Positions 1 to 49,073 of a stretch of DNA of 49,073 nt are shown here, in pieces (position 1 is the stretch's first letter; each line of letters starts with the position of its first letter). Location: the NCBI GenBank assembly GCA_023382715.1, contig JAHDWP010000021.1, positions 7,723 to 56,795 of the forward strand, read 5' to 3'. This DNA is from Anaerolineae bacterium. GTDB taxonomy: Bacteria > Chloroflexota > Anaerolineae > Aggregatilineales > Aggregatilineaceae. A program made the position numbers and the translations under genes. Below the pieces are notes generated by a model. That model made no database searches, was not told the origin of the DNA, and worked only from the letters and a program-made list of their open reading frames with translations.

Positions 1-139
1 CGGCGGTCAAAGTCCCTCTCTGGCTCGGCTGAAGAGGAGGATTTAGGGGGTGAGGTTTTGCACGCCCCTCTCCCTGGCCCCGTCCGGCGGTCAAAGTCCC
101 TCTCTGGCTCGGCTGAAGAGGAGGATTTAGGGGGTGAGG
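1..139. repeat. Two identical 55-bp direct repeats (84-bp period)
   Basis: Bases 1-55 and 85-139 are identical and separated by a 29-bp spacer. The unit begins CGGCGGTCAAAGTCC and ends GGGGGTGAGG. It contains a GC-rich hairpin core around TCTCTGGCTCGG. The first copy touches the window edge, so the array may extend further left. A diverged copy of the same element lies in opposite orientation at about 43,555-43,670. I see no coding sequence in bases 1-173. Confidence 0.9.
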
Positions 140-173
140 CGTGTGGGGCCGGGCGCGCAGAGCGGCGCTCCGC

Positions 174-905
174 TCAGGTCAGCAGGCCCGCCAGCGAAAC
201 CTGCACCAGCCGCCCGCCGAGGACGAGCAGCAGCAGCAAGACCAGGCGGCGAAAGGTCGCCTCGTTGATGAAGCGATCCATGAGCAACCCGCAGCCCGTC
301 CCTGCGGCGGTGGCCAGCAGCCCCACCGGCAACACTTCCCACACGTCGCCGGTGAAGTTGCCCGCCAGCGCGTGCGAGGCCACCACCGAGATGCTGTGCA
401 GCACGACCAGGACCTGGATATTCGCCTTGAACGCTCGCGGGGGCCAGCGACGGCTGTTGCCGTAGATGACCAGCGCCGGGCCGCCAGTGTTGTACGCGCC
501 AGAAAGCACCCCGCCAGCGAACCCCAGCCCATAAGCGGCGCGGGCCGTCCCGCGCCAGGGCGGGACAGCCCAGCGCAGCGCATACAGCCCGTAGCCGATC
601 AGCACCAGGCCCAGCGCCAGCGTGACGATCTGCTCGTTCACCAGGCGCAGCAGCGCGACGCCGATGGGGATGCCCAGCAGCGACCCCCAGGCGAGGGGCG
701 CGATCTCGCGCCATTCCAGCTGTTGCCGGTAGCGCCAGGCGATCAGCGCCGGGCTGAGCAGGCCGAGCAAGGCGATCAGCGGCGCGGCGGCGCGAATGCC
801 CAGCGTGACGGCGAGCAGCGGCATGGCAACCAGCGCCATGCCAAAGCCGACCACACCCTGGATGAAAGTGGCCGCGAAGAGAACCAGCCCCACCTGGATC
901 AGCAC
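174..905 (-). CDS. TauE/SafE-family membrane transporter (putative sulfite/anion exporter)
   Basis: A roughly 243-residue polytopic membrane protein with about eight hydrophobic segments. The N-terminal TFIQGVVGFGMALVAMPLL segment and the central GFAGGVLSGAYNTGGPALVIYG segment are the two halves typical of TauE/SafE (former DUF81) permeases. Characterised members export sulfite, sulfoacetate or similar anions across the cytoplasmic membrane; the substrate here is unknown. It is the last gene of the minus-strand operon led by the ROK regulator. I chose the GTG at 905 because GAGAGGG sits about eight bases upstream. A TTG at 932, overlapping the preceding gene by 14 bp, is the alternative. Its place behind an Ssu/Tau-type importer suggests disposal of an inorganic product released from the imported compound. 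That role is inference. Confidence 0.85.
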   Translation of the reverse strand: MLIQVGLVLFAATFIQGVVGFGMALVAMPLLAVTLGIRAAAPLIALLGLLSPALIAWRYRQQLEWREIAPLAWGSLLGIPIGVALLRLVNEQIVTLALGLVLIGYGLYALRWAVPPWRGTARAAYGLGFAGGVLSGAYNTGGPALVIYGNSRRWPPRAFKANIQVLVVLHSISVVASHALAGNFTGDVWEVLPVGLLATAAGTGCGLLMDRFINEATFRRLVLLLLLVLGGRLVQVSLAGLLT

Positions 906-918
906 GGCGCGCGCCCTC

Positions 919-2442
919 TCATGCGGGTTCAATCCAGATCGGCGAACTCCAGGCCCAGTGCCCGTTCTGCTGGCGGACGCGCACGTGATACCAGTCGCGC
1001 TGGCTGCTGTGCGCGCGGTCAGTCAGGGCGAGCCGGGCAGTAGTCTCGTGCAGGGGCACGGCCCGGTGGAAGTAGTAGACCGGCGTCAGGAAGCCGCCCA
1101 GATAGGTGGCGCGCGGCCCTGCCAGCAGGTCGGCCAGGGGCACGTCTACCGCCCGCCCGTTGATCGTCCCCACGAAGCGCGTGCTCTCGTCCCCGCGCAC
1201 CTCGAAGCACATGCCCTGCGTGGCCGGCGTAGTGGTGGTGGGATTGCCCCACGTCCGCGTGACCAGGCGCACGCCGTCCGCGCCCACGCGCCCCCAGTCG
1301 CTGAAGGCGTAGCTGTCTTCTTCGCCCGCCTGCGGCGCGACGATCTCGTGGCCGCGCAGGCGCGGCTCCACGCTCAGCAGGTCGCCATCCACCACGCGCA
1401 GATCAACGTGCCAGTCCACGTTTTCGCCGCGCTCGCCCCAGCCCAGCTCCAGGTGTGCCTTGAACGTGCCGGGCAGCGCCGGCTCGGCGGACGGGACGGG
1501 CGGCGTCCAGCGGTGGATGACGCGGTTGTTGTGCAGCACCTCGACGGTGTCCAGCGCGTCCCCCCCGCTCACGGCGACCTCGATCTGGCGCTCGGCAGCG
1601 GGCGGCAGCAGCGCGCCCATCGGCGCGCCGTTGAGCGCGAACTGCAAGGCGATGCGGTCGCCGGTGAGGGCCACCGTGCGGCGGGCGACCAGCGCGTCCC
1701 AGATGCCGTCGCGCGTCAGGGCATCTGCCCAGACGGCGAGGCGGCCATGCCCGTAGCTGCCGGGGTGGGCGCTGTGGTGATCGGTGGAGCCGACCACGCC
1801 GACGATGTGCCCCTGGGCCAGCCCGTAGAGCAGCGAGCTTTGCCAGTCGAGCGGCCCCATCGTGTGCAGGTAGCGGTTGGGGATGGTCTCGGTCTCGCCC
1901 GCGCCGTGCATGGACATGATCTCGACCAGGTGGATGAATTCCGGCTCCACCTCTGCCCAGTTGATGCCCCGGTAGCCCGCCTTGTAGCCGATGTGGTGCG
2001 GGATGAGCATCGTCTCGATGCCGCGCGCGCGATACTGGCGCAGGGCGGCGCGCAGCGCGTCCATGTCCGGCGCGCGGATGATCTCGCCTTCGTCGCCCTT
2101 GAAGTAGACGTTGTGATCCCCGTAGTGACACGAGTGCCACTCGAAGCCGAGGAAGGTCACGAAGGCCCCGTCCTGGTGATGCTGGCGCACCAGCTCCTGG
2201 ACGCGCTCCCACTGCTGGGCGGCACGGTCGAAGCCCTGGCGATGATAGTCCACCAGGGGGGCCAGGCGCGGCTCACCCACCGGGATGTCGTGCCACCAGC
2301 CGTGCGGCGTCAGGCAGACGAAGTCGAGTTGCAGACGGGCGTTGTGAAAGGCGTCCTCGGCGGAGCCGTGCCCGTAGCCGACGGCGGAATGATTGTGCAG
2401 GTCGCCGTAGTAGACGTGCAGCGCATCATAGGGGTTGGGCAT
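919..2442 (-). CDS. DUF3604 / PHP-like metallohydrolase
   Basis: A 507-residue soluble protein with the metal-ligand pattern of the PHP-like DUF3604 family. It has YYGDLHNHSAVG near the N-terminus, FLGFEWHSCHYGDHNVYF, then LIPHHIGYK, and VGSTDHHSAHPG in the C-terminal half. Together these supply the His, Glu and Asp residues of a probable multinuclear metal centre, and none looks lost. The C-terminal part (about residue 310 onward) is beta-rich, as is common in the family. No member has a firmly assigned substrate that I know of; hydrolysis of a phosphoester, carboxyester or lactone is possible. It lies 32 bp after the dehydrogenase gene and just before the TauE/SafE gene, so it probably acts on an intermediate of the same pathway. 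No signal peptide is seen. Confidence 0.8.
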   Translation of the reverse strand: MPNPYDALHVYYGDLHNHSAVGYGHGSAEDAFHNARLQLDFVCLTPHGWWHDIPVGEPRLAPLVDYHRQGFDRAAQQWERVQELVRQHHQDGAFVTFLGFEWHSCHYGDHNVYFKGDEGEIIRAPDMDALRAALRQYRARGIETMLIPHHIGYKAGYRGINWAEVEPEFIHLVEIMSMHGAGETETIPNRYLHTMGPLDWQSSLLYGLAQGHIVGVVGSTDHHSAHPGSYGHGRLAVWADALTRDGIWDALVARRTVALTGDRIALQFALNGAPMGALLPPAAERQIEVAVSGGDALDTVEVLHNNRVIHRWTPPVPSAEPALPGTFKAHLELGWGERGENVDWHVDLRVVDGDLLSVEPRLRGHEIVAPQAGEEDSYAFSDWGRVGADGVRLVTRTWGNPTTTTPATQGMCFEVRGDESTRFVGTINGRAVDVPLADLLAGPRATYLGGFLTPVYYFHRAVPLHETTARLALTDRAHSSQRDWYHVRVRQQNGHWAWSSPIWIEPA

Positions 2443-2474
2443 GGGTGTCTGGTCCTGTTGTGTAACGGCTTTTG

Positions 2475-3521
2475 TCAGGCGAAATCCAGCGGCTGGGCCT
2501 GGCCGGTGCGCGCGGCGCGGTAGGCCGCCTCGACGATCACCAGCGACTTGCGCCCTTCGTCCACGCTGATCACAGGCGGCGCACCCTCGCGCAGGCAGCG
2601 CAGGAAGGTGAGCGGCCCCTGCTGGTGGAAATTACCCTGCCGGAAGTACGGGATGGTCTCGGCCCCGTGCCACTCCCCGCGCGCCTGGCCGTAATGGTAG
2701 ACCTTGAGGTAGGGCGGGCGGGCAAAGTCGCGCGAGGCCAGGTCTACCCCGCCGAGCAGGGCGCTGCCCCGGTTGCCGAAAACCTCAATGGACCCCTCGG
2801 CGGCGACGAGCACGTTGCTCGTGGCGATCTCCGCGACCGTGCCCGAAGGGAAGGTGAGCACGACCAGCGCCGTGTCTTCCAGCGGCAGGCCGAGCGTCCG
2901 GTTGGCGGTGACAGCGTAGACCTGGGCCGGGTCGCCGAGCAGCCACAGCAGGAAGTCAACGGCGTGAATGCCCTCATCAATCAGCGCGCCGCCGCCGGAG
3001 AGCGCCGGATTCCCGTACCAGGCGTCGTGGACGCGCTCGCCCAGCTCCAACAGATGGTAATTGCCGTGCCGCACGCGCACCAGCGAGATCGTGCCCAGCT
3101 CGCCGCTCTGCGCCCGGCGCACCAATTCCTGGTTGACCGGGTCGTAGCGTTTGGGGAAGTTCTGCATGAAGATCACGCCGGACTCGCGCACGGCGCGGCG
3201 GATGCGGTCACACTCGGCGACCGTCGGGGCCATCGGCTTCTCCAGCAGGATATGCCGGCCAGCGCGCGCCGCCGCCTCGACCAGGTCGGCGTGACGGGCC
3301 GTCTCGGAGGTGATGCCCACCGCGTCGCAGCGGGCCAGCAGCGCGCCAAGATCGCCCTCGAAAGCCGTGCTGTGGCGGTCGGCGGCGCTCTGGCCGCGCG
3401 CCGCGTCGTCGTCCCACACGCCGACCAGCTCGGCATCGGGCGAGCCGTTGATCGCCTCCGCCCAGTAATTGGCGTGGTAGTGAGCGAAGCTCAGGATGGC
3501 GAAGCGTACAGGTGCGCTCAT
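2475..3521 (-). CDS. Gfo/Idh/MocA-family oxidoreductase (paralogue A)
   Basis: A 348-residue NAD(P)-dependent dehydrogenase of the Gfo/Idh/MocA type, acting on sugars, inositols or their acids. The LLEKPMA motif (Lys at about residue 95) and GGGALIDEGIHAVDFL (Asp182, His186) supply the usual Lys/Asp/His catalytic set. The nucleotide-binding N-terminus is atypical: the usual GxGxxG is replaced by ILSFAHYHANYW, a variant found in one branch of the family. The frame is open further upstream, but the ATG at 3521 overlaps the stop of the preceding dehydrogenase gene by four bases (ATGA), which marks it as the coupled start. The substrate cannot be read from the sequence. Confidence 0.88.
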   Translation of the reverse strand: MSAPVRFAILSFAHYHANYWAEAINGSPDAELVGVWDDDAARGQSAADRHSTAFEGDLGALLARCDAVGITSETARHADLVEAAARAGRHILLEKPMAPTVAECDRIRRAVRESGVIFMQNFPKRYDPVNQELVRRAQSGELGTISLVRVRHGNYHLLELGERVHDAWYGNPALSGGGALIDEGIHAVDFLLWLLGDPAQVYAVTANRTLGLPLEDTALVVLTFPSGTVAEIATSNVLVAAEGSIEVFGNRGSALLGGVDLASRDFARPPYLKVYHYGQARGEWHGAETIPYFRQGNFHQQGPLTFLRCLREGAPPVISVDEGRKSLVIVEAAYRAARTGQAQPLDFA

Positions 3522-4552
3522 GGCGTCTCGACCTCCTCCCAGTCGCCGTGCTCGGCGGCGCGGTAGATGGCCTCGGCGACGAGCAGGCTGGCCAGGCCAT
3601 CGCGCGCCGAGTGGTCCGGCGGGGCAGCGCCGGACAGCATATCCAGAAAGTGACGGTGCTGGCGCAGCCCGACCTGCTCGGCCCGAATGTCCGGCGCGAA
3701 CCAGCCAGGCCCGCCCAGGTGCGCGGGCGCGTAGTAGGCCAGCCGCCCGCGCTCGGTGCGCAGCCAGGCGGTGCCGTCCGTGCCGTAGATCTCCATGCGG
3801 TAGCGGTCGGTGCCCGCGACCTCGGCGTAGGCGCACTCGTGCGCGGCGATCAGGCCCGACGCGAACTCATACGTGGCGATCACCAGGTCTTCGGCGTTGG
3901 GCCGCACGACGGTGCCATCGGCCAGCGTCCGCTCTTTGATCAGCAGGGCGGTGGTCGCCCGCACGCGCACGATCTCACCAAAGAGATGGCGCAACAGGTC
4001 TATGCCATGCACGCCCAGTTGCAGCAGCACGCCGCCGCCCACGCTCTCCTTGCGGTAGAACCAGGCGGCCCAGTCGGCGCCGGGGGTGGCGTTGCGCTGG
4101 CGCACCGAGAGCACGCGCCCCAGCACCCCCTGGTCGAGCAGCGGGCGGACATGCTCGATCTCCTCCAGGTAGCGGTGCATGAAGCTGACGAAAAGCGGCA
4201 CACCGGTCACCTGGGCCGCAGCGATGATCGCGCGGCACTCTGCTGCGCTGCGCGCCATCGGCTTCTGCAACAGCACGGGCTTGCCCGCTTCCAGCGCGGC
4301 GATGGCGTGCTCGCGGTGCAGGTAGTCCGGCGTGGCGATCACCACCGCGTCAATGGCGGGGTCGGCCAGCACCTCGCGGTAATCGGTTGTCGTGCGGGGA
4401 ATGTCGAACTGCGCCGCCCGGCGGGCCAGGCCCTCCGGGTCTGTGCCGACGAGGGTGGTGACGCGCGCGCCGGCTTCGTGCAGCCCCGCGATGTGATAGG
4501 CGCTGATGAAGCCGGCGCCGATCATGCCGATTCGTAAAGGCTTGCTGTGCAT
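3518..4552 (-). CDS. Gfo/Idh/MocA-family oxidoreductase (paralogue B)
   Basis: A 344-residue protein with a classic Rossmann start (RIGMIGAGFISAYHIAGL) and the Gfo/Idh/MocA C-terminal domain. Two conserved positions are changed relative to its neighbour. The EKP motif reads LLQKPMA (Gln96-Lys97), and the Asp of the DxGxH catalytic motif is Gln178 in GGGVLLQLGVHGID, although His182 is kept. It may therefore have altered chemistry or act as the partner of paralogue A, with which it is translationally coupled by a 4-bp overlap. It is separated from the upstream binding-protein gene by 226 bp containing a hairpin repeat, so its expression may differ from that of the transporter. Confidence 0.87.
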   Translation of the reverse strand: MHSKPLRIGMIGAGFISAYHIAGLHEAGARVTTLVGTDPEGLARRAAQFDIPRTTTDYREVLADPAIDAVVIATPDYLHREHAIAALEAGKPVLLQKPMARSAAECRAIIAAAQVTGVPLFVSFMHRYLEEIEHVRPLLDQGVLGRVLSVRQRNATPGADWAAWFYRKESVGGGVLLQLGVHGIDLLRHLFGEIVRVRATTALLIKERTLADGTVVRPNAEDLVIATYEFASGLIAAHECAYAEVAGTDRYRMEIYGTDGTAWLRTERGRLAYYAPAHLGGPGWFAPDIRAEQVGLRQHRHFLDMLSGAAPPDHSARDGLASLLVAEAIYRAAEHGDWEEVETP

Positions 4553-4648
4553 AACCTGCTACTCCAAGAGTAATGCCCTCTTCAGGGATGTTCGGATTGA
4601 GGGCCTCTGCGCTTTATCTCACTCTGCACGGCGCGCCCGCGCCGCGCT

Positions 4649-4676
4649 GCCCCCTCTCCGTGCGTGAAGAGGGGGC
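4649..4676. repeat. GC-rich intergenic hairpin repeat
   Basis: The arms GCCCCCTCT (4649-4657) and AGAGGGGGC (4668-4676) are perfectly complementary around a 10-base loop. The hairpin lies inside the 226-bp gap between the binding-protein gene and the dehydrogenase pair. It belongs to the same CCCCCTCTCC-type hairpin family seen at 11,949, 15,286 and about 19,610. It has no T-run, so it is more likely a repeat or transcript-processing element than a strong terminator. Confidence 0.7.
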
Positions 4677-4778
4677 AAGCCGGGCGCAGCGAGGCTGGGA
4701 GTGAGGGCAACGGGAAGCCCGCGCCATGCTTTCCGGGCGCTGGCCGTTCCCGCCTCTCAGTGGCGAGACGGCACCGGA

Positions 4779-5831
4779 TTACGGCTCCCAGGTGCCCTCG
4801 ATCACCACGTTGTCCGGGTTGTGCTCGGCCATGAAGCCGGTGTAGGTGTAGGACATGGGGTCCTGCGGGTCTTCGATGCGGCCCGATTCGTACAGGAAGT
4901 CGGTGTACTTCTGCAGGTCGCGGATATAGTTCTCGTCGAAGATGTTCTCGAACGAGTAGTCGTCCCACAGCGCCTCGTTCTGCTCGACCGGCTGATCGAG
5001 ATACTCGGAGATGAGCGTCACCACTTCTTCGCGATTCTCCGGGTCGGCCACGTAGTCCTGGGCGCGGTAGAGCGTCAGCATCAGCGCGCGGGCGGTGTTG
5101 GGGTTCTTGCGGATGAAGTCTTCGGACATCACCCACACCGAGCGCGTGAAGGAGATCTGGAACTCTTCGCCGGCGTCCCAGGGGAAGTTGCTGACCGTGC
5201 CGTTGTGCAGGATTTCGGCGTCTACGTCTTTGTTGATCTCAGCCAGGTAGGGCCAGGGGTTCCAGACGACAAAGGCCTGGATGTCGTTGTTGATCAGGGC
5301 CGTCATCTGCTCTGGGGCCGGCAGGTTGACGATTTGCAGCTTGAGCGGGTCCAGATCGTAGTGCTCGGCGAGGTTCTCCATCGTCGCCGAGGCGGTCGAG
5401 CCTTCGGTCAGGCCGATCTTGATGGTGAGCAGGTCTTCGGGCTTCTCCAGGCCGGCATCGGTGCGGGCCACGAACTTCTCGATGTAGGCCAGGGTGTTCG
5501 TGCCGACGATGACCACCGGCACGCCGTTGTGCCTCATGCTGATCGGCGGCACGGTGCCGGGCGTCCACAGGTCAATCTCGCCAGCCAGCAGCGCTTCGCC
5601 GGCGGCAGCGCCGGAAACGAAGGTGGCGGTCTCGATCTTCTCGAAACCGGCTTCGGCCAGCCAGCCCTTTTCGATGGCGATGATGTGCGGCGCGTAGACG
5701 GGGTCCAGCCCGAAGCCGAGCCGGAGCTTCGTCTGCTCCAGCTCCCCGCCTTCCTGGGCGCTGACCGCGAGGGCGGGCAGCGTCAGGGCGAGGACGAGCA
5801 ACAAGACCAGGGGTAGATGTGAACGGCGCAT
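4779..5831 (-). CDS. ABC transporter substrate-binding protein, SsuA/TauA (NitT/TauT) type
   Basis: A 350-residue secreted binding protein. Residues 1-25 form a signal peptide ending LAVSA with probable cleavage before QEG; there is no lipobox cysteine. The mature part has the SsuA/THI5-like pattern: RLGFGLDPVYAPHIIAIEKGWLAE, then ALLAGEIDLWTPGTVPP, and later LINNDIQAFVVWNPW. Known members deliver nitrate, alkanesulfonates, taurine or pyrimidine-like compounds to their membrane partners; the ligand here is not determined. It is unusual in being the last rather than the first transporter gene, 145 bp behind permease 5977-6747. GAGAGGG lies upstream of the ATG as ribosome-binding site. Confidence 0.92.
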   Translation of the reverse strand: MRRSHLPLVLLLVLALTLPALAVSAQEGGELEQTKLRLGFGLDPVYAPHIIAIEKGWLAEAGFEKIETATFVSGAAAGEALLAGEIDLWTPGTVPPISMRHNGVPVVIVGTNTLAYIEKFVARTDAGLEKPEDLLTIKIGLTEGSTASATMENLAEHYDLDPLKLQIVNLPAPEQMTALINNDIQAFVVWNPWPYLAEINKDVDAEILHNGTVSNFPWDAGEEFQISFTRSVWVMSEDFIRKNPNTARALMLTLYRAQDYVADPENREEVVTLISEYLDQPVEQNEALWDDYSFENIFDENYIRDLQKYTDFLYESGRIEDPQDPMSYTYTGFMAEHNPDNVVIEGTWEP

Positions 5832-5920
5832 GATTTTTCCCTCTCTCTGAACAACTCTCTGGACACTGTGCTTTCGGCAGCCCTGTCGCGGGGACGGGCG
5901 CTGCTTTTGACGGACGCTCG

Positions 5921-5970
5921 ATCGCTCTGGATCGCTCTGGGTGCGCTTCCTTTCCCCGGCGCGCGCCGGG
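5921..5970. repeat. Tandem 10-mer and 16-bp palindrome between permease and binding-protein genes
   Basis: ATCGCTCTGG is repeated twice in tandem at 5921-5940. CCCGGCGCGCGCCGGG at 5955-5970 is a perfect 16-bp palindrome starting six bases past the permease stop codon. On the minus-strand transcript the palindrome can fold as a hairpin without a U-run. It probably modulates transcript stability between the permease gene and the distal binding-protein gene. Confidence 0.75.
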
Positions 5971-5976
5971 CGCGGA

Positions 5977-6747
5977 TTAGCCGAAATACCAGCGAAGCTG
6001 ACGCCTGAACAGCAGGTTGAAGATCAGGTAGTCCGTGATCAGGTTGAGCAGGCCGATCAGCAGGATGCCGTAGACGATGACCTCGACTTCGCCCACCTCG
6101 CGGCCATACATGATCATGTAGCCCAGCCCCCGGTTGGCGGCGAGCACTTCGGCGGCCACCAGCGACCCGAAGCTGAGGCTCCAGCCCACGCGGATGCCGA
6201 CGGCGATGTCCGGCAGGGCGGCGGGCACGGCGATCTTGGCCAGCAGACGCGGCCCGCGCAGGCCGATGCTCTGCGCCGCGCGGAAGAGCATGGGGTCCAC
6301 GCTGATCATGCCCTTGTAGGTGTTGGTCACCACCGGGAAGAACGCGCCCAGGGAGATGATGAACACCTTTGATTGCTCGCCCAGGCCGAACCACATCAGC
6401 GCGATGGGAATCCAGGCCAGCGGCGGGACGGGGCGCAGAATCTCAATCGGCCCCCAGATCAGCTTGCCGAACAGCCGGTACCAGCCGGCCAGGATGCCGG
6501 TGACCATGCCCAGCCCGCCGCCGATCAGAAAACCGAAGAGCACGCGCTGCACGCTGATCCGCGCGTGATCGAGCACGTCGGCGGCAGGGAAGCGGTTGAG
6601 CGCCGTGTCGAGGATCTGCAGCGGCCCAGGGAAGACGCTGGGGTTGACCAGGCGCAGCGTGTTGGCGAGCTGCCAGAGCACGAGCACGACGATCACGCCC
6701 GACCACGACACGAGCAGGTTGCGTTGGAAGGCGCGTTGTTGCTTCAC
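5977..6747 (-). CDS. ABC transporter permease, SsuC/TauC type
   Basis: A 256-residue integral membrane protein with about six transmembrane segments and the BPD_transp_1 fold. The cytoplasmic EAA-type loop is RAAQSIGLRGPRLLAKIAVP, followed by ALPDIAVGIRVGWSLSFGSLVAAEVL, typical of nitrate/sulfonate/taurine permeases. The PVPPLAWIPIALMWFG segment is also characteristic of the SsuC group. Its ATG overlaps the end of the other permease gene by four bases, so the two should be made in matched amounts and probably form a heterodimer with the ATPase encoded at 7579-8322. Confidence 0.93.
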   Translation of the reverse strand: MKQQRAFQRNLLVSWSGVIVVLVLWQLANTLRLVNPSVFPGPLQILDTALNRFPAADVLDHARISVQRVLFGFLIGGGLGMVTGILAGWYRLFGKLIWGPIEILRPVPPLAWIPIALMWFGLGEQSKVFIISLGAFFPVVTNTYKGMISVDPMLFRAAQSIGLRGPRLLAKIAVPAALPDIAVGIRVGWSLSFGSLVAAEVLAANRGLGYMIMYGREVGEVEVIVYGILLIGLLNLITDYLIFNLLFRRQLRWYFG

Positions 6748-7578
6748 CGCTGCACCTCCTCCAGGTCGGTCACCCAGGGCAGCAGGATGCGCTCCAGCCA
6801 GGCCAGCGTCCTGGCCAGGACGAAGCCAATGATGGCAATGAAGATCATGCCGACCATCGTCACGTCGGTGCGGTAGAAGTTGCGCGCTTCCATGATCAGC
6901 GCGCCCAGCCCTTCGATGGTGCCGATCATCTCAACGGCGATGATGACCAGGAAGGCCATGCCCAGGGCGACGCGCAACCCGGCGAAAATGCGCGGCAGGC
7001 TGCCGGGCAGCATCACCTGCATGAATATCTGGCGGCGCGACGCGCCCAGCGATTGCGCGGCGAAGACGTACTGCTTGCTGACGCCCTGCACGGCGTTGAT
7101 CGCGCTGGTCAGGATGATCCAGAAGCAGCCGTAGGCGATCAGAAAGACGCGCGTGAATTCGCCCACCCCAAACCAGGCTACGGCCAGCGGCAGCAGGCTG
7201 AGCGTGGCCACCGAGCGGGCGAAGGTGATGATGGGCGCCACCGCGCGCTCCAGCAGCGGCGTGGCCCCCACGAACAGGCCGAGCGGGATGGCGCAGACCG
7301 CGGCCACCGAGTAGCCCTTGAGGATGCGCCACAGCGTCGCCTTGAAATGGGTGTCGGTCGTCACCCCGCGCGGGAAGCCGCGCTCCAGCAGCGCCTCGAA
7401 CGTGCGGGCCAGCTTGGACGGCGGCGGAAAGCGGTAAGCGTTGATCCAGGCGTGGTCTACTGCGTATTCCCACAGCCACAGCAGCACCAGCACGGTCAGC
7501 AGGCCATAGGCCCAGTCGGGGATGGTCAGCCGGGTACGGCGCAGCCGCCTGATCCAGGCGCGGCGCGGCGTGGCATCG

Positions 7579-7592
<14 letters not shown>
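6744..7592 (-). CDS. ABC transporter permease, SsuC/TauC type (second subunit)
   Basis: A 282-residue membrane protein with an N-terminal cytoplasmic Arg-rich tail of about 24 residues, then about six transmembrane segments. The EAA-type loop FAAQSLGASRRQIFMQVMLP and the SLLPLAVAWFGVGE segment place it in the SsuC/TauC permease group. It overlaps the ATPase gene by 14 bp and the other permease gene by 4 bp, so all three are translationally coupled. Two different permeases in one system imply a heterodimeric channel, whereas many Ssu/Tau systems use one permease twice. Confidence 0.93.
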
Positions 7593-8321
<729 letters not shown>

Positions 8322-8322
<1 letters not shown>

Positions 8323-9527
8323 CAGCTTATGGCTCCTTCTGGCTGGAAGAAGTCTTCTTGCACGACGTATTGTTCGAGAAACTCGCGGGCGATGCCGGCG
8401 ATCACCAGGTTGGGGGAGCTGAGCCGCGCCCGCTGGATCAGCACGTAGTTGGCGATGGGCTGCGGCAGATAGCCCCGGATGGCCGTCTCAAACTCGTTGA
8501 ACAGGCGCAGGGGGAGATCGCTCAGCGCGCCGCCGATGATCAGCAGGTTCGGCTGGATGGTGTTGAGCAGGTTGGCGACGACCACAGCCAGCAGCGCGAT
8601 CATCTCGGCGACGAGGGGCGCGCAGAGCGAGTCGCCGGCCTCGGCAGCTTCCAGGATGCGCTGGAACTTGCTGGCGAGATCGCCCGCTGACCGGATGGCC
8701 GCGTGGGCGGGGTTGGACGACGGTGCGTCGCTCACCCGCTCGTCGAACGCCTGGCACACCGCCCGCACCGAGGCGATCTTCTGCACCTGGCGCGGGGCGG
8801 AGCCGTCGGCGGGCTGACCGCAGAAGAGCACTGTGCTGCCGATGTTCCCCGCGTTGCCGAAGGGACCACAGTAGCGCTGCCCGCCCAGGAACAAACTGGC
8901 CTTGAAGCCTTCGGCGAAGCCCAGGTAGATCAGGTTCTGCCCGGCGGGGATGCGCCCCTGCTGTAGCTCGGCGACGGCCATGCTGTCCACGTCGTTCCCG
9001 ACGATGACCGGCAGGCCCAGCGCGGCGACCAGGCGCGCCTTGATCGGGAAGTGCTGCCAGCTCGCCACGCGCCCAATGCCGAGAATTTCGCCGGAAGCCA
9101 TGTCAATGAAGCCGGGCGCGGCCAGGCCGATGCCCAGTACGGTGCGCGCCGGGTAGCGGTGGGCCACCCGCTCGACGTACGCGGCGATCTCGCGCACGAC
9201 CTCATCGGGCGAGGTCGCCACGCCGTTCTCTATCTGATGCTCGTCCAGTACGTCGCCGGTCAGCGTCACCGCGGCCAGGCGCACGCCGGGAAGCTGAAGA
9301 TGAGCGCCAATGATCAGGTGGGTGCTGGCGTCCAGGCCGTAGAGCACGGCGGGACGTCCGCCGGTGGTGGCGGCGCGGCCAACGGCGCGCACCCAGCCGG
9401 CTTCGGTGAGGTCTTTGACGGCGCGCTGTAGGGTGGGCAGGCTGACCTGAGCGGCGGCAGCCAGGTCGGCGAGCGACAGGGGCTGGGCGCTGAGGCTGCG
9501 AACGATGGTGACGTGAAGCTGGGCCAT
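8322..9527 (-). CDS. ROK-family transcriptional regulator
   Basis: About 401 residues. The N-terminal 60 residues form a winged helix (LADLAAAAQVSLPTLQRAVKDL followed by TTGGRPAVLYGL). The rest is a ROK sugar-kinase-like domain with LGIGLAAPGFID, the DVDSMAVAEL segment and LLIIGGALSD near the C-terminus. The usual ROK zinc motif (CxCGxxGC) is not evident; only GPFGNAGNIGST and scattered Cys remain, so ligand binding may differ from NagC/Mlc. I chose the ATG at 9527; a TTG four codons upstream (9539) is possible, and neither has a strong ribosome-binding site. It heads the importer operon with a 1-bp overlap and probably regulates it and itself through the operator-like repeats at 9556-9577. 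Confidence 0.9.
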
Positions 9528-9555
9528 AATGGGAGTCAACGGGTCTCGAAATGGC

Positions 9556-9605
9556 TTTTGTAAAACATTTTATAAAAGTAAACAACAATTTGTGCCGCCT
9601 GTCAA
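9556..9605 (-). promoter_or_regulatory. Promoter and tandem operator-like repeats for the ROK operon
   Basis: Reading the minus strand, TTGACA (9605-9600) is followed after exactly 17 bases by TTTACT (9582-9577), a plausible sigma70-type promoter. Overlapping and just downstream are two copies of a 10-mer, TTTTATAAAA (9568-9577, a perfect palindrome) and TTTTGTAAAA (9556-9565), 12 bp apart and so near one helical turn. Their position over the transcription start fits repression by the ROK protein encoded just downstream. Promoter match is seen; regulator binding is inferred. Confidence 0.65.
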
Positions 9606-9715
9606 GCACTTCGCGGATTCGGCGATTTGAGGGCGAAGTTCGCGGGGGTGAACGCCAGGCTCCGCTCCTGGACTCTTTTCCGGCGAGTCGGGGAGCGAGG
9701 TTGCGGGGGCAGGCG

Positions 9716-9743
9716 GCGGGGCGGGTTAGCAGGCCCGCCCCGC
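9716..9743 (-). terminator. GC-rich hairpin downstream of the DtxR-type gene
   Basis: The arms GCGGGGCGGG (9716-9725) and CCCGCCCCGC (9734-9743) pair perfectly around an 8-base loop, starting about 28 bp beyond the stop of the minus-strand DtxR-type gene. No U-run follows, so this is at best a weak intrinsic terminator or a stability element. The rest of the 9528-9771 gap holds the ROK promoter and nothing else I can name. Confidence 0.45.
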
Positions 9744-9771
9744 TCTGACTCTTGGGCGCGTGGCCCGTCGC

Positions 9772-10437
9772 CTAGGCGAGCGCCTTCTCCGGCGTCTGCA
9801 CGTACAGCTCGCTGGCCAGCTCATTGCCGAGCACCAACCGCTCGCCAGCGCATTCGAGGTGCACCGGCCCGTTGAACGGACTGCGATGGCGCACCAGCAG
9901 CGACGTGCCGGGCACCAGGCGCACGCTGGCCAGGTAGCGCAGCTTCTCCGGGTCGTGGGTCTTGACGCGGCTGACCTGGGCTTCGCTCTGCTCCGGCCAC
10001 TCGGCCAGCGGCTTGTCGTTGAGCGCGGGCATCACTCCGTCGGCGGAAGGGATCGGCTCGCCGTGCGGGCAGCGGGTCGGCTGGCCCGCCATGTCGAACA
10101 TGCGATCGATCAGCCGGTCGTCCACGCCGCGCTCCAGCCGCTCGACCATCTCGTGCACATCTTCCCAGCCGAAGCCCATGACCTGCACCATGAAGGCTTC
10201 CATGATGCGGTGCCGCCGGATGACGTGCAGGGCGATGATCTCCCCGGCGGGGGTCAGGTGGACGCCCCGGTACGGCTCGTGCTCGATGTGCCCGTTCTCG
10301 ACCATGCGGCGGATCATGCGCGAAGCCGCCTGCAACGAGACGCCCATGCTGTCCGCCACCATCGAGAGCGTGACCCAGGGGGTTATCTCTTGCAAGCGGT
10401 AGATTTCGCCGAGATAGAGCCAGACGGTCGGGCACAT
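9772..10437 (-). CDS. DtxR/IdeR-family metal-dependent transcriptional repressor
   Basis: A 221-residue, three-part DtxR-type repressor. It has a winged helix (SMVADSMGVSLQAASRMIRRM), a metal-binding/dimerisation domain and a C-terminal FeoA/SH3-like domain (ASVRLVPGTSLLVRHRS and following). The metal ligands look intact: HRIMEAF, WEDVHEMVERLE and the TRCPHGEPIPS loop, which resembles the Cys/His/Glu site of iron-type DtxR/IdeR rather than the shorter MntR. The frame is open upstream, but the ATG at 10437 has AAAGGAAAC nine bases ahead, so I start there. It is divergent from the iron importer and probably represses it when Fe(II) is plentiful. Confidence 0.92.
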   Translation of the reverse strand: MCPTVWLYLGEIYRLQEITPWVTLSMVADSMGVSLQAASRMIRRMVENGHIEHEPYRGVHLTPAGEIIALHVIRRHRIMEAFMVQVMGFGWEDVHEMVERLERGVDDRLIDRMFDMAGQPTRCPHGEPIPSADGVMPALNDKPLAEWPEQSEAQVSRVKTHDPEKLRYLASVRLVPGTSLLVRHRSPFNGPVHLECAGERLVLGNELASELYVQTPEKALA

Positions 10438-10610
10438 GCTGGTGTTTCCTTTGTCGGATTGGGGGTGACTGGCGAGCGTTGGCCCGGCATTGGCGCGGAC
10501 CCACCCGCCATTTTGTCTGATGTTCACTATGGAAAATATAACCGTTTCGCGCGCCGGTGCACAGCGAGCCGCCCTGCCGGGCGCATCTCGCGGTGGGGGC
10601 GCAATGCCTG

Positions 10611-10690
10611 AACTGCGGAGACGCAGAGGGCGCGGAGAAGAATTAACGCGCTCTCCAACCTGTCTTCTCTCTGCGCCTCAGCGGTGATCT
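10611..10690. repeat. Intergenic inverted repeat of the 'gacgcagagggcgc' type
   Basis: The left arm GGAGACGCAGAGGGCGCGGAG and the right arm TTCTCTCTGCGCCTCAGCGG are imperfect inverted copies around an AT-richer loop. This is the widespread intergenic palindrome class known from several bacterial phyla. It sits in the 437-bp gap between the divergent DtxR-type and iron-binding-protein genes. The same gap also holds TTTCAACCGGGTTGAAA at 10,738-10,754, a near-perfect palindrome. I see no small gene there. Confidence 0.6.
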
Positions 10691-10798
10691 GTTGCCTCAG
10701 AAATGAGATATATCTGCCCCGCCTCTCTTCCCGCGGCTTTCAACCGGGTTGAAAAGCAGGATGCGCCCCAGGCGAAAGCGCATTTACACCAACGGGCC

Positions 10799-10845
10799 TT
10801 GATGGATGGGCGGCGCCCCCTTAGAATAGCACTAAATGAGAATCA
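10799..10845 (+). promoter_or_regulatory. Iron-operon promoter with Fur/DtxR-box-like operator
   Basis: TTGATG (10799-10804), a 17-base spacer and TAGAAT (10822-10827) form a good sigma70-type promoter. At the expected start site, 10835-10845 reads AATGAGAATCA, which matches 11 consecutive bases of the classic Fur-box core (AATGAGAATCATT). It would block transcription if bound. The adjacent regulator is DtxR-like, so either that protein or a Fur protein encoded elsewhere may use the site. Confidence 0.55.
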
Positions 10846-10874
10846 GTCGCAATAACTCACCCGAGGAGACCCGA

Positions 10875-11918
10875 ATGTTCCGTATCCGTCTGACGCTGGC
10901 CGTCGCGCTCGTCGTGGCGGCAACCCTGTCCATCGTCCTGCCCCTGCCGGACAGCCGGGCCGGGCACCTGCTCGCACCTGCCGAAGCGCAGGGCACCACG
11001 CTGACCATCTACTCCGGGCGCAGCGAAGAACTGGTCGGGCCGGTCATCGCCCAGTTTGAGCGCGACACCGGGATCGCGGTTGAGGTGCGTTATGGCGGCA
11101 CATCCGCCCTGGCGCTGACCTTGCTGGAGGAGGGGGCGCGTACCCCCGCCGACGTCTTCTTCGCCCAGGACGCGGGCGCGCTGGGCCTGCTGGCCAAGAA
11201 CGATATGCTCGCCCCGCTGCCGGCGTACATCCTGGACAGTGTTGAGCCGCGCTTCCGCTCGTCGGAAGGTCTGTGGGTGGGCATCAGCGGGCGCGCCCGC
11301 GTGATCGCCTACAACACTGATGTGCTCGACGAGTCCGACCTGCCCGCCAGCCTGTTCGACTTCATCGCGCCGGAGTGGGCGGGGCGGCTCGGCTTCGCGC
11401 CGACCAACGCTTCGTTCCACGCGCACCTGACGGCGATCCGCGTCAGCGCGGGCGACGAGGCAGCGCGGGAGTTCGTGGCCGGGCTGCTGGCCAACAACGC
11501 GCGGCAGTACGAGCGCAACGGGGCGGCGGTCTCGGCGGTCGCTGCCGGAGAAATTGACGCAGCGCTCGTCAACCATTACTATCTGTACCGTCACCTGGCC
11601 GAGAATCCCGAGGCCCCCATCGCGAACTACTACTTCCCCGGCGACGACATCGGCAACCTGATCAACGTGGCCGGGCTGGGCATCCTGGCTTCGTCTGACA
11701 GCAAGCCGCTAGCGCAGCAGTTCGCCGCTTATCTGCTCTCGCGTAGTGCGCAGACCTATTTCGCCGAGGAGACGTTCGAGTATCCGCTGCTGATCGGCAT
11801 GGACGCCGACCCGCGTCTGAAGCCGCTGAGCGAGATCGAGACGCCCGACGTAGACCTGAGCGACCTGGACGACCTGCAGGGCACGCTTGACCTGCTGGAC
11901 GAGCTGCTCGTTCAGTAG
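10875..11918 (+). CDS. Ferric-iron ABC transporter substrate-binding protein, FbpA/FutA type
   Basis: A 347-residue secreted binding protein. A signal peptide of about 38 residues ends PAEA before QGTT, without a lipobox cysteine. The mature start TTLTIYSGRSEELVGPVI and the phrase TPADVFFAQDAGALG are typical of the ferric-binding FbpA/FutA group. NHYYLYRHL contains the adjacent tyrosines that usually coordinate Fe(III). I start at the ATG at 10875 because GAGGAG lies six bases upstream; an earlier ATG at 10836 would place the operator inside the gene. It is followed after 182 bp by the permease and ATPase genes, with hairpins in between, consistent with higher production of the binding protein. 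Confidence 0.93.
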   Translation: MFRIRLTLAVALVVAATLSIVLPLPDSRAGHLLAPAEAQGTTLTIYSGRSEELVGPVIAQFERDTGIAVEVRYGGTSALALTLLEEGARTPADVFFAQDAGALGLLAKNDMLAPLPAYILDSVEPRFRSSEGLWVGISGRARVIAYNTDVLDESDLPASLFDFIAPEWAGRLGFAPTNASFHAHLTAIRVSAGDEAAREFVAGLLANNARQYERNGAAVSAVAAGEIDAALVNHYYLYRHLAENPEAPIANYYFPGDDIGNLINVAGLGILASSDSKPLAQQFAAYLLSRSAQTYFAEETFEYPLLIGMDADPRLKPLSEIETPDVDLSDLDDLQGTLDLLDELLVQ

Positions 11919-11948
11919 AGGCCGTTGCCAAGGGCGTACAACTCAGGG

Positions 11949-12019
11949 GAGTCCCTCTCCGTTTGCGGAGAGGGACTCTGAGCAGTCTTTTCTCCCTTCC
12001 CGTGCCTGCGCGGGAAGGG
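11949..12019 (+). promoter_or_regulatory. Tandem hairpins between iron binding-protein and permease genes
   Basis: Hairpin 1 has 13-bp perfect arms (GAGTCCCTCTCCG at 11949-11961 and its complement at 11966-11978) around a TTTG tetraloop, followed by TCTTTTCT. Hairpin 2 has 9-bp arms, CCCTTCCCG (11994-12002) and CGGGAAGGG (12011-12019). The first can act as a partial terminator or as a 3' stabiliser of the binding-protein transcript. This would lower permease/ATPase expression relative to the binding protein. Confidence 0.75.
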
Positions 12020-12100
12020 TTGGGGATGAAGGTCAAGAATCTCTCAAACACCGCTAAGCCGGCTGGCGCGCCGCGTGCCAAAGCGCCCTAAGCCTGCCTC

Positions 12101-13678
12101 ATGACGCAACGTCGTTTTGCGCTCGTCCTGCTCGCCGTCAGCCTGCCGCTGACGGCTTTGCTGCTGCTGCCCGCCGGCTATCTGATCTTGCGTGCGGGCG
12201 CGGTGGAGCCGGAGCAGGCCATCGCTTATCTCACCCGTCCGGGCACGCTGCGCGTCGTGGGGCGCAGCCTGCTGCTGGTGATCACGGTCGCGGGGGCGAC
12301 CTGCGCGGTGGCGATTCCGGCGGCGTGGCTGACCGTGCGCAGCGACCTGCGCGGGCGGCGAGCGTGGACGGTGCTGCTGACCATGCCGCTGGTCATCCCT
12401 TCCTATGTGGGGGCGCTGGCCCTGGTGAGCATGTTCGGCCAGCGGGGCATGTTGCAGGGCTGGCTGGCGCCGCTGGGCGTGGAGCGGCTGCCGTCGCTCT
12501 ATGGCTTCTGGGGGGCGTGGCTGGCCCTGACGCTGTTCTCCTATCCCTACGTGTTTCTCAGCGTGCGCGCGGGCTTGCGCGGGCTGGACCCGGCGCTGGA
12601 AGAGGCGTCGGCGACGCTGGGCCGCTCGCGGCTGGCGACTTTGTGGCACGTCACGCTGCGCCAGTTATTCCCTTCGATCACGGCGGGGACGCTGCTCGTC
12701 GCCCTCTACACGCTGAGCGACTTCGGGGCGGTGGCGATCATGCAGTACAACGTCTTCACCCGCGCCATTTACCAGCGGCTGAGCCTCGACCTGGGGCTGG
12801 CGGCGCTGCTGTCCGTCGTGCTGATCGTCCTGACGGCGGGGCTGCTGGTGGCGGTGACCTTGGCCGAGCGGCGCAGGACGTACTACACGCGCCGGACGCC
12901 GCGCTCGCCGCGCCGCGTCCGGCTGGGGCGCTGGCAGGCGGCGGCGCAGGCGTTCTGCGGGCTGATCGTGCTGCTGGCGCTGGTTGCGCCGGTGGGCGTG
13001 CTGGCTCATTGGCTGATCAACGGTCTGCAGCACGGCGAGACGCTGCGCGGTGTGCTCGCCCCGCTGCAACGGTCGCTGCGCGCGGCGGGGCTGGCGGCGG
13101 CGGTCAGCGGCCTGGCCGCGCTGCCGTTCGTGTTCCTGCAGGTGCGCGTCCCCGGCCCGCTGACCAACCTGCTGGCGCGCAGCGCGTACCTGGGCTATGC
13201 TCTGCCCGGCGTGGTCGTGGGGCTGGCTTTTGTCTTCCTGGGGGCCAACGTGCTGCACGACCTGAGCATACGCTTCGGGCGGACGGATTACCGCAGCCTG
13301 GGGTTGCTCATTTTCGCCTATACAGTGCGCTTTCTGCCGCAGGCGCTCGGCCCGGCGCGGGCCGGCCTGTTGCAGGTCAATCCCCACCTGGAAGAGAGCG
13401 CGCTGACGCTGGGGCGCAGCTATCCGCGCGCGCTGCTCAGCGTCACCCTGCCGCTGATGCGCTCCGGCGTGGTGGCGGGGGTGGCGCTGGTCTTCCTGAC
13501 CACGATGAAGGAACTGCCGATCACGCTGCTGCTGGCCCCCACCGGCTACGACACGCTGGCGACGCGCATCTGGTCGGCCAGCAGCGAAGCGTTCTACGCG
13601 CGGGCGGCGGCTCCGGCGCTGATCCTGGTGGCCATCTCGGCCCTGTCGCTTGTGTATATTCTGGAACCTGATGACTGA
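12101..13678 (+). CDS. Ferric-iron ABC transporter permease, FbpB/FutB type (two fused halves)
   Basis: A 525-residue membrane protein with about twelve transmembrane segments in two homologous halves, each carrying its own EAA-type loop: EEASATLGRSRLATLWHVTL in the first half and EESALTLGRSYPRALLSVTLP in the second. This internally duplicated layout is normal for FbpB/FutB/SfuB iron permeases, which form the channel as a single chain. The start has no clear ribosome-binding site, so re-initiation or low expression after the hairpins upstream is likely. Its last 8 bp overlap the ATPase gene. Confidence 0.93.
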   Translation: MTQRRFALVLLAVSLPLTALLLLPAGYLILRAGAVEPEQAIAYLTRPGTLRVVGRSLLLVITVAGATCAVAIPAAWLTVRSDLRGRRAWTVLLTMPLVIPSYVGALALVSMFGQRGMLQGWLAPLGVERLPSLYGFWGAWLALTLFSYPYVFLSVRAGLRGLDPALEEASATLGRSRLATLWHVTLRQLFPSITAGTLLVALYTLSDFGAVAIMQYNVFTRAIYQRLSLDLGLAALLSVVLIVLTAGLLVAVTLAERRRTYYTRRTPRSPRRVRLGRWQAAAQAFCGLIVLLALVAPVGVLAHWLINGLQHGETLRGVLAPLQRSLRAAGLAAAVSGLAALPFVFLQVRVPGPLTNLLARSAYLGYALPGVVVGLAFVFLGANVLHDLSIRFGRTDYRSLGLLIFAYTVRFLPQALGPARAGLLQVNPHLEESALTLGRSYPRALLSVTLPLMRSGVVAGVALVFLTTMKELPITLLLAPTGYDTLATRIWSASSEAFYARAAAPALILVAISALSLVYILEPDD

Positions 13679-14765
13679 TCCGACTCCCCACTCGATTTCG
13701 CACCCCCTGCCCGACGTGGCCCCGGACTCTGATGCTGTTGCGTGCTGCGACCTGCGCAAGTCGTTCGGCAGCGTGCGCGCCGTCGCGTCGCTGAGCTTCG
13801 CCCTGCGGCGCGGCGAATTGCTGGCGCTGCTGGGGCCGAGCGGCTGCGGCAAGACCACCGCGCTGCGCCTGATCGCCGGGCTGGAGCGGCCCGACGACGG
13901 CGTGATTCGCCTGGGCGGGCGACTGGTCAGCGGGCCGAGCGTCTTCGTCCCGGCCAACCGGCGGCGGGTGGGCCTGGTCTTCCAGGATTACGCGCTGTTC
14001 CCGCACATGACCGTCGAGAAGAACATCGCCTATGGCCTGGCCGGGCGGGACGACCGCCGCCAGCGCGTCGCGGAGATGCTCACCCTGGTGGGGCTGGAAG
14101 GGCTGGGCGGGCGCTATCCGCACGCACTGTCCGGCGGACAGCAGCAGCGCGTGGCCCTGGCCCGCGCCCTGGCCCCTCAGCCGGACATCGTGCTGCTCGA
14201 CGAGCCATTCTCGAATCTGGACGTGGCGCTGCGCCGTCAGGTGCGCGAAGAGGTGCAGCGCATCCTGCGCGAGGCGGGCGTGTCGGCCATCCTGGTGACG
14301 CACGACCAGGAAGAGGCGATGAGCCTGGCCGACCGCGTTGGGCTGATGTTCGATGGGACACTGCATCAGCTTGGCACGCCGCGCGATCTCTACGAGCGCC
14401 CGGCTTCGCAGCGTGCCGCGCTGTTCATGGGCGCGGCGAACCTGGTGCCCGGCCAGGCGCACGGGGCCGCGGCCCGGACTGCGCTGGGCGAGGTGCGCCT
14501 GATCGAGCCGTGTCAGGGCGCGGTCGAGGTTGTGCTGCGCCCGGAGAATCTGGCGCTCAACGGGGCGGAAGATGGCGCGGCGGCGGTTGTGGTCCGGCAG
14601 ACCTACACCGGCGCGCGGCAGGATGTGTGGGTCACGCTGCGCGACGCTCCCCTGACTCTGCACATCACCTGTCAGGCGGGCGTGCCCTGGGGAGTCGGGC
14701 AGCCGGTGAGGGTGCACGCGGACGGGGTGGCGCTGGCGTTCCCGGCTGCGCCGGACTCCGACTGA
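13671..14765 (+). CDS. Ferric-iron ABC transporter ATP-binding protein, FbpC/FutC type
   Basis: A 364-residue ATPase with Walker A GPSGCGKTT near residue 54, Q-loop VFQDYALFPHMT, signature LSGGQQQR, Walker B DIVLLDEPFSNLD and switch VTHDQEEA. A TOBE-type regulatory domain follows from about residue 240 (GAANLVPG, VVLRPENLAL). The combination with a fused-type permease and an FbpA-like binding protein makes it the energising subunit of the iron importer. I start at ATG 13671, which overlaps the permease gene by 8 bp. The gene ends 16 bp from the convergent minus-strand gene, with no terminator visible between them. Confidence 0.93.
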   Translation: MTDPTPHSISHPLPDVAPDSDAVACCDLRKSFGSVRAVASLSFALRRGELLALLGPSGCGKTTALRLIAGLERPDDGVIRLGGRLVSGPSVFVPANRRRVGLVFQDYALFPHMTVEKNIAYGLAGRDDRRQRVAEMLTLVGLEGLGGRYPHALSGGQQQRVALARALAPQPDIVLLDEPFSNLDVALRRQVREEVQRILREAGVSAILVTHDQEEAMSLADRVGLMFDGTLHQLGTPRDLYERPASQRAALFMGAANLVPGQAHGAAARTALGEVRLIEPCQGAVEVVLRPENLALNGAEDGAAAVVVRQTYTGARQDVWVTLRDAPLTLHITCQAGVPWGVGQPVRVHADGVALAFPAAPDSD

Positions 14766-14781
14766 GTCGGGGGGGTTGGAG

Positions 14782-15138
14782 TCAGGAGTCCTGAAGCCTG
14801 GTACGGGCGGGCGGAAGTCCGCCGGCGGGGGTCAGCTCGACGATCAGGCCGTCGCTCCACTCGTATTTGGCATCCATCAGCGCGCGGACTGCGGCGGCCA
14901 GTTCTGGCTCCTGGGCGGGGTCTACGATGCGCCCGCTTCCGGCGAAGGTCTTATCGCCCACGTGAAACGTCACAGCGGGGGTGCGCCGGATATTCTGCAC
15001 CCAGTGTGATCCCTCGCGTTTCTCCGACACCAGGTAATAGCGCCCGCCGTGCGCGACAAACCAGATTTCGATCATGTGGGGGCTGCCAGAGCGCCAGCCG
15101 GTCGTGGTCAGGTAGAGGTACAGCGGTTCGTCGAGCAT
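14782..15138 (-). CDS. F420-type (DUF385) nitroreductase-like split-barrel protein
   Basis: A 118-residue small protein. The N-terminal YLYLTTTGWRSGSPHMIEIWF, the strand HGGRYYLVSEK, then HWVQNIRRTPAVTFHVGDKTF match the deazaflavin-dependent nitroreductase (DUF385) split beta-barrel pattern, in which the phosphate of F420 or FMN binds near the TTGWRSG loop. It is a little shorter than typical members (about 130-150 residues). The function is uncertain: F420H2- or FMN-dependent reduction of small molecules, or binding only. A ribosome-binding site GAGGACG is present upstream of the ATG. It is monocistronic by position, with hairpin repeats upstream. Confidence 0.75.
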   Translation of the reverse strand: MLDEPLYLYLTTTGWRSGSPHMIEIWFVAHGGRYYLVSEKREGSHWVQNIRRTPAVTFHVGDKTFAGSGRIVDPAQEPELAAAVRALMDAKYEWSDGLIVELTPAGGLPPARTRLQDS

Positions 15139-15222
15139 GAGGCACGTCCTCGGTGATTGCGGGTGTGGGGATACGGTCAGGTAATTCTAGCACGCGATGT
15201 AGTGATGTGCAGGGTGCGCGGC

Positions 15223-15361
15223 GGGGGTGAGGTCAGCCGGGGCGCAGGGCATTTACCTCACCCCCCGCCTCACTACGCTCGGCGTGCCCCCTCTCCATCT
15301 GCGTGGAGAGGGGGCGGCGAGGCGCGTCAGCGCCGAGTGGGGGTGAGGTCAGCCGGGGCGC
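15223..15361. repeat. Composite hairpin repeat flanked by 23-bp direct repeats
   Basis: A 23-bp sequence beginning GGGGGTGAGGTCAGCC occurs at 15223-15245 and again at 15339-15361. Between them are the perfect 12-bp arms GCCCCCTCTCCA (15286-15297) and TGGAGAGGGGGC (15304-15315) of a hairpin, plus outer inverted arms CCTCACCCCC (15256-15265) and GGGGGTGAGG (15339-15348). It fills most of the 297-bp gap between the DUF385 gene and the 714-residue-protein gene. It looks like a non-coding mobile or expanding intergenic repeat. Confidence 0.8.
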
Positions 15362-15435
15362 CCATGACTATCAGAGCGGCCCGCCGGATGCCAGCTTACA
15401 GGGGACGGGGTCTGGCAGCGATGGCTTGCTGGGCG

Positions 15436-17580
15436 TTAGGCGTCCACGACGGCGACCGGCAGGAAGGCGTGCCGCCAGATCAGCGACGCGGCGTCGAAGA
15501 ACCAGTCAGCCGCCAGCGGATTGCCGGCATCGCCGCCGTCCGGGTTGAAGGCGCGGCTGTAGGTGGACAGGTGGAAGCCATAGGCCCCTTCGGGCCGCGC
15601 GCCGGGCAGCGAGAAGATCGCGCTGCGGATCACGGTGTTGTCGCCCTGGCTCATGTGCCAGTGATCGTAGGGGTTCTGCGACGGGCCAGCGGCGGCGAAC
15701 TGCGCCGGCGTGAGGGCCGGCCAGTCTGGCTCGGCGGTCGGCGGGTCGGACCAGCCGGGCGCACCCAGCCGTTCCGGGCCGCCTGCGCCGCAGCCGCTGC
15801 CGGAGACGATCGTCTTCAGCAGGTGCTCCGCCGACGCCAGGTAGCTGACGCGGAACTCGATGGTGGCGGGCACGCCGCCATTGCCCGCTGGTCGGCTGAC
15901 CACCGGGCAGACCAGGCTGGGGAAGACCGTCCACGCGCCGGCGCCGGCCACGCGCCAGGCCAGGCTGGTGAACTGGGCGGTTGGCGCCGCGTTGTCCACG
16001 CGGAAGTTGACGCTCGGCGTGGTGTGCACGACCGTCTTGGCCGCGTTGCCCAGTTGCATCTGCACGGTGTACAGGCCGTTGGTGAAGTGGTGCGTCGGCC
16101 AGTTGAGCAGCAGGTTGGCCGGGTGCCAGTCCATCGGGTTAGCCAGGATGGGGTACCAGCCCTGCGCGTCCGGCACGACATGGTGCGGCGCGCCGCCCGC
16201 CCAGGGGTAGATATACCAGGCCACGTTGGTGAAGGGCACTGCCGCCGAGCCGTTGAACGAGTAGAGCAGGCGGTAGAACTGCGCGCCGTCGTGCCGGTTG
16301 CAGCCGTACAACTGCACCACCGAGTGGAACGGCGCGGTGGCCGACAGGCCGGGCACGGGCGCTTCGCTGAGCAGCCCGTGCGGGTGCGGGCGGTTGGGCC
16401 GCACGGCGTAGCCGCTGACCGGGTTGAGGTAACCCGCGTCAACGGGCATCAGGCCGGCGAAGCGGATGCCGGGCACGCCGTTGCAGTCCACAGGGGGGAT
16501 GTCGCAGGCCGGGCTGGTCAGGGCGATGGCGGAGGCGTGGAGGGTGACGTTGGGGATTGGGCCGCTGTTCCAGCGCACGTCGAAGAAGCTCTCGCCGTAG
16601 ATCGTCTCCTCGTCGCCGTCGCCGTCCACGTCCTGCGTGACGCGGAAGGTGATGTCCGGCACGTCCAGGATCGGGGTGAACTCCGGCACCCACACATCGC
16701 GGCAGCGCAGCAGCGGGCCGATGAAGCGGTCGAGCCTCACCTCGAACTTGCGCTTCTCGAAGTGCTCGACGGCGATGTTCATGCGCGCCGCCATGCCCTT
16801 CAGCCCCTGTTCTTCGAGCGTCTCGCGGACGTGCAGCGGCAGCGGCGGGGGCACCGGCTGGCTGAAGGCAGGCCGGTCCAGCACGCGCTGCAGCGCCGAG
16901 TTCTTGGTGCCAAGCTGAGCGGTGTGCTCGATGGCACCCAGTTCCAGGGCAACCTCGTGGCCCAGCACGGCCTCGATCCGCTGGAATTTCTGCCCGCTCG
17001 CCTTGAGGACGAAGGGCGGCGGATCGGGTTCGGGCTTGGGCGGGCGGATGATCGGCGGATCGGGGAGCAGCTCGAAGCGCTCCAGGATGTCGCGGATCGA
17101 GGGCCTGACCAGGAGATCGGGCAGGCACCAGCGCTCGCGCCGCCAGCGCAGAATCCAGTCCACGTCGAAGCGCGGAATCCACACGCAGAAGCGCCCGCAT
17201 TCGTCGGTGGTCACGGTGGCGATGACCTCGCGGTGACAGTGCAGCGGGAAGAGCCAGGCCCACGGTTCCGCCGGCGGGAAGAAGCCGAGGAAGTGGCAGT
17301 CGGTATCTTCGACGTACACCGTTGCGAAGGGCACCGGGCGCGTGACGCCGGTGACGGGATCGGTCTTGACAACCTGGCCGCAGATGCGCCGGAAGAGAAA
17401 CAGCTCTGGGTCAATCCGCCAGCGGTAGCGTTCGATCAGATCGGCCACTGTCTGGTCTTGCAGCTCGGCAGTTTCCACACCGGACAGCGCGGACAGATGG
17501 CTGGCTTGCAGAGCGGTGAGCTTGATCTTGTCCGGCGTTGCGCGCGCGGAACGGCGTTTGGGACGTTGCTTCTCGACCAT
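15436..17580 (-). CDS. Large protein of unknown function with carboxypeptidase-regulatory-like N-terminal part
   Basis: A 714-residue protein I do not recognise by function. No signal peptide or membrane segment is evident. Residues about 55-130 (RRICGQVVKTDPVTGVTRPV and following, then VIATVTTDECGRFCVWIPRF) resemble a transthyretin/carboxypeptidase-regulatory-like beta-sandwich with several Cys and His residues (CHFL, LHCHRE, ECGRFC). Next comes a Pro-rich linker (PPIIRPPKPEPDPPP) and a helical region. The middle has an Asp-rich, calcium-loop-like QDVDGDGDEETIYGESFF. The C-terminal 350 residues are rich in Trp, His, Pro and Gly with beta-type spacing (WPTHHFTNGLYTVQMQLGN), suggesting further Ig-like domains. 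It stands alone, flanked by repeat-rich gaps. A role in structure, adhesion or an extracellular contractile or secretion-linked particle is possible but unsupported. Confidence 0.8.
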   Translation of the reverse strand: MVEKQRPKRRSARATPDKIKLTALQASHLSALSGVETAELQDQTVADLIERYRWRIDPELFLFRRICGQVVKTDPVTGVTRPVPFATVYVEDTDCHFLGFFPPAEPWAWLFPLHCHREVIATVTTDECGRFCVWIPRFDVDWILRWRRERWCLPDLLVRPSIRDILERFELLPDPPIIRPPKPEPDPPPFVLKASGQKFQRIEAVLGHEVALELGAIEHTAQLGTKNSALQRVLDRPAFSQPVPPPLPLHVRETLEEQGLKGMAARMNIAVEHFEKRKFEVRLDRFIGPLLRCRDVWVPEFTPILDVPDITFRVTQDVDGDGDEETIYGESFFDVRWNSGPIPNVTLHASAIALTSPACDIPPVDCNGVPGIRFAGLMPVDAGYLNPVSGYAVRPNRPHPHGLLSEAPVPGLSATAPFHSVVQLYGCNRHDGAQFYRLLYSFNGSAAVPFTNVAWYIYPWAGGAPHHVVPDAQGWYPILANPMDWHPANLLLNWPTHHFTNGLYTVQMQLGNAAKTVVHTTPSVNFRVDNAAPTAQFTSLAWRVAGAGAWTVFPSLVCPVVSRPAGNGGVPATIEFRVSYLASAEHLLKTIVSGSGCGAGGPERLGAPGWSDPPTAEPDWPALTPAQFAAAGPSQNPYDHWHMSQGDNTVIRSAIFSLPGARPEGAYGFHLSTYSRAFNPDGGDAGNPLAADWFFDAASLIWRHAFLPVAVVDA

Positions 17581-17879
17581 CTCCAGTACCTTTCCACTCT
17601 CATAAGGCTGCTTACGGTAAGGGGGGAGTCTGCTACCGGTGCTGCCAAACCCCGTCCGGGTGATGGTATGCAGGGGAAGGACTCGCGAGCGGGCTGGGGG
17701 AGGGTTGCGCTCAGGGTGGGCACTGCTGCCCGCCCTGGCAACCAGCGGCGGCCCTCAACAGAGGCAGGAATGCCCTCCCTGAAAGGGGAGGGCGCGGCGC
17801 AGTAGCCATTAATAGTATTATAAATGATATTATGAAAAATGCGCAAATTGCGCTGCTGTGAGGGACTCAGAGGCCGTTC

Positions 17880-18005
17880 GAGAAGTCGTGCGCCTGCCTT
17901 TGCCCCCCATCCCCGGCCCTTCCCCACGAGGGGGGAAGGGAGCAGCGCGCCGGCTGAGCTTCTCCCTCCCCCACAGGGAGGGGCTTAGGGTGGGGGGAAA
18001 CAGCT
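17880..18005. repeat. Dispersed intergenic repeat (copy 1; second copy at right window end)
   Basis: The order GTCGTGCGCC...CATCCCCGGCCCTTCCCC...GGGAAGGGAGCAG...GCGC...GCTGAGCTTCTCCCTC is shared with 48,970-49,060 in the same orientation. Inside it are the complementary arms CCCTTCCCC and GGGGAAGGG. The two copies are about 31 kb apart, both intergenic. No coding content. Confidence 0.85.
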
Positions 18006-18062
18006 TCTCAAATGGTCCCTCATGGTTGTCGTGGAGGGCGCCTCGCGCTATGAGACGGATGA

Positions 18063-18089
18063 CTTCCGAAGTTCTCAAAACTTCGGAAG
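18063..18089. repeat. Palindrome CTTCCGAAGTT / AACTTCGGAAG (copy 1)
   Basis: Perfect 11-bp arms CTTCCGAAGTT (18063-18073) and AACTTCGGAAG (18079-18089) flank a 5-base loop. The same arms occur at 30,520-30,553 in a longer, perfectly symmetric form. Neither copy is followed by a T-run. Next to it, 18,099-18,126 carries an imperfect GTAGGGGCGTAT-type hairpin also seen at 43,541-43,567. Confidence 0.85.
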
Positions 18090-18257
18090 CCTGGTCGTCT
18101 GTAGGGGCGTATAGCCAGACACCCCTGCAAAACATTATCGCACTCAGCGCCCAACGAAACGCTGACATGTGGGCGCTCCCGCCCGGCGCCCAGTTCGCCC
18201 GCGCGCGGATCGCACGGTATGATCGCCCCGACACAGGGCGAGCCACAGGAGAGTACT

Positions 18258-19517
18258 ATGAGCGCGATCGCTTCGGCGAGCTGGGATGAATGGGTGGCGA
18301 AGTCGGCGGCGCTGCTGCGCGGCAACCGGATCGAGGTGGACGGCTGGCGCTACACTGCCCCGGCGACCAGCCCAACTGCGCACGCCGCCTATGTGCACCA
18401 GTTCCTGTGGGACTCCTGCTTCCACGCGCTGACCTGGCGCTGGTTCGACCCGGCGATGGCCCGCGACGAGCTGCGGGCGCTGGTCGCCGCCCAGGTGCAG
18501 GACGGCCCGGACACCGGCATGATCCCGCACATGACTTCGCGGAGAGGCGGCTCCGAGCAGTTGTGGGGCTGCCCGGATCACAGCCTGATCACGCAGCCGC
18601 CGCTGATCGCGGTGACGGCGATGCTGCTCCACGCCGACGTCCCCGACGTGCCCCTTCTGGCCGAGCTGTATCCTGCGCTGTGCGCCTTTCACGCCTGGTT
18701 CGAGCGGCGGCGCGACCCCGACGGCGACGGGCTGGTCTGCCTGATCCACCCCTGGGAGTCGGGCTGGGATGCCTCGCCGCGCTGGGATCGGGCGATGGGC
18801 CTGCCGGGCGACATGACCTACGAGCAGGGGCGGCTGGCGCGGGTGGCGCTCGCCGCGCACGTGGTCGAGTCTGGCTGCGACGCGGGGGCATTGCTGCGCG
18901 CGGGGTCGTACTGCGTCGAGGCGGTGGACTACAACGCGATTCGCGCTGCCGACCTGGAGGCGCTCGGCGAGATGGCCGCCGCGCTGGATCGCCCCCAGGA
19001 AGCGACGGCCTGGGCCGGGCGTGCGGCCCAGGTGCGCGAGATGTTTCAGCGCAAGATGGTGCGCGATGGCGCTCCCTACGACCTGGACGGCGTGGACGAG
19101 CAGCCCGTCGTGCAGGAGAGCGCAGCGCAGGCCGTCGCCCTGTTCGGCGGCTGCCTGACAGAAGCGCAGGCCGCGCACCTGGTGGCGCAGCTTCGCCAGC
19201 CGCGACACTGGTCGCGCTTCCCCGTGCCGACTTCTCCGACGGACTCCCCGGCGTTCGTGCCCGACCGTTACTGGCGCGGCAACGTCTGGCTGAGCGTCAA
19301 CTGGCTGATCTACATGGGTCTGCGGCGCTACGGGTACGCTGCCCTGGCTTCCGAGCTGGCTGAGCGCAGCCTGGCGCTGGTGGCGCAGGGCGGCTTCTGG
19401 GAGTATTACCACCCGCTGACGGGGCAGGGCCTGGGGTCTCCATCGTATAGCTGGTCGGCGATTGTGCTCGACATGCTGGGCCGTGAGCGCGGACTCGTGC
19501 CGCCGCGCCAGGCGTGA
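18258..19517 (+). CDS. GH63/MGH1-type glycoside hydrolase (putative glucosylglycerate/mannosylglycerate hydrolase)
   Basis: A 419-residue cytoplasmic (alpha/alpha)6-barrel hydrolase. VHQFLWDSCFHALTWRWFDP near residues 46-65, HPWESGWDASPRWDRAMG (Asp171, candidate general acid) and GGFWEYYHPLTGQGLGSPSYS (Glu382, candidate general base) match the mannosylglycerate/glucosylglycerate hydrolase group within GH63, which is about 420-450 residues long. That group splits glycosylglycerates into hexose and D-glycerate. I start at ATG 18258, preceded by CAGGAGAG; the frame is open for 13 more codons. The next gene encodes a GH13_18 phosphorylase, which supports glucosylglycerate as a substrate. A broader (alpha/alpha)6 trehalase-like activity cannot be excluded. 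Confidence 0.85.
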   Translation: MSAIASASWDEWVAKSAALLRGNRIEVDGWRYTAPATSPTAHAAYVHQFLWDSCFHALTWRWFDPAMARDELRALVAAQVQDGPDTGMIPHMTSRRGGSEQLWGCPDHSLITQPPLIAVTAMLLHADVPDVPLLAELYPALCAFHAWFERRRDPDGDGLVCLIHPWESGWDASPRWDRAMGLPGDMTYEQGRLARVALAAHVVESGCDAGALLRAGSYCVEAVDYNAIRAADLEALGEMAAALDRPQEATAWAGRAAQVREMFQRKMVRDGAPYDLDGVDEQPVVQESAAQAVALFGGCLTEAQAAHLVAQLRQPRHWSRFPVPTSPTDSPAFVPDRYWRGNVWLSVNWLIYMGLRRYGYAALASELAERSLALVAQGGFWEYYHPLTGQGLGSPSYSWSAIVLDMLGRERGLVPPRQA

Positions 19518-19572
19518 GCGCAGGGCAGGGCATCACTGCCGGGGCATCGCCTCAAAACCTGCCGCATCCCTC

Positions 19573-19640
19573 TTGACCTCACCCCCGCGCGACGCTGATG
19601 CGCCGCGCCGCCCCCTCTCCCCGCGCGGCGAGGGGGCCTG
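19573..19640. repeat. GC-rich hairpin repeat
   Basis: CCTCACCCCCGCGCG followed by GCCGCCCCCTCTCCCCGCGCGGCGAG forms a GC-rich foldback of the same CCTCACCCCC/CCCCTCTCC family found at 15,256-15,348. It lies in the 241-bp gap between the GH63-type and GH13_18 genes, upstream of a separate promoter. Confidence 0.6.
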
Positions 19641-19685
19641 GGCAGGCTGGGCGGGTGGATGCCCGGCCCCGGATCGCGCGGTGCC

Positions 19686-19714
19686 TTGACTTCTGCCCAT
19701 CCACACCGTATGCT
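19686..19714 (+). promoter_or_regulatory. Probable sigma70-type promoter of the GH13_18 gene
   Basis: TTGACT (19686-19691), a 17-base spacer and TATGCT (19709-19714) place a transcription start near 19,721, about 38 bases ahead of the ATG at 19759. This suggests the phosphorylase and glycosyltransferase genes can be transcribed independently of the GH63-type gene. Confidence 0.55.
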
Positions 19715-19758
19715 AGGCCCAACTGCGCCCTGGGTTTGCACACAAGACGAACAGACCG

Positions 19759-21501
19759 ATGTCAATCACTGAACGCGCACGCGAAAAACTCACTTTCCTC
19801 TACGGCCCCGAACGCGGCGCCGCCTGCCTGGAGCGTCTGCTCGCCCAGCTCGCCGAGTTTCGCGCCCGCCATCCCCGATTGTCGCAACGGCCTGTCGCCC
19901 CTCAAGAGCGCTTCACCGAGCGCGATGTTGTGCTGATCACCTACGGCGATTCGCTGCGCACGCCAGGCGAGTCGCCGCTCAGGACGCTGCACGGCTTCCT
20001 GCAACACCGGCTGACCGGAGTCGTCTCGACGGTGCACATCCTGCCCTTCTTCCCCTATTCGTCCGACGATGGCTTCTCGGTCATTGACTACCTGGCCGTG
20101 AACCCCGACCTGGGCAACTGGGACGACGTAGACCGGCTGGCCGGCGATTTCAAGCTGATGGTGGACGTGGTGATCAACCACGTCTCGGCGCAGAGCGCGT
20201 GGTTTCAGCGTTTCCTGGCCAGCGACCCGGCCTATGAAGAGTTCTTTATCAGCGTAGACCCAACGACCGACCTGTCGAGCGTTGTCCGCCCGCGCACGCT
20301 GCCGCTGCTCAGCGCGGTCGAGACGGCGCACGGCGTGCGCCACGTGTGGACGACCTTCAGCAGCGACCAGATCGATCTCAACTTCGCCAGCCCGGACGTG
20401 CTGCTGGCGATGGTGGACGTGCTGCTGTTCTACGTGGCGCACGGCGCCGGTATGATCCGCCTGGACGCCATCGCCTACCTGTGGAAGACAGTCGGGACAG
20501 GCTGCATTCACCTGCCGGAGACGCACGCGGTCGTGCGCCTGTTCCGCGACATCCTCGACGAGGTGGCGCCGGACGTGGCCCTGATCACCGAGACGAACGT
20601 GCCGCACGCTGAAAACGTCTCGTATTTCGGCGACGGGGCAGACGAAGCCCAGCTTGTCTACCAGTTCACGCTGCCGCCGCTGCTGCTGCACACCTTCGCC
20701 ACCGGCGACGCCACGCGGCTCAGCGAGTGGGCGGCGGGGCTGGAGAAAGTGTCCGACCAGACCTCGTTCTTCAATTTCACCGCGTCGCACGACGGGATCG
20801 GGGTGCGCCCGGTGGAAGGCATCCTGTCGCCGGAAGAAGTGGCGGCGTTGGTAGCGCGGGCGCGCGCGCACGGCGGCGACGTATCCTTCAAGAACAACAG
20901 CGACGGCACGCGCAGCCCTTACGAGCTGAACATTAACTACTTCGACGCGCTCTCCGACCCGGCGGGCGGCGAGCCGCTGGTGCTGCAGGCGCGGCGCTTC
21001 CTGGCTTCGCAGGCGATCCAACTGGCGTTCGTCGGCGTGCCGGGCATCTACCTCCACAGCCTGCTCGGCTCGCGCAACTGGAACGAGGGCGTGGCCCAGA
21101 CGGGCGCGCTGCGCACGATCAACCGCGAGAAGCTGTGGTGCGATGCGGTCGAGGCTGCGCTGGACGATCCGGGGTCACTGCGCAGCTACGTCTTTTACGC
21201 CTACCGCGACCTGATCGCCCGCCGCGCCAGCGAGCGCGCCTTTCACCCCAACGGCGCACAGCAGGTGCTCGATCTGCACCCGGCGGCCTTTGCCCTGCTG
21301 CGCACGTCGCCGGACGGCGCCGAGCGCGTCGTCGCCGTCACCAACGTCTCTGCCGGGCCGATCACCGTAGACCTGGCCGGCGTGCCGCTGGAGGGCGTCC
21401 ACATCTACCGCGACGCGCTGAGCGGGCAGGAGATCGCGCCCGCCGCGCCGCTGACGCTGGAGCCGTACCAGGTGGCCTGGCTCAAGGGAAGCGATCAGTG
21501 A
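19759..21501 (+). CDS. GH13 subfamily 18 sugar phosphorylase (putative glucosylglycerate phosphorylase)
   Basis: A 580-residue retaining glucoside phosphorylase with a TIM barrel and C-terminal beta domain. The catalytic residues look intact: nucleophile Asp236 in GMIRLDAIAYLWK, acid/base Glu278 in ALITETNVPHAEN, and the transition-state Asp345 in FTASHDGIG. LPFFPYSSDDGFSVIDY is the GH13_18 signature loop. The length exceeds sucrose phosphorylases (about 490-505) and fits the glucosylglycerate phosphorylase group known from Meiothermus and E. coli YcjM, which yields glucose 1-phosphate and glycerate. Sucrose phosphorylase or glucosylglycerol phosphorylase activity remain alternatives. The start is the first ATG; there is no strong ribosome-binding site. 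It lies 140 bp before the glycosyltransferase gene. Confidence 0.88.
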   Translation: MSITERAREKLTFLYGPERGAACLERLLAQLAEFRARHPRLSQRPVAPQERFTERDVVLITYGDSLRTPGESPLRTLHGFLQHRLTGVVSTVHILPFFPYSSDDGFSVIDYLAVNPDLGNWDDVDRLAGDFKLMVDVVINHVSAQSAWFQRFLASDPAYEEFFISVDPTTDLSSVVRPRTLPLLSAVETAHGVRHVWTTFSSDQIDLNFASPDVLLAMVDVLLFYVAHGAGMIRLDAIAYLWKTVGTGCIHLPETHAVVRLFRDILDEVAPDVALITETNVPHAENVSYFGDGADEAQLVYQFTLPPLLLHTFATGDATRLSEWAAGLEKVSDQTSFFNFTASHDGIGVRPVEGILSPEEVAALVARARAHGGDVSFKNNSDGTRSPYELNINYFDALSDPAGGEPLVLQARRFLASQAIQLAFVGVPGIYLHSLLGSRNWNEGVAQTGALRTINREKLWCDAVEAALDDPGSLRSYVFYAYRDLIARRASERAFHPNGAQQVLDLHPAAFALLRTSPDGAERVVAVTNVSAGPITVDLAGVPLEGVHIYRDALSGQEIAPAAPLTLEPYQVAWLKGSDQ

Positions 21502-21549
21502 TCGGTTGTCCGCGAACGGGTATCAGGGTGGGTACGTTAGGGCATCACG

Positions 21550-21619
21550 CTGACAACCGGGAACTGCCAACCCAAAATCGCCAACTGAAGACTGACCGCT
21601 GATCACTGACCACTGACGA
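21550..21619. repeat. Seven-base-periodic degenerate repeat array (10 units)
   Basis: Ten consecutive heptamers in register include CTGACAA, CTGCCAA, TCGCCAA, CTGAAGA, CTGACCG, CTGATCA, CTGACCA and CTGACGA. Units diverge toward the left, while the right end is close to a CTGACCA consensus. It fills half of the gap between the phosphorylase and glycosyltransferase genes and ends 22 bp before the ATG. It is a short tandem heptanucleotide repeat, not a CRISPR array. Confidence 0.8.
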
Positions 21620-21641
21620 CCACACACAGGAGCGATCCCCC

Positions 21642-22886
21642 ATGCGTATTGGATTCGTCGCTACGCGCATCGCCGGGTTGGACGGCGTCTCGCTGGAGAT
21701 CAACAAGTGGGCCGAGGTGTTGCGTCGGCTGGGCCACGAGCCATGCTTCTGTGCGGGCGAGCTGGGCGAATACGCCCAGCCCGGCCTGGAAGCGCCGCCT
21801 TTCCACTTTCAGCACCCGGAAGCGGTCGCCCTGCACGATGGGGCGTTCAGCGGCGCAGAGGAGTCGCGGGTGCTCTACCGGCGCATCGCCGAGTCAGCGG
21901 GGCGGCTCAAGGCGACGCTCTACGAGTTCGCGGATCGCTTCCAGCCGGACTGGATCATCACCCAGAACGCCCAGGCCATCCCCATGCAGATCGCGCTGGG
22001 CGTGGCCCTGCGCGACTTCATCAGCGAGACGCACCTCCCGACCATCGGCCATCATCACGACTTCTACTGGGAGCGCGAGCGCTTCCTCGTCAACCGCATC
22101 CCCGACATCCTGCTGACCGCTTTTCCGTCTGAGGGCACTTCCACGCGCCACGTGGTGATCAGCACGGCCATGCAGCGCGAGCTGTTCATGCGCCGCCGCC
22201 TGAGCGCGACCTACGTCCCCAATGTGTTCGACTTTCACAACCCGCCCCCGCCGCCGGACGACTACGCGCTGACCGTGCGCGACGAGCTGGGCATCGCCCC
22301 GGACGAGCGGCTGATCCTCCAACCGACGCGCATCGTGCGCCGTAAGAACATCGAGCGGGCGGTCGAGCTGGTGCGCCAGTTGGTCGAGCGCGACCCGCGA
22401 CACCGCTACGTCCTGGTCGTCACCGGCTACGTGGGCGACGAGGCCGGCTCGTACTACGACTGGCTGCTGCGCCAGGTGGAGACGGCGGGCATCCGCGCGC
22501 TGTTCATTGGCGATCGCGTCGAGGAGCAGCGCGGCACGTCGGGCGGGCGGCGCACCTACACGCTGTGGGACATCTACCCGCACGCCGACTTCGTGACCTA
22601 TCTAAGCTCGTATGAGGGCTTCGGCAATGCCCTGATCGAGACGCTCTACTTCCGCAAGCCGCTGGTCGTCAATGCGTACACGGCCTACCGCTCGGATATC
22701 AAGCCGGCGGGCGTGCGCGCGGTGGAGATTCGCGAGGAGGTGACGCCGCAGACGGTGAGCGAGGTGCTGGCTCTGCTCGACGACCCGGCGGAAGTGGCGC
22801 ACACGGTCGCCCACAACTACGCGGTGGGGCAGGCGCATTTCTCGTATGAAGTGCTGGAGTCCAGGCTGCGGGCGCTGCTGGCGTAG
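21642..22886 (+). CDS. GT4-family glycosyltransferase (putative mannosylglucosylglycerate synthase-like)
   Basis: A 414-residue GT-B glycosyltransferase. The N-terminal RIGFVATRIAGLDGVSLEIN is an acceptor-side Gly-rich loop, PTIGHHHDFYWERERF lies mid-protein, and QPTRIVRRKNIERAVELV starts the nucleotide-sugar domain. The retaining EX7E motif is present in SYEGFGNALIETLYF. The HHHDFYWER segment recalls the GT4 enzymes that make mannosylglucosylglycerate from glucosylglycerate and GDP-mannose in Thermotogales; I am relying on memory for this resemblance. It follows the glucosylglycerate phosphorylase-like gene, and AGGAG lies ahead of the ATG. Another mannosyl- or glucosyltransferase role is possible. 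No signal peptide or membrane segment is seen, so it acts in the cytoplasm. Confidence 0.8.
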   Translation: MRIGFVATRIAGLDGVSLEINKWAEVLRRLGHEPCFCAGELGEYAQPGLEAPPFHFQHPEAVALHDGAFSGAEESRVLYRRIAESAGRLKATLYEFADRFQPDWIITQNAQAIPMQIALGVALRDFISETHLPTIGHHHDFYWERERFLVNRIPDILLTAFPSEGTSTRHVVISTAMQRELFMRRRLSATYVPNVFDFHNPPPPPDDYALTVRDELGIAPDERLILQPTRIVRRKNIERAVELVRQLVERDPRHRYVLVVTGYVGDEAGSYYDWLLRQVETAGIRALFIGDRVEEQRGTSGGRRTYTLWDIYPHADFVTYLSSYEGFGNALIETLYFRKPLVVNAYTAYRSDIKPAGVRAVEIREEVTPQTVSEVLALLDDPAEVAHTVAHNYAVGQAHFSYEVLESRLRALLA

Positions 22887-22960
22887 GGGGAAAATCCATC
22901 GAATAGTTGAGAAAGAGCGCAACCGGCCAATCCCTTCTCGCGCGCCTCAACACGAATGAG

Positions 22961-23015
22961 TTGACACCCAAAACGTTTTGGATTATCGTAGAAGTATCTA
23001 TCCAAAACGATTTGG
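22961..23015 (+). promoter_or_regulatory. LacI-gene promoter with two CCAAAACG-type operators
   Basis: TTGACA (22961-22966), a 17-base spacer and TATCGT (22984-22989) form a strong promoter. The spacer contains a perfect 14-bp palindrome, CCAAAACGTTTTGG (22968-22981). A second, one-mismatch copy, CCAAAACGATTTGG, lies at 23002-23015 just before the LacI ATG. The centres are 34 bp apart. The arrangement indicates autorepression of the regulator and repression of the downstream importer operon. I found no further copy in the window. Confidence 0.85.
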
Positions 23016-23023
23016 ATAAGCTG

Positions 23024-24040
23024 ATGAAAGTTACCCTTAAGACGATTGCTGAAGAAGCGGGCCTTTCCATCACCACAGTCTCACGGGCGCTGGCCGGGTA
23101 CGGCGATGTCAACGAAGATACCCGCCGCCGCATCGTAGCCATTGCCCAACGTCTCGGCTACCAGCCCAACCTCGCCGCTCGCCATCTGCGCAGCAAGCAG
23201 ACGCGCACCATCGGGATGGTCATCCCGCTCACTTCGTACTTCTCCGATCCGTTCTTCATGGAGCTGCTCTCTGGCGTGGGCCGCCAGGCCGCCGAGTATG
23301 GCTACGACCTGCTGCTTTCGGCCCAGCAGCCGGGCGAAGAAGAGCTGAGCGCCTACCGGCGCATGGTCGCCAGCAGCCGCATTGACGGCGTGGTGCTGGC
23401 CCGCGTGCTGGCCGACGACCCGCGCATCGCCTTTCTGAAGGAAGCGCGTCACCCGTTCGTCGCTTTTGGGCGCTCGAACGCCAACGACTACCCGTACATT
23501 GACGTGGACGGGGCGACCGGCGTGTATCGCCTGGTCGAGCACCTGGTCGCGCGCGGGCACCGGCGCATCGCCATAATTCTGTCGCCGCGCACCCTGGCCT
23601 TCACCACTGCGCGCTTCGAAGGCTATCAGCGGGCGCTGAACGAGGCCGGCATCGCCCTGGCCGGGCAGTACATCGTGGAGTCCGACCTCACGCAAGAGGG
23701 TGGGCGCATGGCGGCGCAGCGCCTGCTCGATCTACCCTCCCCACCCACCGCCATCGTCGCCTGCAACGACGCGATGGCCATTGGGACTATGCAGGCGATC
23801 CGGGCCTGCGGGCGGGTCGTGGGGCGCGATGTGGCCGTCGCCGGTTTTGACGACATTCCCACAGCGGCTTTCACCGATCCGCCGCTGACGACGGTCCGCC
23901 AGCCGATCTACGACATCGGGCGGCGGGCGCTGGATATGCTGGTTTGCGTCATTCGTCAGGAGCCGCTGGACGAGGCGCATGTGCTGCTGGTTCCAGAGCT
24001 GATTGTGAGACAGTCGAGCGGCGCACCCCCCTCTCGGTGA
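23024..24040 (+). CDS. LacI-family transcriptional regulator
   Basis: A 338-residue repressor. It has an N-terminal LacI helix-turn-helix (TLKTIAEEAGLSITTVSRAL), a hinge helix (PNLAARHLRS) and a periplasmic-binding-protein-like sensor domain (IGMVIPLTSYFSDPFFMELL through AVAGFDDIPTAAFTDPPLTTV). The ATG at 23024 fits the family start exactly; in-frame codons upstream run through the operators and are rejected. The sensor domain should bind a sugar or glycoside carried by the importer encoded downstream. It ends 106 bp before the binding-protein gene, with a perfect Shine-Dalgarno-like AAGGAGGTGACC at 24,052-24,063 in the gap. Confidence 0.95.
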   Translation: MKVTLKTIAEEAGLSITTVSRALAGYGDVNEDTRRRIVAIAQRLGYQPNLAARHLRSKQTRTIGMVIPLTSYFSDPFFMELLSGVGRQAAEYGYDLLLSAQQPGEEELSAYRRMVASSRIDGVVLARVLADDPRIAFLKEARHPFVAFGRSNANDYPYIDVDGATGVYRLVEHLVARGHRRIAIILSPRTLAFTTARFEGYQRALNEAGIALAGQYIVESDLTQEGGRMAAQRLLDLPSPPTAIVACNDAMAIGTMQAIRACGRVVGRDVAVAGFDDIPTAAFTDPPLTTVRQPIYDIGRRALDMLVCVIRQEPLDEAHVLLVPELIVRQSSGAPPSR

Positions 24041-24146
24041 ACAGTTGTGTCAAGGAGGTGACCAGGGAACCCGGACCCATCTCAGTTTCGTGGAGCACAT
24101 CGCGTAGCAAAGTGGTGATGCACAGCCCAAGACAGGAGAGAAACAC

Positions 24147-25439
<1,293 letters not shown>

Positions 25440-25481
25440 CCCTGGCTGCGCGGGTGTGAACGGAGTAAGCTGAGTTCGCTG

Positions 25482-25517
25482 ACAGGGGGAAGAAAGCAAC
25501 CGATTTCTTCCCCCTGT
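25482..25517 (+). promoter_or_regulatory. 14-bp-stem hairpin between binding-protein and permease genes
   Basis: ACAGGGGGAAGAAA (25482-25495) and TTTCTTCCCCCTGT (25504-25517) pair perfectly around an 8-base loop. It lies 43 bp after the binding-protein stop and 30 bp before the permease ATG. It resembles an intercistronic stabiliser or leaky terminator that sets the binding-protein to permease ratio. Confidence 0.85.
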
Positions 25518-25546
25518 TCTCATCTAGAGCAGAAGGGCGGCGCACG

Positions 25547-26686
25547 ATGAAAAGATTCAGGCTCAATCTCGCACCGTATCTGCTGATCCTGCCCTCGTTT
25601 ATCTACCTGGCCGTGTTCTTCGCCTGGCCGATGGTGCGCTCGCTGCAACTGGCCTTCGTGCGCGACAGCCCGATCCTGCCGGTGCTCAGCGAGCCAGAAG
25701 ACAAGGCCGATGTCGTCGGGCACCTGGAAATGCAGGTGGATGTGGCGGTGGTGGATCGCGTCAAGCGCGACGAGGTGCTGCCCAACGGGCGCACGCGCCC
25801 CGTTTACTGGTTCAAGATCGCCAGCGAGACCGAGGACGGCGACCTGGTGGAGGGCTGGGTGCACCAGAAGAACCTGTTCATCAAGTCGCGCACAGAGTCG
25901 GACACAGCCCGCGTGGTCAGCGGGGAGGGCGCGAAAGAGTGGACGCTCGATTACGTCAAGCGCATGGTCAACGACTACCGCTTCCGCGAGGCGCTGCAAA
26001 CCACGCTGCTGCTGATCGTGCTCATTCTGCCGATCCAGTTCGTGCTGGCCATCATCATGGCCCTGGTGCTGCAATCGCAACTGCGGGGCAACAGTCTTTT
26101 CCTGTACATTTACGCCATCCCGCTGGGCATCTCCGACCTGGCCGCCGGCCTGGTCTGGGTGACGATCTTCACTCAGCGCGGCTATCTGAACACGTTTCTC
26201 CAGCAATTGGGACTCATTGACCAGCCGTATATCTTTCTCTCCGCCCAGAACCGGCACTGGATGATCGTGGCCATTGTGCTGGCCGAGGTCTGGCGGGCCA
26301 CGTCCATTGTCATGGTCATCGTCGTGTCGGGCTTGCAGGCCATCCCGCGCGAATACCTGGAGGCGGGCGAGCTGTTCGGGGCCAGCCTGTGGCAGCGCCT
26401 GCGCCACATCACGCTGCCGCTGCTCAAGCCGAGCCTACAGGTGGCGCTCATCCTGCGCACGATTCTGGCTTTCCAGGTGTTCGCGGTGGTGGTGGCCATC
26501 ACCGGCGGGCGCGTGCTGACCGTGCTGGCCTACGAGACGTACCGCTGGTACGACCCCGGCGACAGCGGCTTCAACAACCCCAACATGGCGGCGGCCTATG
26601 CCGGGTTCATCATGCTGATCTCGCTGGCCTTCGCCGTGTTCTACCTGCGCACCGTCCGCACCCAAGAGGAGGCAGCCAGAGAATGA
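25547..26686 (+). CDS. Sugar ABC transporter permease, MalF/UgpA type, with inserted SH3-like domain
   Basis: A 379-residue permease, about 80-90 residues longer than typical UgpA/MsmF-type subunits. The first transmembrane segment (PYLLILPSFIYLAVFFAWPM) is followed by an insert of roughly residues 45-125. The insert reads like a bacterial SH3 domain: ILPVLSEPEDKADVVGHLEM, then YWFKIASE and EGWVHQKNLFI. The normal family sequence resumes at WTLDYVKRMVNDYRFREALQ, with five more membrane segments and the EAA loop EYLEAGELFGASLWQRLRHI. By topology the insert faces the outside, as the MalF P2 loop does, and may contact the binding protein or cell wall. Ends with a 4-bp overlap into the next permease gene. 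Confidence 0.92.
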   Translation: MKRFRLNLAPYLLILPSFIYLAVFFAWPMVRSLQLAFVRDSPILPVLSEPEDKADVVGHLEMQVDVAVVDRVKRDEVLPNGRTRPVYWFKIASETEDGDLVEGWVHQKNLFIKSRTESDTARVVSGEGAKEWTLDYVKRMVNDYRFREALQTTLLLIVLILPIQFVLAIIMALVLQSQLRGNSLFLYIYAIPLGISDLAAGLVWVTIFTQRGYLNTFLQQLGLIDQPYIFLSAQNRHWMIVAIVLAEVWRATSIVMVIVVSGLQAIPREYLEAGELFGASLWQRLRHITLPLLKPSLQVALILRTILAFQVFAVVVAITGGRVLTVLAYETYRWYDPGDSGFNNPNMAAAYAGFIMLISLAFAVFYLRTVRTQEEAARE

Positions 26687-27534
26687 CCACTCGCGCGCTC
26701 GACCCCGTGCAGCGCCGCGCCATTCGCCGGCGGCAGCTCAACCGGGCCGGCGTCTACGCGCTGGCGATCCTGATCGCGCTCTGGATTCTGCTGCCGATCT
26801 GGCTGATCGGCACCATGGCCTTCAGCACGCGCAGCGATGTGTACGGCTTCCCCAAACAGATGGCGCCGATCCCGTTCACCACCGACACGATGCAGTTCTT
26901 CATCAACCAGCCGGGCATCCTGGACGGCACGCGCAACAGCATCGTGGTCGCTGTGCTCACGCTGGCGCTGTCCACGCTCATTGCGGCGCCCGCCGGCTAT
27001 GCCATCTCGCGCTATGTCTTCGTGGGGCGCGATGCGTTCCGCCTGAGCATCCTGGCTGTGCGCGCCTTCCCCATCGTGATCCTGGCGGTGCCGCTGGCGG
27101 TAACCTTCATCGAGTGGGGCATGTTCGACAAGGTGTACAGCGTGGCGCTGATGCACACCGCCCTGACGCTGCCCACGACCATCCTGGTCGTGTCGAGCGT
27201 GTTCGCCAGCGTCCCGCGCGAGTTTGAGGAGGCGGCCAAAGTCTTCGGCTGCAACGCCTACCAGGCGTTCATGCGCGTGGTGCTGCCGCTGGTGCTGCCC
27301 GGCATCGCCGCTTCGGCGATCTTCACTTTCGTCATGTCGTGGAACGAGGTGTTCGCGGCCACGCTGCTGACCATTCGCAACCGGACGCTGCCCGCGCTGA
27401 TCCTCTACCAGCTCAACAAGTCGTCGTTGCAGTTTCAGTACGCTGGCGGCTTCTTCATGCTCGTCCCGTCGCTGATCTTCATCTTCTTCATCCGGCGCTA
27501 CCTGTTCAACATGTGGGGCCAGATCACGAAATAG
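26683..27534 (+). CDS. Sugar ABC transporter permease, MalG/UgpE type
   Basis: A 283-residue membrane protein with about six transmembrane segments. A cytoplasmic Arg-rich tail (RRAIRRRQLNR) precedes the first. The EAA loop EFEEAAKVFGCNAYQAFMRVVLP is intact, and the FVMSWNEVFAATLL segment is typical of MalG-type subunits. I start at ATG 26683, which overlaps the stop of the MalF-type gene by four bases; upstream in-frame codons are out of family. It pairs with the SH3-containing permease and ends 10 bp before the ATPase gene. Confidence 0.94.
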   Translation: MTTRALDPVQRRAIRRRQLNRAGVYALAILIALWILLPIWLIGTMAFSTRSDVYGFPKQMAPIPFTTDTMQFFINQPGILDGTRNSIVVAVLTLALSTLIAAPAGYAISRYVFVGRDAFRLSILAVRAFPIVILAVPLAVTFIEWGMFDKVYSVALMHTALTLPTTILVVSSVFASVPREFEEAAKVFGCNAYQAFMRVVLPLVLPGIAASAIFTFVMSWNEVFAATLLTIRNRTLPALILYQLNKSSLQFQYAGGFFMLVPSLIFIFFIRRYLFNMWGQITK

Positions 27535-27544
27535 GGGGAAGACT

Positions 27545-28657
27545 ATGGCTGAAATCCGCGTTGAGAATGCAGTCAAGACATTCGGCAAGGTGGTCGCCGT
27601 AGATCATGTGAGCCTCGCCGTCAGAGAGCACGAGTTCGTCGTGCTGCTGGGGCCGAGCGGCTGCGGCAAGACCACGCTGCTGCGGGCCATTGCCGGGCTG
27701 GGCCTGGTGGATTCGGGGCGGATCATGATCGGCGACCGCGACGTGACCTATCTGCCCCCCAAAGACCGCAACATCTCGATGGTCTTCCAGAGTTACGCCA
27801 TCTTCCCCCATATGCGCGTATTCGATAACATCGCCTTTGGCCTGAAGATGAAGCGGGTGCCGAAGGATGAGATCAGGCGGCGCGTGCAGTCGGCGGCGGA
27901 GCTGCTGCATATCGAGAACTTTCTGGAACGCTACCCGTCGCAGATGAGCGGCGGCCAGCGCCAGCGCGTGGCGGTGGCCCGCGCCATCGCCGTGCACGCC
28001 GAAGTGCTGCTGATGGACGAGCCGCTCAGCAACCTGGACGCGCTGCTGCGCCTGGAGATGCGCGCCGAGCTTAAGCGCCTGCTGGCCGAGCTGAAGGCGA
28101 CGACGGTCTACGTGACGCACGATCAGATCGAGGCGCTGAGCATGGGCGACCGCATCGCCGTCATGCGCGAGGGCCGGATTCTCCAGTTCGATTCGCCGAC
28201 CACCGTCTATGACATGCCCGCCGACCGCTTCGTCGCGGGCTTCATCGGCACGCCGCCGATGAACTTCCTGGAAGGGCAGGTGCGCCAGCAGGACGGGGCC
28301 GTCCGCATCTATATCGGCGACTACGCTCTCAAGCCCATCCCGGAGATGGCCGGGATGCTGGCGCGCTACGATGGTCAGCCGATCGTCGCCGGCATCCGCG
28401 CCGAGAACATGGAGGCGCTGAGCCAGCCCGCCGAGGACGCGCTGAAAGTCACCGTGCTGGTGGTGGAGCCCCTGGGATCGCAGAACCTGCTGACCATCCG
28501 CATCGGCGCCGACATCATCAAGGTCGCCACCCACCCGGACTTCCGGGCCGCGCCCGACCAGGACATCTGGATACGCTTCCCCAGCGACAAGATTCGCTGG
28601 ATTGACCGCGACAGCGGCAAGACGCTGCTCCCCGACCTGGATGAGCTGATGGCATGA
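27545..28657 (+). CDS. Sugar ABC transporter ATP-binding protein, MalK/UgpC/MsmK type
   Basis: A 370-residue ATPase with Walker A GPSGCGKTT, Q-loop VFQSYAIFPHMR, signature MSGGQRQR, Walker B VLLMDEPLSNLD, switch VTHDQIEA and the C-terminal OB/TOBE domains of sugar importers (PPMNFLEG, GIRAENMEAL). It drives the two permeases encoded upstream. GGGGGAAG before the ATG serves as ribosome-binding site. Its last codons overlap the following glycosidase-like gene by four bases (ATGA), so import and hydrolysis are coupled. Confidence 0.95.
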   Translation: MAEIRVENAVKTFGKVVAVDHVSLAVREHEFVVLLGPSGCGKTTLLRAIAGLGLVDSGRIMIGDRDVTYLPPKDRNISMVFQSYAIFPHMRVFDNIAFGLKMKRVPKDEIRRRVQSAAELLHIENFLERYPSQMSGGQRQRVAVARAIAVHAEVLLMDEPLSNLDALLRLEMRAELKRLLAELKATTVYVTHDQIEALSMGDRIAVMREGRILQFDSPTTVYDMPADRFVAGFIGTPPMNFLEGQVRQQDGAVRIYIGDYALKPIPEMAGMLARYDGQPIVAGIRAENMEALSQPAEDALKVTVLVVEPLGSQNLLTIRIGADIIKVATHPDFRAAPDQDIWIRFPSDKIRWIDRDSGKTLLPDLDELMA

Positions 28658-30456
28658 GCGAGACCAGGGGAGGGCGGGCGCTGGATCCCGCCCGGCACAG
28701 CAAGCCGCTGGACTTTGGGGCGGACGGCGTCATCGGCAGCGTGGACGCGAGCGGGCGCCTGATCGCGCTCAATACCTACCACGAACGGGTGGGGTTTGTC
28801 ACGCTGACGACGGCGGATCCCTTTCCCGAAAGCCAGCGCTATAACCCGGACGCGGTGCGCCATTATCGCGCCGGGCTGGCGCTGCTGGACGGCTGCGGGC
28901 CACAGCTCGCTGCGCCGGTCAGCGGGCGCACCGCGCGGCTGCTGGCCGACGCCATCCCCCAGGTGACCCTGACCCTGGCCGACGGGACGTCCGCCACCAT
29001 GACCGCCTGGGCGGGCGGCGGCGGGGCCTTCCAGCGGTGGACGGTGAGCGCGCCGTATCGCTGGCGCGGGCGGCTGGCGCTGCAGCGCTGCGCCTACACC
29101 CAACTGACCGAGGGCGGCCCGCTGCCCATGCCACCCCTCCAGACGCGCGCCCGGTTCGCCGATGGCGTGCTCACCGTCGAGAATCCTGCGCTCCCCTGGG
29201 CGGCGGCCATCGCCGGCTTTCCGCCGGGCGAAGCGTGGGAGCGGGGCGCCGACGGCCCGCTCGACGTGGATATGGGCGGCACGCCAGGGACGACAACGCT
29301 CGTCTACGGGTTTGGCCCCACAGCGCCCGGGGCGCGCGCGGCGGCGCTGCGCCTGGCCCAGGACCCGGCCCTGGGCCTGGAAGCCGCGTGCCAGGCGTGG
29401 CGCGCGCGCTTCGACGGCGCGCCCGGCGATCTCATCGTGCGGCGCGGCCTGGGCTATGGGCTGATGCTCGCTGTGCCGGTGGGCGAGACGCGCTGCATCC
29501 TCACCGATCACATGCTGCTGCCGCTCTCGTGGAACCGCGACGCCTACTACGTGGCCCGCGCGCTGCTGTCGTGGCGGCGGGAGATGGGCGATGTGGTGCG
29601 CCGGCATCTGCTGTGGATGTTCGAGGTGGCCGAACGGCCCGCTGGGGAGTGGGGGCGCTGCTACCTGGCCAACGGGCAGATCAAAGACGCGGCGTTCCAG
29701 CTTGACCAGCAGCTTTTTCCCCTGCTGGAGCTGGCCGAATACGTCAGCGAGACCGGTGACCGCGCCACCTGGGAGCGGCTGCGCCCCGCCGTCGGGCCGC
29801 TGGTGGAGAGGCTGCTGGTGCGCAAGGCGGCGCGCGCCTGGCTCTTCCCCACCGACGAGACGCCCGCCGACGATCCGGTGGCGCTGCCCTATCATCTCTC
29901 CAGCCACATGCTGCTATGGCACACCTTTCGGCGGCTCGCCGCGCTGGGCGCTGACGCGCGCCTGGAGGAGATCGCCGAGAACGTGCGCCGATCGGTTTTC
30001 GAGCACTTCACGGCGGCGCGCGACGGGCAGACGCTCTACGCCTACGCGACCGATGGGGCGGGGCGCCACCATTTCTACCACGACGCCAACGACATCCCGC
30101 TGATCCTGGCCCCGCTGTGGGGCTTCACGCCGGCCAGCGATCCGGCCTGGCGGGCGACGGTGGATTTCGCCTTCTCAGAGGCGAACGAAGGCGGCTGCTA
30201 TGCGGGGCGGCTGGGATCGGTGCACACGCGCGCGCCCTGGCCGCTGGGCGACGTGCAGGACGCGCTGGCCGCCCGGCTGCTGGGCGACGCCGAGCGGGAG
30301 CGGCGGGCCTGGGCGCACCTGGATGACGCGCTGCAGTGGGACGGGGCGCTGCCCGAAGCCTGCCATCCGGCGACGGGGGCGGTCGTCTCGCGGCACTGGT
30401 TCGCCTGGCCGAACGCGGCAGCGGCCTGCCTGGCGCTGGGGGCGTTCGGCGCGTAG
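28654..30456 (+). CDS. GH125-like (alpha/alpha)6-barrel glycoside hydrolase
   Basis: A 600-residue protein with no signal peptide. The N-terminal 240 residues are beta-rich; the C-terminal 350 residues look like an (alpha/alpha)6 barrel. LSWNRDAYYVARALL (Asp296), DAAFQLDQQLFPLLELAEYV (Asp351) and YHDANDIPLILAPLWGF (Asp477, Asp480) line up in order with the WIRDS, WERKYEIDS and MDDANVPS motifs of GH125 exo-alpha-mannosidases, though the match is distant and GH125 proteins are shorter (about 430). It may be a divergent alpha-mannosidase or a new family in the same fold. Position as last gene of the LacI-controlled importer operon, coupled by 4 bp to the ATPase gene, suggests it processes the imported glycoside in the cytoplasm. 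Confidence 0.7.
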   Translation: MSETRGGRALDPARHSKPLDFGADGVIGSVDASGRLIALNTYHERVGFVTLTTADPFPESQRYNPDAVRHYRAGLALLDGCGPQLAAPVSGRTARLLADAIPQVTLTLADGTSATMTAWAGGGGAFQRWTVSAPYRWRGRLALQRCAYTQLTEGGPLPMPPLQTRARFADGVLTVENPALPWAAAIAGFPPGEAWERGADGPLDVDMGGTPGTTTLVYGFGPTAPGARAAALRLAQDPALGLEAACQAWRARFDGAPGDLIVRRGLGYGLMLAVPVGETRCILTDHMLLPLSWNRDAYYVARALLSWRREMGDVVRRHLLWMFEVAERPAGEWGRCYLANGQIKDAAFQLDQQLFPLLELAEYVSETGDRATWERLRPAVGPLVERLLVRKAARAWLFPTDETPADDPVALPYHLSSHMLLWHTFRRLAALGADARLEEIAENVRRSVFEHFTAARDGQTLYAYATDGAGRHHFYHDANDIPLILAPLWGFTPASDPAWRATVDFAFSEANEGGCYAGRLGSVHTRAPWPLGDVQDALAARLLGDAERERRAWAHLDDALQWDGALPEACHPATGAVVSRHWFAWPNAAAACLALGAFGA

Positions 30457-30519
30457 CGGGCGGTATCCCGCAGGGACGTGTGGCGACATACCCCGGCGCG
30501 AGCCGGCGCTCGAAGACTC

Positions 30520-30553
30520 AGACTTCCGAAGTTTTCGAAAACTTCGGAAGTCT
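30520..30553. repeat. Perfect 34-bp palindrome (copy 2 of CTTCCGAAG element)
   Basis: AGACTTCCGAAGTTTTC (30520-30536) is followed directly by its exact reverse complement to 30553. It shares the CTTCCGAAGTT/AACTTCGGAAG arms with 18,063-18,089. It starts 63 bp after the GH125-like gene stop and could form a long hairpin that ends that transcript, although there is no T-run. Its perfect two-fold symmetry could also bind a dimeric protein. Confidence 0.9.
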
Positions 30554-30573
30554 TACTGGATCGCCCCACTTGC

Positions 30574-30634
30574 TTGACTCGCCACTCGGCCTGTCATATG
30601 ATGAAAGCACCGTCAATACAAGACCGTACATGTA
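30574..30634 (+). promoter_or_regulatory. Promoter and TACATGTA operator of the GntR-LacI regulator gene
   Basis: TTGACT (30574-30579), a 17-base spacer and TATGAT (30597-30602) make a close match to the sigma70 consensus. The leader is about 28 bases and contains the palindrome TACATGTA (30627-30634), ending three bases before the ATG. There is no Shine-Dalgarno sequence. A dimeric GntR-type protein bound here would block both transcription and the translation start, which suggests autoregulation. Confidence 0.65.
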
Positions 30635-30637
30635 TGT

Positions 30638-31780
30638 ATGAAACCGTTTACACTTGCCCGCGAAAGCGCTCTGCCTCTGCACCGGCAGCTTCTCAACGAG
30701 CTGCGCCATGCCATCCTGACGGGTGAACTCAAGGCGCACGACCAGTTGCCCGGCGAGCTGGAGCTGGTGGTCCAACTGGGGATCAGCCGCGCGACGATCC
30801 GCCGGGCGTGGGAGTCCGCGCTGGAAGAAGGGCTGCTCTACCGCGTGGCGGGCAAGGGGACTTATGTCTCGGACCTGCAGCCCCCCCTGCCCAGGCGCAA
30901 GATTGTTGGGTTCCTGGTGCCCGGCTTTCACAGCGCGTTTGACAGCCAACTGCTGGCCGGCGCGGAGAATGTTCTGCGCTCGCAGGGGTATGGCGTGCTC
31001 TTCGCCTGCACCGAGCGCAATGTGGACGAGGAGAACCGGCTGCTGCGCGAAATGTGCGACGACAGCGTGGCCGGGCTGCTGATCTGGCCGGCGGTCACCG
31101 CGGTTTCTAACGGGCGCTATCTTCTGAGCGCCCACTGTCGCCTGCCGATTGTGCTGCTCGACCGCCCGCTGCCGGGGCTGGCGCTGCCTTGTGTGACCAG
31201 CCACAACTACCTGGGGGGGATGGAGGCCACCCATCATCTGCTGGCGCTGGGGCATCGCGAGGTTGCTTTTCTGGCCAGCCCGCTGCTGGACCTGTGGCCC
31301 ATCGCGGAGCGTTTCCGCGCCTATCAGGAGGCGATGCGCAGCGCGAGCCTGGAGCCGCTGCCGCCGCTGCTGATCGGTCCGCGCGAGGAGATCAGGGTGG
31401 ATGCGGTGCGCCGTTCGGTGGCCGAAGCCTACGCCAGCGAAATCGCTGATCTGGCGCGGGCGCTGGCGCATCCTGGCCGCCCGACGGCGATCTTTGCCAT
31501 GAACGATCTGATGGCCCTGCTGACCGTCATTGCGGCGGGCCAGGCGGGGCTGCGCGTCCCGCACGACCTATCGGTGGTCGGCTTCGACAATCTCAGCCTG
31601 GTCGAGCACTTCGCCCCACCGCTGACTACGGTCGCTCAAGACCCGTTCAAGATGGGGGCTGAGGCGGCCCGGCGTTTGCTGACAATCGTTGAGGGAGAGC
31701 CAGCAAACGACGTGTGGACATTGCTGCCAACCCGCCTGATAGTCCGCGCCTCCACAGCCCCGCCCCCCGGAAGGAGGTGA
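30638..31780 (+). CDS. GntR-LacI hybrid transcriptional regulator (AraR-like architecture)
   Basis: A 380-residue regulator. Residues 1-75 form a GntR winged helix (LHRQLLNELRHAILTGELKA, GISRATIRRAWESALEEGLL, GKGTYVSDL). From about residue 88 the protein is a LacI-type periplasmic-binding-protein sensor (KIVGFLVPGFHSAFDSQLLAG through SVVGFDNLSLVEHFAPPLTTV). This domain combination is the one used by AraR of Bacillus. It heads the second sugar-importer operon, 188 bp before the binding-protein gene, and should respond to that operon's substrate. Its stop codon lies inside a perfect Shine-Dalgarno-like AAGGAGGTGACC (31,771-31,782). Confidence 0.93.
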   Translation: MKPFTLARESALPLHRQLLNELRHAILTGELKAHDQLPGELELVVQLGISRATIRRAWESALEEGLLYRVAGKGTYVSDLQPPLPRRKIVGFLVPGFHSAFDSQLLAGAENVLRSQGYGVLFACTERNVDEENRLLREMCDDSVAGLLIWPAVTAVSNGRYLLSAHCRLPIVLLDRPLPGLALPCVTSHNYLGGMEATHHLLALGHREVAFLASPLLDLWPIAERFRAYQEAMRSASLEPLPPLLIGPREEIRVDAVRRSVAEAYASEIADLARALAHPGRPTAIFAMNDLMALLTVIAAGQAGLRVPHDLSVVGFDNLSLVEHFAPPLTTVAQDPFKMGAEAARRLLTIVEGEPANDVWTLLPTRLIVRASTAPPPGRR

Positions 31781-31968
31781 CCCTCAAAAGGATAGCCAAT
31801 TCTGTGACTTAAAGCTACCCATCATATGCCGTATGAGACCGCCAGACGACGATTCGGCGCCCGCTGAGGGGTGTTCTGTCATCCCAGCGGGGCGGGTGTC
31901 CGCGCCGATTGGCACGGCGGTCAGCTAGCCAGCCGTTCGAATTTAGTGGTTATGGAGGCATTCACCCC

Positions 31969-33345
31969 ATGTCACGTTCCAAGTTCCTTACCCTTCTGCT
32001 GGTGACCGTCCTGGCTCTGGGCGCGCTGAATATCGGCCTGGTCCAGGCCCAGGAACCGGTCAAAGTCACGATCACCTGCCGCTGTGTGGTGGGTGGCGTG
32101 AACCACAACCTCGCCGTATGGCTGACTACTTTCACCATCCCCACTTTCGAAGAGGCGATGGCAGCGCAGGGCACGCCGATTGATGTCGAGCTGGTCGAGT
32201 TTGGCGGCGGCGACGAGCAGCTCAAGGAGCAGTACGCGCTCGACCTGAGCGTCGGCAGCGGCTACGACATCATCTCCTTCGACGGCTTCTGGGTGCCGGA
32301 GTTTGTCGGGGCCGGGCTGCTCAAGCCGCTGGCGGAAGTGGTCGGCCCGGAAGTCAATGACTGGGAAGGCTGGGGCCACATCTCGGACGGCATCCAGGCC
32401 ATCCTGTCCTATCAGGGCGAGCGCTACGGTATCCCCGCCGGCACTGACGTCCGCCAGATCTTCTACCGCAAGGACCTCTTCGAGCAGGCCGGCATCGCGC
32501 TGCCCTGGCAGCCGACAAGCTGGGAAGAGGTGCTGGACACGGCCCGCACGCTGAAGGAAGCCGGAATCGAGACTCCGTTGCAGGTCAATGCGGGCACAGC
32601 GATGGGCGAGGCCACGACCATGCAGGGCTACTTCATGGTGCTGCTGGGCGCGGGCCATCACCTGTACGACTTTGACGATGGCAAGTGGATCATCAAGAGT
32701 CAGGGCATTCTCGACACGCTCAACTTCTACAAGACTGTCTACGTGGACGAGGGGCTGGGCGACGCCCGCATGCAGCTTCTGCAGGACGGGCGCAACCGCT
32801 CGTTCGTCGGCTTCCGCGATGGCCAGATCGCCATGCTGGTTGAGGGCGACTGGTTCTGGCGCTCGGTGATCGCGCCGGGGTCGGAGACCGCCGTCGAGAA
32901 CCGCAACGAGGTGGTTGGCTGGGCGATGATGCCGGCCAAGGAGCCGGGTGCGGGCTATCGCGGCCAGGACTTCGTCAGCATCTCCGGCGGCACCGGCTGG
33001 CTGATCAACCCCAACACCCCGCATCCGAAGGAGGCGTGGGCGTTCCTCTCGTACATGTCGAGCCGGGACCAGGTGCGCGCCTTCGAACTGATGCAGCCGC
33101 GCATCAGCTTCCGCGACGATGTGGAAGTGGCCGGCGACCCGGTGATGACGGCCATGGCCAACGCGCTGCTCCAGTACTCGACTGTGCGGCCCATGCTGCC
33201 GGAGTACCCGCTGATCTCCACCGAGATTCAGCTCATGACCGAGCGCGTGGTTTCCGGCGAGATGTCGCCTGAAGAGGCGATGGACGCCTTCGCCGAGGCG
33301 GTGACCGAGATCGCGGGCGCGGACAACGTCAAGACGCTTGAGTAG
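31969..33345 (+). CDS. Sugar ABC transporter substrate-binding protein (family 1)
   Basis: A 458-residue secreted binding protein. The signal peptide of about 27 residues ends GLVQA before QEPV and lacks a lipobox cysteine; a CRC pair follows in the mature N-terminus (VTITCRCVVGG). Family-1 features include EEAMAAQGTPIDVELVEF, YDIISFDGFWVPEFVGAG, YGIPAGTDVRQIFYRKDLFE and GGTGWLINPNTPHPKEAWAF. A sugar or polyol ligand is likely. I start at ATG 31969, which has GGAGG upstream; an upstream in-frame ATG lacks a signal peptide directly behind it. It precedes a 26-bp palindromic hairpin and the permease genes. Confidence 0.92.
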   Translation: MSRSKFLTLLLVTVLALGALNIGLVQAQEPVKVTITCRCVVGGVNHNLAVWLTTFTIPTFEEAMAAQGTPIDVELVEFGGGDEQLKEQYALDLSVGSGYDIISFDGFWVPEFVGAGLLKPLAEVVGPEVNDWEGWGHISDGIQAILSYQGERYGIPAGTDVRQIFYRKDLFEQAGIALPWQPTSWEEVLDTARTLKEAGIETPLQVNAGTAMGEATTMQGYFMVLLGAGHHLYDFDDGKWIIKSQGILDTLNFYKTVYVDEGLGDARMQLLQDGRNRSFVGFRDGQIAMLVEGDWFWRSVIAPGSETAVENRNEVVGWAMMPAKEPGAGYRGQDFVSISGGTGWLINPNTPHPKEAWAFLSYMSSRDQVRAFELMQPRISFRDDVEVAGDPVMTAMANALLQYSTVRPMLPEYPLISTEIQLMTERVVSGEMSPEEAMDAFAEAVTEIAGADNVKTLE

Positions 33346-33373
33346 CTGCGGCGCTTCGCTGCGCCAACGACAT

Positions 33374-33399
33374 GGGGCCAGGCCGCGCGGCCTGGCCCC
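33374..33399 (+). promoter_or_regulatory. Perfect 26-bp inverted repeat between binding-protein and permease genes
   Basis: GGGGCCAGGCCGC (33374-33386) is immediately followed by its exact reverse complement to 33399. It begins 28 bp after the binding-protein stop and ends 20 bp before the GTG start of the permease gene. No T-run follows. It probably acts as an intercistronic stabiliser or a barrier that reduces permease synthesis. Confidence 0.85.
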
Positions 33400-33419
33400 C
33401 CAGTCTTCTGGAGCGCACC

Positions 33420-34328
33420 GTGGAACGAAAGCACGCCATATTCCCGGCGAGAGTGGGGATTATCTTTCTGACGCCCGCCATACTCTTTGTGATTGTGTTC
33501 TTGCTGTACCCGTTTGTGCGCGTGTTCCTGCTCAGCTTCACCAACCAGACGCTGCTGGGGACCACCGCGCCCAACCCCGAATTCGTCGGCCTGGACAACT
33601 ACCGGCACCTGTTCAACCCCGACCGCTGGATGCGCCTGGGCGAGTTCGGCAGCGCGCTCAAGATCACCACGCAGTTCGTTGTGGGGTCGGCGCTGATCGG
33701 CCAGGCGGGGATGGGGATGCTCATCGCCTGGGCCTTCTATCGCAAGCGCGGCGTGCTGCGCGAGGTGGTGTTCACGCTGGTCATCCTGGCCTGGATCATC
33801 CCCGAAACGGTGGTGGCCTTCACCTGGGTGGCCTTTCTCGACTGGGAGTTCGGCACGCTCAACAGCGTGCTCGAAACAGTTGGGCTGGGGCGGCCCGACT
33901 GGCTGTTCGAGCGCCCGCTGCAATCCATCATCCTCTTCAACTCGTGGCGCGGCACGGCCTTCTCCATGCTGCTCTTTTCGGGCGCGCTGGAGACGATCCC
34001 GCCCTCGTATGTGGAGACAGCGGAGGTTGTCGGCGCGACGGCCTGGCAGAAGTTCCGCGACATCTTCTTCCCGCTGCTGCGCGGGCACATCCTGACCGAC
34101 CTGATCCTGATCACGCTGTGGACGTTCAACGTCTTCACGCCGTTCCTGCTGACAGGCGGCGGCCCGGCCAAGCGCACGGAGGTGGTCTCCATCTACACCT
34201 ACCGCACGGCGTTCATGGGGCGGCATGAGTTCGGCAAAGGCAGCTCGATTGCCGTCGTAATGATGCTGATCAACCTGGGGCTGGCCCTGATCTACCTGGC
34301 GTCCATCCGCCGCCGGAGGGCGACATGA
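33420..34328 (+). CDS. Sugar ABC transporter permease, MalF/UgpA type
   Basis: A 302-residue membrane protein with six predicted transmembrane segments: FPARVGIIFLTPAILFVIVF opens the first, and the EAA loop SYVETAEVVGATAWQKFRDIFFP is intact. I start at GTG 33420, which has CTGGAG upstream; an ATG at 33372 lies in the hairpin stem and has no ribosome-binding site. Unlike the MalF-type subunit at 25,547 it has no inserted domain, so the two importers are not simple duplicates. Overlaps the next permease gene by four bases. Confidence 0.93.
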   Translation: MERKHAIFPARVGIIFLTPAILFVIVFLLYPFVRVFLLSFTNQTLLGTTAPNPEFVGLDNYRHLFNPDRWMRLGEFGSALKITTQFVVGSALIGQAGMGMLIAWAFYRKRGVLREVVFTLVILAWIIPETVVAFTWVAFLDWEFGTLNSVLETVGLGRPDWLFERPLQSIILFNSWRGTAFSMLLFSGALETIPPSYVETAEVVGATAWQKFRDIFFPLLRGHILTDLILITLWTFNVFTPFLLTGGGPAKRTEVVSIYTYRTAFMGRHEFGKGSSIAVVMMLINLGLALIYLASIRRRRAT

Positions 34329-35161
34329 ACAGCTTTGTGATACGTTCGTGGTTGGCGCGGGGGCTGCTTTTTGCTTTTTCGGTGGTCATCGCGGCGTCCT
34401 TCGTCACCCCGCTGCTGTGGCTGATCACCGCGCCGTTCAACACGCAGGCGAACCTGGCGGTGACCATTCCCACCAACCCCTCGCTGGCGAACTTCGAGGC
34501 AGTCTATCACAACAAGTTCGCCATGCGCGCGCTGTTCCAGAACAACCTGATCATCGGCGGCGGGGTGATGGTGCTGGTGGCGGGCGTGGCGACGATGGCT
34601 TCCTACGGCCTGTCGCGCACGCACGTGCCGGGGCGCGATGTGCTGGTCTATGTGCTGATCCTGTTCTCGTCGGTGGTCAGCGGCACGGCAGCGATGGTGC
34701 CCATCTTTCTGCTGGTGTTCCGGCTGGGGCTGATTGACACCTACGCCGGCGTCATCCTGGTGATGACCGGCGGGCTGCTGCCGTCGGCGATCTTCATCAT
34801 GCGCGACTTCATCGACTCGATCCCGCGCTCGTATGAAGAGGCGGCCCTGGTCTGCGGCGCGTCGTCGCTGCGCGTCTTCCGCGACGTGGCCCTGCCGATG
34901 GTGCGGCCCGGCGTGGTGGTGGTGGCCATCTGGGCGTTCGTCAACGCCTGGGGCGCGTTTCTCATCCCGTCGGTGCTGCTGCGCAGCCCGGACCGTATGC
35001 CGGCGTCCATCGCTTCCTACTCGTTCTACACCGAGGCCGGCACGCCCAACCTGACGCTGCTCTCGGCCTACGCCTTCCTGTATACGATCCCGGTGCTGGT
35101 GCTGTATCTGATCGTCAACTGGCGTTTTGGCTTCCGCTTCTTCGGCGGTATCAAGAGCTAA
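34325..35161 (+). CDS. Sugar ABC transporter permease, MalG/UgpE type
   Basis: A 278-residue membrane protein with six predicted segments and the EAA loop SYEEAALVCGASSLRVFRDVALP. IWAFVNAWGAFLIPSVLL is the MalG-type segment after the loop. Its ATG overlaps the stop of the previous permease (ATGA), so the pair is translationally coupled and forms the heterodimeric channel of the second importer. It ends 25 bp before the ATPase gene. Confidence 0.94.
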   Translation: MNSFVIRSWLARGLLFAFSVVIAASFVTPLLWLITAPFNTQANLAVTIPTNPSLANFEAVYHNKFAMRALFQNNLIIGGGVMVLVAGVATMASYGLSRTHVPGRDVLVYVLILFSSVVSGTAAMVPIFLLVFRLGLIDTYAGVILVMTGGLLPSAIFIMRDFIDSIPRSYEEAALVCGASSLRVFRDVALPMVRPGVVVVAIWAFVNAWGAFLIPSVLLRSPDRMPASIASYSFYTEAGTPNLTLLSAYAFLYTIPVLVLYLIVNWRFGFRFFGGIKS

Positions 35162-35186
35162 CCCTGAGCTACGGACAAACAACACG

Positions 35187-36275
35187 ATGACGCAGATTAT
35201 CTTTGAGCATGTCGTCAAGCGTTTTGGCAGCGTGACTGCCGTCAACGACGTGACGCTGACCGTCGGCGATGGCGAGTTCGTGGCCCTGCTCGGCCCTTCC
35301 GGCTGCGGCAAGACGACCACGCTGCGCCTGATCGCCGGGCTGGAATTCGCCGACGAGGGGCGCATCCTGATCGGCGAGCGCGACGTGACGCGGCTGCCGC
35401 CGCGCGCCCGCGATGTGGCGATGGTCTTCCAGGACTACGCGCTCTACCCGCACATGACGATCCTGGAGAACATCGGTTACCCGCTCAAGGTGCGCGGCGT
35501 GGGCAAGCAGGAGCGCACCGAGCGGGTGGCGGAAGTCGCCCAGCAGCTTCAGATCGGCGATCTGCTGGACAGGCGTCCGGGGCAGATCTCCGGCGGGCAG
35601 CAGCAGCGCGCGTCGGTGGCGCGGGCGGTGGTTCACCAGGCATTGTGCTTCCTCTTCGACGAGCCGCTCAGCAACCTCGACGCGCAGCTACGGCTGGAGG
35701 CGCGGGCCTTCCTCAAGCACCTGCAGCACGAGCTGGGCGTGACGACCGTCTACGTGACGCACGACCAGGCCGAAGCGATGGCCCTGGCCGACCGCATCGT
35801 GATCATGAATTACGGGCGCGTCATGCAGATCGGCGCGCCGCTGGAAGTGTATCGCCGCCCGGCCAACACCTTCGTCGCCTCGTTCATCGGCAGCCCGCCC
35901 ATGAACCTGCTGGCGGGCACGATAGACCTGGCGCGCGGCCTGTTCCGCCTGAACGGGCAGGAGCCGGGCATTGACCTGAGCGCCCTGTTCGGGCGGCTGA
36001 ACGGCAAGCTGACCGACGGGCAGACGATCACCCTGGGCGTGCGCCCCGAACACCTGACGCCGCAGGTTGAACCGTCGCCCGGCGCGATCCCGGCGCAGGT
36101 CTACGCCGTGCAGCCGATGGGCGGCGAAGTGCTGATCGTGGTGCGCGTGGCCGGCAAGCTGGTTTCGGTGCGCCTTTTCCGCGACGAGCCGCCGGACCTG
36201 CCGCACGAGATCTGGCTGGTGCCCGATCTGAACGTCAGCTACGCTTATGACGCGGACGGCAACCTGCTGCAATGA
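35187..36275 (+). CDS. Sugar ABC transporter ATP-binding protein, MalK/UgpC type
   Basis: A 362-residue ATPase with Walker A GPSGCGKTT, Q-loop VFQDYALYPHMT, signature ISGGQQQR, Walker B LCFLFDEPLSNLD, switch VTHDQAEA and a C-terminal TOBE region (PPMNLLAG, GVRPEHLTPQ). I start at ATG 35187, which begins the conserved TQIIFEHVVKRFG; the open frame upstream is out of family. It overlaps the PHP-hydrolase gene by four bases. It is about half identical by eye to the ATPase at 27,545, consistent with the same family but separate systems. Confidence 0.94.
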   Translation: MTQIIFEHVVKRFGSVTAVNDVTLTVGDGEFVALLGPSGCGKTTTLRLIAGLEFADEGRILIGERDVTRLPPRARDVAMVFQDYALYPHMTILENIGYPLKVRGVGKQERTERVAEVAQQLQIGDLLDRRPGQISGGQQQRASVARAVVHQALCFLFDEPLSNLDAQLRLEARAFLKHLQHELGVTTVYVTHDQAEAMALADRIVIMNYGRVMQIGAPLEVYRRPANTFVASFIGSPPMNLLAGTIDLARGLFRLNGQEPGIDLSALFGRLNGKLTDGQTITLGVRPEHLTPQVEPSPGAIPAQVYAVQPMGGEVLIVVRVAGKLVSVRLFRDEPPDLPHEIWLVPDLNVSYAYDADGNLLQ

Positions 36276-37672
36276 GCGCGCTCACCGTGTCTATTGAGCG
36301 CGTGCTGGCCGGGCACACGACGCCGGCGCAGGAAGGCAGCTTCCTCTATCTGCCGTTCGAGATGCCGGAGGGCGCGGGGCGGCTCGACGTGCGCTACGAG
36401 TACAGCGAGGCCATCGGCTCCGACCCGCACCTGACGGGCGGCAACACGGTGGATATCGGGCTGTTCGACGAGCGCGGCCTCGCCTTCATGGAGGCGGGTT
36501 TTCGCGGCTGGAGCGGCAGCGCCCGCCGCGAATTCTTTGTGATGCCGGCGGCGGCGACGCCTGGCTACCTGCCCGGCCCGCTGACGCCGGGCACCTGGTA
36601 CATCTTCCTGGGGCTGTACAAGGTGGGGCCGCATGGCTGCGATTACCGGGTGACGCTGCGCTTCAGCCCGGCGGAGGGGGTGAGCGATTCCCCGCCGCCA
36701 GCCATGCTGTCCCTGCGCCAGGACGCGCCAGGCTCCGTCGCCAGGCCGGACGGTTGGTATCGCGGCGAGCTGCACTGCCACACGTACCACAGCGACGGCG
36801 ATTCCTCGCCCGCTGAGGTGATCGCGGCGGCGCGCGCGCTGGGCCTGGACTTTCTGGCAATCACCGATCACAATACGCTCAGCCACCTGATCGAGCTGGC
36901 CGCGCTGGACACGCCCGGCCTGATCCTGATCCCCGCCTTCGAAGTGACGACCTACCGGGGCCACTGGAACGTGTGGGGCGACCGCGGCTGGATTGACTTC
37001 CGCACGCTGACGCCGGAACTGCTGGCCGAGGCGATTCAGGCGGCGCGGGCGCGCGGCTACCTGACCTCATGCAACCACCCGCGCCCCTACGGGCCGCCCT
37101 GGGAGTTCGCCGAGGTGACCGGCTCGCACTGCCTGGAAGTGTGGAACGGCCCCTGGAGACTGTTCAACGCCGTCTCGCTGACCTATTACGAGCAGCGCCT
37201 GAACGCGGGCGAGCGGCTGGTGGCCGTCGGCGGCAGCGACGCGCATCGTCTGCGGGGTGGGGCGGACGAAGTGGCCCGCATCGGCACGCCGACGACCTGG
37301 GTGTATTGCCCCGGCCCGCCCAGCGCGGCGGCGCTGCTGGACGCGCTGCGCGCCGGGCACGCTTTCGTCAGCGAGGGGGCAGATGGACCGCGCCTGACGC
37401 TGCGCGCCGGCCCGGCGATGATGGGCGATGTCGTCGCGCGCCCGCCGGACAACCGCCTGGCGCTGACCGTGCACGTGGTGGGCGGGGCCGGGTCAGCTCT
37501 GGAGCTGCACGGCGCGTCCGGCCTGCTGGCCCGCCAGCCTGTCGCCGGCGAGGACGAGGTCATGGAGAGGGTGCTGGACGTGTCCGGCACGGCGTATGTG
37601 CGCGCGCAGCTTGTCAGCGGTGAGGACGGCGACCTGCTGCGCGCGCTGACGAATCCGGTTTATTTGAGGTAA
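36272..37672 (+). CDS. CehA/McbA-family PHP-type metallohydrolase
   Basis: A 466-residue protein with no clear signal peptide. The first 160 residues are a beta-sandwich (GSFLYLPFEMPEGAGRLDVR through GTWYIFLGLYKVGP). The PHP domain follows with all expected ligands: ELHCHTYHSDGDSS (His168, His170), LAITDHNTLSH, IPAFEVTTYRGHWNVWG, TSCNHPRPYG and VGGSDAHR. CehA, the namesake, hydrolyses the carbamate ester of carbaryl, but most members are uncharacterised, and a phosphoester or ester of a sugar is as likely here. It is coupled by 4 bp to the ATPase gene and precedes the GH38 gene, so it probably processes the imported substrate. It is the second PHP-type protein in the window, not closely similar to the DUF3604 protein at 919-2442. 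Confidence 0.88.
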   Translation: MSALTVSIERVLAGHTTPAQEGSFLYLPFEMPEGAGRLDVRYEYSEAIGSDPHLTGGNTVDIGLFDERGLAFMEAGFRGWSGSARREFFVMPAAATPGYLPGPLTPGTWYIFLGLYKVGPHGCDYRVTLRFSPAEGVSDSPPPAMLSLRQDAPGSVARPDGWYRGELHCHTYHSDGDSSPAEVIAAARALGLDFLAITDHNTLSHLIELAALDTPGLILIPAFEVTTYRGHWNVWGDRGWIDFRTLTPELLAEAIQAARARGYLTSCNHPRPYGPPWEFAEVTGSHCLEVWNGPWRLFNAVSLTYYEQRLNAGERLVAVGGSDAHRLRGGADEVARIGTPTTWVYCPGPPSAAALLDALRAGHAFVSEGADGPRLTLRAGPAMMGDVVARPPDNRLALTVHVVGGAGSALELHGASGLLARQPVAGEDEVMERVLDVSGTAYVRAQLVSGEDGDLLRALTNPVYLR

Positions 37673-37764
37673 TTGGTAATTGGTGATTGGTGGCTGGCTT
37701 GTGGAGGGGTGTGCTGTGCTCTGTCTATTCAACCAGCAACCAGCAACCAGCAACCAACCACCCT
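37670..37764. repeat. Paired seven-base-periodic arrays with inverted symmetry
   Basis: Array 1 (37670-37704) reads TAATTGG, TAATTGG, TGATTGG, TGGCTGG, CTTGTGG. Array 2 (37730-37757) reads CAACCAG three times, then CAACCAA. The segment 37682-37697 and the reverse complement of 37747-37762 match at 14 of 16 positions, so the transcript can fold into a stem across the gap. Array 1 begins in the stop codon of the PHP gene, and array 2 ends about 20 bp before the GH38 ATG. Confidence 0.8.
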
Positions 37765-37782
37765 CTACAAAGTGAGCGAGCT

Positions 37783-40689
37783 ATGTCAGCACCTGTCTAT
37801 GAAATGATCGTCGTCTCGCACACGCACTGGGACCGCGAGTGGTACCGCACATTTCAGGACTTCCGCCTGAGCCTGGTGCGCTTGATTGACGACCTGCTCG
37901 ACATCCTGGACGACGACCCGGCCTTCCACAGCTTCATGCTCGACGGGCAGACGATCATCCTGGAAGATTACCTGGCGCTGCGCCCGGAGCGCGAGGCCGA
38001 CCTGCGCCGCCAGATTCAGTCCGGGCGGCTGGTCATCGGCCCCTGGCACATCCTGCCCGACGAGTTTCTGGCGGGGCCGGAGTCTACGGTGCGCAACCTG
38101 ATGCTGGGTGCGGCGATCTGCGGTCGTTTCGGCGAGCGGATGCTGATCGGTTACACGCCCGACCCCTTCGGGCACATCAGCCAGCTTCCGCAAATTCTGG
38201 CGGGCGCCGGCGTGGAGACGGCCATTTTCCGGCGCGGGTTGTCCGAGGAGCCGCTGGAATTGTGGTGGGAAGCGCCGGACGGCACGCGCGTGCTGGCTCT
38301 CTATCTGCGCGAAGGCTATGGCAACCTGGAGTGGGCGCCCACCGATCCCGCCGTCTTCACGCGCACGATCGAGCGGCAGATTGACCGGCTGGGGCCGCAC
38401 ACGCGCGCCAACTGCCTGCTGCTGCTCAACGGGACGGATCACCAGCCGCCTCAGCCGGAGATTCCCGCTCTGATCGGCGCGGCGAACGCCGCCCTGCAGG
38501 GTCGGGCGCGGCTGCGGCACGGCACCATCCCCGCGTATGTGCGGGCGGTGCGCGCTGCCCTGGGGCCTGACCCCGATCTGCCGGTCGTGCGCGGCGAACT
38601 GCGCTCTCCGCGCCGCCATTACCTGCTGCCGGGCGTGCTCTCCACGCGCATGTGGATCAAGCAGCATAACCAGGCGTGCGAGACGCTGCTGGAGCGTTAC
38701 GCTGAGCCGCTGGCGGCGCTGGGGACGCTGTGGAACGCGCCCAGCCGCCAGGGAGACCTGTGGCAAAGCTGGCGCTATCTCATCGAAAATCACCCCCACG
38801 ACTCGATCTGCGGCTGCTCGATTGACCAGGTGCACGACGAGATGCGCACCCGCTTCGCCTGGAGCGCGCAGATCGCCGGGCGGCTGGCGGACGAAGGGCT
38901 GCGCGACCTGGCCGCTCACCTGGACACGGCGGCGCTGCCCGCCCCGCCAACGCCAGAGAGGGCGAGCGCTCCGCCCGATCACGAGGTCACGACGCTGCCC
39001 GCAGACCTGGCGCTGGTTGTCTTCAACCCGGTGCCGGGCGCGGCGGCGGGGCGCGTCGAGGCCGACGTGCCCTGGCTGGGGCCGGAACAGCATTACGCGC
39101 TGAGCGACGATCGCGGCGAGCCGGTGCCCGCCGCCTGGACGAAGGGCCACGAGGAAGTGCTGGAGCAGCGCTGGCTGGCTGGCGACGACCTGGCCGCGTT
39201 CCTGGAGCAGCTTGAGATCGGCATCTATCTCAACCGCCTGATCCGCGACGCCCGCGCCTGGCTGAGCGAGGGCGAGCCGCGCCTGGAGCTGATCCTCACC
39301 GAGCAGCACCCGCGCGACGTGATCGGTTTGGCGCGGCTGGCGCGCGCGCTGCGCCAGCATCCCGCGCTGCGGGCGGCCCCGCGCTGCCGCCTGACCGTGC
39401 GCTTCGGGCGCCCGTCGCGGCTGGCCTTCGAGGCGCGCGACGTGCCCGGCACCGGCTGGCGGAGCTACCGGCTGCGGGCCGCGCCGGGGCCGGTCGAGGA
39501 GCACCCCGCAGCGGTGACGCGCGAGACGGTCATCGAGAACGCCTGGCTGCGCGTGGAAGCCGACCCGCTCACAGGTCACCTGAGCGTGCTCGACAAGGCG
39601 ACCGGGCGCGTCCTGCGCGACCTGAACGCTTTTGAGGACGGCGGCGACCGGGGTGATGAGTACAATTACTGCCCGCCGGAGCGCGACCGGCTGGTGCAGA
39701 CGCCCGCTGCCCCGCCGCAGATCGAGCGCGTGGACGCCGGCCCGCTGGGGCAGGCGCTGCGCGTCACGCTGACCCTGGAACTGCCGGCGCGCCTGGCCCC
39801 GCAGCGCGACACGCGCAGCGCGGAGACGGTGCGCGTGCCGGTGGTGACGACGGCGGCGCTGCTGCCGCACAGCCGCCGCCTGGACATCCACACGGCGCTC
39901 GACAACCGCGCTGAAGATCACCGGCTGCGCGCCCTGTTCCCCAGCGGCGTGCGCAGCGAGCGGGCCATCGCCGACGGGCACTTCGACCGCATCGCCCGCA
40001 CGCCCCAGCAGCACGGCGACACGACGGACTGGGCCGAGCAGCCGCAGCCGACCGCGCCCCAGCGCGGCTTCGTGGCGGTTGAGAAAGATGGGCAGGGGAT
40101 GCTCGTGGCTGTGCGCGGCCTGCCAGAGTACGAGCTAATCCCCACCGAGGCGGGCGCGACGCTGGCCGTGACTCTGCTGCGCAGTGTGGGCTGGCTGTCG
40201 CGCGGCGACCTGGCCTGCCGCGTGGGGCACGCCGGGCCGGAGTTCGCCACACCGGGCGGACAGTGCCTCGGCCCCGCCGAGTCCGACATCAGCGTGATTC
40301 CCTTCGGCGGCGCGTTCGACCTGGACGCGGCGGCGCGCGAAGCCTACACCTTTGGCGCGTCGCTGCGGGCGGCGGTTGTGCCGCTGGCCACCGGCCCGTT
40401 GCCCGCCACGCAGACAGTGGTCGCGCTGGAGCCGGCGGCGCTGGTGCTCAGCGCGATCAAGCCCGCCGAAGCGGGCCAGGGGCTGATCGTGCGCTTCTAC
40501 AATAGCAGCGAGACAACCACAGAGGGCCGGGTGCGCTTCGGCTTCCCGGTGCAGGAAGCCGTTCCGGTGAACCTGCTCGAAGCGCCCGCCGGCCCGCCGC
40601 TGGCCCTGACAGAAGAGGGCGCGCTCGCCCTGACCATCCCGGCCAAGCGTATCGTCACCCTGGCGGTGACGCCCGTGCCGCTCGCCTGA
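37783..40689 (+). CDS. GH38 alpha-mannosidase
   Basis: A 968-residue cytoplasmic retaining alpha-mannosidase. VVSHTHWDREWY (His15, Asp17) gives two zinc ligands. YTPDPFGHISQLPQIL contains the nucleophile candidate Asp127. ENHPHDSICGCSIDQVHDEM (His339, Asp340) completes the zinc site. The long C-terminal beta region (GH38C) begins near residue 580. The length is close to bacterial GH38 enzymes such as E. coli MngB (877). MngB-type enzymes act on mannosylglycerate, others on host N-glycans; the nearby glycosylglycerate genes favour the former, but this is inference. I start at ATG 37783; the longer open frame crosses the repeat arrays. No signal peptide, so it works on imported substrate. Confidence 0.93.
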   Translation: MSAPVYEMIVVSHTHWDREWYRTFQDFRLSLVRLIDDLLDILDDDPAFHSFMLDGQTIILEDYLALRPEREADLRRQIQSGRLVIGPWHILPDEFLAGPESTVRNLMLGAAICGRFGERMLIGYTPDPFGHISQLPQILAGAGVETAIFRRGLSEEPLELWWEAPDGTRVLALYLREGYGNLEWAPTDPAVFTRTIERQIDRLGPHTRANCLLLLNGTDHQPPQPEIPALIGAANAALQGRARLRHGTIPAYVRAVRAALGPDPDLPVVRGELRSPRRHYLLPGVLSTRMWIKQHNQACETLLERYAEPLAALGTLWNAPSRQGDLWQSWRYLIENHPHDSICGCSIDQVHDEMRTRFAWSAQIAGRLADEGLRDLAAHLDTAALPAPPTPERASAPPDHEVTTLPADLALVVFNPVPGAAAGRVEADVPWLGPEQHYALSDDRGEPVPAAWTKGHEEVLEQRWLAGDDLAAFLEQLEIGIYLNRLIRDARAWLSEGEPRLELILTEQHPRDVIGLARLARALRQHPALRAAPRCRLTVRFGRPSRLAFEARDVPGTGWRSYRLRAAPGPVEEHPAAVTRETVIENAWLRVEADPLTGHLSVLDKATGRVLRDLNAFEDGGDRGDEYNYCPPERDRLVQTPAAPPQIERVDAGPLGQALRVTLTLELPARLAPQRDTRSAETVRVPVVTTAALLPHSRRLDIHTALDNRAEDHRLRALFPSGVRSERAIADGHFDRIARTPQQHGDTTDWAEQPQPTAPQRGFVAVEKDGQGMLVAVRGLPEYELIPTEAGATLAVTLLRSVGWLSRGDLACRVGHAGPEFATPGGQCLGPAESDISVIPFGGAFDLDAAAREAYTFGASLRAAVVPLATGPLPATQTVVALEPAALVLSAIKPAEAGQGLIVRFYNSSETTTEGRVRFGFPVQEAVPVNLLEAPAGPPLALTEEGALALTIPAKRIVTLAVTPVPLA

Positions 40690-40727
40690 TCGCTGCGGGC
40701 GCACAGGCGCATCTTCACAGCACGAAG

Positions 40728-40761
40728 CGGGCGACCTGGGGACGGGTCGCCCGTTTCTGTT
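40728..40761 (+). terminator. Rho-independent terminator after the GH38 gene
   Basis: CGGGCGACC (40728-40736) pairs with GGTCGCCCG (40745-40753) around an 8-base loop, followed by TTTCTGTT. It lies 39 bp past the stop codon, in the 91-bp gap to the convergent PEP carboxylase gene, and could also slow transcription from the other side. Confidence 0.75.
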
Positions 40762-40780
40762 GTGAGAGCCGAAGGGCCGC

Positions 40781-43447
40781 CTATCCTGTGTTCTTCATGC
40801 CGGCGGCGATGCCGTTGACGGTGAGCATGAACGCCTGCCACACTTCCTGATAGGTGGGGGCCGCCGGGTCAAGCTGGCGCAGCTCGCGCAGCAGCTCCAC
40901 CTGGATGAAGTTCAGCGGGTCAATATACGGGTTGCGGCGCTCGATGGAGTGGCGGATGACCGGTATCTCGGCCAGCAGATCGTCCTGCCCGGTGATGGCC
41001 GTAATCCACCGGCAGGCGCGGGCGTATTCGCTCTCGATCTCGCCGAAAATGCTCGCGCGCAGGGCTGCGTCGTCCACCAGCGAGGCGTACAGCCGGGCGA
41101 TGCCCATGTCCGCCTTGGCCAGGTCCAGCTCGACGTTCTGGATGAGCGCGGAGAAGAACGGCCACCCGCAGTACATGGCGTGCAGCAGGTCGAGGCCTTC
41201 TTCGGCGCAGTCGTGCGCGGTGCAGTAGACCTCGAAAGCGTGGCCGACACCGTACCAACTGGGGATGATGGCCCGGCTCTGCATCCACGAGAACACCCAG
41301 GGGATGGCCCGAATCTGGGCGAAGCCGCCCTGACTGCGCCGAACCGGGCGCGAGCCGATGGGCATCTCGGCCAGCTCGTTGATCGGTGTGGCCTGCTGCC
41401 AGTAATCGAGGAAGCCGGGCGTCTCGTAGACGAAGTGCCGGAAAGCAGCCTGGCCGGCGCTGGCCAGCTCGGCCAGGGCCGCGCGCCACTCCGGGCGCAG
41501 GTTCGCCACCGAGGGCGTGAGGGTGCTCAGCAGGGCGGCGTGCGTCACCTGGTGCAGATGGCGACGGGCGATGTCGGCGTTGCTGTAGCGATGGGCGATG
41601 ACCTCGCCCTGCTCGGTGATCTTGATGCGCCCGCGCATGGCGCCGGGGGGCTGGGCGAGGATGGCGCGGTTGGTGGGGCCGCCGCCGCGCCCGATGCTGC
41701 CGCCCCGCCCGTGAAACAGCTCCAGCGTGATGCCGTGCTCATCGCAGACTGCGCCAAGCTGTTCCTGCGCCGCGTACAGCCCCCAGCTAGAGGCCAGGTA
41801 GCCGCCGTCTTTGGCGCTGTCCGAATAGCCGAGCATCACCTGCAAGCGCTGGCCGCGCGCGGCCAGGTAGTCCTGGAAGAGAGGCATGGCCAGCAGGTCG
41901 CAGACGATGTCCGGCGCGGCGCGCAGAGCGTCAATCGTCTCGAAGAGCGGCACCAGGTCTATGTCGCGCTGCACGCCGACCTCGTGGGCGAAGAGCAGCA
42001 GGGTCAGCACGTCGCTGGGCGCGCTGCACATGCTGGCGATCATCGTGTCCAGGGCCGCCGGGCCGCAGGCGGCGTGGGCGGCGGCGATCATGCGCCAGGT
42101 GGCAATGACGCGATTCGTCGGCTCGGAGAAGGCCGGCTCGACGGGGAAAAGCGGGCGCGGGTTGACGATCTCGCTCAGCAATTGCGCCTGCTTGTCTGGC
42201 TCCGGCAGGGCCAGGTAGTTCGGGCAGATCTCATAGGCGCGCAGAATCTCGTCAAGGGCCGCCGCCTGGAGCCGCGCATCGTCGCGCACTTCCAGCGGCA
42301 CCAGGTGCAGCCCGAACAGCCGCACCTGGCGGATCAGCCGGCGCAGCGCGCCCTCGGCGACGCGCCCGGCGCCGCGAGCGGCCAGGCTGTCCTCGATCAG
42401 GCGCAGGTCGGCCAGCAGCTCGTCGCCGCCCTGGTAGCTGCCCGCGCTCAGCTTCTCGCCGATGATGTCCAGCATCTCGCGGTAAAGCTCGCCGGGGAAG
42501 CGCAGCGCATCCCCGCCACGCTGGCGGGTCACCGCCGCGCGCAGCGCGTCCGTCGCGGGCAGGTCGTCGGTGGACTGGGTGAGATGCTCGCGCAGGAAGG
42601 CGACAGCCTCGCAGTAGACGGCGCTGATCGCGGCGCGATGCGCGCGCAGTGTGGCGAGCGTAACCTCGGGCGTGACGTTGGGGTGACCGTCGCGGTCGCC
42701 GCCGACCCACGAGCTATAGCGCACCAGCGGGGGCAGGGTGCGCCAGTCTTCGGCGGGGTAGTGCGCCTGCAGGCTGGCGCGCAGATCGTCGGTGAGGGCG
42801 ATGAGCACGTCCATGACCACCGAGGTCAGGAAATAGACGACGAAATCCACCTCGTCGGCGATGGAAGCGCGCGAGGCGCGGGTGGGGCGTGTCTGCCAAA
42901 GCTCCTCGATCTCTTCGGCGAGCGCCGCTTCGAGGGCGCTCATCTCGCGCGGCAGCAGGGCTTCGCGCTCGCGGCGGGTCATCATCTGCACGATGTGGCG
43001 CTGCTTGACGAGCACCTCTTTGCGCTTGGCCTCGGTGGGGTGGGCGGTCAGCACCAGGCGCACGCTGACCTGCTCCAGCAGCGCGCGCACCTGGGCGGCG
43101 CTGAGGTCCGCTGTGCGCAGGGCGCGGATGGCGTCGCCGATGGATTCGCTCAGCGCGCCGTCCGCCTCGCGCTGGCGCAGCACGCGGATGCGCTGCTGGT
43201 CTTCGGCGGCGTTGATCAGTTGGAAATAGTTGCTGAAGGCTTTGATCAGGATGCGCTTGCCGGCCAGGTCCTGCTGGCGGATGTGCGCGAGCAGCTCGTC
43301 GGCAGCGCCCGGCTCATTGGCACGGCGCGCTTTGGCCGCCGCGCGCACGGCCTCGACCGTGTTGAAGGCGTCGTCGCCGTGCTGCTCGCGGATGACCACG
43401 CCGAGCAGCCCGCCGAGCAGCCGGATGTCCGCGCTGAGAGGGTTCAT
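40781..43447 (-). CDS. ppc: Phosphoenolpyruvate carboxylase
   Basis: An 888-residue enzyme that carboxylates PEP with bicarbonate to oxaloacetate to refill the citric acid cycle. Hallmarks are complete: VLTAHPTEAKRKEVL with the catalytic His near residue 137, VGGDRDGHPNVTPEV, VMLGYSDSAKDGGYLASSWG, FHGRGGSIGRGGGPTNRAIL near residue 577, and the conserved C-terminus GIAAGMKNTG. The length matches bacterial PEPC (about 880-930). I start at ATG 43447. It stands alone, convergent with the GH38 operon, and has its own promoter-like sequence at 43,486-43,514. Nothing unusual is seen. Confidence 0.97.
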   Translation of the reverse strand: MNPLSADIRLLGGLLGVVIREQHGDDAFNTVEAVRAAAKARRANEPGAADELLAHIRQQDLAGKRILIKAFSNYFQLINAAEDQQRIRVLRQREADGALSESIGDAIRALRTADLSAAQVRALLEQVSVRLVLTAHPTEAKRKEVLVKQRHIVQMMTRREREALLPREMSALEAALAEEIEELWQTRPTRASRASIADEVDFVVYFLTSVVMDVLIALTDDLRASLQAHYPAEDWRTLPPLVRYSSWVGGDRDGHPNVTPEVTLATLRAHRAAISAVYCEAVAFLREHLTQSTDDLPATDALRAAVTRQRGGDALRFPGELYREMLDIIGEKLSAGSYQGGDELLADLRLIEDSLAARGAGRVAEGALRRLIRQVRLFGLHLVPLEVRDDARLQAAALDEILRAYEICPNYLALPEPDKQAQLLSEIVNPRPLFPVEPAFSEPTNRVIATWRMIAAAHAACGPAALDTMIASMCSAPSDVLTLLLFAHEVGVQRDIDLVPLFETIDALRAAPDIVCDLLAMPLFQDYLAARGQRLQVMLGYSDSAKDGGYLASSWGLYAAQEQLGAVCDEHGITLELFHGRGGSIGRGGGPTNRAILAQPPGAMRGRIKITEQGEVIAHRYSNADIARRHLHQVTHAALLSTLTPSVANLRPEWRAALAELASAGQAAFRHFVYETPGFLDYWQQATPINELAEMPIGSRPVRRSQGGFAQIRAIPWVFSWMQSRAIIPSWYGVGHAFEVYCTAHDCAEEGLDLLHAMYCGWPFFSALIQNVELDLAKADMGIARLYASLVDDAALRASIFGEIESEYARACRWITAITGQDDLLAEIPVIRHSIERRNPYIDPLNFIQVELLRELRQLDPAAPTYQEVWQAFMLTVNGIAAGMKNTG

Positions 43448-43485
43448 GGCCCGTCCTGACTGTGCTGATCGTGCGCTCCGCTGAG

Positions 43486-43514
43486 ATCATAACAGCGCAG
43501 CGGGGGATTGTCGT
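43486..43514 (-). promoter_or_regulatory. Probable promoter of the PEP carboxylase gene
   Basis: On the minus strand ACGACA (43514-43509), a 17-base spacer and TATGAT (43491-43486) match sigma70 at four and five of six positions. The leader would be about 32 bases. Confidence 0.5.
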
Positions 43515-43537
43515 GTGCGGCTGGCCGGCGGGGACGA

Positions 43538-43670
43538 AGAGGGGCGTATCGCCATACGCCCCTACGCCTCATCCCCTCAATCCCCCTCTCTAGCTCGGCT
43601 AGAGAGGGGGACTTTGATCGCCGGCTGGGGCCAGGGGGAGGGGCGTCTGCGATACGCCCCTACGAAAGCA
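43538..43670. repeat. Composite intergenic repeat related to the array at 1-139
   Basis: Read on the minus strand it contains CGGCGATCAAAGTCCCCCTC, then GAGCTAGAGAGGGGGATTG and GGGGATGAGGCG, the same order as the 55-bp repeat at 1-55. It is flanked by ATACGCCCCTACG at 43,554-43,566 and 43,651-43,663. It also holds a perfect hairpin GGGGCGTAT/ATACGCCCC at 43,541-43,562. It fills most of the 249-bp gap between the PEP carboxylase and peptide-permease genes. Confidence 0.85.
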
Positions 43671-43696
43671 CAGGCGGCAGCGGCCACGCCGGACGC

Positions 43697-44626
43697 TTAA
43701 GCTATCTTCTTGGAGGCCTGGGGGTCGAACGCATCGCGCACGCCGTCGCCGATCAGGAACAGGCACAGCACGGTGATGACGATCATCAGGCCGGGCATGA
43801 TGACCAGGTGAACGCCCATCGTGTAGAAGGTCTGGGCGTTGATCAGCATGTTGCCCCAGCTTGGCGTGGGCGGGCGCACGCCCAGGTTCAGGAAGCTCAG
43901 CGCCGACTCGACCAGGATGAAGCCGCCGATGTCGCTGGCCAGGTTGATGGCCAGCACCGAGAAGATGTTGGGCAGGATATGCAGGAACATGATGCGCGGC
44001 GTGCTGGCGCCGATGGCGTGCGCGGCCACGATATACTCGCGGCCTCGATGCGACAGCGTCTCGCCGCGCACGAAGCGCATGGTGCTGGTCCACGAAAGCA
44101 GCGCCAGGATCAGGATCAGCGTGAACACCGTGGGCGAGAGCATGGCCGAGATGATCAATAACAAGAACAGCGACGGCACCGAGTTCAGGGTGATGACAAA
44201 CCACATGATCAGATCATCAATGAAGCCCAGCCGGCTGCCCTGGTAGAAGCCCGCGACAACGCCCACTGTGGTGCCCACAATCAGCGACACCAGCGCCGCA
44301 GAAAAGCCGATGCCCAATGACACGCGCGCCCCGTAAAGCAACCGTGACAGGTGATCGCGGCCCAGGTCGTCGGTCCCCAGCGGGTGGCCCGGCGAGCCGA
44401 TCTTCGCGAAGGTGTTCCGCAGGTCCGTGCGGCGGTAGTTCACGTCCAGCGTATCAGAGATGACCGGGGCCAGCAGCGCCAAAACGGTCAGCAGCAGAAT
44501 CACGCCGATGGCAATCAGAGTCAGGTGATCGCGGCGCAGGCGCAGCAGGGCAAGCTGCCCGAGTGTCTGGCCGCGGTATTCATCTTCGTTATGCAAACTC
44601 AGCACAGCAGCTTCCGAAGCTGACAT
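43697..44626 (-). CDS. Peptide/oligosaccharide ABC transporter permease, DppC/OppC type
   Basis: A 309-residue membrane protein. A cytoplasmic N-terminus (RGQTLGQLALLRLRRDHLTL) precedes the first transmembrane segment. GHPLGTDDLGRDHLSRLLYGARVSLGIG is the DppC signature. The EAA loop is YIVAAHAIGASTPRIMFLHILPN, and the last segments read LIINAQTFYTMGVHLVIMPGL. I start at ATG 44626, preceded by AGGAGA; it lies 10 bp after the DppB-type stop. Genes for the usual DppD and DppF ATPases are not adjacent; the operon ends here in repeat DNA, so these subunits must be encoded elsewhere. Confidence 0.94.
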   Translation of the reverse strand: MSASEAAVLSLHNEDEYRGQTLGQLALLRLRRDHLTLIAIGVILLLTVLALLAPVISDTLDVNYRRTDLRNTFAKIGSPGHPLGTDDLGRDHLSRLLYGARVSLGIGFSAALVSLIVGTTVGVVAGFYQGSRLGFIDDLIMWFVITLNSVPSLFLLLIISAMLSPTVFTLILILALLSWTSTMRFVRGETLSHRGREYIVAAHAIGASTPRIMFLHILPNIFSVLAINLASDIGGFILVESALSFLNLGVRPPTPSWGNMLINAQTFYTMGVHLVIMPGLMIVITVLCLFLIGDGVRDAFDPQASKKIA

Positions 44627-44636
44627 CAGCGTTCTC

Positions 44637-45698
44637 CTACGACAGCCGGATGCGCGGGTCAATGAGCGCGTAGAGAATATCGGACAGCAGGTAGCCGACG
44701 ATAGTGGTCAGGGATACGATGATCACTGCGCACATAATCACCGGATAATCTTGAGTCAGCACTGCCGAATAGGTCGTGCGCCCGACGCCCGGCCAGGAGA
44801 AGATCGTCTCTGTGATGAGCGCCCCGCCAATGATGCCGGGGATGGCCGGCCCCAGGATGGTGGCGATGGGGATCAGGGCATTGCGCGCGGCATGGACGAA
44901 CCAGATCTGGCGATAGGCGAGACCTTTGGCCTGCGCCGTGCGCACATAGTCCTGGCTGAGCACGTCCAGGGTGGAAGCCCGCATAAAGCGCGACAGGATG
45001 GCGATCCAGCCAGTGGACAGCACCGCGACGGGCAGGATCAGGTGCTCGATCCGGTCGGCGAGGGAAACCTCACCGGTCAGGAAATAATTGGTAGGGTAGC
45101 GCCCTCCCATCGGCAGCCAGCCCAGCCACGAGCCAAAAATGAGCAGCAGGGTCAGCCCCAGCCAGAACACGGGGACGGCGCTGAAGATGACGGCCATGAC
45201 GCGCGTCAGGTTGTCGAAAACCCCGCCCCGCTGCACGGCGGCCAGCACGCCGATGGATACGCCCAACAGGATGCCGACCAGCAGCGACAGCGATCCCAGC
45301 TCTGCGGTGGCCGGGAATTTCTCTATGATAAGCTCCAGAGCGGGCCGCTTGGTGACGAACGAAGTCCCGAAATCGCCGCGCAGGATGCCCTTCTTGGTGC
45401 CGCGCTCCACAATCTGCTCGCCATTGCTGTCCAGGACCGGGTTGCCGCGCCCGTCAACTTTGGGGAACTTCTGCCAGTCGTTGCCGATCAGCCAGCGAAT
45501 ATATTGTTTATAGACCGGATCGTTGGTGCCAAGCTGGGCGGCCAGGGCCACTCGCTGGGCTTTGGTGGTCCTAGGCCCAAAGGTCAGGGTCGAGACGGGA
45601 TCGCCCGGCGCAGCGACGATGATCGCATAGGTCAGGACCGTGATGCCAAAGAGGGTGGGGATGGCCTGGATGAGCCGTCGCAGGATAAATTGCGTCAT
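44637..45698 (-). CDS. Peptide/oligosaccharide ABC transporter permease, DppB/OppB type
   Basis: A 353-residue membrane protein starting FILRRLIQAIPTLFGITVLT, a typical DppB opening. The extracytoplasmic loop after the first segment carries about 35 extra residues rich in Gly, Asp and Asn (KFPKVDGRGNPVLDSNGEQI) before the conserved GILRGDFGTSFVTKRP. The EAA loop YVRTAQAKGLAYRQIWFVHA and the ALITETIFSWPGVGR segment are intact. I start at ATG 45698 with AAAGGAGA upstream; the open frame extends much further but out of family. It follows the binding-protein gene across a hairpin. Confidence 0.94.
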   Translation of the reverse strand: MTQFILRRLIQAIPTLFGITVLTYAIIVAAPGDPVSTLTFGPRTTKAQRVALAAQLGTNDPVYKQYIRWLIGNDWQKFPKVDGRGNPVLDSNGEQIVERGTKKGILRGDFGTSFVTKRPALELIIEKFPATAELGSLSLLVGILLGVSIGVLAAVQRGGVFDNLTRVMAVIFSAVPVFWLGLTLLLIFGSWLGWLPMGGRYPTNYFLTGEVSLADRIEHLILPVAVLSTGWIAILSRFMRASTLDVLSQDYVRTAQAKGLAYRQIWFVHAARNALIPIATILGPAIPGIIGGALITETIFSWPGVGRTTYSAVLTQDYPVIMCAVIIVSLTTIVGYLLSDILYALIDPRIRLS

Positions 45699-45736
45699 TG
45701 TCTGGTTATCCGTCTCCTTTCGTGAGATCTGCCAGA

Positions 45737-45779
45737 GGACTCTGGCCGGCAACCCGTCTGGGCTGCCGGCCAGGAGTCC
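45737..45779 (-). promoter_or_regulatory. Long hairpin between peptide binding-protein and permease genes
   Basis: GGACTCTGGCCGGCA (45737-45751) pairs with TGCCGGCCAGGAGTCC (45764-45779), a 15-bp stem with one bulged base around a 12-base loop. It begins 16 bp after the binding-protein stop on the minus strand. The stem is strong enough to stabilise the upstream transcript or attenuate the permease genes. Confidence 0.8.
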
Positions 45780-45795
45780 TGGGAGCGTTAGAGCA

Positions 45796-47547
45796 TTACT
45801 GGGCGATCGTCCAGGTGTGGACGTTCCACAGGGGCGCGTTCGGGTACGGAGCGAACCCTGCCACCTCAGTGGAAGCCGCGTACATGGTATTCTGCACGAA
45901 GAGCCACAGGTAGGGCTGGTCGTCCTGCAGCATCTTCTCGATCTCGTAGTAGATCGCAGCGCGCTCAGCCGGGTCGCAGCCGGGCAGCGTAGAGGCCTGC
46001 AGCGACAGCTCCTCGAAGCGCGGGTTGTAGTAGGACACCGCGTTGCTGGACTGGTTGGCCGGGTCGTCGTTGGCGCTGCCGAAGAGCTGGATCTGATCCG
46101 GATCATCGGGGAAGCCCTGACGCCAGCCGATGATGTAGGCATCGAAGGTCTGCGCGCCGAAGGTCTGATCCAGCACCGACTGCCAGTCAATGGCCTGGAA
46201 GTCCACGTTGATCCCCAGGTCGTAGAGCTGATCCTGGATGATCTGGCCGATGGCCTCGCGACGGGTGTTGCCCTGGTTGGTGATCAGCTCGAACTCGAAG
46301 GGCGCGCCTTCTTCAGCGTAGAGGCAGCCCTGGCAGATACGCACGCCGTCCGGCCCCAGCGGCCAGCCAGCTTCGTCGAGCATCTGGGCAGCCAGCTCTG
46401 GGTCGTAGGGGATCGGCGCCAGGTCCGGGTTTTTGGCCCAGGAGGTCGGGATCTGGCTGGAAGCCATGACCGAGCCTTCGCCGAAGACCGCGCCGCTGAC
46501 GATGTCCTCGACGTTGATCGCGTGCTGGAGCGCGCGGCGGACGCGGACATCCCCGAAGATCGGGTGGTGACCCTGGTCAATGGGGTTGCCGTTCTCGTCG
46601 CGGCCCGGCTGCGGGTTGTCCGGGTCGGCCAGGTTCAGGCCCACGTAGTCCCACGAGTTGCCGGGCATGTCAACGGCCACCACGTTGGCAGCCGCGCGGA
46701 TGTCGGGACGGCGCTGCACGGGCGGTCCGTCAATGAAGTTGGTCTCGCCAGCCAGGAACTGCTCGGCCAGCACGGTCTGGTCGGGCACATCGCGGTAGAT
46801 GAACCCGGAGGGGATGACCACGCCATCGGGCCAGGTGGTGGTCGCCTTGACAGCCACGGCCTCGCCGGGGTTGAAGCTGGCGAACTCAAACGGGCCAAAG
46901 GCGGGCGACGGGTTGGAGTCGAAGGGGTGATCCTTCAGCACCGAGAAGTCGAAGTCCGGGCTGCCGTCGTAGTTCCAGACGTGGGCCGGGACAACGGGGA
47001 AGCCGGCGCCGAGGCCGAGCGCGGTGCAGGCCGCGACCTCGAAGACCGCCTCGTAGGTGTAGTCGTCAATGATGCGGATTTCCTTGACGCCGGTGGGGTT
47101 GCCGTCGGCCACGTAGTTGAAGTAGCCGTACAGCGGGGCGTCAATGGCGCCGCTGGCGATGGCGTCGAAGCTGAACTTGACGTCCTTGGTGGTGATGGGC
47201 GTGCCATCGGTCCAGGTTGCGTCATCGCGCAGCGTGAAGGTATAGACCAGGCCGTCATCCGAGATGGTGTAGCCGGTGGCCAGCGCGCCGTAGACGGCTT
47301 CGTCGCCGACGAGGCCGTAGGTCTGAGTGATGCCGCTGGCGCCGATGACCGTCGGGAACATCAGGCCGGTGATACGGTTCGTCGCTGTGTCGTTGTTGCG
47401 CAGCGGGTTCATGGCGCCGAAGTTGACCGAGCCACCGAAGTTGCCTTCGATCACGGGGCCGCCGCTGCCCGGTTCCTGGGCGAGCGCCGTCATCGGGGCC
47501 AGCATAGTGGCCAGGATGACGATAACAAAAATGGTTAACTTTTTCAT
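45796..47547 (-). CDS. Peptide-type ABC transporter substrate-binding protein (family 5)
   Basis: A 583-residue SBP_bac_5 protein. The signal peptide (about 23 residues) ends MTALA before QEPG, with no lipobox cysteine. Family features include YTISDDGLVYTFTLRDDATW, TDGTPITTKDVKFSFDAI, DVRVRRALQHAINVEDIV, AAQMLDEAGWPLGPDGVRIC and the final strand region around YLWLFVQNTMYAAS. Such proteins bind oligopeptides, but in related bacteria also oligosaccharides or nickel. AAGGAGGCG upstream of the ATG is a strong ribosome-binding site. It is the first gene of the minus-strand transporter operon. Confidence 0.95.
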   Translation of the reverse strand: MKKLTIFVIVILATMLAPMTALAQEPGSGGPVIEGNFGGSVNFGAMNPLRNNDTATNRITGLMFPTVIGASGITQTYGLVGDEAVYGALATGYTISDDGLVYTFTLRDDATWTDGTPITTKDVKFSFDAIASGAIDAPLYGYFNYVADGNPTGVKEIRIIDDYTYEAVFEVAACTALGLGAGFPVVPAHVWNYDGSPDFDFSVLKDHPFDSNPSPAFGPFEFASFNPGEAVAVKATTTWPDGVVIPSGFIYRDVPDQTVLAEQFLAGETNFIDGPPVQRRPDIRAAANVVAVDMPGNSWDYVGLNLADPDNPQPGRDENGNPIDQGHHPIFGDVRVRRALQHAINVEDIVSGAVFGEGSVMASSQIPTSWAKNPDLAPIPYDPELAAQMLDEAGWPLGPDGVRICQGCLYAEEGAPFEFELITNQGNTRREAIGQIIQDQLYDLGINVDFQAIDWQSVLDQTFGAQTFDAYIIGWRQGFPDDPDQIQLFGSANDDPANQSSNAVSYYNPRFEELSLQASTLPGCDPAERAAIYYEIEKMLQDDQPYLWLFVQNTMYAASTEVAGFAPYPNAPLWNVHTWTIAQ

Positions 47548-47600
47548 TACGAACGCCTCCTTAGGGTTGGTTTGTACAGTGCAGCGAGTTGCTTTTTTCG

Positions 47601-47620
47601 TATAGTGCAGTTTTACTATA
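47601..47620 (-). promoter_or_regulatory. Inverted repeat upstream of the peptide-transporter operon
   Basis: TATAGT (47601-47606) and ACTATA (47615-47620) are an inverted pair around 8 bases, about 55-75 bp before the ATG of the binding-protein gene. AGTGCAG is repeated directly at 47,577-47,583 and 47,604-47,610. No convincing -35 hexamer is seen, so whether this is promoter or operator is open. The rest of the 215-bp gap shows nothing I can name. Confidence 0.4.
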
Positions 47621-47762
47621 GGGCCTCACCTTTCTCCCAGCGCCTCGCAGTTCGCTGGGGCACTGTTTGCCGATGTCTTTTGCTATGGGCGGATGTTATA
47701 CCAGCGTCCGCGCCATGATGCAACGCGAGGTTTATGCGCGCCCGGCTATACGGCGATCCGGC

Positions 47763-48749
47763 TTACAGCTTCTCCGCACCGCGCACGGCCACCCCCCATA
47801 ACTGGCGGATGGCGACGCTGCGCGCCAGGTAGGTCGCCAGCGCCATCGGCAGGATGACCAGCGGGCTTAGCTCGATCAGGTACCCGGCAACCGGACCCAG
47901 CACGATCATCGCAGCCAGGCTGAACCCGACGTCTCGCACTTCGCCCACCGGCTGAACCGCCAGCACGGCCACGCCCACCATCACATCTATGCCCCAGGCC
48001 AGCAGCGAGGCCGTCACCGCCGCTGTTGCGGCTTCGCGGACGGAAGATGACCCGGTGCTGGCAGCCAGCGCGGCAACGATCATCAGGGTGAGCTGCTGCA
48101 CGCGATCAAACAGATAGCCGGCAATGAGGGCCAGCACCAGCCCAAGTGCCCCGGCGCACAGCAGATTCTGGGTGAGGCTTCCCTGCTCTCGGCCCGAAAC
48201 ACCGGGTATACCTGACACCAGGGCGATCCCGCTGCCGATGATCAGGATGGCGATCAGCCCCTGAATCTGCACATACCACAGCCACCACGCTCGCCGCAGC
48301 AGGTCGCGCAGCGACGCCAGAGCGCCCTGCGCCTTGGCCAGCAGAAGCTCCTCGGTGCTGTATGGCACGGTGCGCAGCACTTCCCAGGTGCCATCCTCGC
48401 GCTCGCGGGCGATGATCGGTGCCAGCGTCAGGCCGAGCAGGAGCGCCCACACCAGCAGCGACGGGGCGAACAGGACCAGCGGCGCCAGCAGCAGCAGCCC
48501 ATTGAGGCAGAACGGTGCCTGAGATGAGCGCGAGTGTACCACAGCCGCCATATAAAATCCCACTATCACTATCCAGGCCAGGGGCGGAATGCGATCCACG
48601 AAATCGGCGATGCGCACCAGGGCCAGCGAGCCGACTTTCTCGTGGCGGGCGATGGGCAGCCTGGCAGAAGGAAAGTCCTGCCAGGGGAAAAGCCTGCGCA
48701 TTACGTCCCAGGTGTTGATCGCCCGCAGCCACTCTCGAACTTCACGCAT
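47763..48749 (-). CDS. ABC-2-like polytopic membrane protein
   Basis: About 328 residues from ATG 48749, with roughly seven to eight hydrophobic segments. The phrase IIAREREDGTWEVLRTVPYSTEELLLAKAQ resembles the cytoplasmic element after the second segment in ABC-2 type exporter permeases. No ATPase gene is adjacent in the window, so its partner would lie elsewhere or beyond the edge. The start is uncertain: the frame is open to a TTG at 48881, a GTG at 48782 has GAGGGC upstream, and the ATG used here has no clear ribosome-binding site. It could also be an uncharacterised integral membrane protein. Confidence 0.65.
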   Translation of the reverse strand: MREVREWLRAINTWDVMRRLFPWQDFPSARLPIARHEKVGSLALVRIADFVDRIPPLAWIVIVGFYMAAVVHSRSSQAPFCLNGLLLLAPLVLFAPSLLVWALLLGLTLAPIIAREREDGTWEVLRTVPYSTEELLLAKAQGALASLRDLLRRAWWLWYVQIQGLIAILIIGSGIALVSGIPGVSGREQGSLTQNLLCAGALGLVLALIAGYLFDRVQQLTLMIVAALAASTGSSSVREAATAAVTASLLAWGIDVMVGVAVLAVQPVGEVRDVGFSLAAMIVLGPVAGYLIELSPLVILPMALATYLARSVAIRQLWGVAVRGAEKL

Positions 48750-48954
48750 CGCTTCAGCCAACGGCTGCTTCTCATCCCCCACTGCCAGAGCGCCCTCAGG
48801 CCCCCCGGCGCCGACGGTCTCTGCTGCGCGGTGATGCGCAAGGTATTGTGCAGAGAGTATACCGTATGCAGAGGGGATCAACCGGGCAGCGTGCAGGGGT
48901 GCGCGAAATTCGTCAGGCGGTAGGGGCGCTGCTCTGCTGCGCCCGGGTTGACCT

Positions 48955-49073
48955 CACCCCCGCGCGGCGAGTCGTGCGCCGGCCCTTGCCCCCTCATCCC
49001 CGGCCCTTCCCCCTCGCCGGGGGGAAGGGAGCAGAGCGCGCCCGCTGAGCTTCTCCCTCACCGGGGCGAGGGG
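48955..49073. repeat. Dispersed intergenic repeat (copy 2), running off the window
   Basis: CATCCCCGGCCCTTCCCC, GGGAAGGGAGCAGAG and GCTGAGCTTCTCCCTC repeat the order seen at 17,880-18,005. It is preceded by CCTCACCCCCGCGCGGCG, which also begins the repeat near 19,573, and by GTAGGGGCGC...GCGCCC at about 48,921-48,944. No gene is visible in 48,750-49,073, apart from possible upstream starts of the membrane-protein gene. Confidence 0.8.

Follow-up and report, generated by a model that had tools for sequence, protein, structure and literature searches.

A putative LacI-controlled locus for the uptake and breakdown of glycosylglycerate osmolytes in an Anaerolineae bacterium (Chloroflexota)

Three adjacent genes, for a glycoside hydrolase, a phosphorylase and a glycosyltransferase, raise the question of whether the locus in which they lie makes and recycles glycosylglycerates, or takes them up and breaks them down. 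The window analysed here is the whole stretch of 49,073 nucleotides. The initial annotation regarded the trio as a compact unit for recycling glucosylglycerate, an interpretation that as a whole is partly supported. The sequence points with reasonable probability to a locus under LacI control by which Anaerolineae (Chloroflexota) would take up glycosylglycerate osmolytes and break them down, and the best reading is that the locus is not a self-contained synthesis-plus-recycling unit.

In the ORF list of the window, all three trio ORFs are consecutive on the + strand, as previously described: a GH63/MGH1-like glycoside hydrolase (PF22422; 432 aa, 18219..19517), a predicted GH13_18 glucosylglycerate phosphorylase (GGaP; 580 aa, 19759..21501) and a GT4 glycosyltransferase (414 aa, 21642..22886). 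The hydrolase ORF is real, but the start assigned to it, 18258, is an internal ATG of an ORF that begins at 18219. Equally, the three genes of the compact unit are real, but the next six were omitted: the trio is part of a bigger cluster, arranged around an importer. These six genes, also on the + strand, encode a LacI-family regulator (23024..24040, starting at the ATG at 23024; the mechanical ORF starts at 22907), the four proteins of an ABC importer, and a GH125-like hydrolase (600 aa, 28654..30456). The importer consists of a solute-binding protein (SBP, 24147..25439), permease A (25547..26686), permease B (26389..27534) and a MalK/UgpC-type ATPase (27545..28657), the ATPase gene overlapping the GH125-like gene by 4 bases. 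Permease B is given as a mechanical ORF of 381 aa; its Meiothermus homologue is shorter, at 266 aa, so translation probably begins about 300 bases inside this ORF. A search for direct repeats in the region gave nothing useful.

The proposed link to glucosylglycerate is supported, and so is the assignment of the phosphorylase as GGaP. The phosphorylase ORF matches PF00128 (80.3 bits) and the sucrose-phosphorylase model TIGR03852 (198.7 bits, under the cut-off of 334.4). A review (PMC7178133) gives the GGaP signatures as (T/S)ETN at β-strand 5 and Glu in place of Gln in loop A, and the window enzyme has both, with TETN at residue 277 and SPYE at residues 386-389. Both are also present in 44 out of 44 aligned relatives, in E. 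coli YcjM and in one Meiothermus relative, and in neither of two sucrose phosphorylases, which have YQ in loop A. An SH-aLRT value of 100 splits 57 GGaP-side rows, among them the window enzyme and YcjM, from three sucrose phosphorylases and one GGoP, in a tree built by a quick method, with a long branch and with YcjM as its sole characterised GGaP. From its signatures and tree placement, the enzyme looks like a glucosylglycerate phosphorylase, as first suggested. It resembles YcjM in TETN, loop A Glu, clade and length (580 vs 559 residues), with 44% identity, and is 49% identical to its Meiothermus taiwanensis relative; a GGaP of Meiothermus silvanus is named in PMC7178133. According to the same review, putative GGaP genes occur in many organisms that are not thought to be glucosylglycerate accumulators, and the in vivo purpose of GGaP needs study.

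The window importer shares 47-59% identity with importers whose genes adjoin those of MgH-type enzymes in Meiothermus and Rhizobium, and alignment shows that these enzymes retain the glycerate pocket. Its binding protein, permeases and ATPase are 51, 57, 59 and 57% identical to those of a Meiothermus taiwanensis plasmid cluster, and 50, 47, 48 and 48% identical to the Rhizobium set, which is followed by an MgH-type gene. The plasmid cluster (pMtWR-220) has the order LacI-SBP-permease-permease-ATPase-MgH type-GGaP. Its LacI, importer and GGaP are homologues of those in the window, with identities of 45-59%, and its LacI and importer genes have the same order; unlike the window, it has an MgH-type enzyme with the glycerate pocket, and no GH125-like or GT4 gene in the annotated stretch. 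The E. coli ycjM-W cluster likewise combines GGaP, ABC importer and LacI-type regulator, but YcjM lies with ycj genes, whereas the window GGaP adjoins a Meiothermus-type importer. The binding protein (SBP1) has no similarity to YcjN at E 1e-3, the permeases compare with YcjO/YcjP at about 28-29%, and none of the window genes described corresponds to the ycj dehydrogenases or to the kojibiose phosphorylase.

The GH125-like ORF matches PF06824 at 58.5 bits (gathering threshold 23.4), over profile positions 214-410 of 414 only; all 11 aligned relatives match this family too (E 0.01). Residues D406 and E568, invariant across 26 sequences, fall opposite Asp220 and Glu393 when the protein is aligned with the Clostridium perfringens enzyme, and these we take to be the catalytic Asp and Glu of GH125. 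There is structural likeness to GH125 exo-α-1,6-mannosidase (Z 37.4 over 342 residues), and the known GH125 structures are titled α-1,6-mannosidases; the window protein differs in its extra β-rich N-terminal part, its 17-18% identity and its link to glycerate genes in relatives. The N-terminal-extended protein aligns over 509-523 residues to GH15-type enzymes, and GH15 α-glucosidases match it too. In the open-licence literature we found no paper joining GH125 and glycerate, and none joining glucosylglycerate and Anaerolineae.

Fifty-five named loci contain a GH125-like ORF; 32 of them have at least three of the four transporter genes, and the gene order of this core is LacI-SBP-permeases-ATPase-GH125-like. 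GGaP is found in 16 of these core loci, GT4 in 7 and an MGH-type gene in 6. As a point against uptake and breakdown, 4 of the 18 core loci that are flanked on both sides by over 2.5 kb lack all three. In one locus (L243), GpgS-GGaP-MGH-type genes stand immediately before the core, and in a Paenibacillus locus (L270) a glycerate kinase gene lies directly 3' of the GH125-like gene. The GH125-like protein is fused to GGaP in one genome (L255) and to GT4 in another (L257). The GH125-like enzyme, with its fusion partners, can be named as a likely missing hydrolase.

In the window, two putative LacI-type operator copies, ACCCAAAACGTTTTGGAT (22966..22983) and ATCCAAAACGATTTGGAT (23000..23017), neither assigned a strand, precede LacI (0 expected). 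Of 26 named core loci, 25 have an operator in the interval from -200 to +150 relative to the start of the LacI ORF, and the sole exception starts at a contig edge. Away from LacI, operators are found at the GGaP start (L189), between GT4 and GGaP (L194), and before the GH125-like-GT4 fusion (L257). In relatives, the conserved, predicted LacI operator and the two natural gene fusions tie GH125-like, GT4 and GGaP together. No operator was found before the trio within the window; the window operator precedes LacI, not the trio, and therefore does not place the window trio in the regulon. Allowing 3 mismatches across the genome gave 4 extra weak sites, which we take as noise, the reversed control having given 3.

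Under uptake and breakdown, the ABC importer would take up mannosyl-, glucosyl- or mannosylglucosylglycerate. The GH125-like enzyme, plus the GH63-like enzyme where present, may act on solutes that are not substrates of GGaP and cut off their terminal hexose, which would be mannose in mannosylglycerate or the outer sugar in mannosylglucosylglycerate. GGaP, judging from signature and placement, would then convert glucosylglycerate by phosphorolysis to glucose 1-phosphate and D-glycerate, and the glycerate could enter metabolism via a glycerate kinase that the host genome encodes elsewhere (293 bits). The GT4 probably glycosylates scavenged glucosylglycerate.

The GT4 ORF matches PF00534 (45.4 bits), and NF041101 (mannosylglucosylglycerate synthase, MggS) at 229.5 bits over residues 1-411, where the cut-off is 640. 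The HHHDFYWER segment reported earlier is present, and the protein shares with MggS the GT4 assignment, the near full-length NF041101 match and the HxHDFxWER and E-x7-E segments. By sequence it is a distant relative of MggS. Its identification as MggS itself is not upheld: the score is far under the cut-off, the tree places the enzyme in an import-operon clade apart from the GT4s adjoining GpgS, and no GpgS was found in the genome. GT4s from GpgS clusters also fall under 640 (e.g. 243.6 and 240.7), and no association of the GT4 with GpgS was found in cluster or genome, such association not being a formal MggS family criterion. The GGaP-GT4 pairing is conserved, not universal. For the phylum, where a search gave 45 places in 43 of 400 genomes, 40 stretches were fetched (three places besides that of the window were left out), and 25 of the 40 hold a GGaP relative as well as GT4. 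For the order, with 54 places in 51 of 154 genomes, the corresponding count is 19 of 40. Some of the stretches stop at a contig edge.

Two points about the GT4 count against the uptake-and-breakdown reading: it is not obvious what such an enzyme would contribute to catabolism in a breakdown operon, and 34 of the 85 GT4 rows of the tree come from stretches without GGaP, GpgS or importer. A trehalose-phosphorylase-like catabolic enzyme, of which there is a precedent, was considered for this protein.

GpgS was not found in the host genome: NF010496 gave 12 weak places, the best at 44.9 bits, compared with 378 for a relative's GpgS protein as positive control (cut-off 262). Each of the 8 best of these 12 places matches another family better than GpgS; 6 of the 8 list GpgS lower and 2 do not at E 1e-8. 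A relative's GpgS domain as query reached at best 20.6 bits in the host genome, and MpgS (PF09488) had no match there. GpgS was found in none of the 17 GT4-bearing genomes of the family (the host genome and 16 drafts). Twelve of the genomes searched have a GT4 that the tree includes from an import locus, and none of these gave a GpgS either. That GGaP lies within or next to an import operon with a conserved LacI operator, while no GpgS was found in the family, makes an uptake role directly testable.

These counts, and the GH125-like-GT4 fusion, also favour a different use of the imported solute, which we regard as possible though doubtful: glucosylglycerate from neighbours would be imported and mannosylated by the GT4 to a stronger osmolyte, and the hydrolases and GGaP would recover the carbon after stress. 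Against this, 10 of the 16 GGaP-bearing core loci have no GT4, and most of the genomes are drafts. We tentatively put forward a scavenging and upgrading regulon in bacteria that cannot start glucosylglycerate synthesis themselves, in which glycosylglycerates might be imported, converted by a new GT4 subfamily and dismantled by a GH125-like family, fused in some cases to GT4 or GGaP, that replaces mannosylglycerate hydrolase. If this is true, a new family of hydrolases for glycerate glycosides would be represented by the GH125-like proteins.

The recycling unit originally proposed, with hydrolase and phosphorylase both cleaving glucosylglycerate and the GT4 extending it to mannosylglucosylglycerate, is unlikely. 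The hydrolase matches PF22422 MGH1-like_GH at 281 bits (cut-off 27), and its fold is nearest to Thermus MgH TTHA0978 (Z 40.0) and also like MhGgH (Z 35.2). Numbered by MhGgH, for which PMC6608630 defines the catalytic and subsite residues, it keeps the catalytic pair D182 and E419 and the sugar subsite W42, D43, Q115, W376, W381 and W436, all in common with MgH/GgH, while Q434 is Y (F in the Meiothermus and Rhizobium proteins). The same paper lists Tyr36, Trp40, Tyr88, Arg216 and Tyr375 as glycerate contacts, with Phe89 and Tyr222 among the water-mediated ones. Compared with MgH/GgH, the glycerate-binding loops of the window hydrolase are shortened or substituted and the glycerate subsite is largely lost: Y36 and Y375 are kept, W40 is F, and Y88/F89, R216 and Y222 have no counterpart in an alignment whose columns flanking the missing loop are uncertain, one Tyr standing near. 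By alignment the loop is absent from six orthologues too, two of which keep W40. The NF047898 score (155.5 bits, curated cut-off 550) decides little alone, because an intact-pocket Meiothermus protein, at 403, is also under it.

Given these losses, the assignment of hydrolase and phosphorylase to one solute is not supported. Recycling is favoured by the GGaP signatures, the Thermus MgH-like fold and the full-length NF041101 match, and by MGH-type genes in core stretches without GGaP (L247, L253 and L263, the last two cut by contig ends), as if the two were interchangeable. It is opposed by the lost contacts and the clade of the GT4, and it leaves the importer and the GH125-like gene unexplained. 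Nor is a recycling unit beside a synthase supported, neither GpgS nor MpgS having been found in the genome; the unit is bigger than the trio and importer-organised.

Of the 154 genomes searched in the order, 14 have a hydrolase relative (E 1e-25), 51 have GT4 and 4 have both, which rules out the hydrolase as a constant cluster partner. Two relatives are on short contigs (G480, G531), and three have no cluster link within their stretches (G486, G493 and G430, the last with its gene split over two frames). One lies beside a different transporter with a GGaP fragment within the stretch (G454), one beside GGaP (G415), and seven either belong to the cluster or adjoin the GH125-like gene (G000, G429, G431, G460, G470, G479 and G490).

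Synthesis without GpgS, in which GGaP would join glucose 1-phosphate and glycerate and the GT4 would pull the product onward, is quite improbable. It agrees with the failure to find GpgS in the family, and with the GGaP-GT4 pair of L194, a stretch of 19.9 kb that contains neither importer nor GpgS, as neither was found in its genome, G417; but the importer-centred core and LacI operator suggest uptake and use, and phosphorylases in cells usually run in the breakdown direction. Finally, a general sugar operon for sucrose or α-glucan is very improbable: TIGR03852 and PDB sucrose phosphorylases do match the GH13_18 enzyme, but the former under its cut-off, a sucrose phosphorylase is ruled out by signature and tree, and 2-hydroxyacid dehydrogenase and glycerate kinase genes are neighbours in some relatives.

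The three genes placed in a row by the initial annotation are found on the forward strand at 18219-22886, as described, and encode in order a GH63/MGH1-type protein of 432 residues, a GH13_18 protein of 580 residues, and a GT4 protein of 414 residues with the segment HHHDFYWER. Downstream, up to 30456, come genes for a LacI regulator, an ABC importer (solute-binding protein, two permeases and ATPase) and a GH125-like protein of 600 residues. The trio is probably the edge of a locus for the uptake and breakdown of glycosylglycerates, and the locus is a new variant of arrangements found in Meiothermus and E. coli. As to the imported solute, the substrates of the two hydrolases and the role of the GT4 enzyme, the assignments made here are what we infer. 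Between the trio and an ABC set further upstream, at 15436-17580 on the reverse strand, is an ORF of 714 residues that matches nothing in Pfam.

The passages on these enzymes in a review (PMC7178133) give two marks of glucosylglycerate phosphorylase (GGaP), the motif (T/S)ETN on strand 5 and Glu within loop A, and name the E. coli enzyme as a characterised GGaP. The GH13_18 protein has both marks, as TETN and SPYE. All 44 aligned relatives likewise carry TETN, with YE at the loop A position, as do E. coli YcjM, which is annotated as GGaP and is the characterised reference in the set, and a relative from Meiothermus taiwanensis; the two sucrose phosphorylases aligned have neither. In a tree of 61 rows, made by a quick method and with a long separating branch, a split with support of 100 sets the window protein, together with YcjM and the Meiothermus protein, apart from three sucrose phosphorylases and a glucosylglycerol phosphorylase. 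The marks and this placement support the initial reading as GGaP.

The importer is conserved. Identities to a set on a Meiothermus plasmid are 45% (LacI), 51% (binding protein), 57 and 59% (permeases) and 57% (ATPase), and to a Rhizobium set 37, 50, 47 and 48, and 48%, respectively. The genes that follow the importer differ: in Meiothermus an intact-pocket MgH-type (mannosylglycerate hydrolase) gene and then GGaP, in Rhizobium an intact-pocket MgH-type gene, and in Chloroflexota core loci usually the GH125-like gene. A scan with the GH125-like protein found, as the host genome's nearest named relatives, metagenome-assembled genomes with the titles Anaerolineae, Thermoflexus, Anaerolineales and other Chloroflexi; some Aggregatilineales come lower down. 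The named scan comprised 58 loci, 55 of them with a GH125-like ORF, and 32 of those have at least three of the four transporter genes; these 32 core loci include GGaP in 16, GT4 in seven and an MGH-type gene in six. Where more than 2.5 kb is available on both sides (18 core loci), the numbers are 12, six and four, with none of these genes in four. Two fusions were seen, each in one genome: GH125-like and GGaP form a single ORF in locus L255, as do GH125-like (residues 39-639) and GT4 (666-1074) at L257:9887-13129 (genome G477, locus L199). In L243 a fragment of GpgS (glucosyl-3-phosphoglycerate synthase), GGaP and an MGH-type gene immediately precede the core. Next after the GH125-like gene of Paenibacillus L270 comes a glycerate kinase (501.8 bits), with relatives in stretches L266, L268 and L282. 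The order in L270 is GH2-like, carbon-nitrogen-hydrolase-like, GH125-like, glycerate kinase; in Cohnella L266 the same hydrolase and kinase families flank the GH125-like gene.

Upstream of LacI are two CG-centred near-palindromes, at 22966 and 23000, forming a putative operator. Shuffled sequence gives an expectation of 0 such sites. Across the whole genome, no others match at up to one mismatch. Of 26 named core loci, 25 have the same operator between -200 and +150 relative to the start of the LacI ORF, 14 of them as a pair spaced by 30-34 bases; the sole exception, L238, starts at the locus edge. Copies also occur away from LacI: L189 has one where GGaP starts, L194 one between its divergent GT4 and GGaP genes, and L199/L257 one 132-133 bases upstream of the GH125-like-GT4 fusion. 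No operator was found for the window's trio itself.

The GH63/MGH1-type protein was initially taken to cleave glycosylglycerate. It was aligned to the glucosylglycerate hydrolase of Mycolicibacterium hassiacum, using the substrate contacts described in section 3.5 of PMC6608630. The window protein retains the catalytic residues Asp182 and Glu419 and most of the sugar contacts. On the glycerate side it keeps Tyr36 and Tyr375, Trp40 is replaced by Phe, and counterparts of Tyr88/Phe89, Arg216 and Tyr222 were not found by alignment; the places of Arg216 and Tyr222 border a loop about 20 residues shorter, where single columns are uncertain and a Tyr is close by. An orthologue in L200 has the same pattern, with Trp40 replaced by Ala, and the loop is absent from six orthologues, two of which retain Trp40. 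Relatives from Meiothermus, Rhizobium and Nocardia, unlike the window protein, have all these contacts. In the predicted structure, whose mean pLDDT is 78.8, several of these loops are among the weakest regions; its closest match is Thermus MgH, with Z 40.0 across 355 residues. Because the catalytic pair and fold are conserved and the pocket is changed, the protein should work like an inverting α-glycosidase of MgH fold, for which glycosylglycerate is not an expected substrate under the known binding mode. YgjK, of the same fold group, was crystallised with a 2-O-glucosyl disaccharide, according to the structure title, and so a fair guess at the substrate would be an α-1,2-linked sugar, for example the outer mannose of mannosylglucosylglycerate.

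The GH125-like protein is predicted with a mean pLDDT of 92.7. Its best structural matches are GH125 mannosidases, with Z 37.4 across 342 residues. Next come dextran dextrinase, glucoamylase and glucodextranase, whose alignments span 509-523 residues and take in the N-terminal part (Z about 33). Asp406 and Glu568, invariant in 26 sequences, correspond in the alignment to Asp220 and Glu393 of the Clostridium perfringens enzyme, which we take to be catalytic.

The GT4 protein was initially proposed to be a mannosylglucosylglycerate synthase (MggS). Against the MggS profile NF041101 it scores 229.5 bits (cut-off 640), and GT4s from GpgS clusters score about the same; because both are similarly far below the cut-off, neither clade is established as MggS, and the proposal is not borne out. 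In a tree of 85 rows, which few GT4s from named loci entered, a branch with support of 100 separates all 15 import-locus rows, the window's included, from 20 of the 21 rows from GpgS-bearing stretches; two of the 15 come from a contig represented twice, which leaves 13 distinct rows. Rows with GGaP alone divide 11 to four between the import side and the other, and those without GGaP, GpgS or importer neighbours 15 to 19. Locus L045 has one GT4 of each kind, and genome G088 one copy per side. Both sides (21 and 22 rows compared) share HxHDFxWER, R230, K235 and E-x7-E, and are distinguished by nine positions.

Forty GT4-centred stretches from the phylum were surveyed for synthesis genes. GpgS fused to a universal-stress-protein domain is present in 20, a second GT4 in 27, glycerate kinase in four and 2-hydroxyacid dehydrogenase in three. 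The fused GpgS clears its curated cut-off (378 vs 262), and its GpgS part occurs in 36 of the phylum's 43 GT4-bearing genomes. The fusion is seen at L052:12366-14180 and in relatives, the stress-protein part having been checked in three cases. GpgS was found in 18 of 33 tested genomes from the rest of the order, and in none of 17 GT4-bearing genomes of Aggregatilineaceae, the host's own included; these drafts are 73-100% complete, and among the 16 relatives four reach 98% or more. The host assembly has 82 contigs and is 98.6% complete, and MpgS (synthase model PF09488) was not found in it.

It is worth adding that a second cluster follows at 30638-40689, possibly a neighbouring mannoside operon. 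It encodes a GntR-DNA-binding/LacI-like regulator, another ABC set (31909-36275), a CehA/McbA-type PHP metallohydrolase and a GH38 α-mannosidase, the last scoring 460 bits against the mannosylglycerate hydrolase profile NF007331 (cut-off 1138). Upstream of the regulator is a perfect 20-base palindrome, CGAAGTTTTCGAAAACTTCG (30527-30546), a possible operator of this cluster. Phosphoenolpyruvate carboxylase (925 bits) is encoded at 40781-43447 on the reverse strand.
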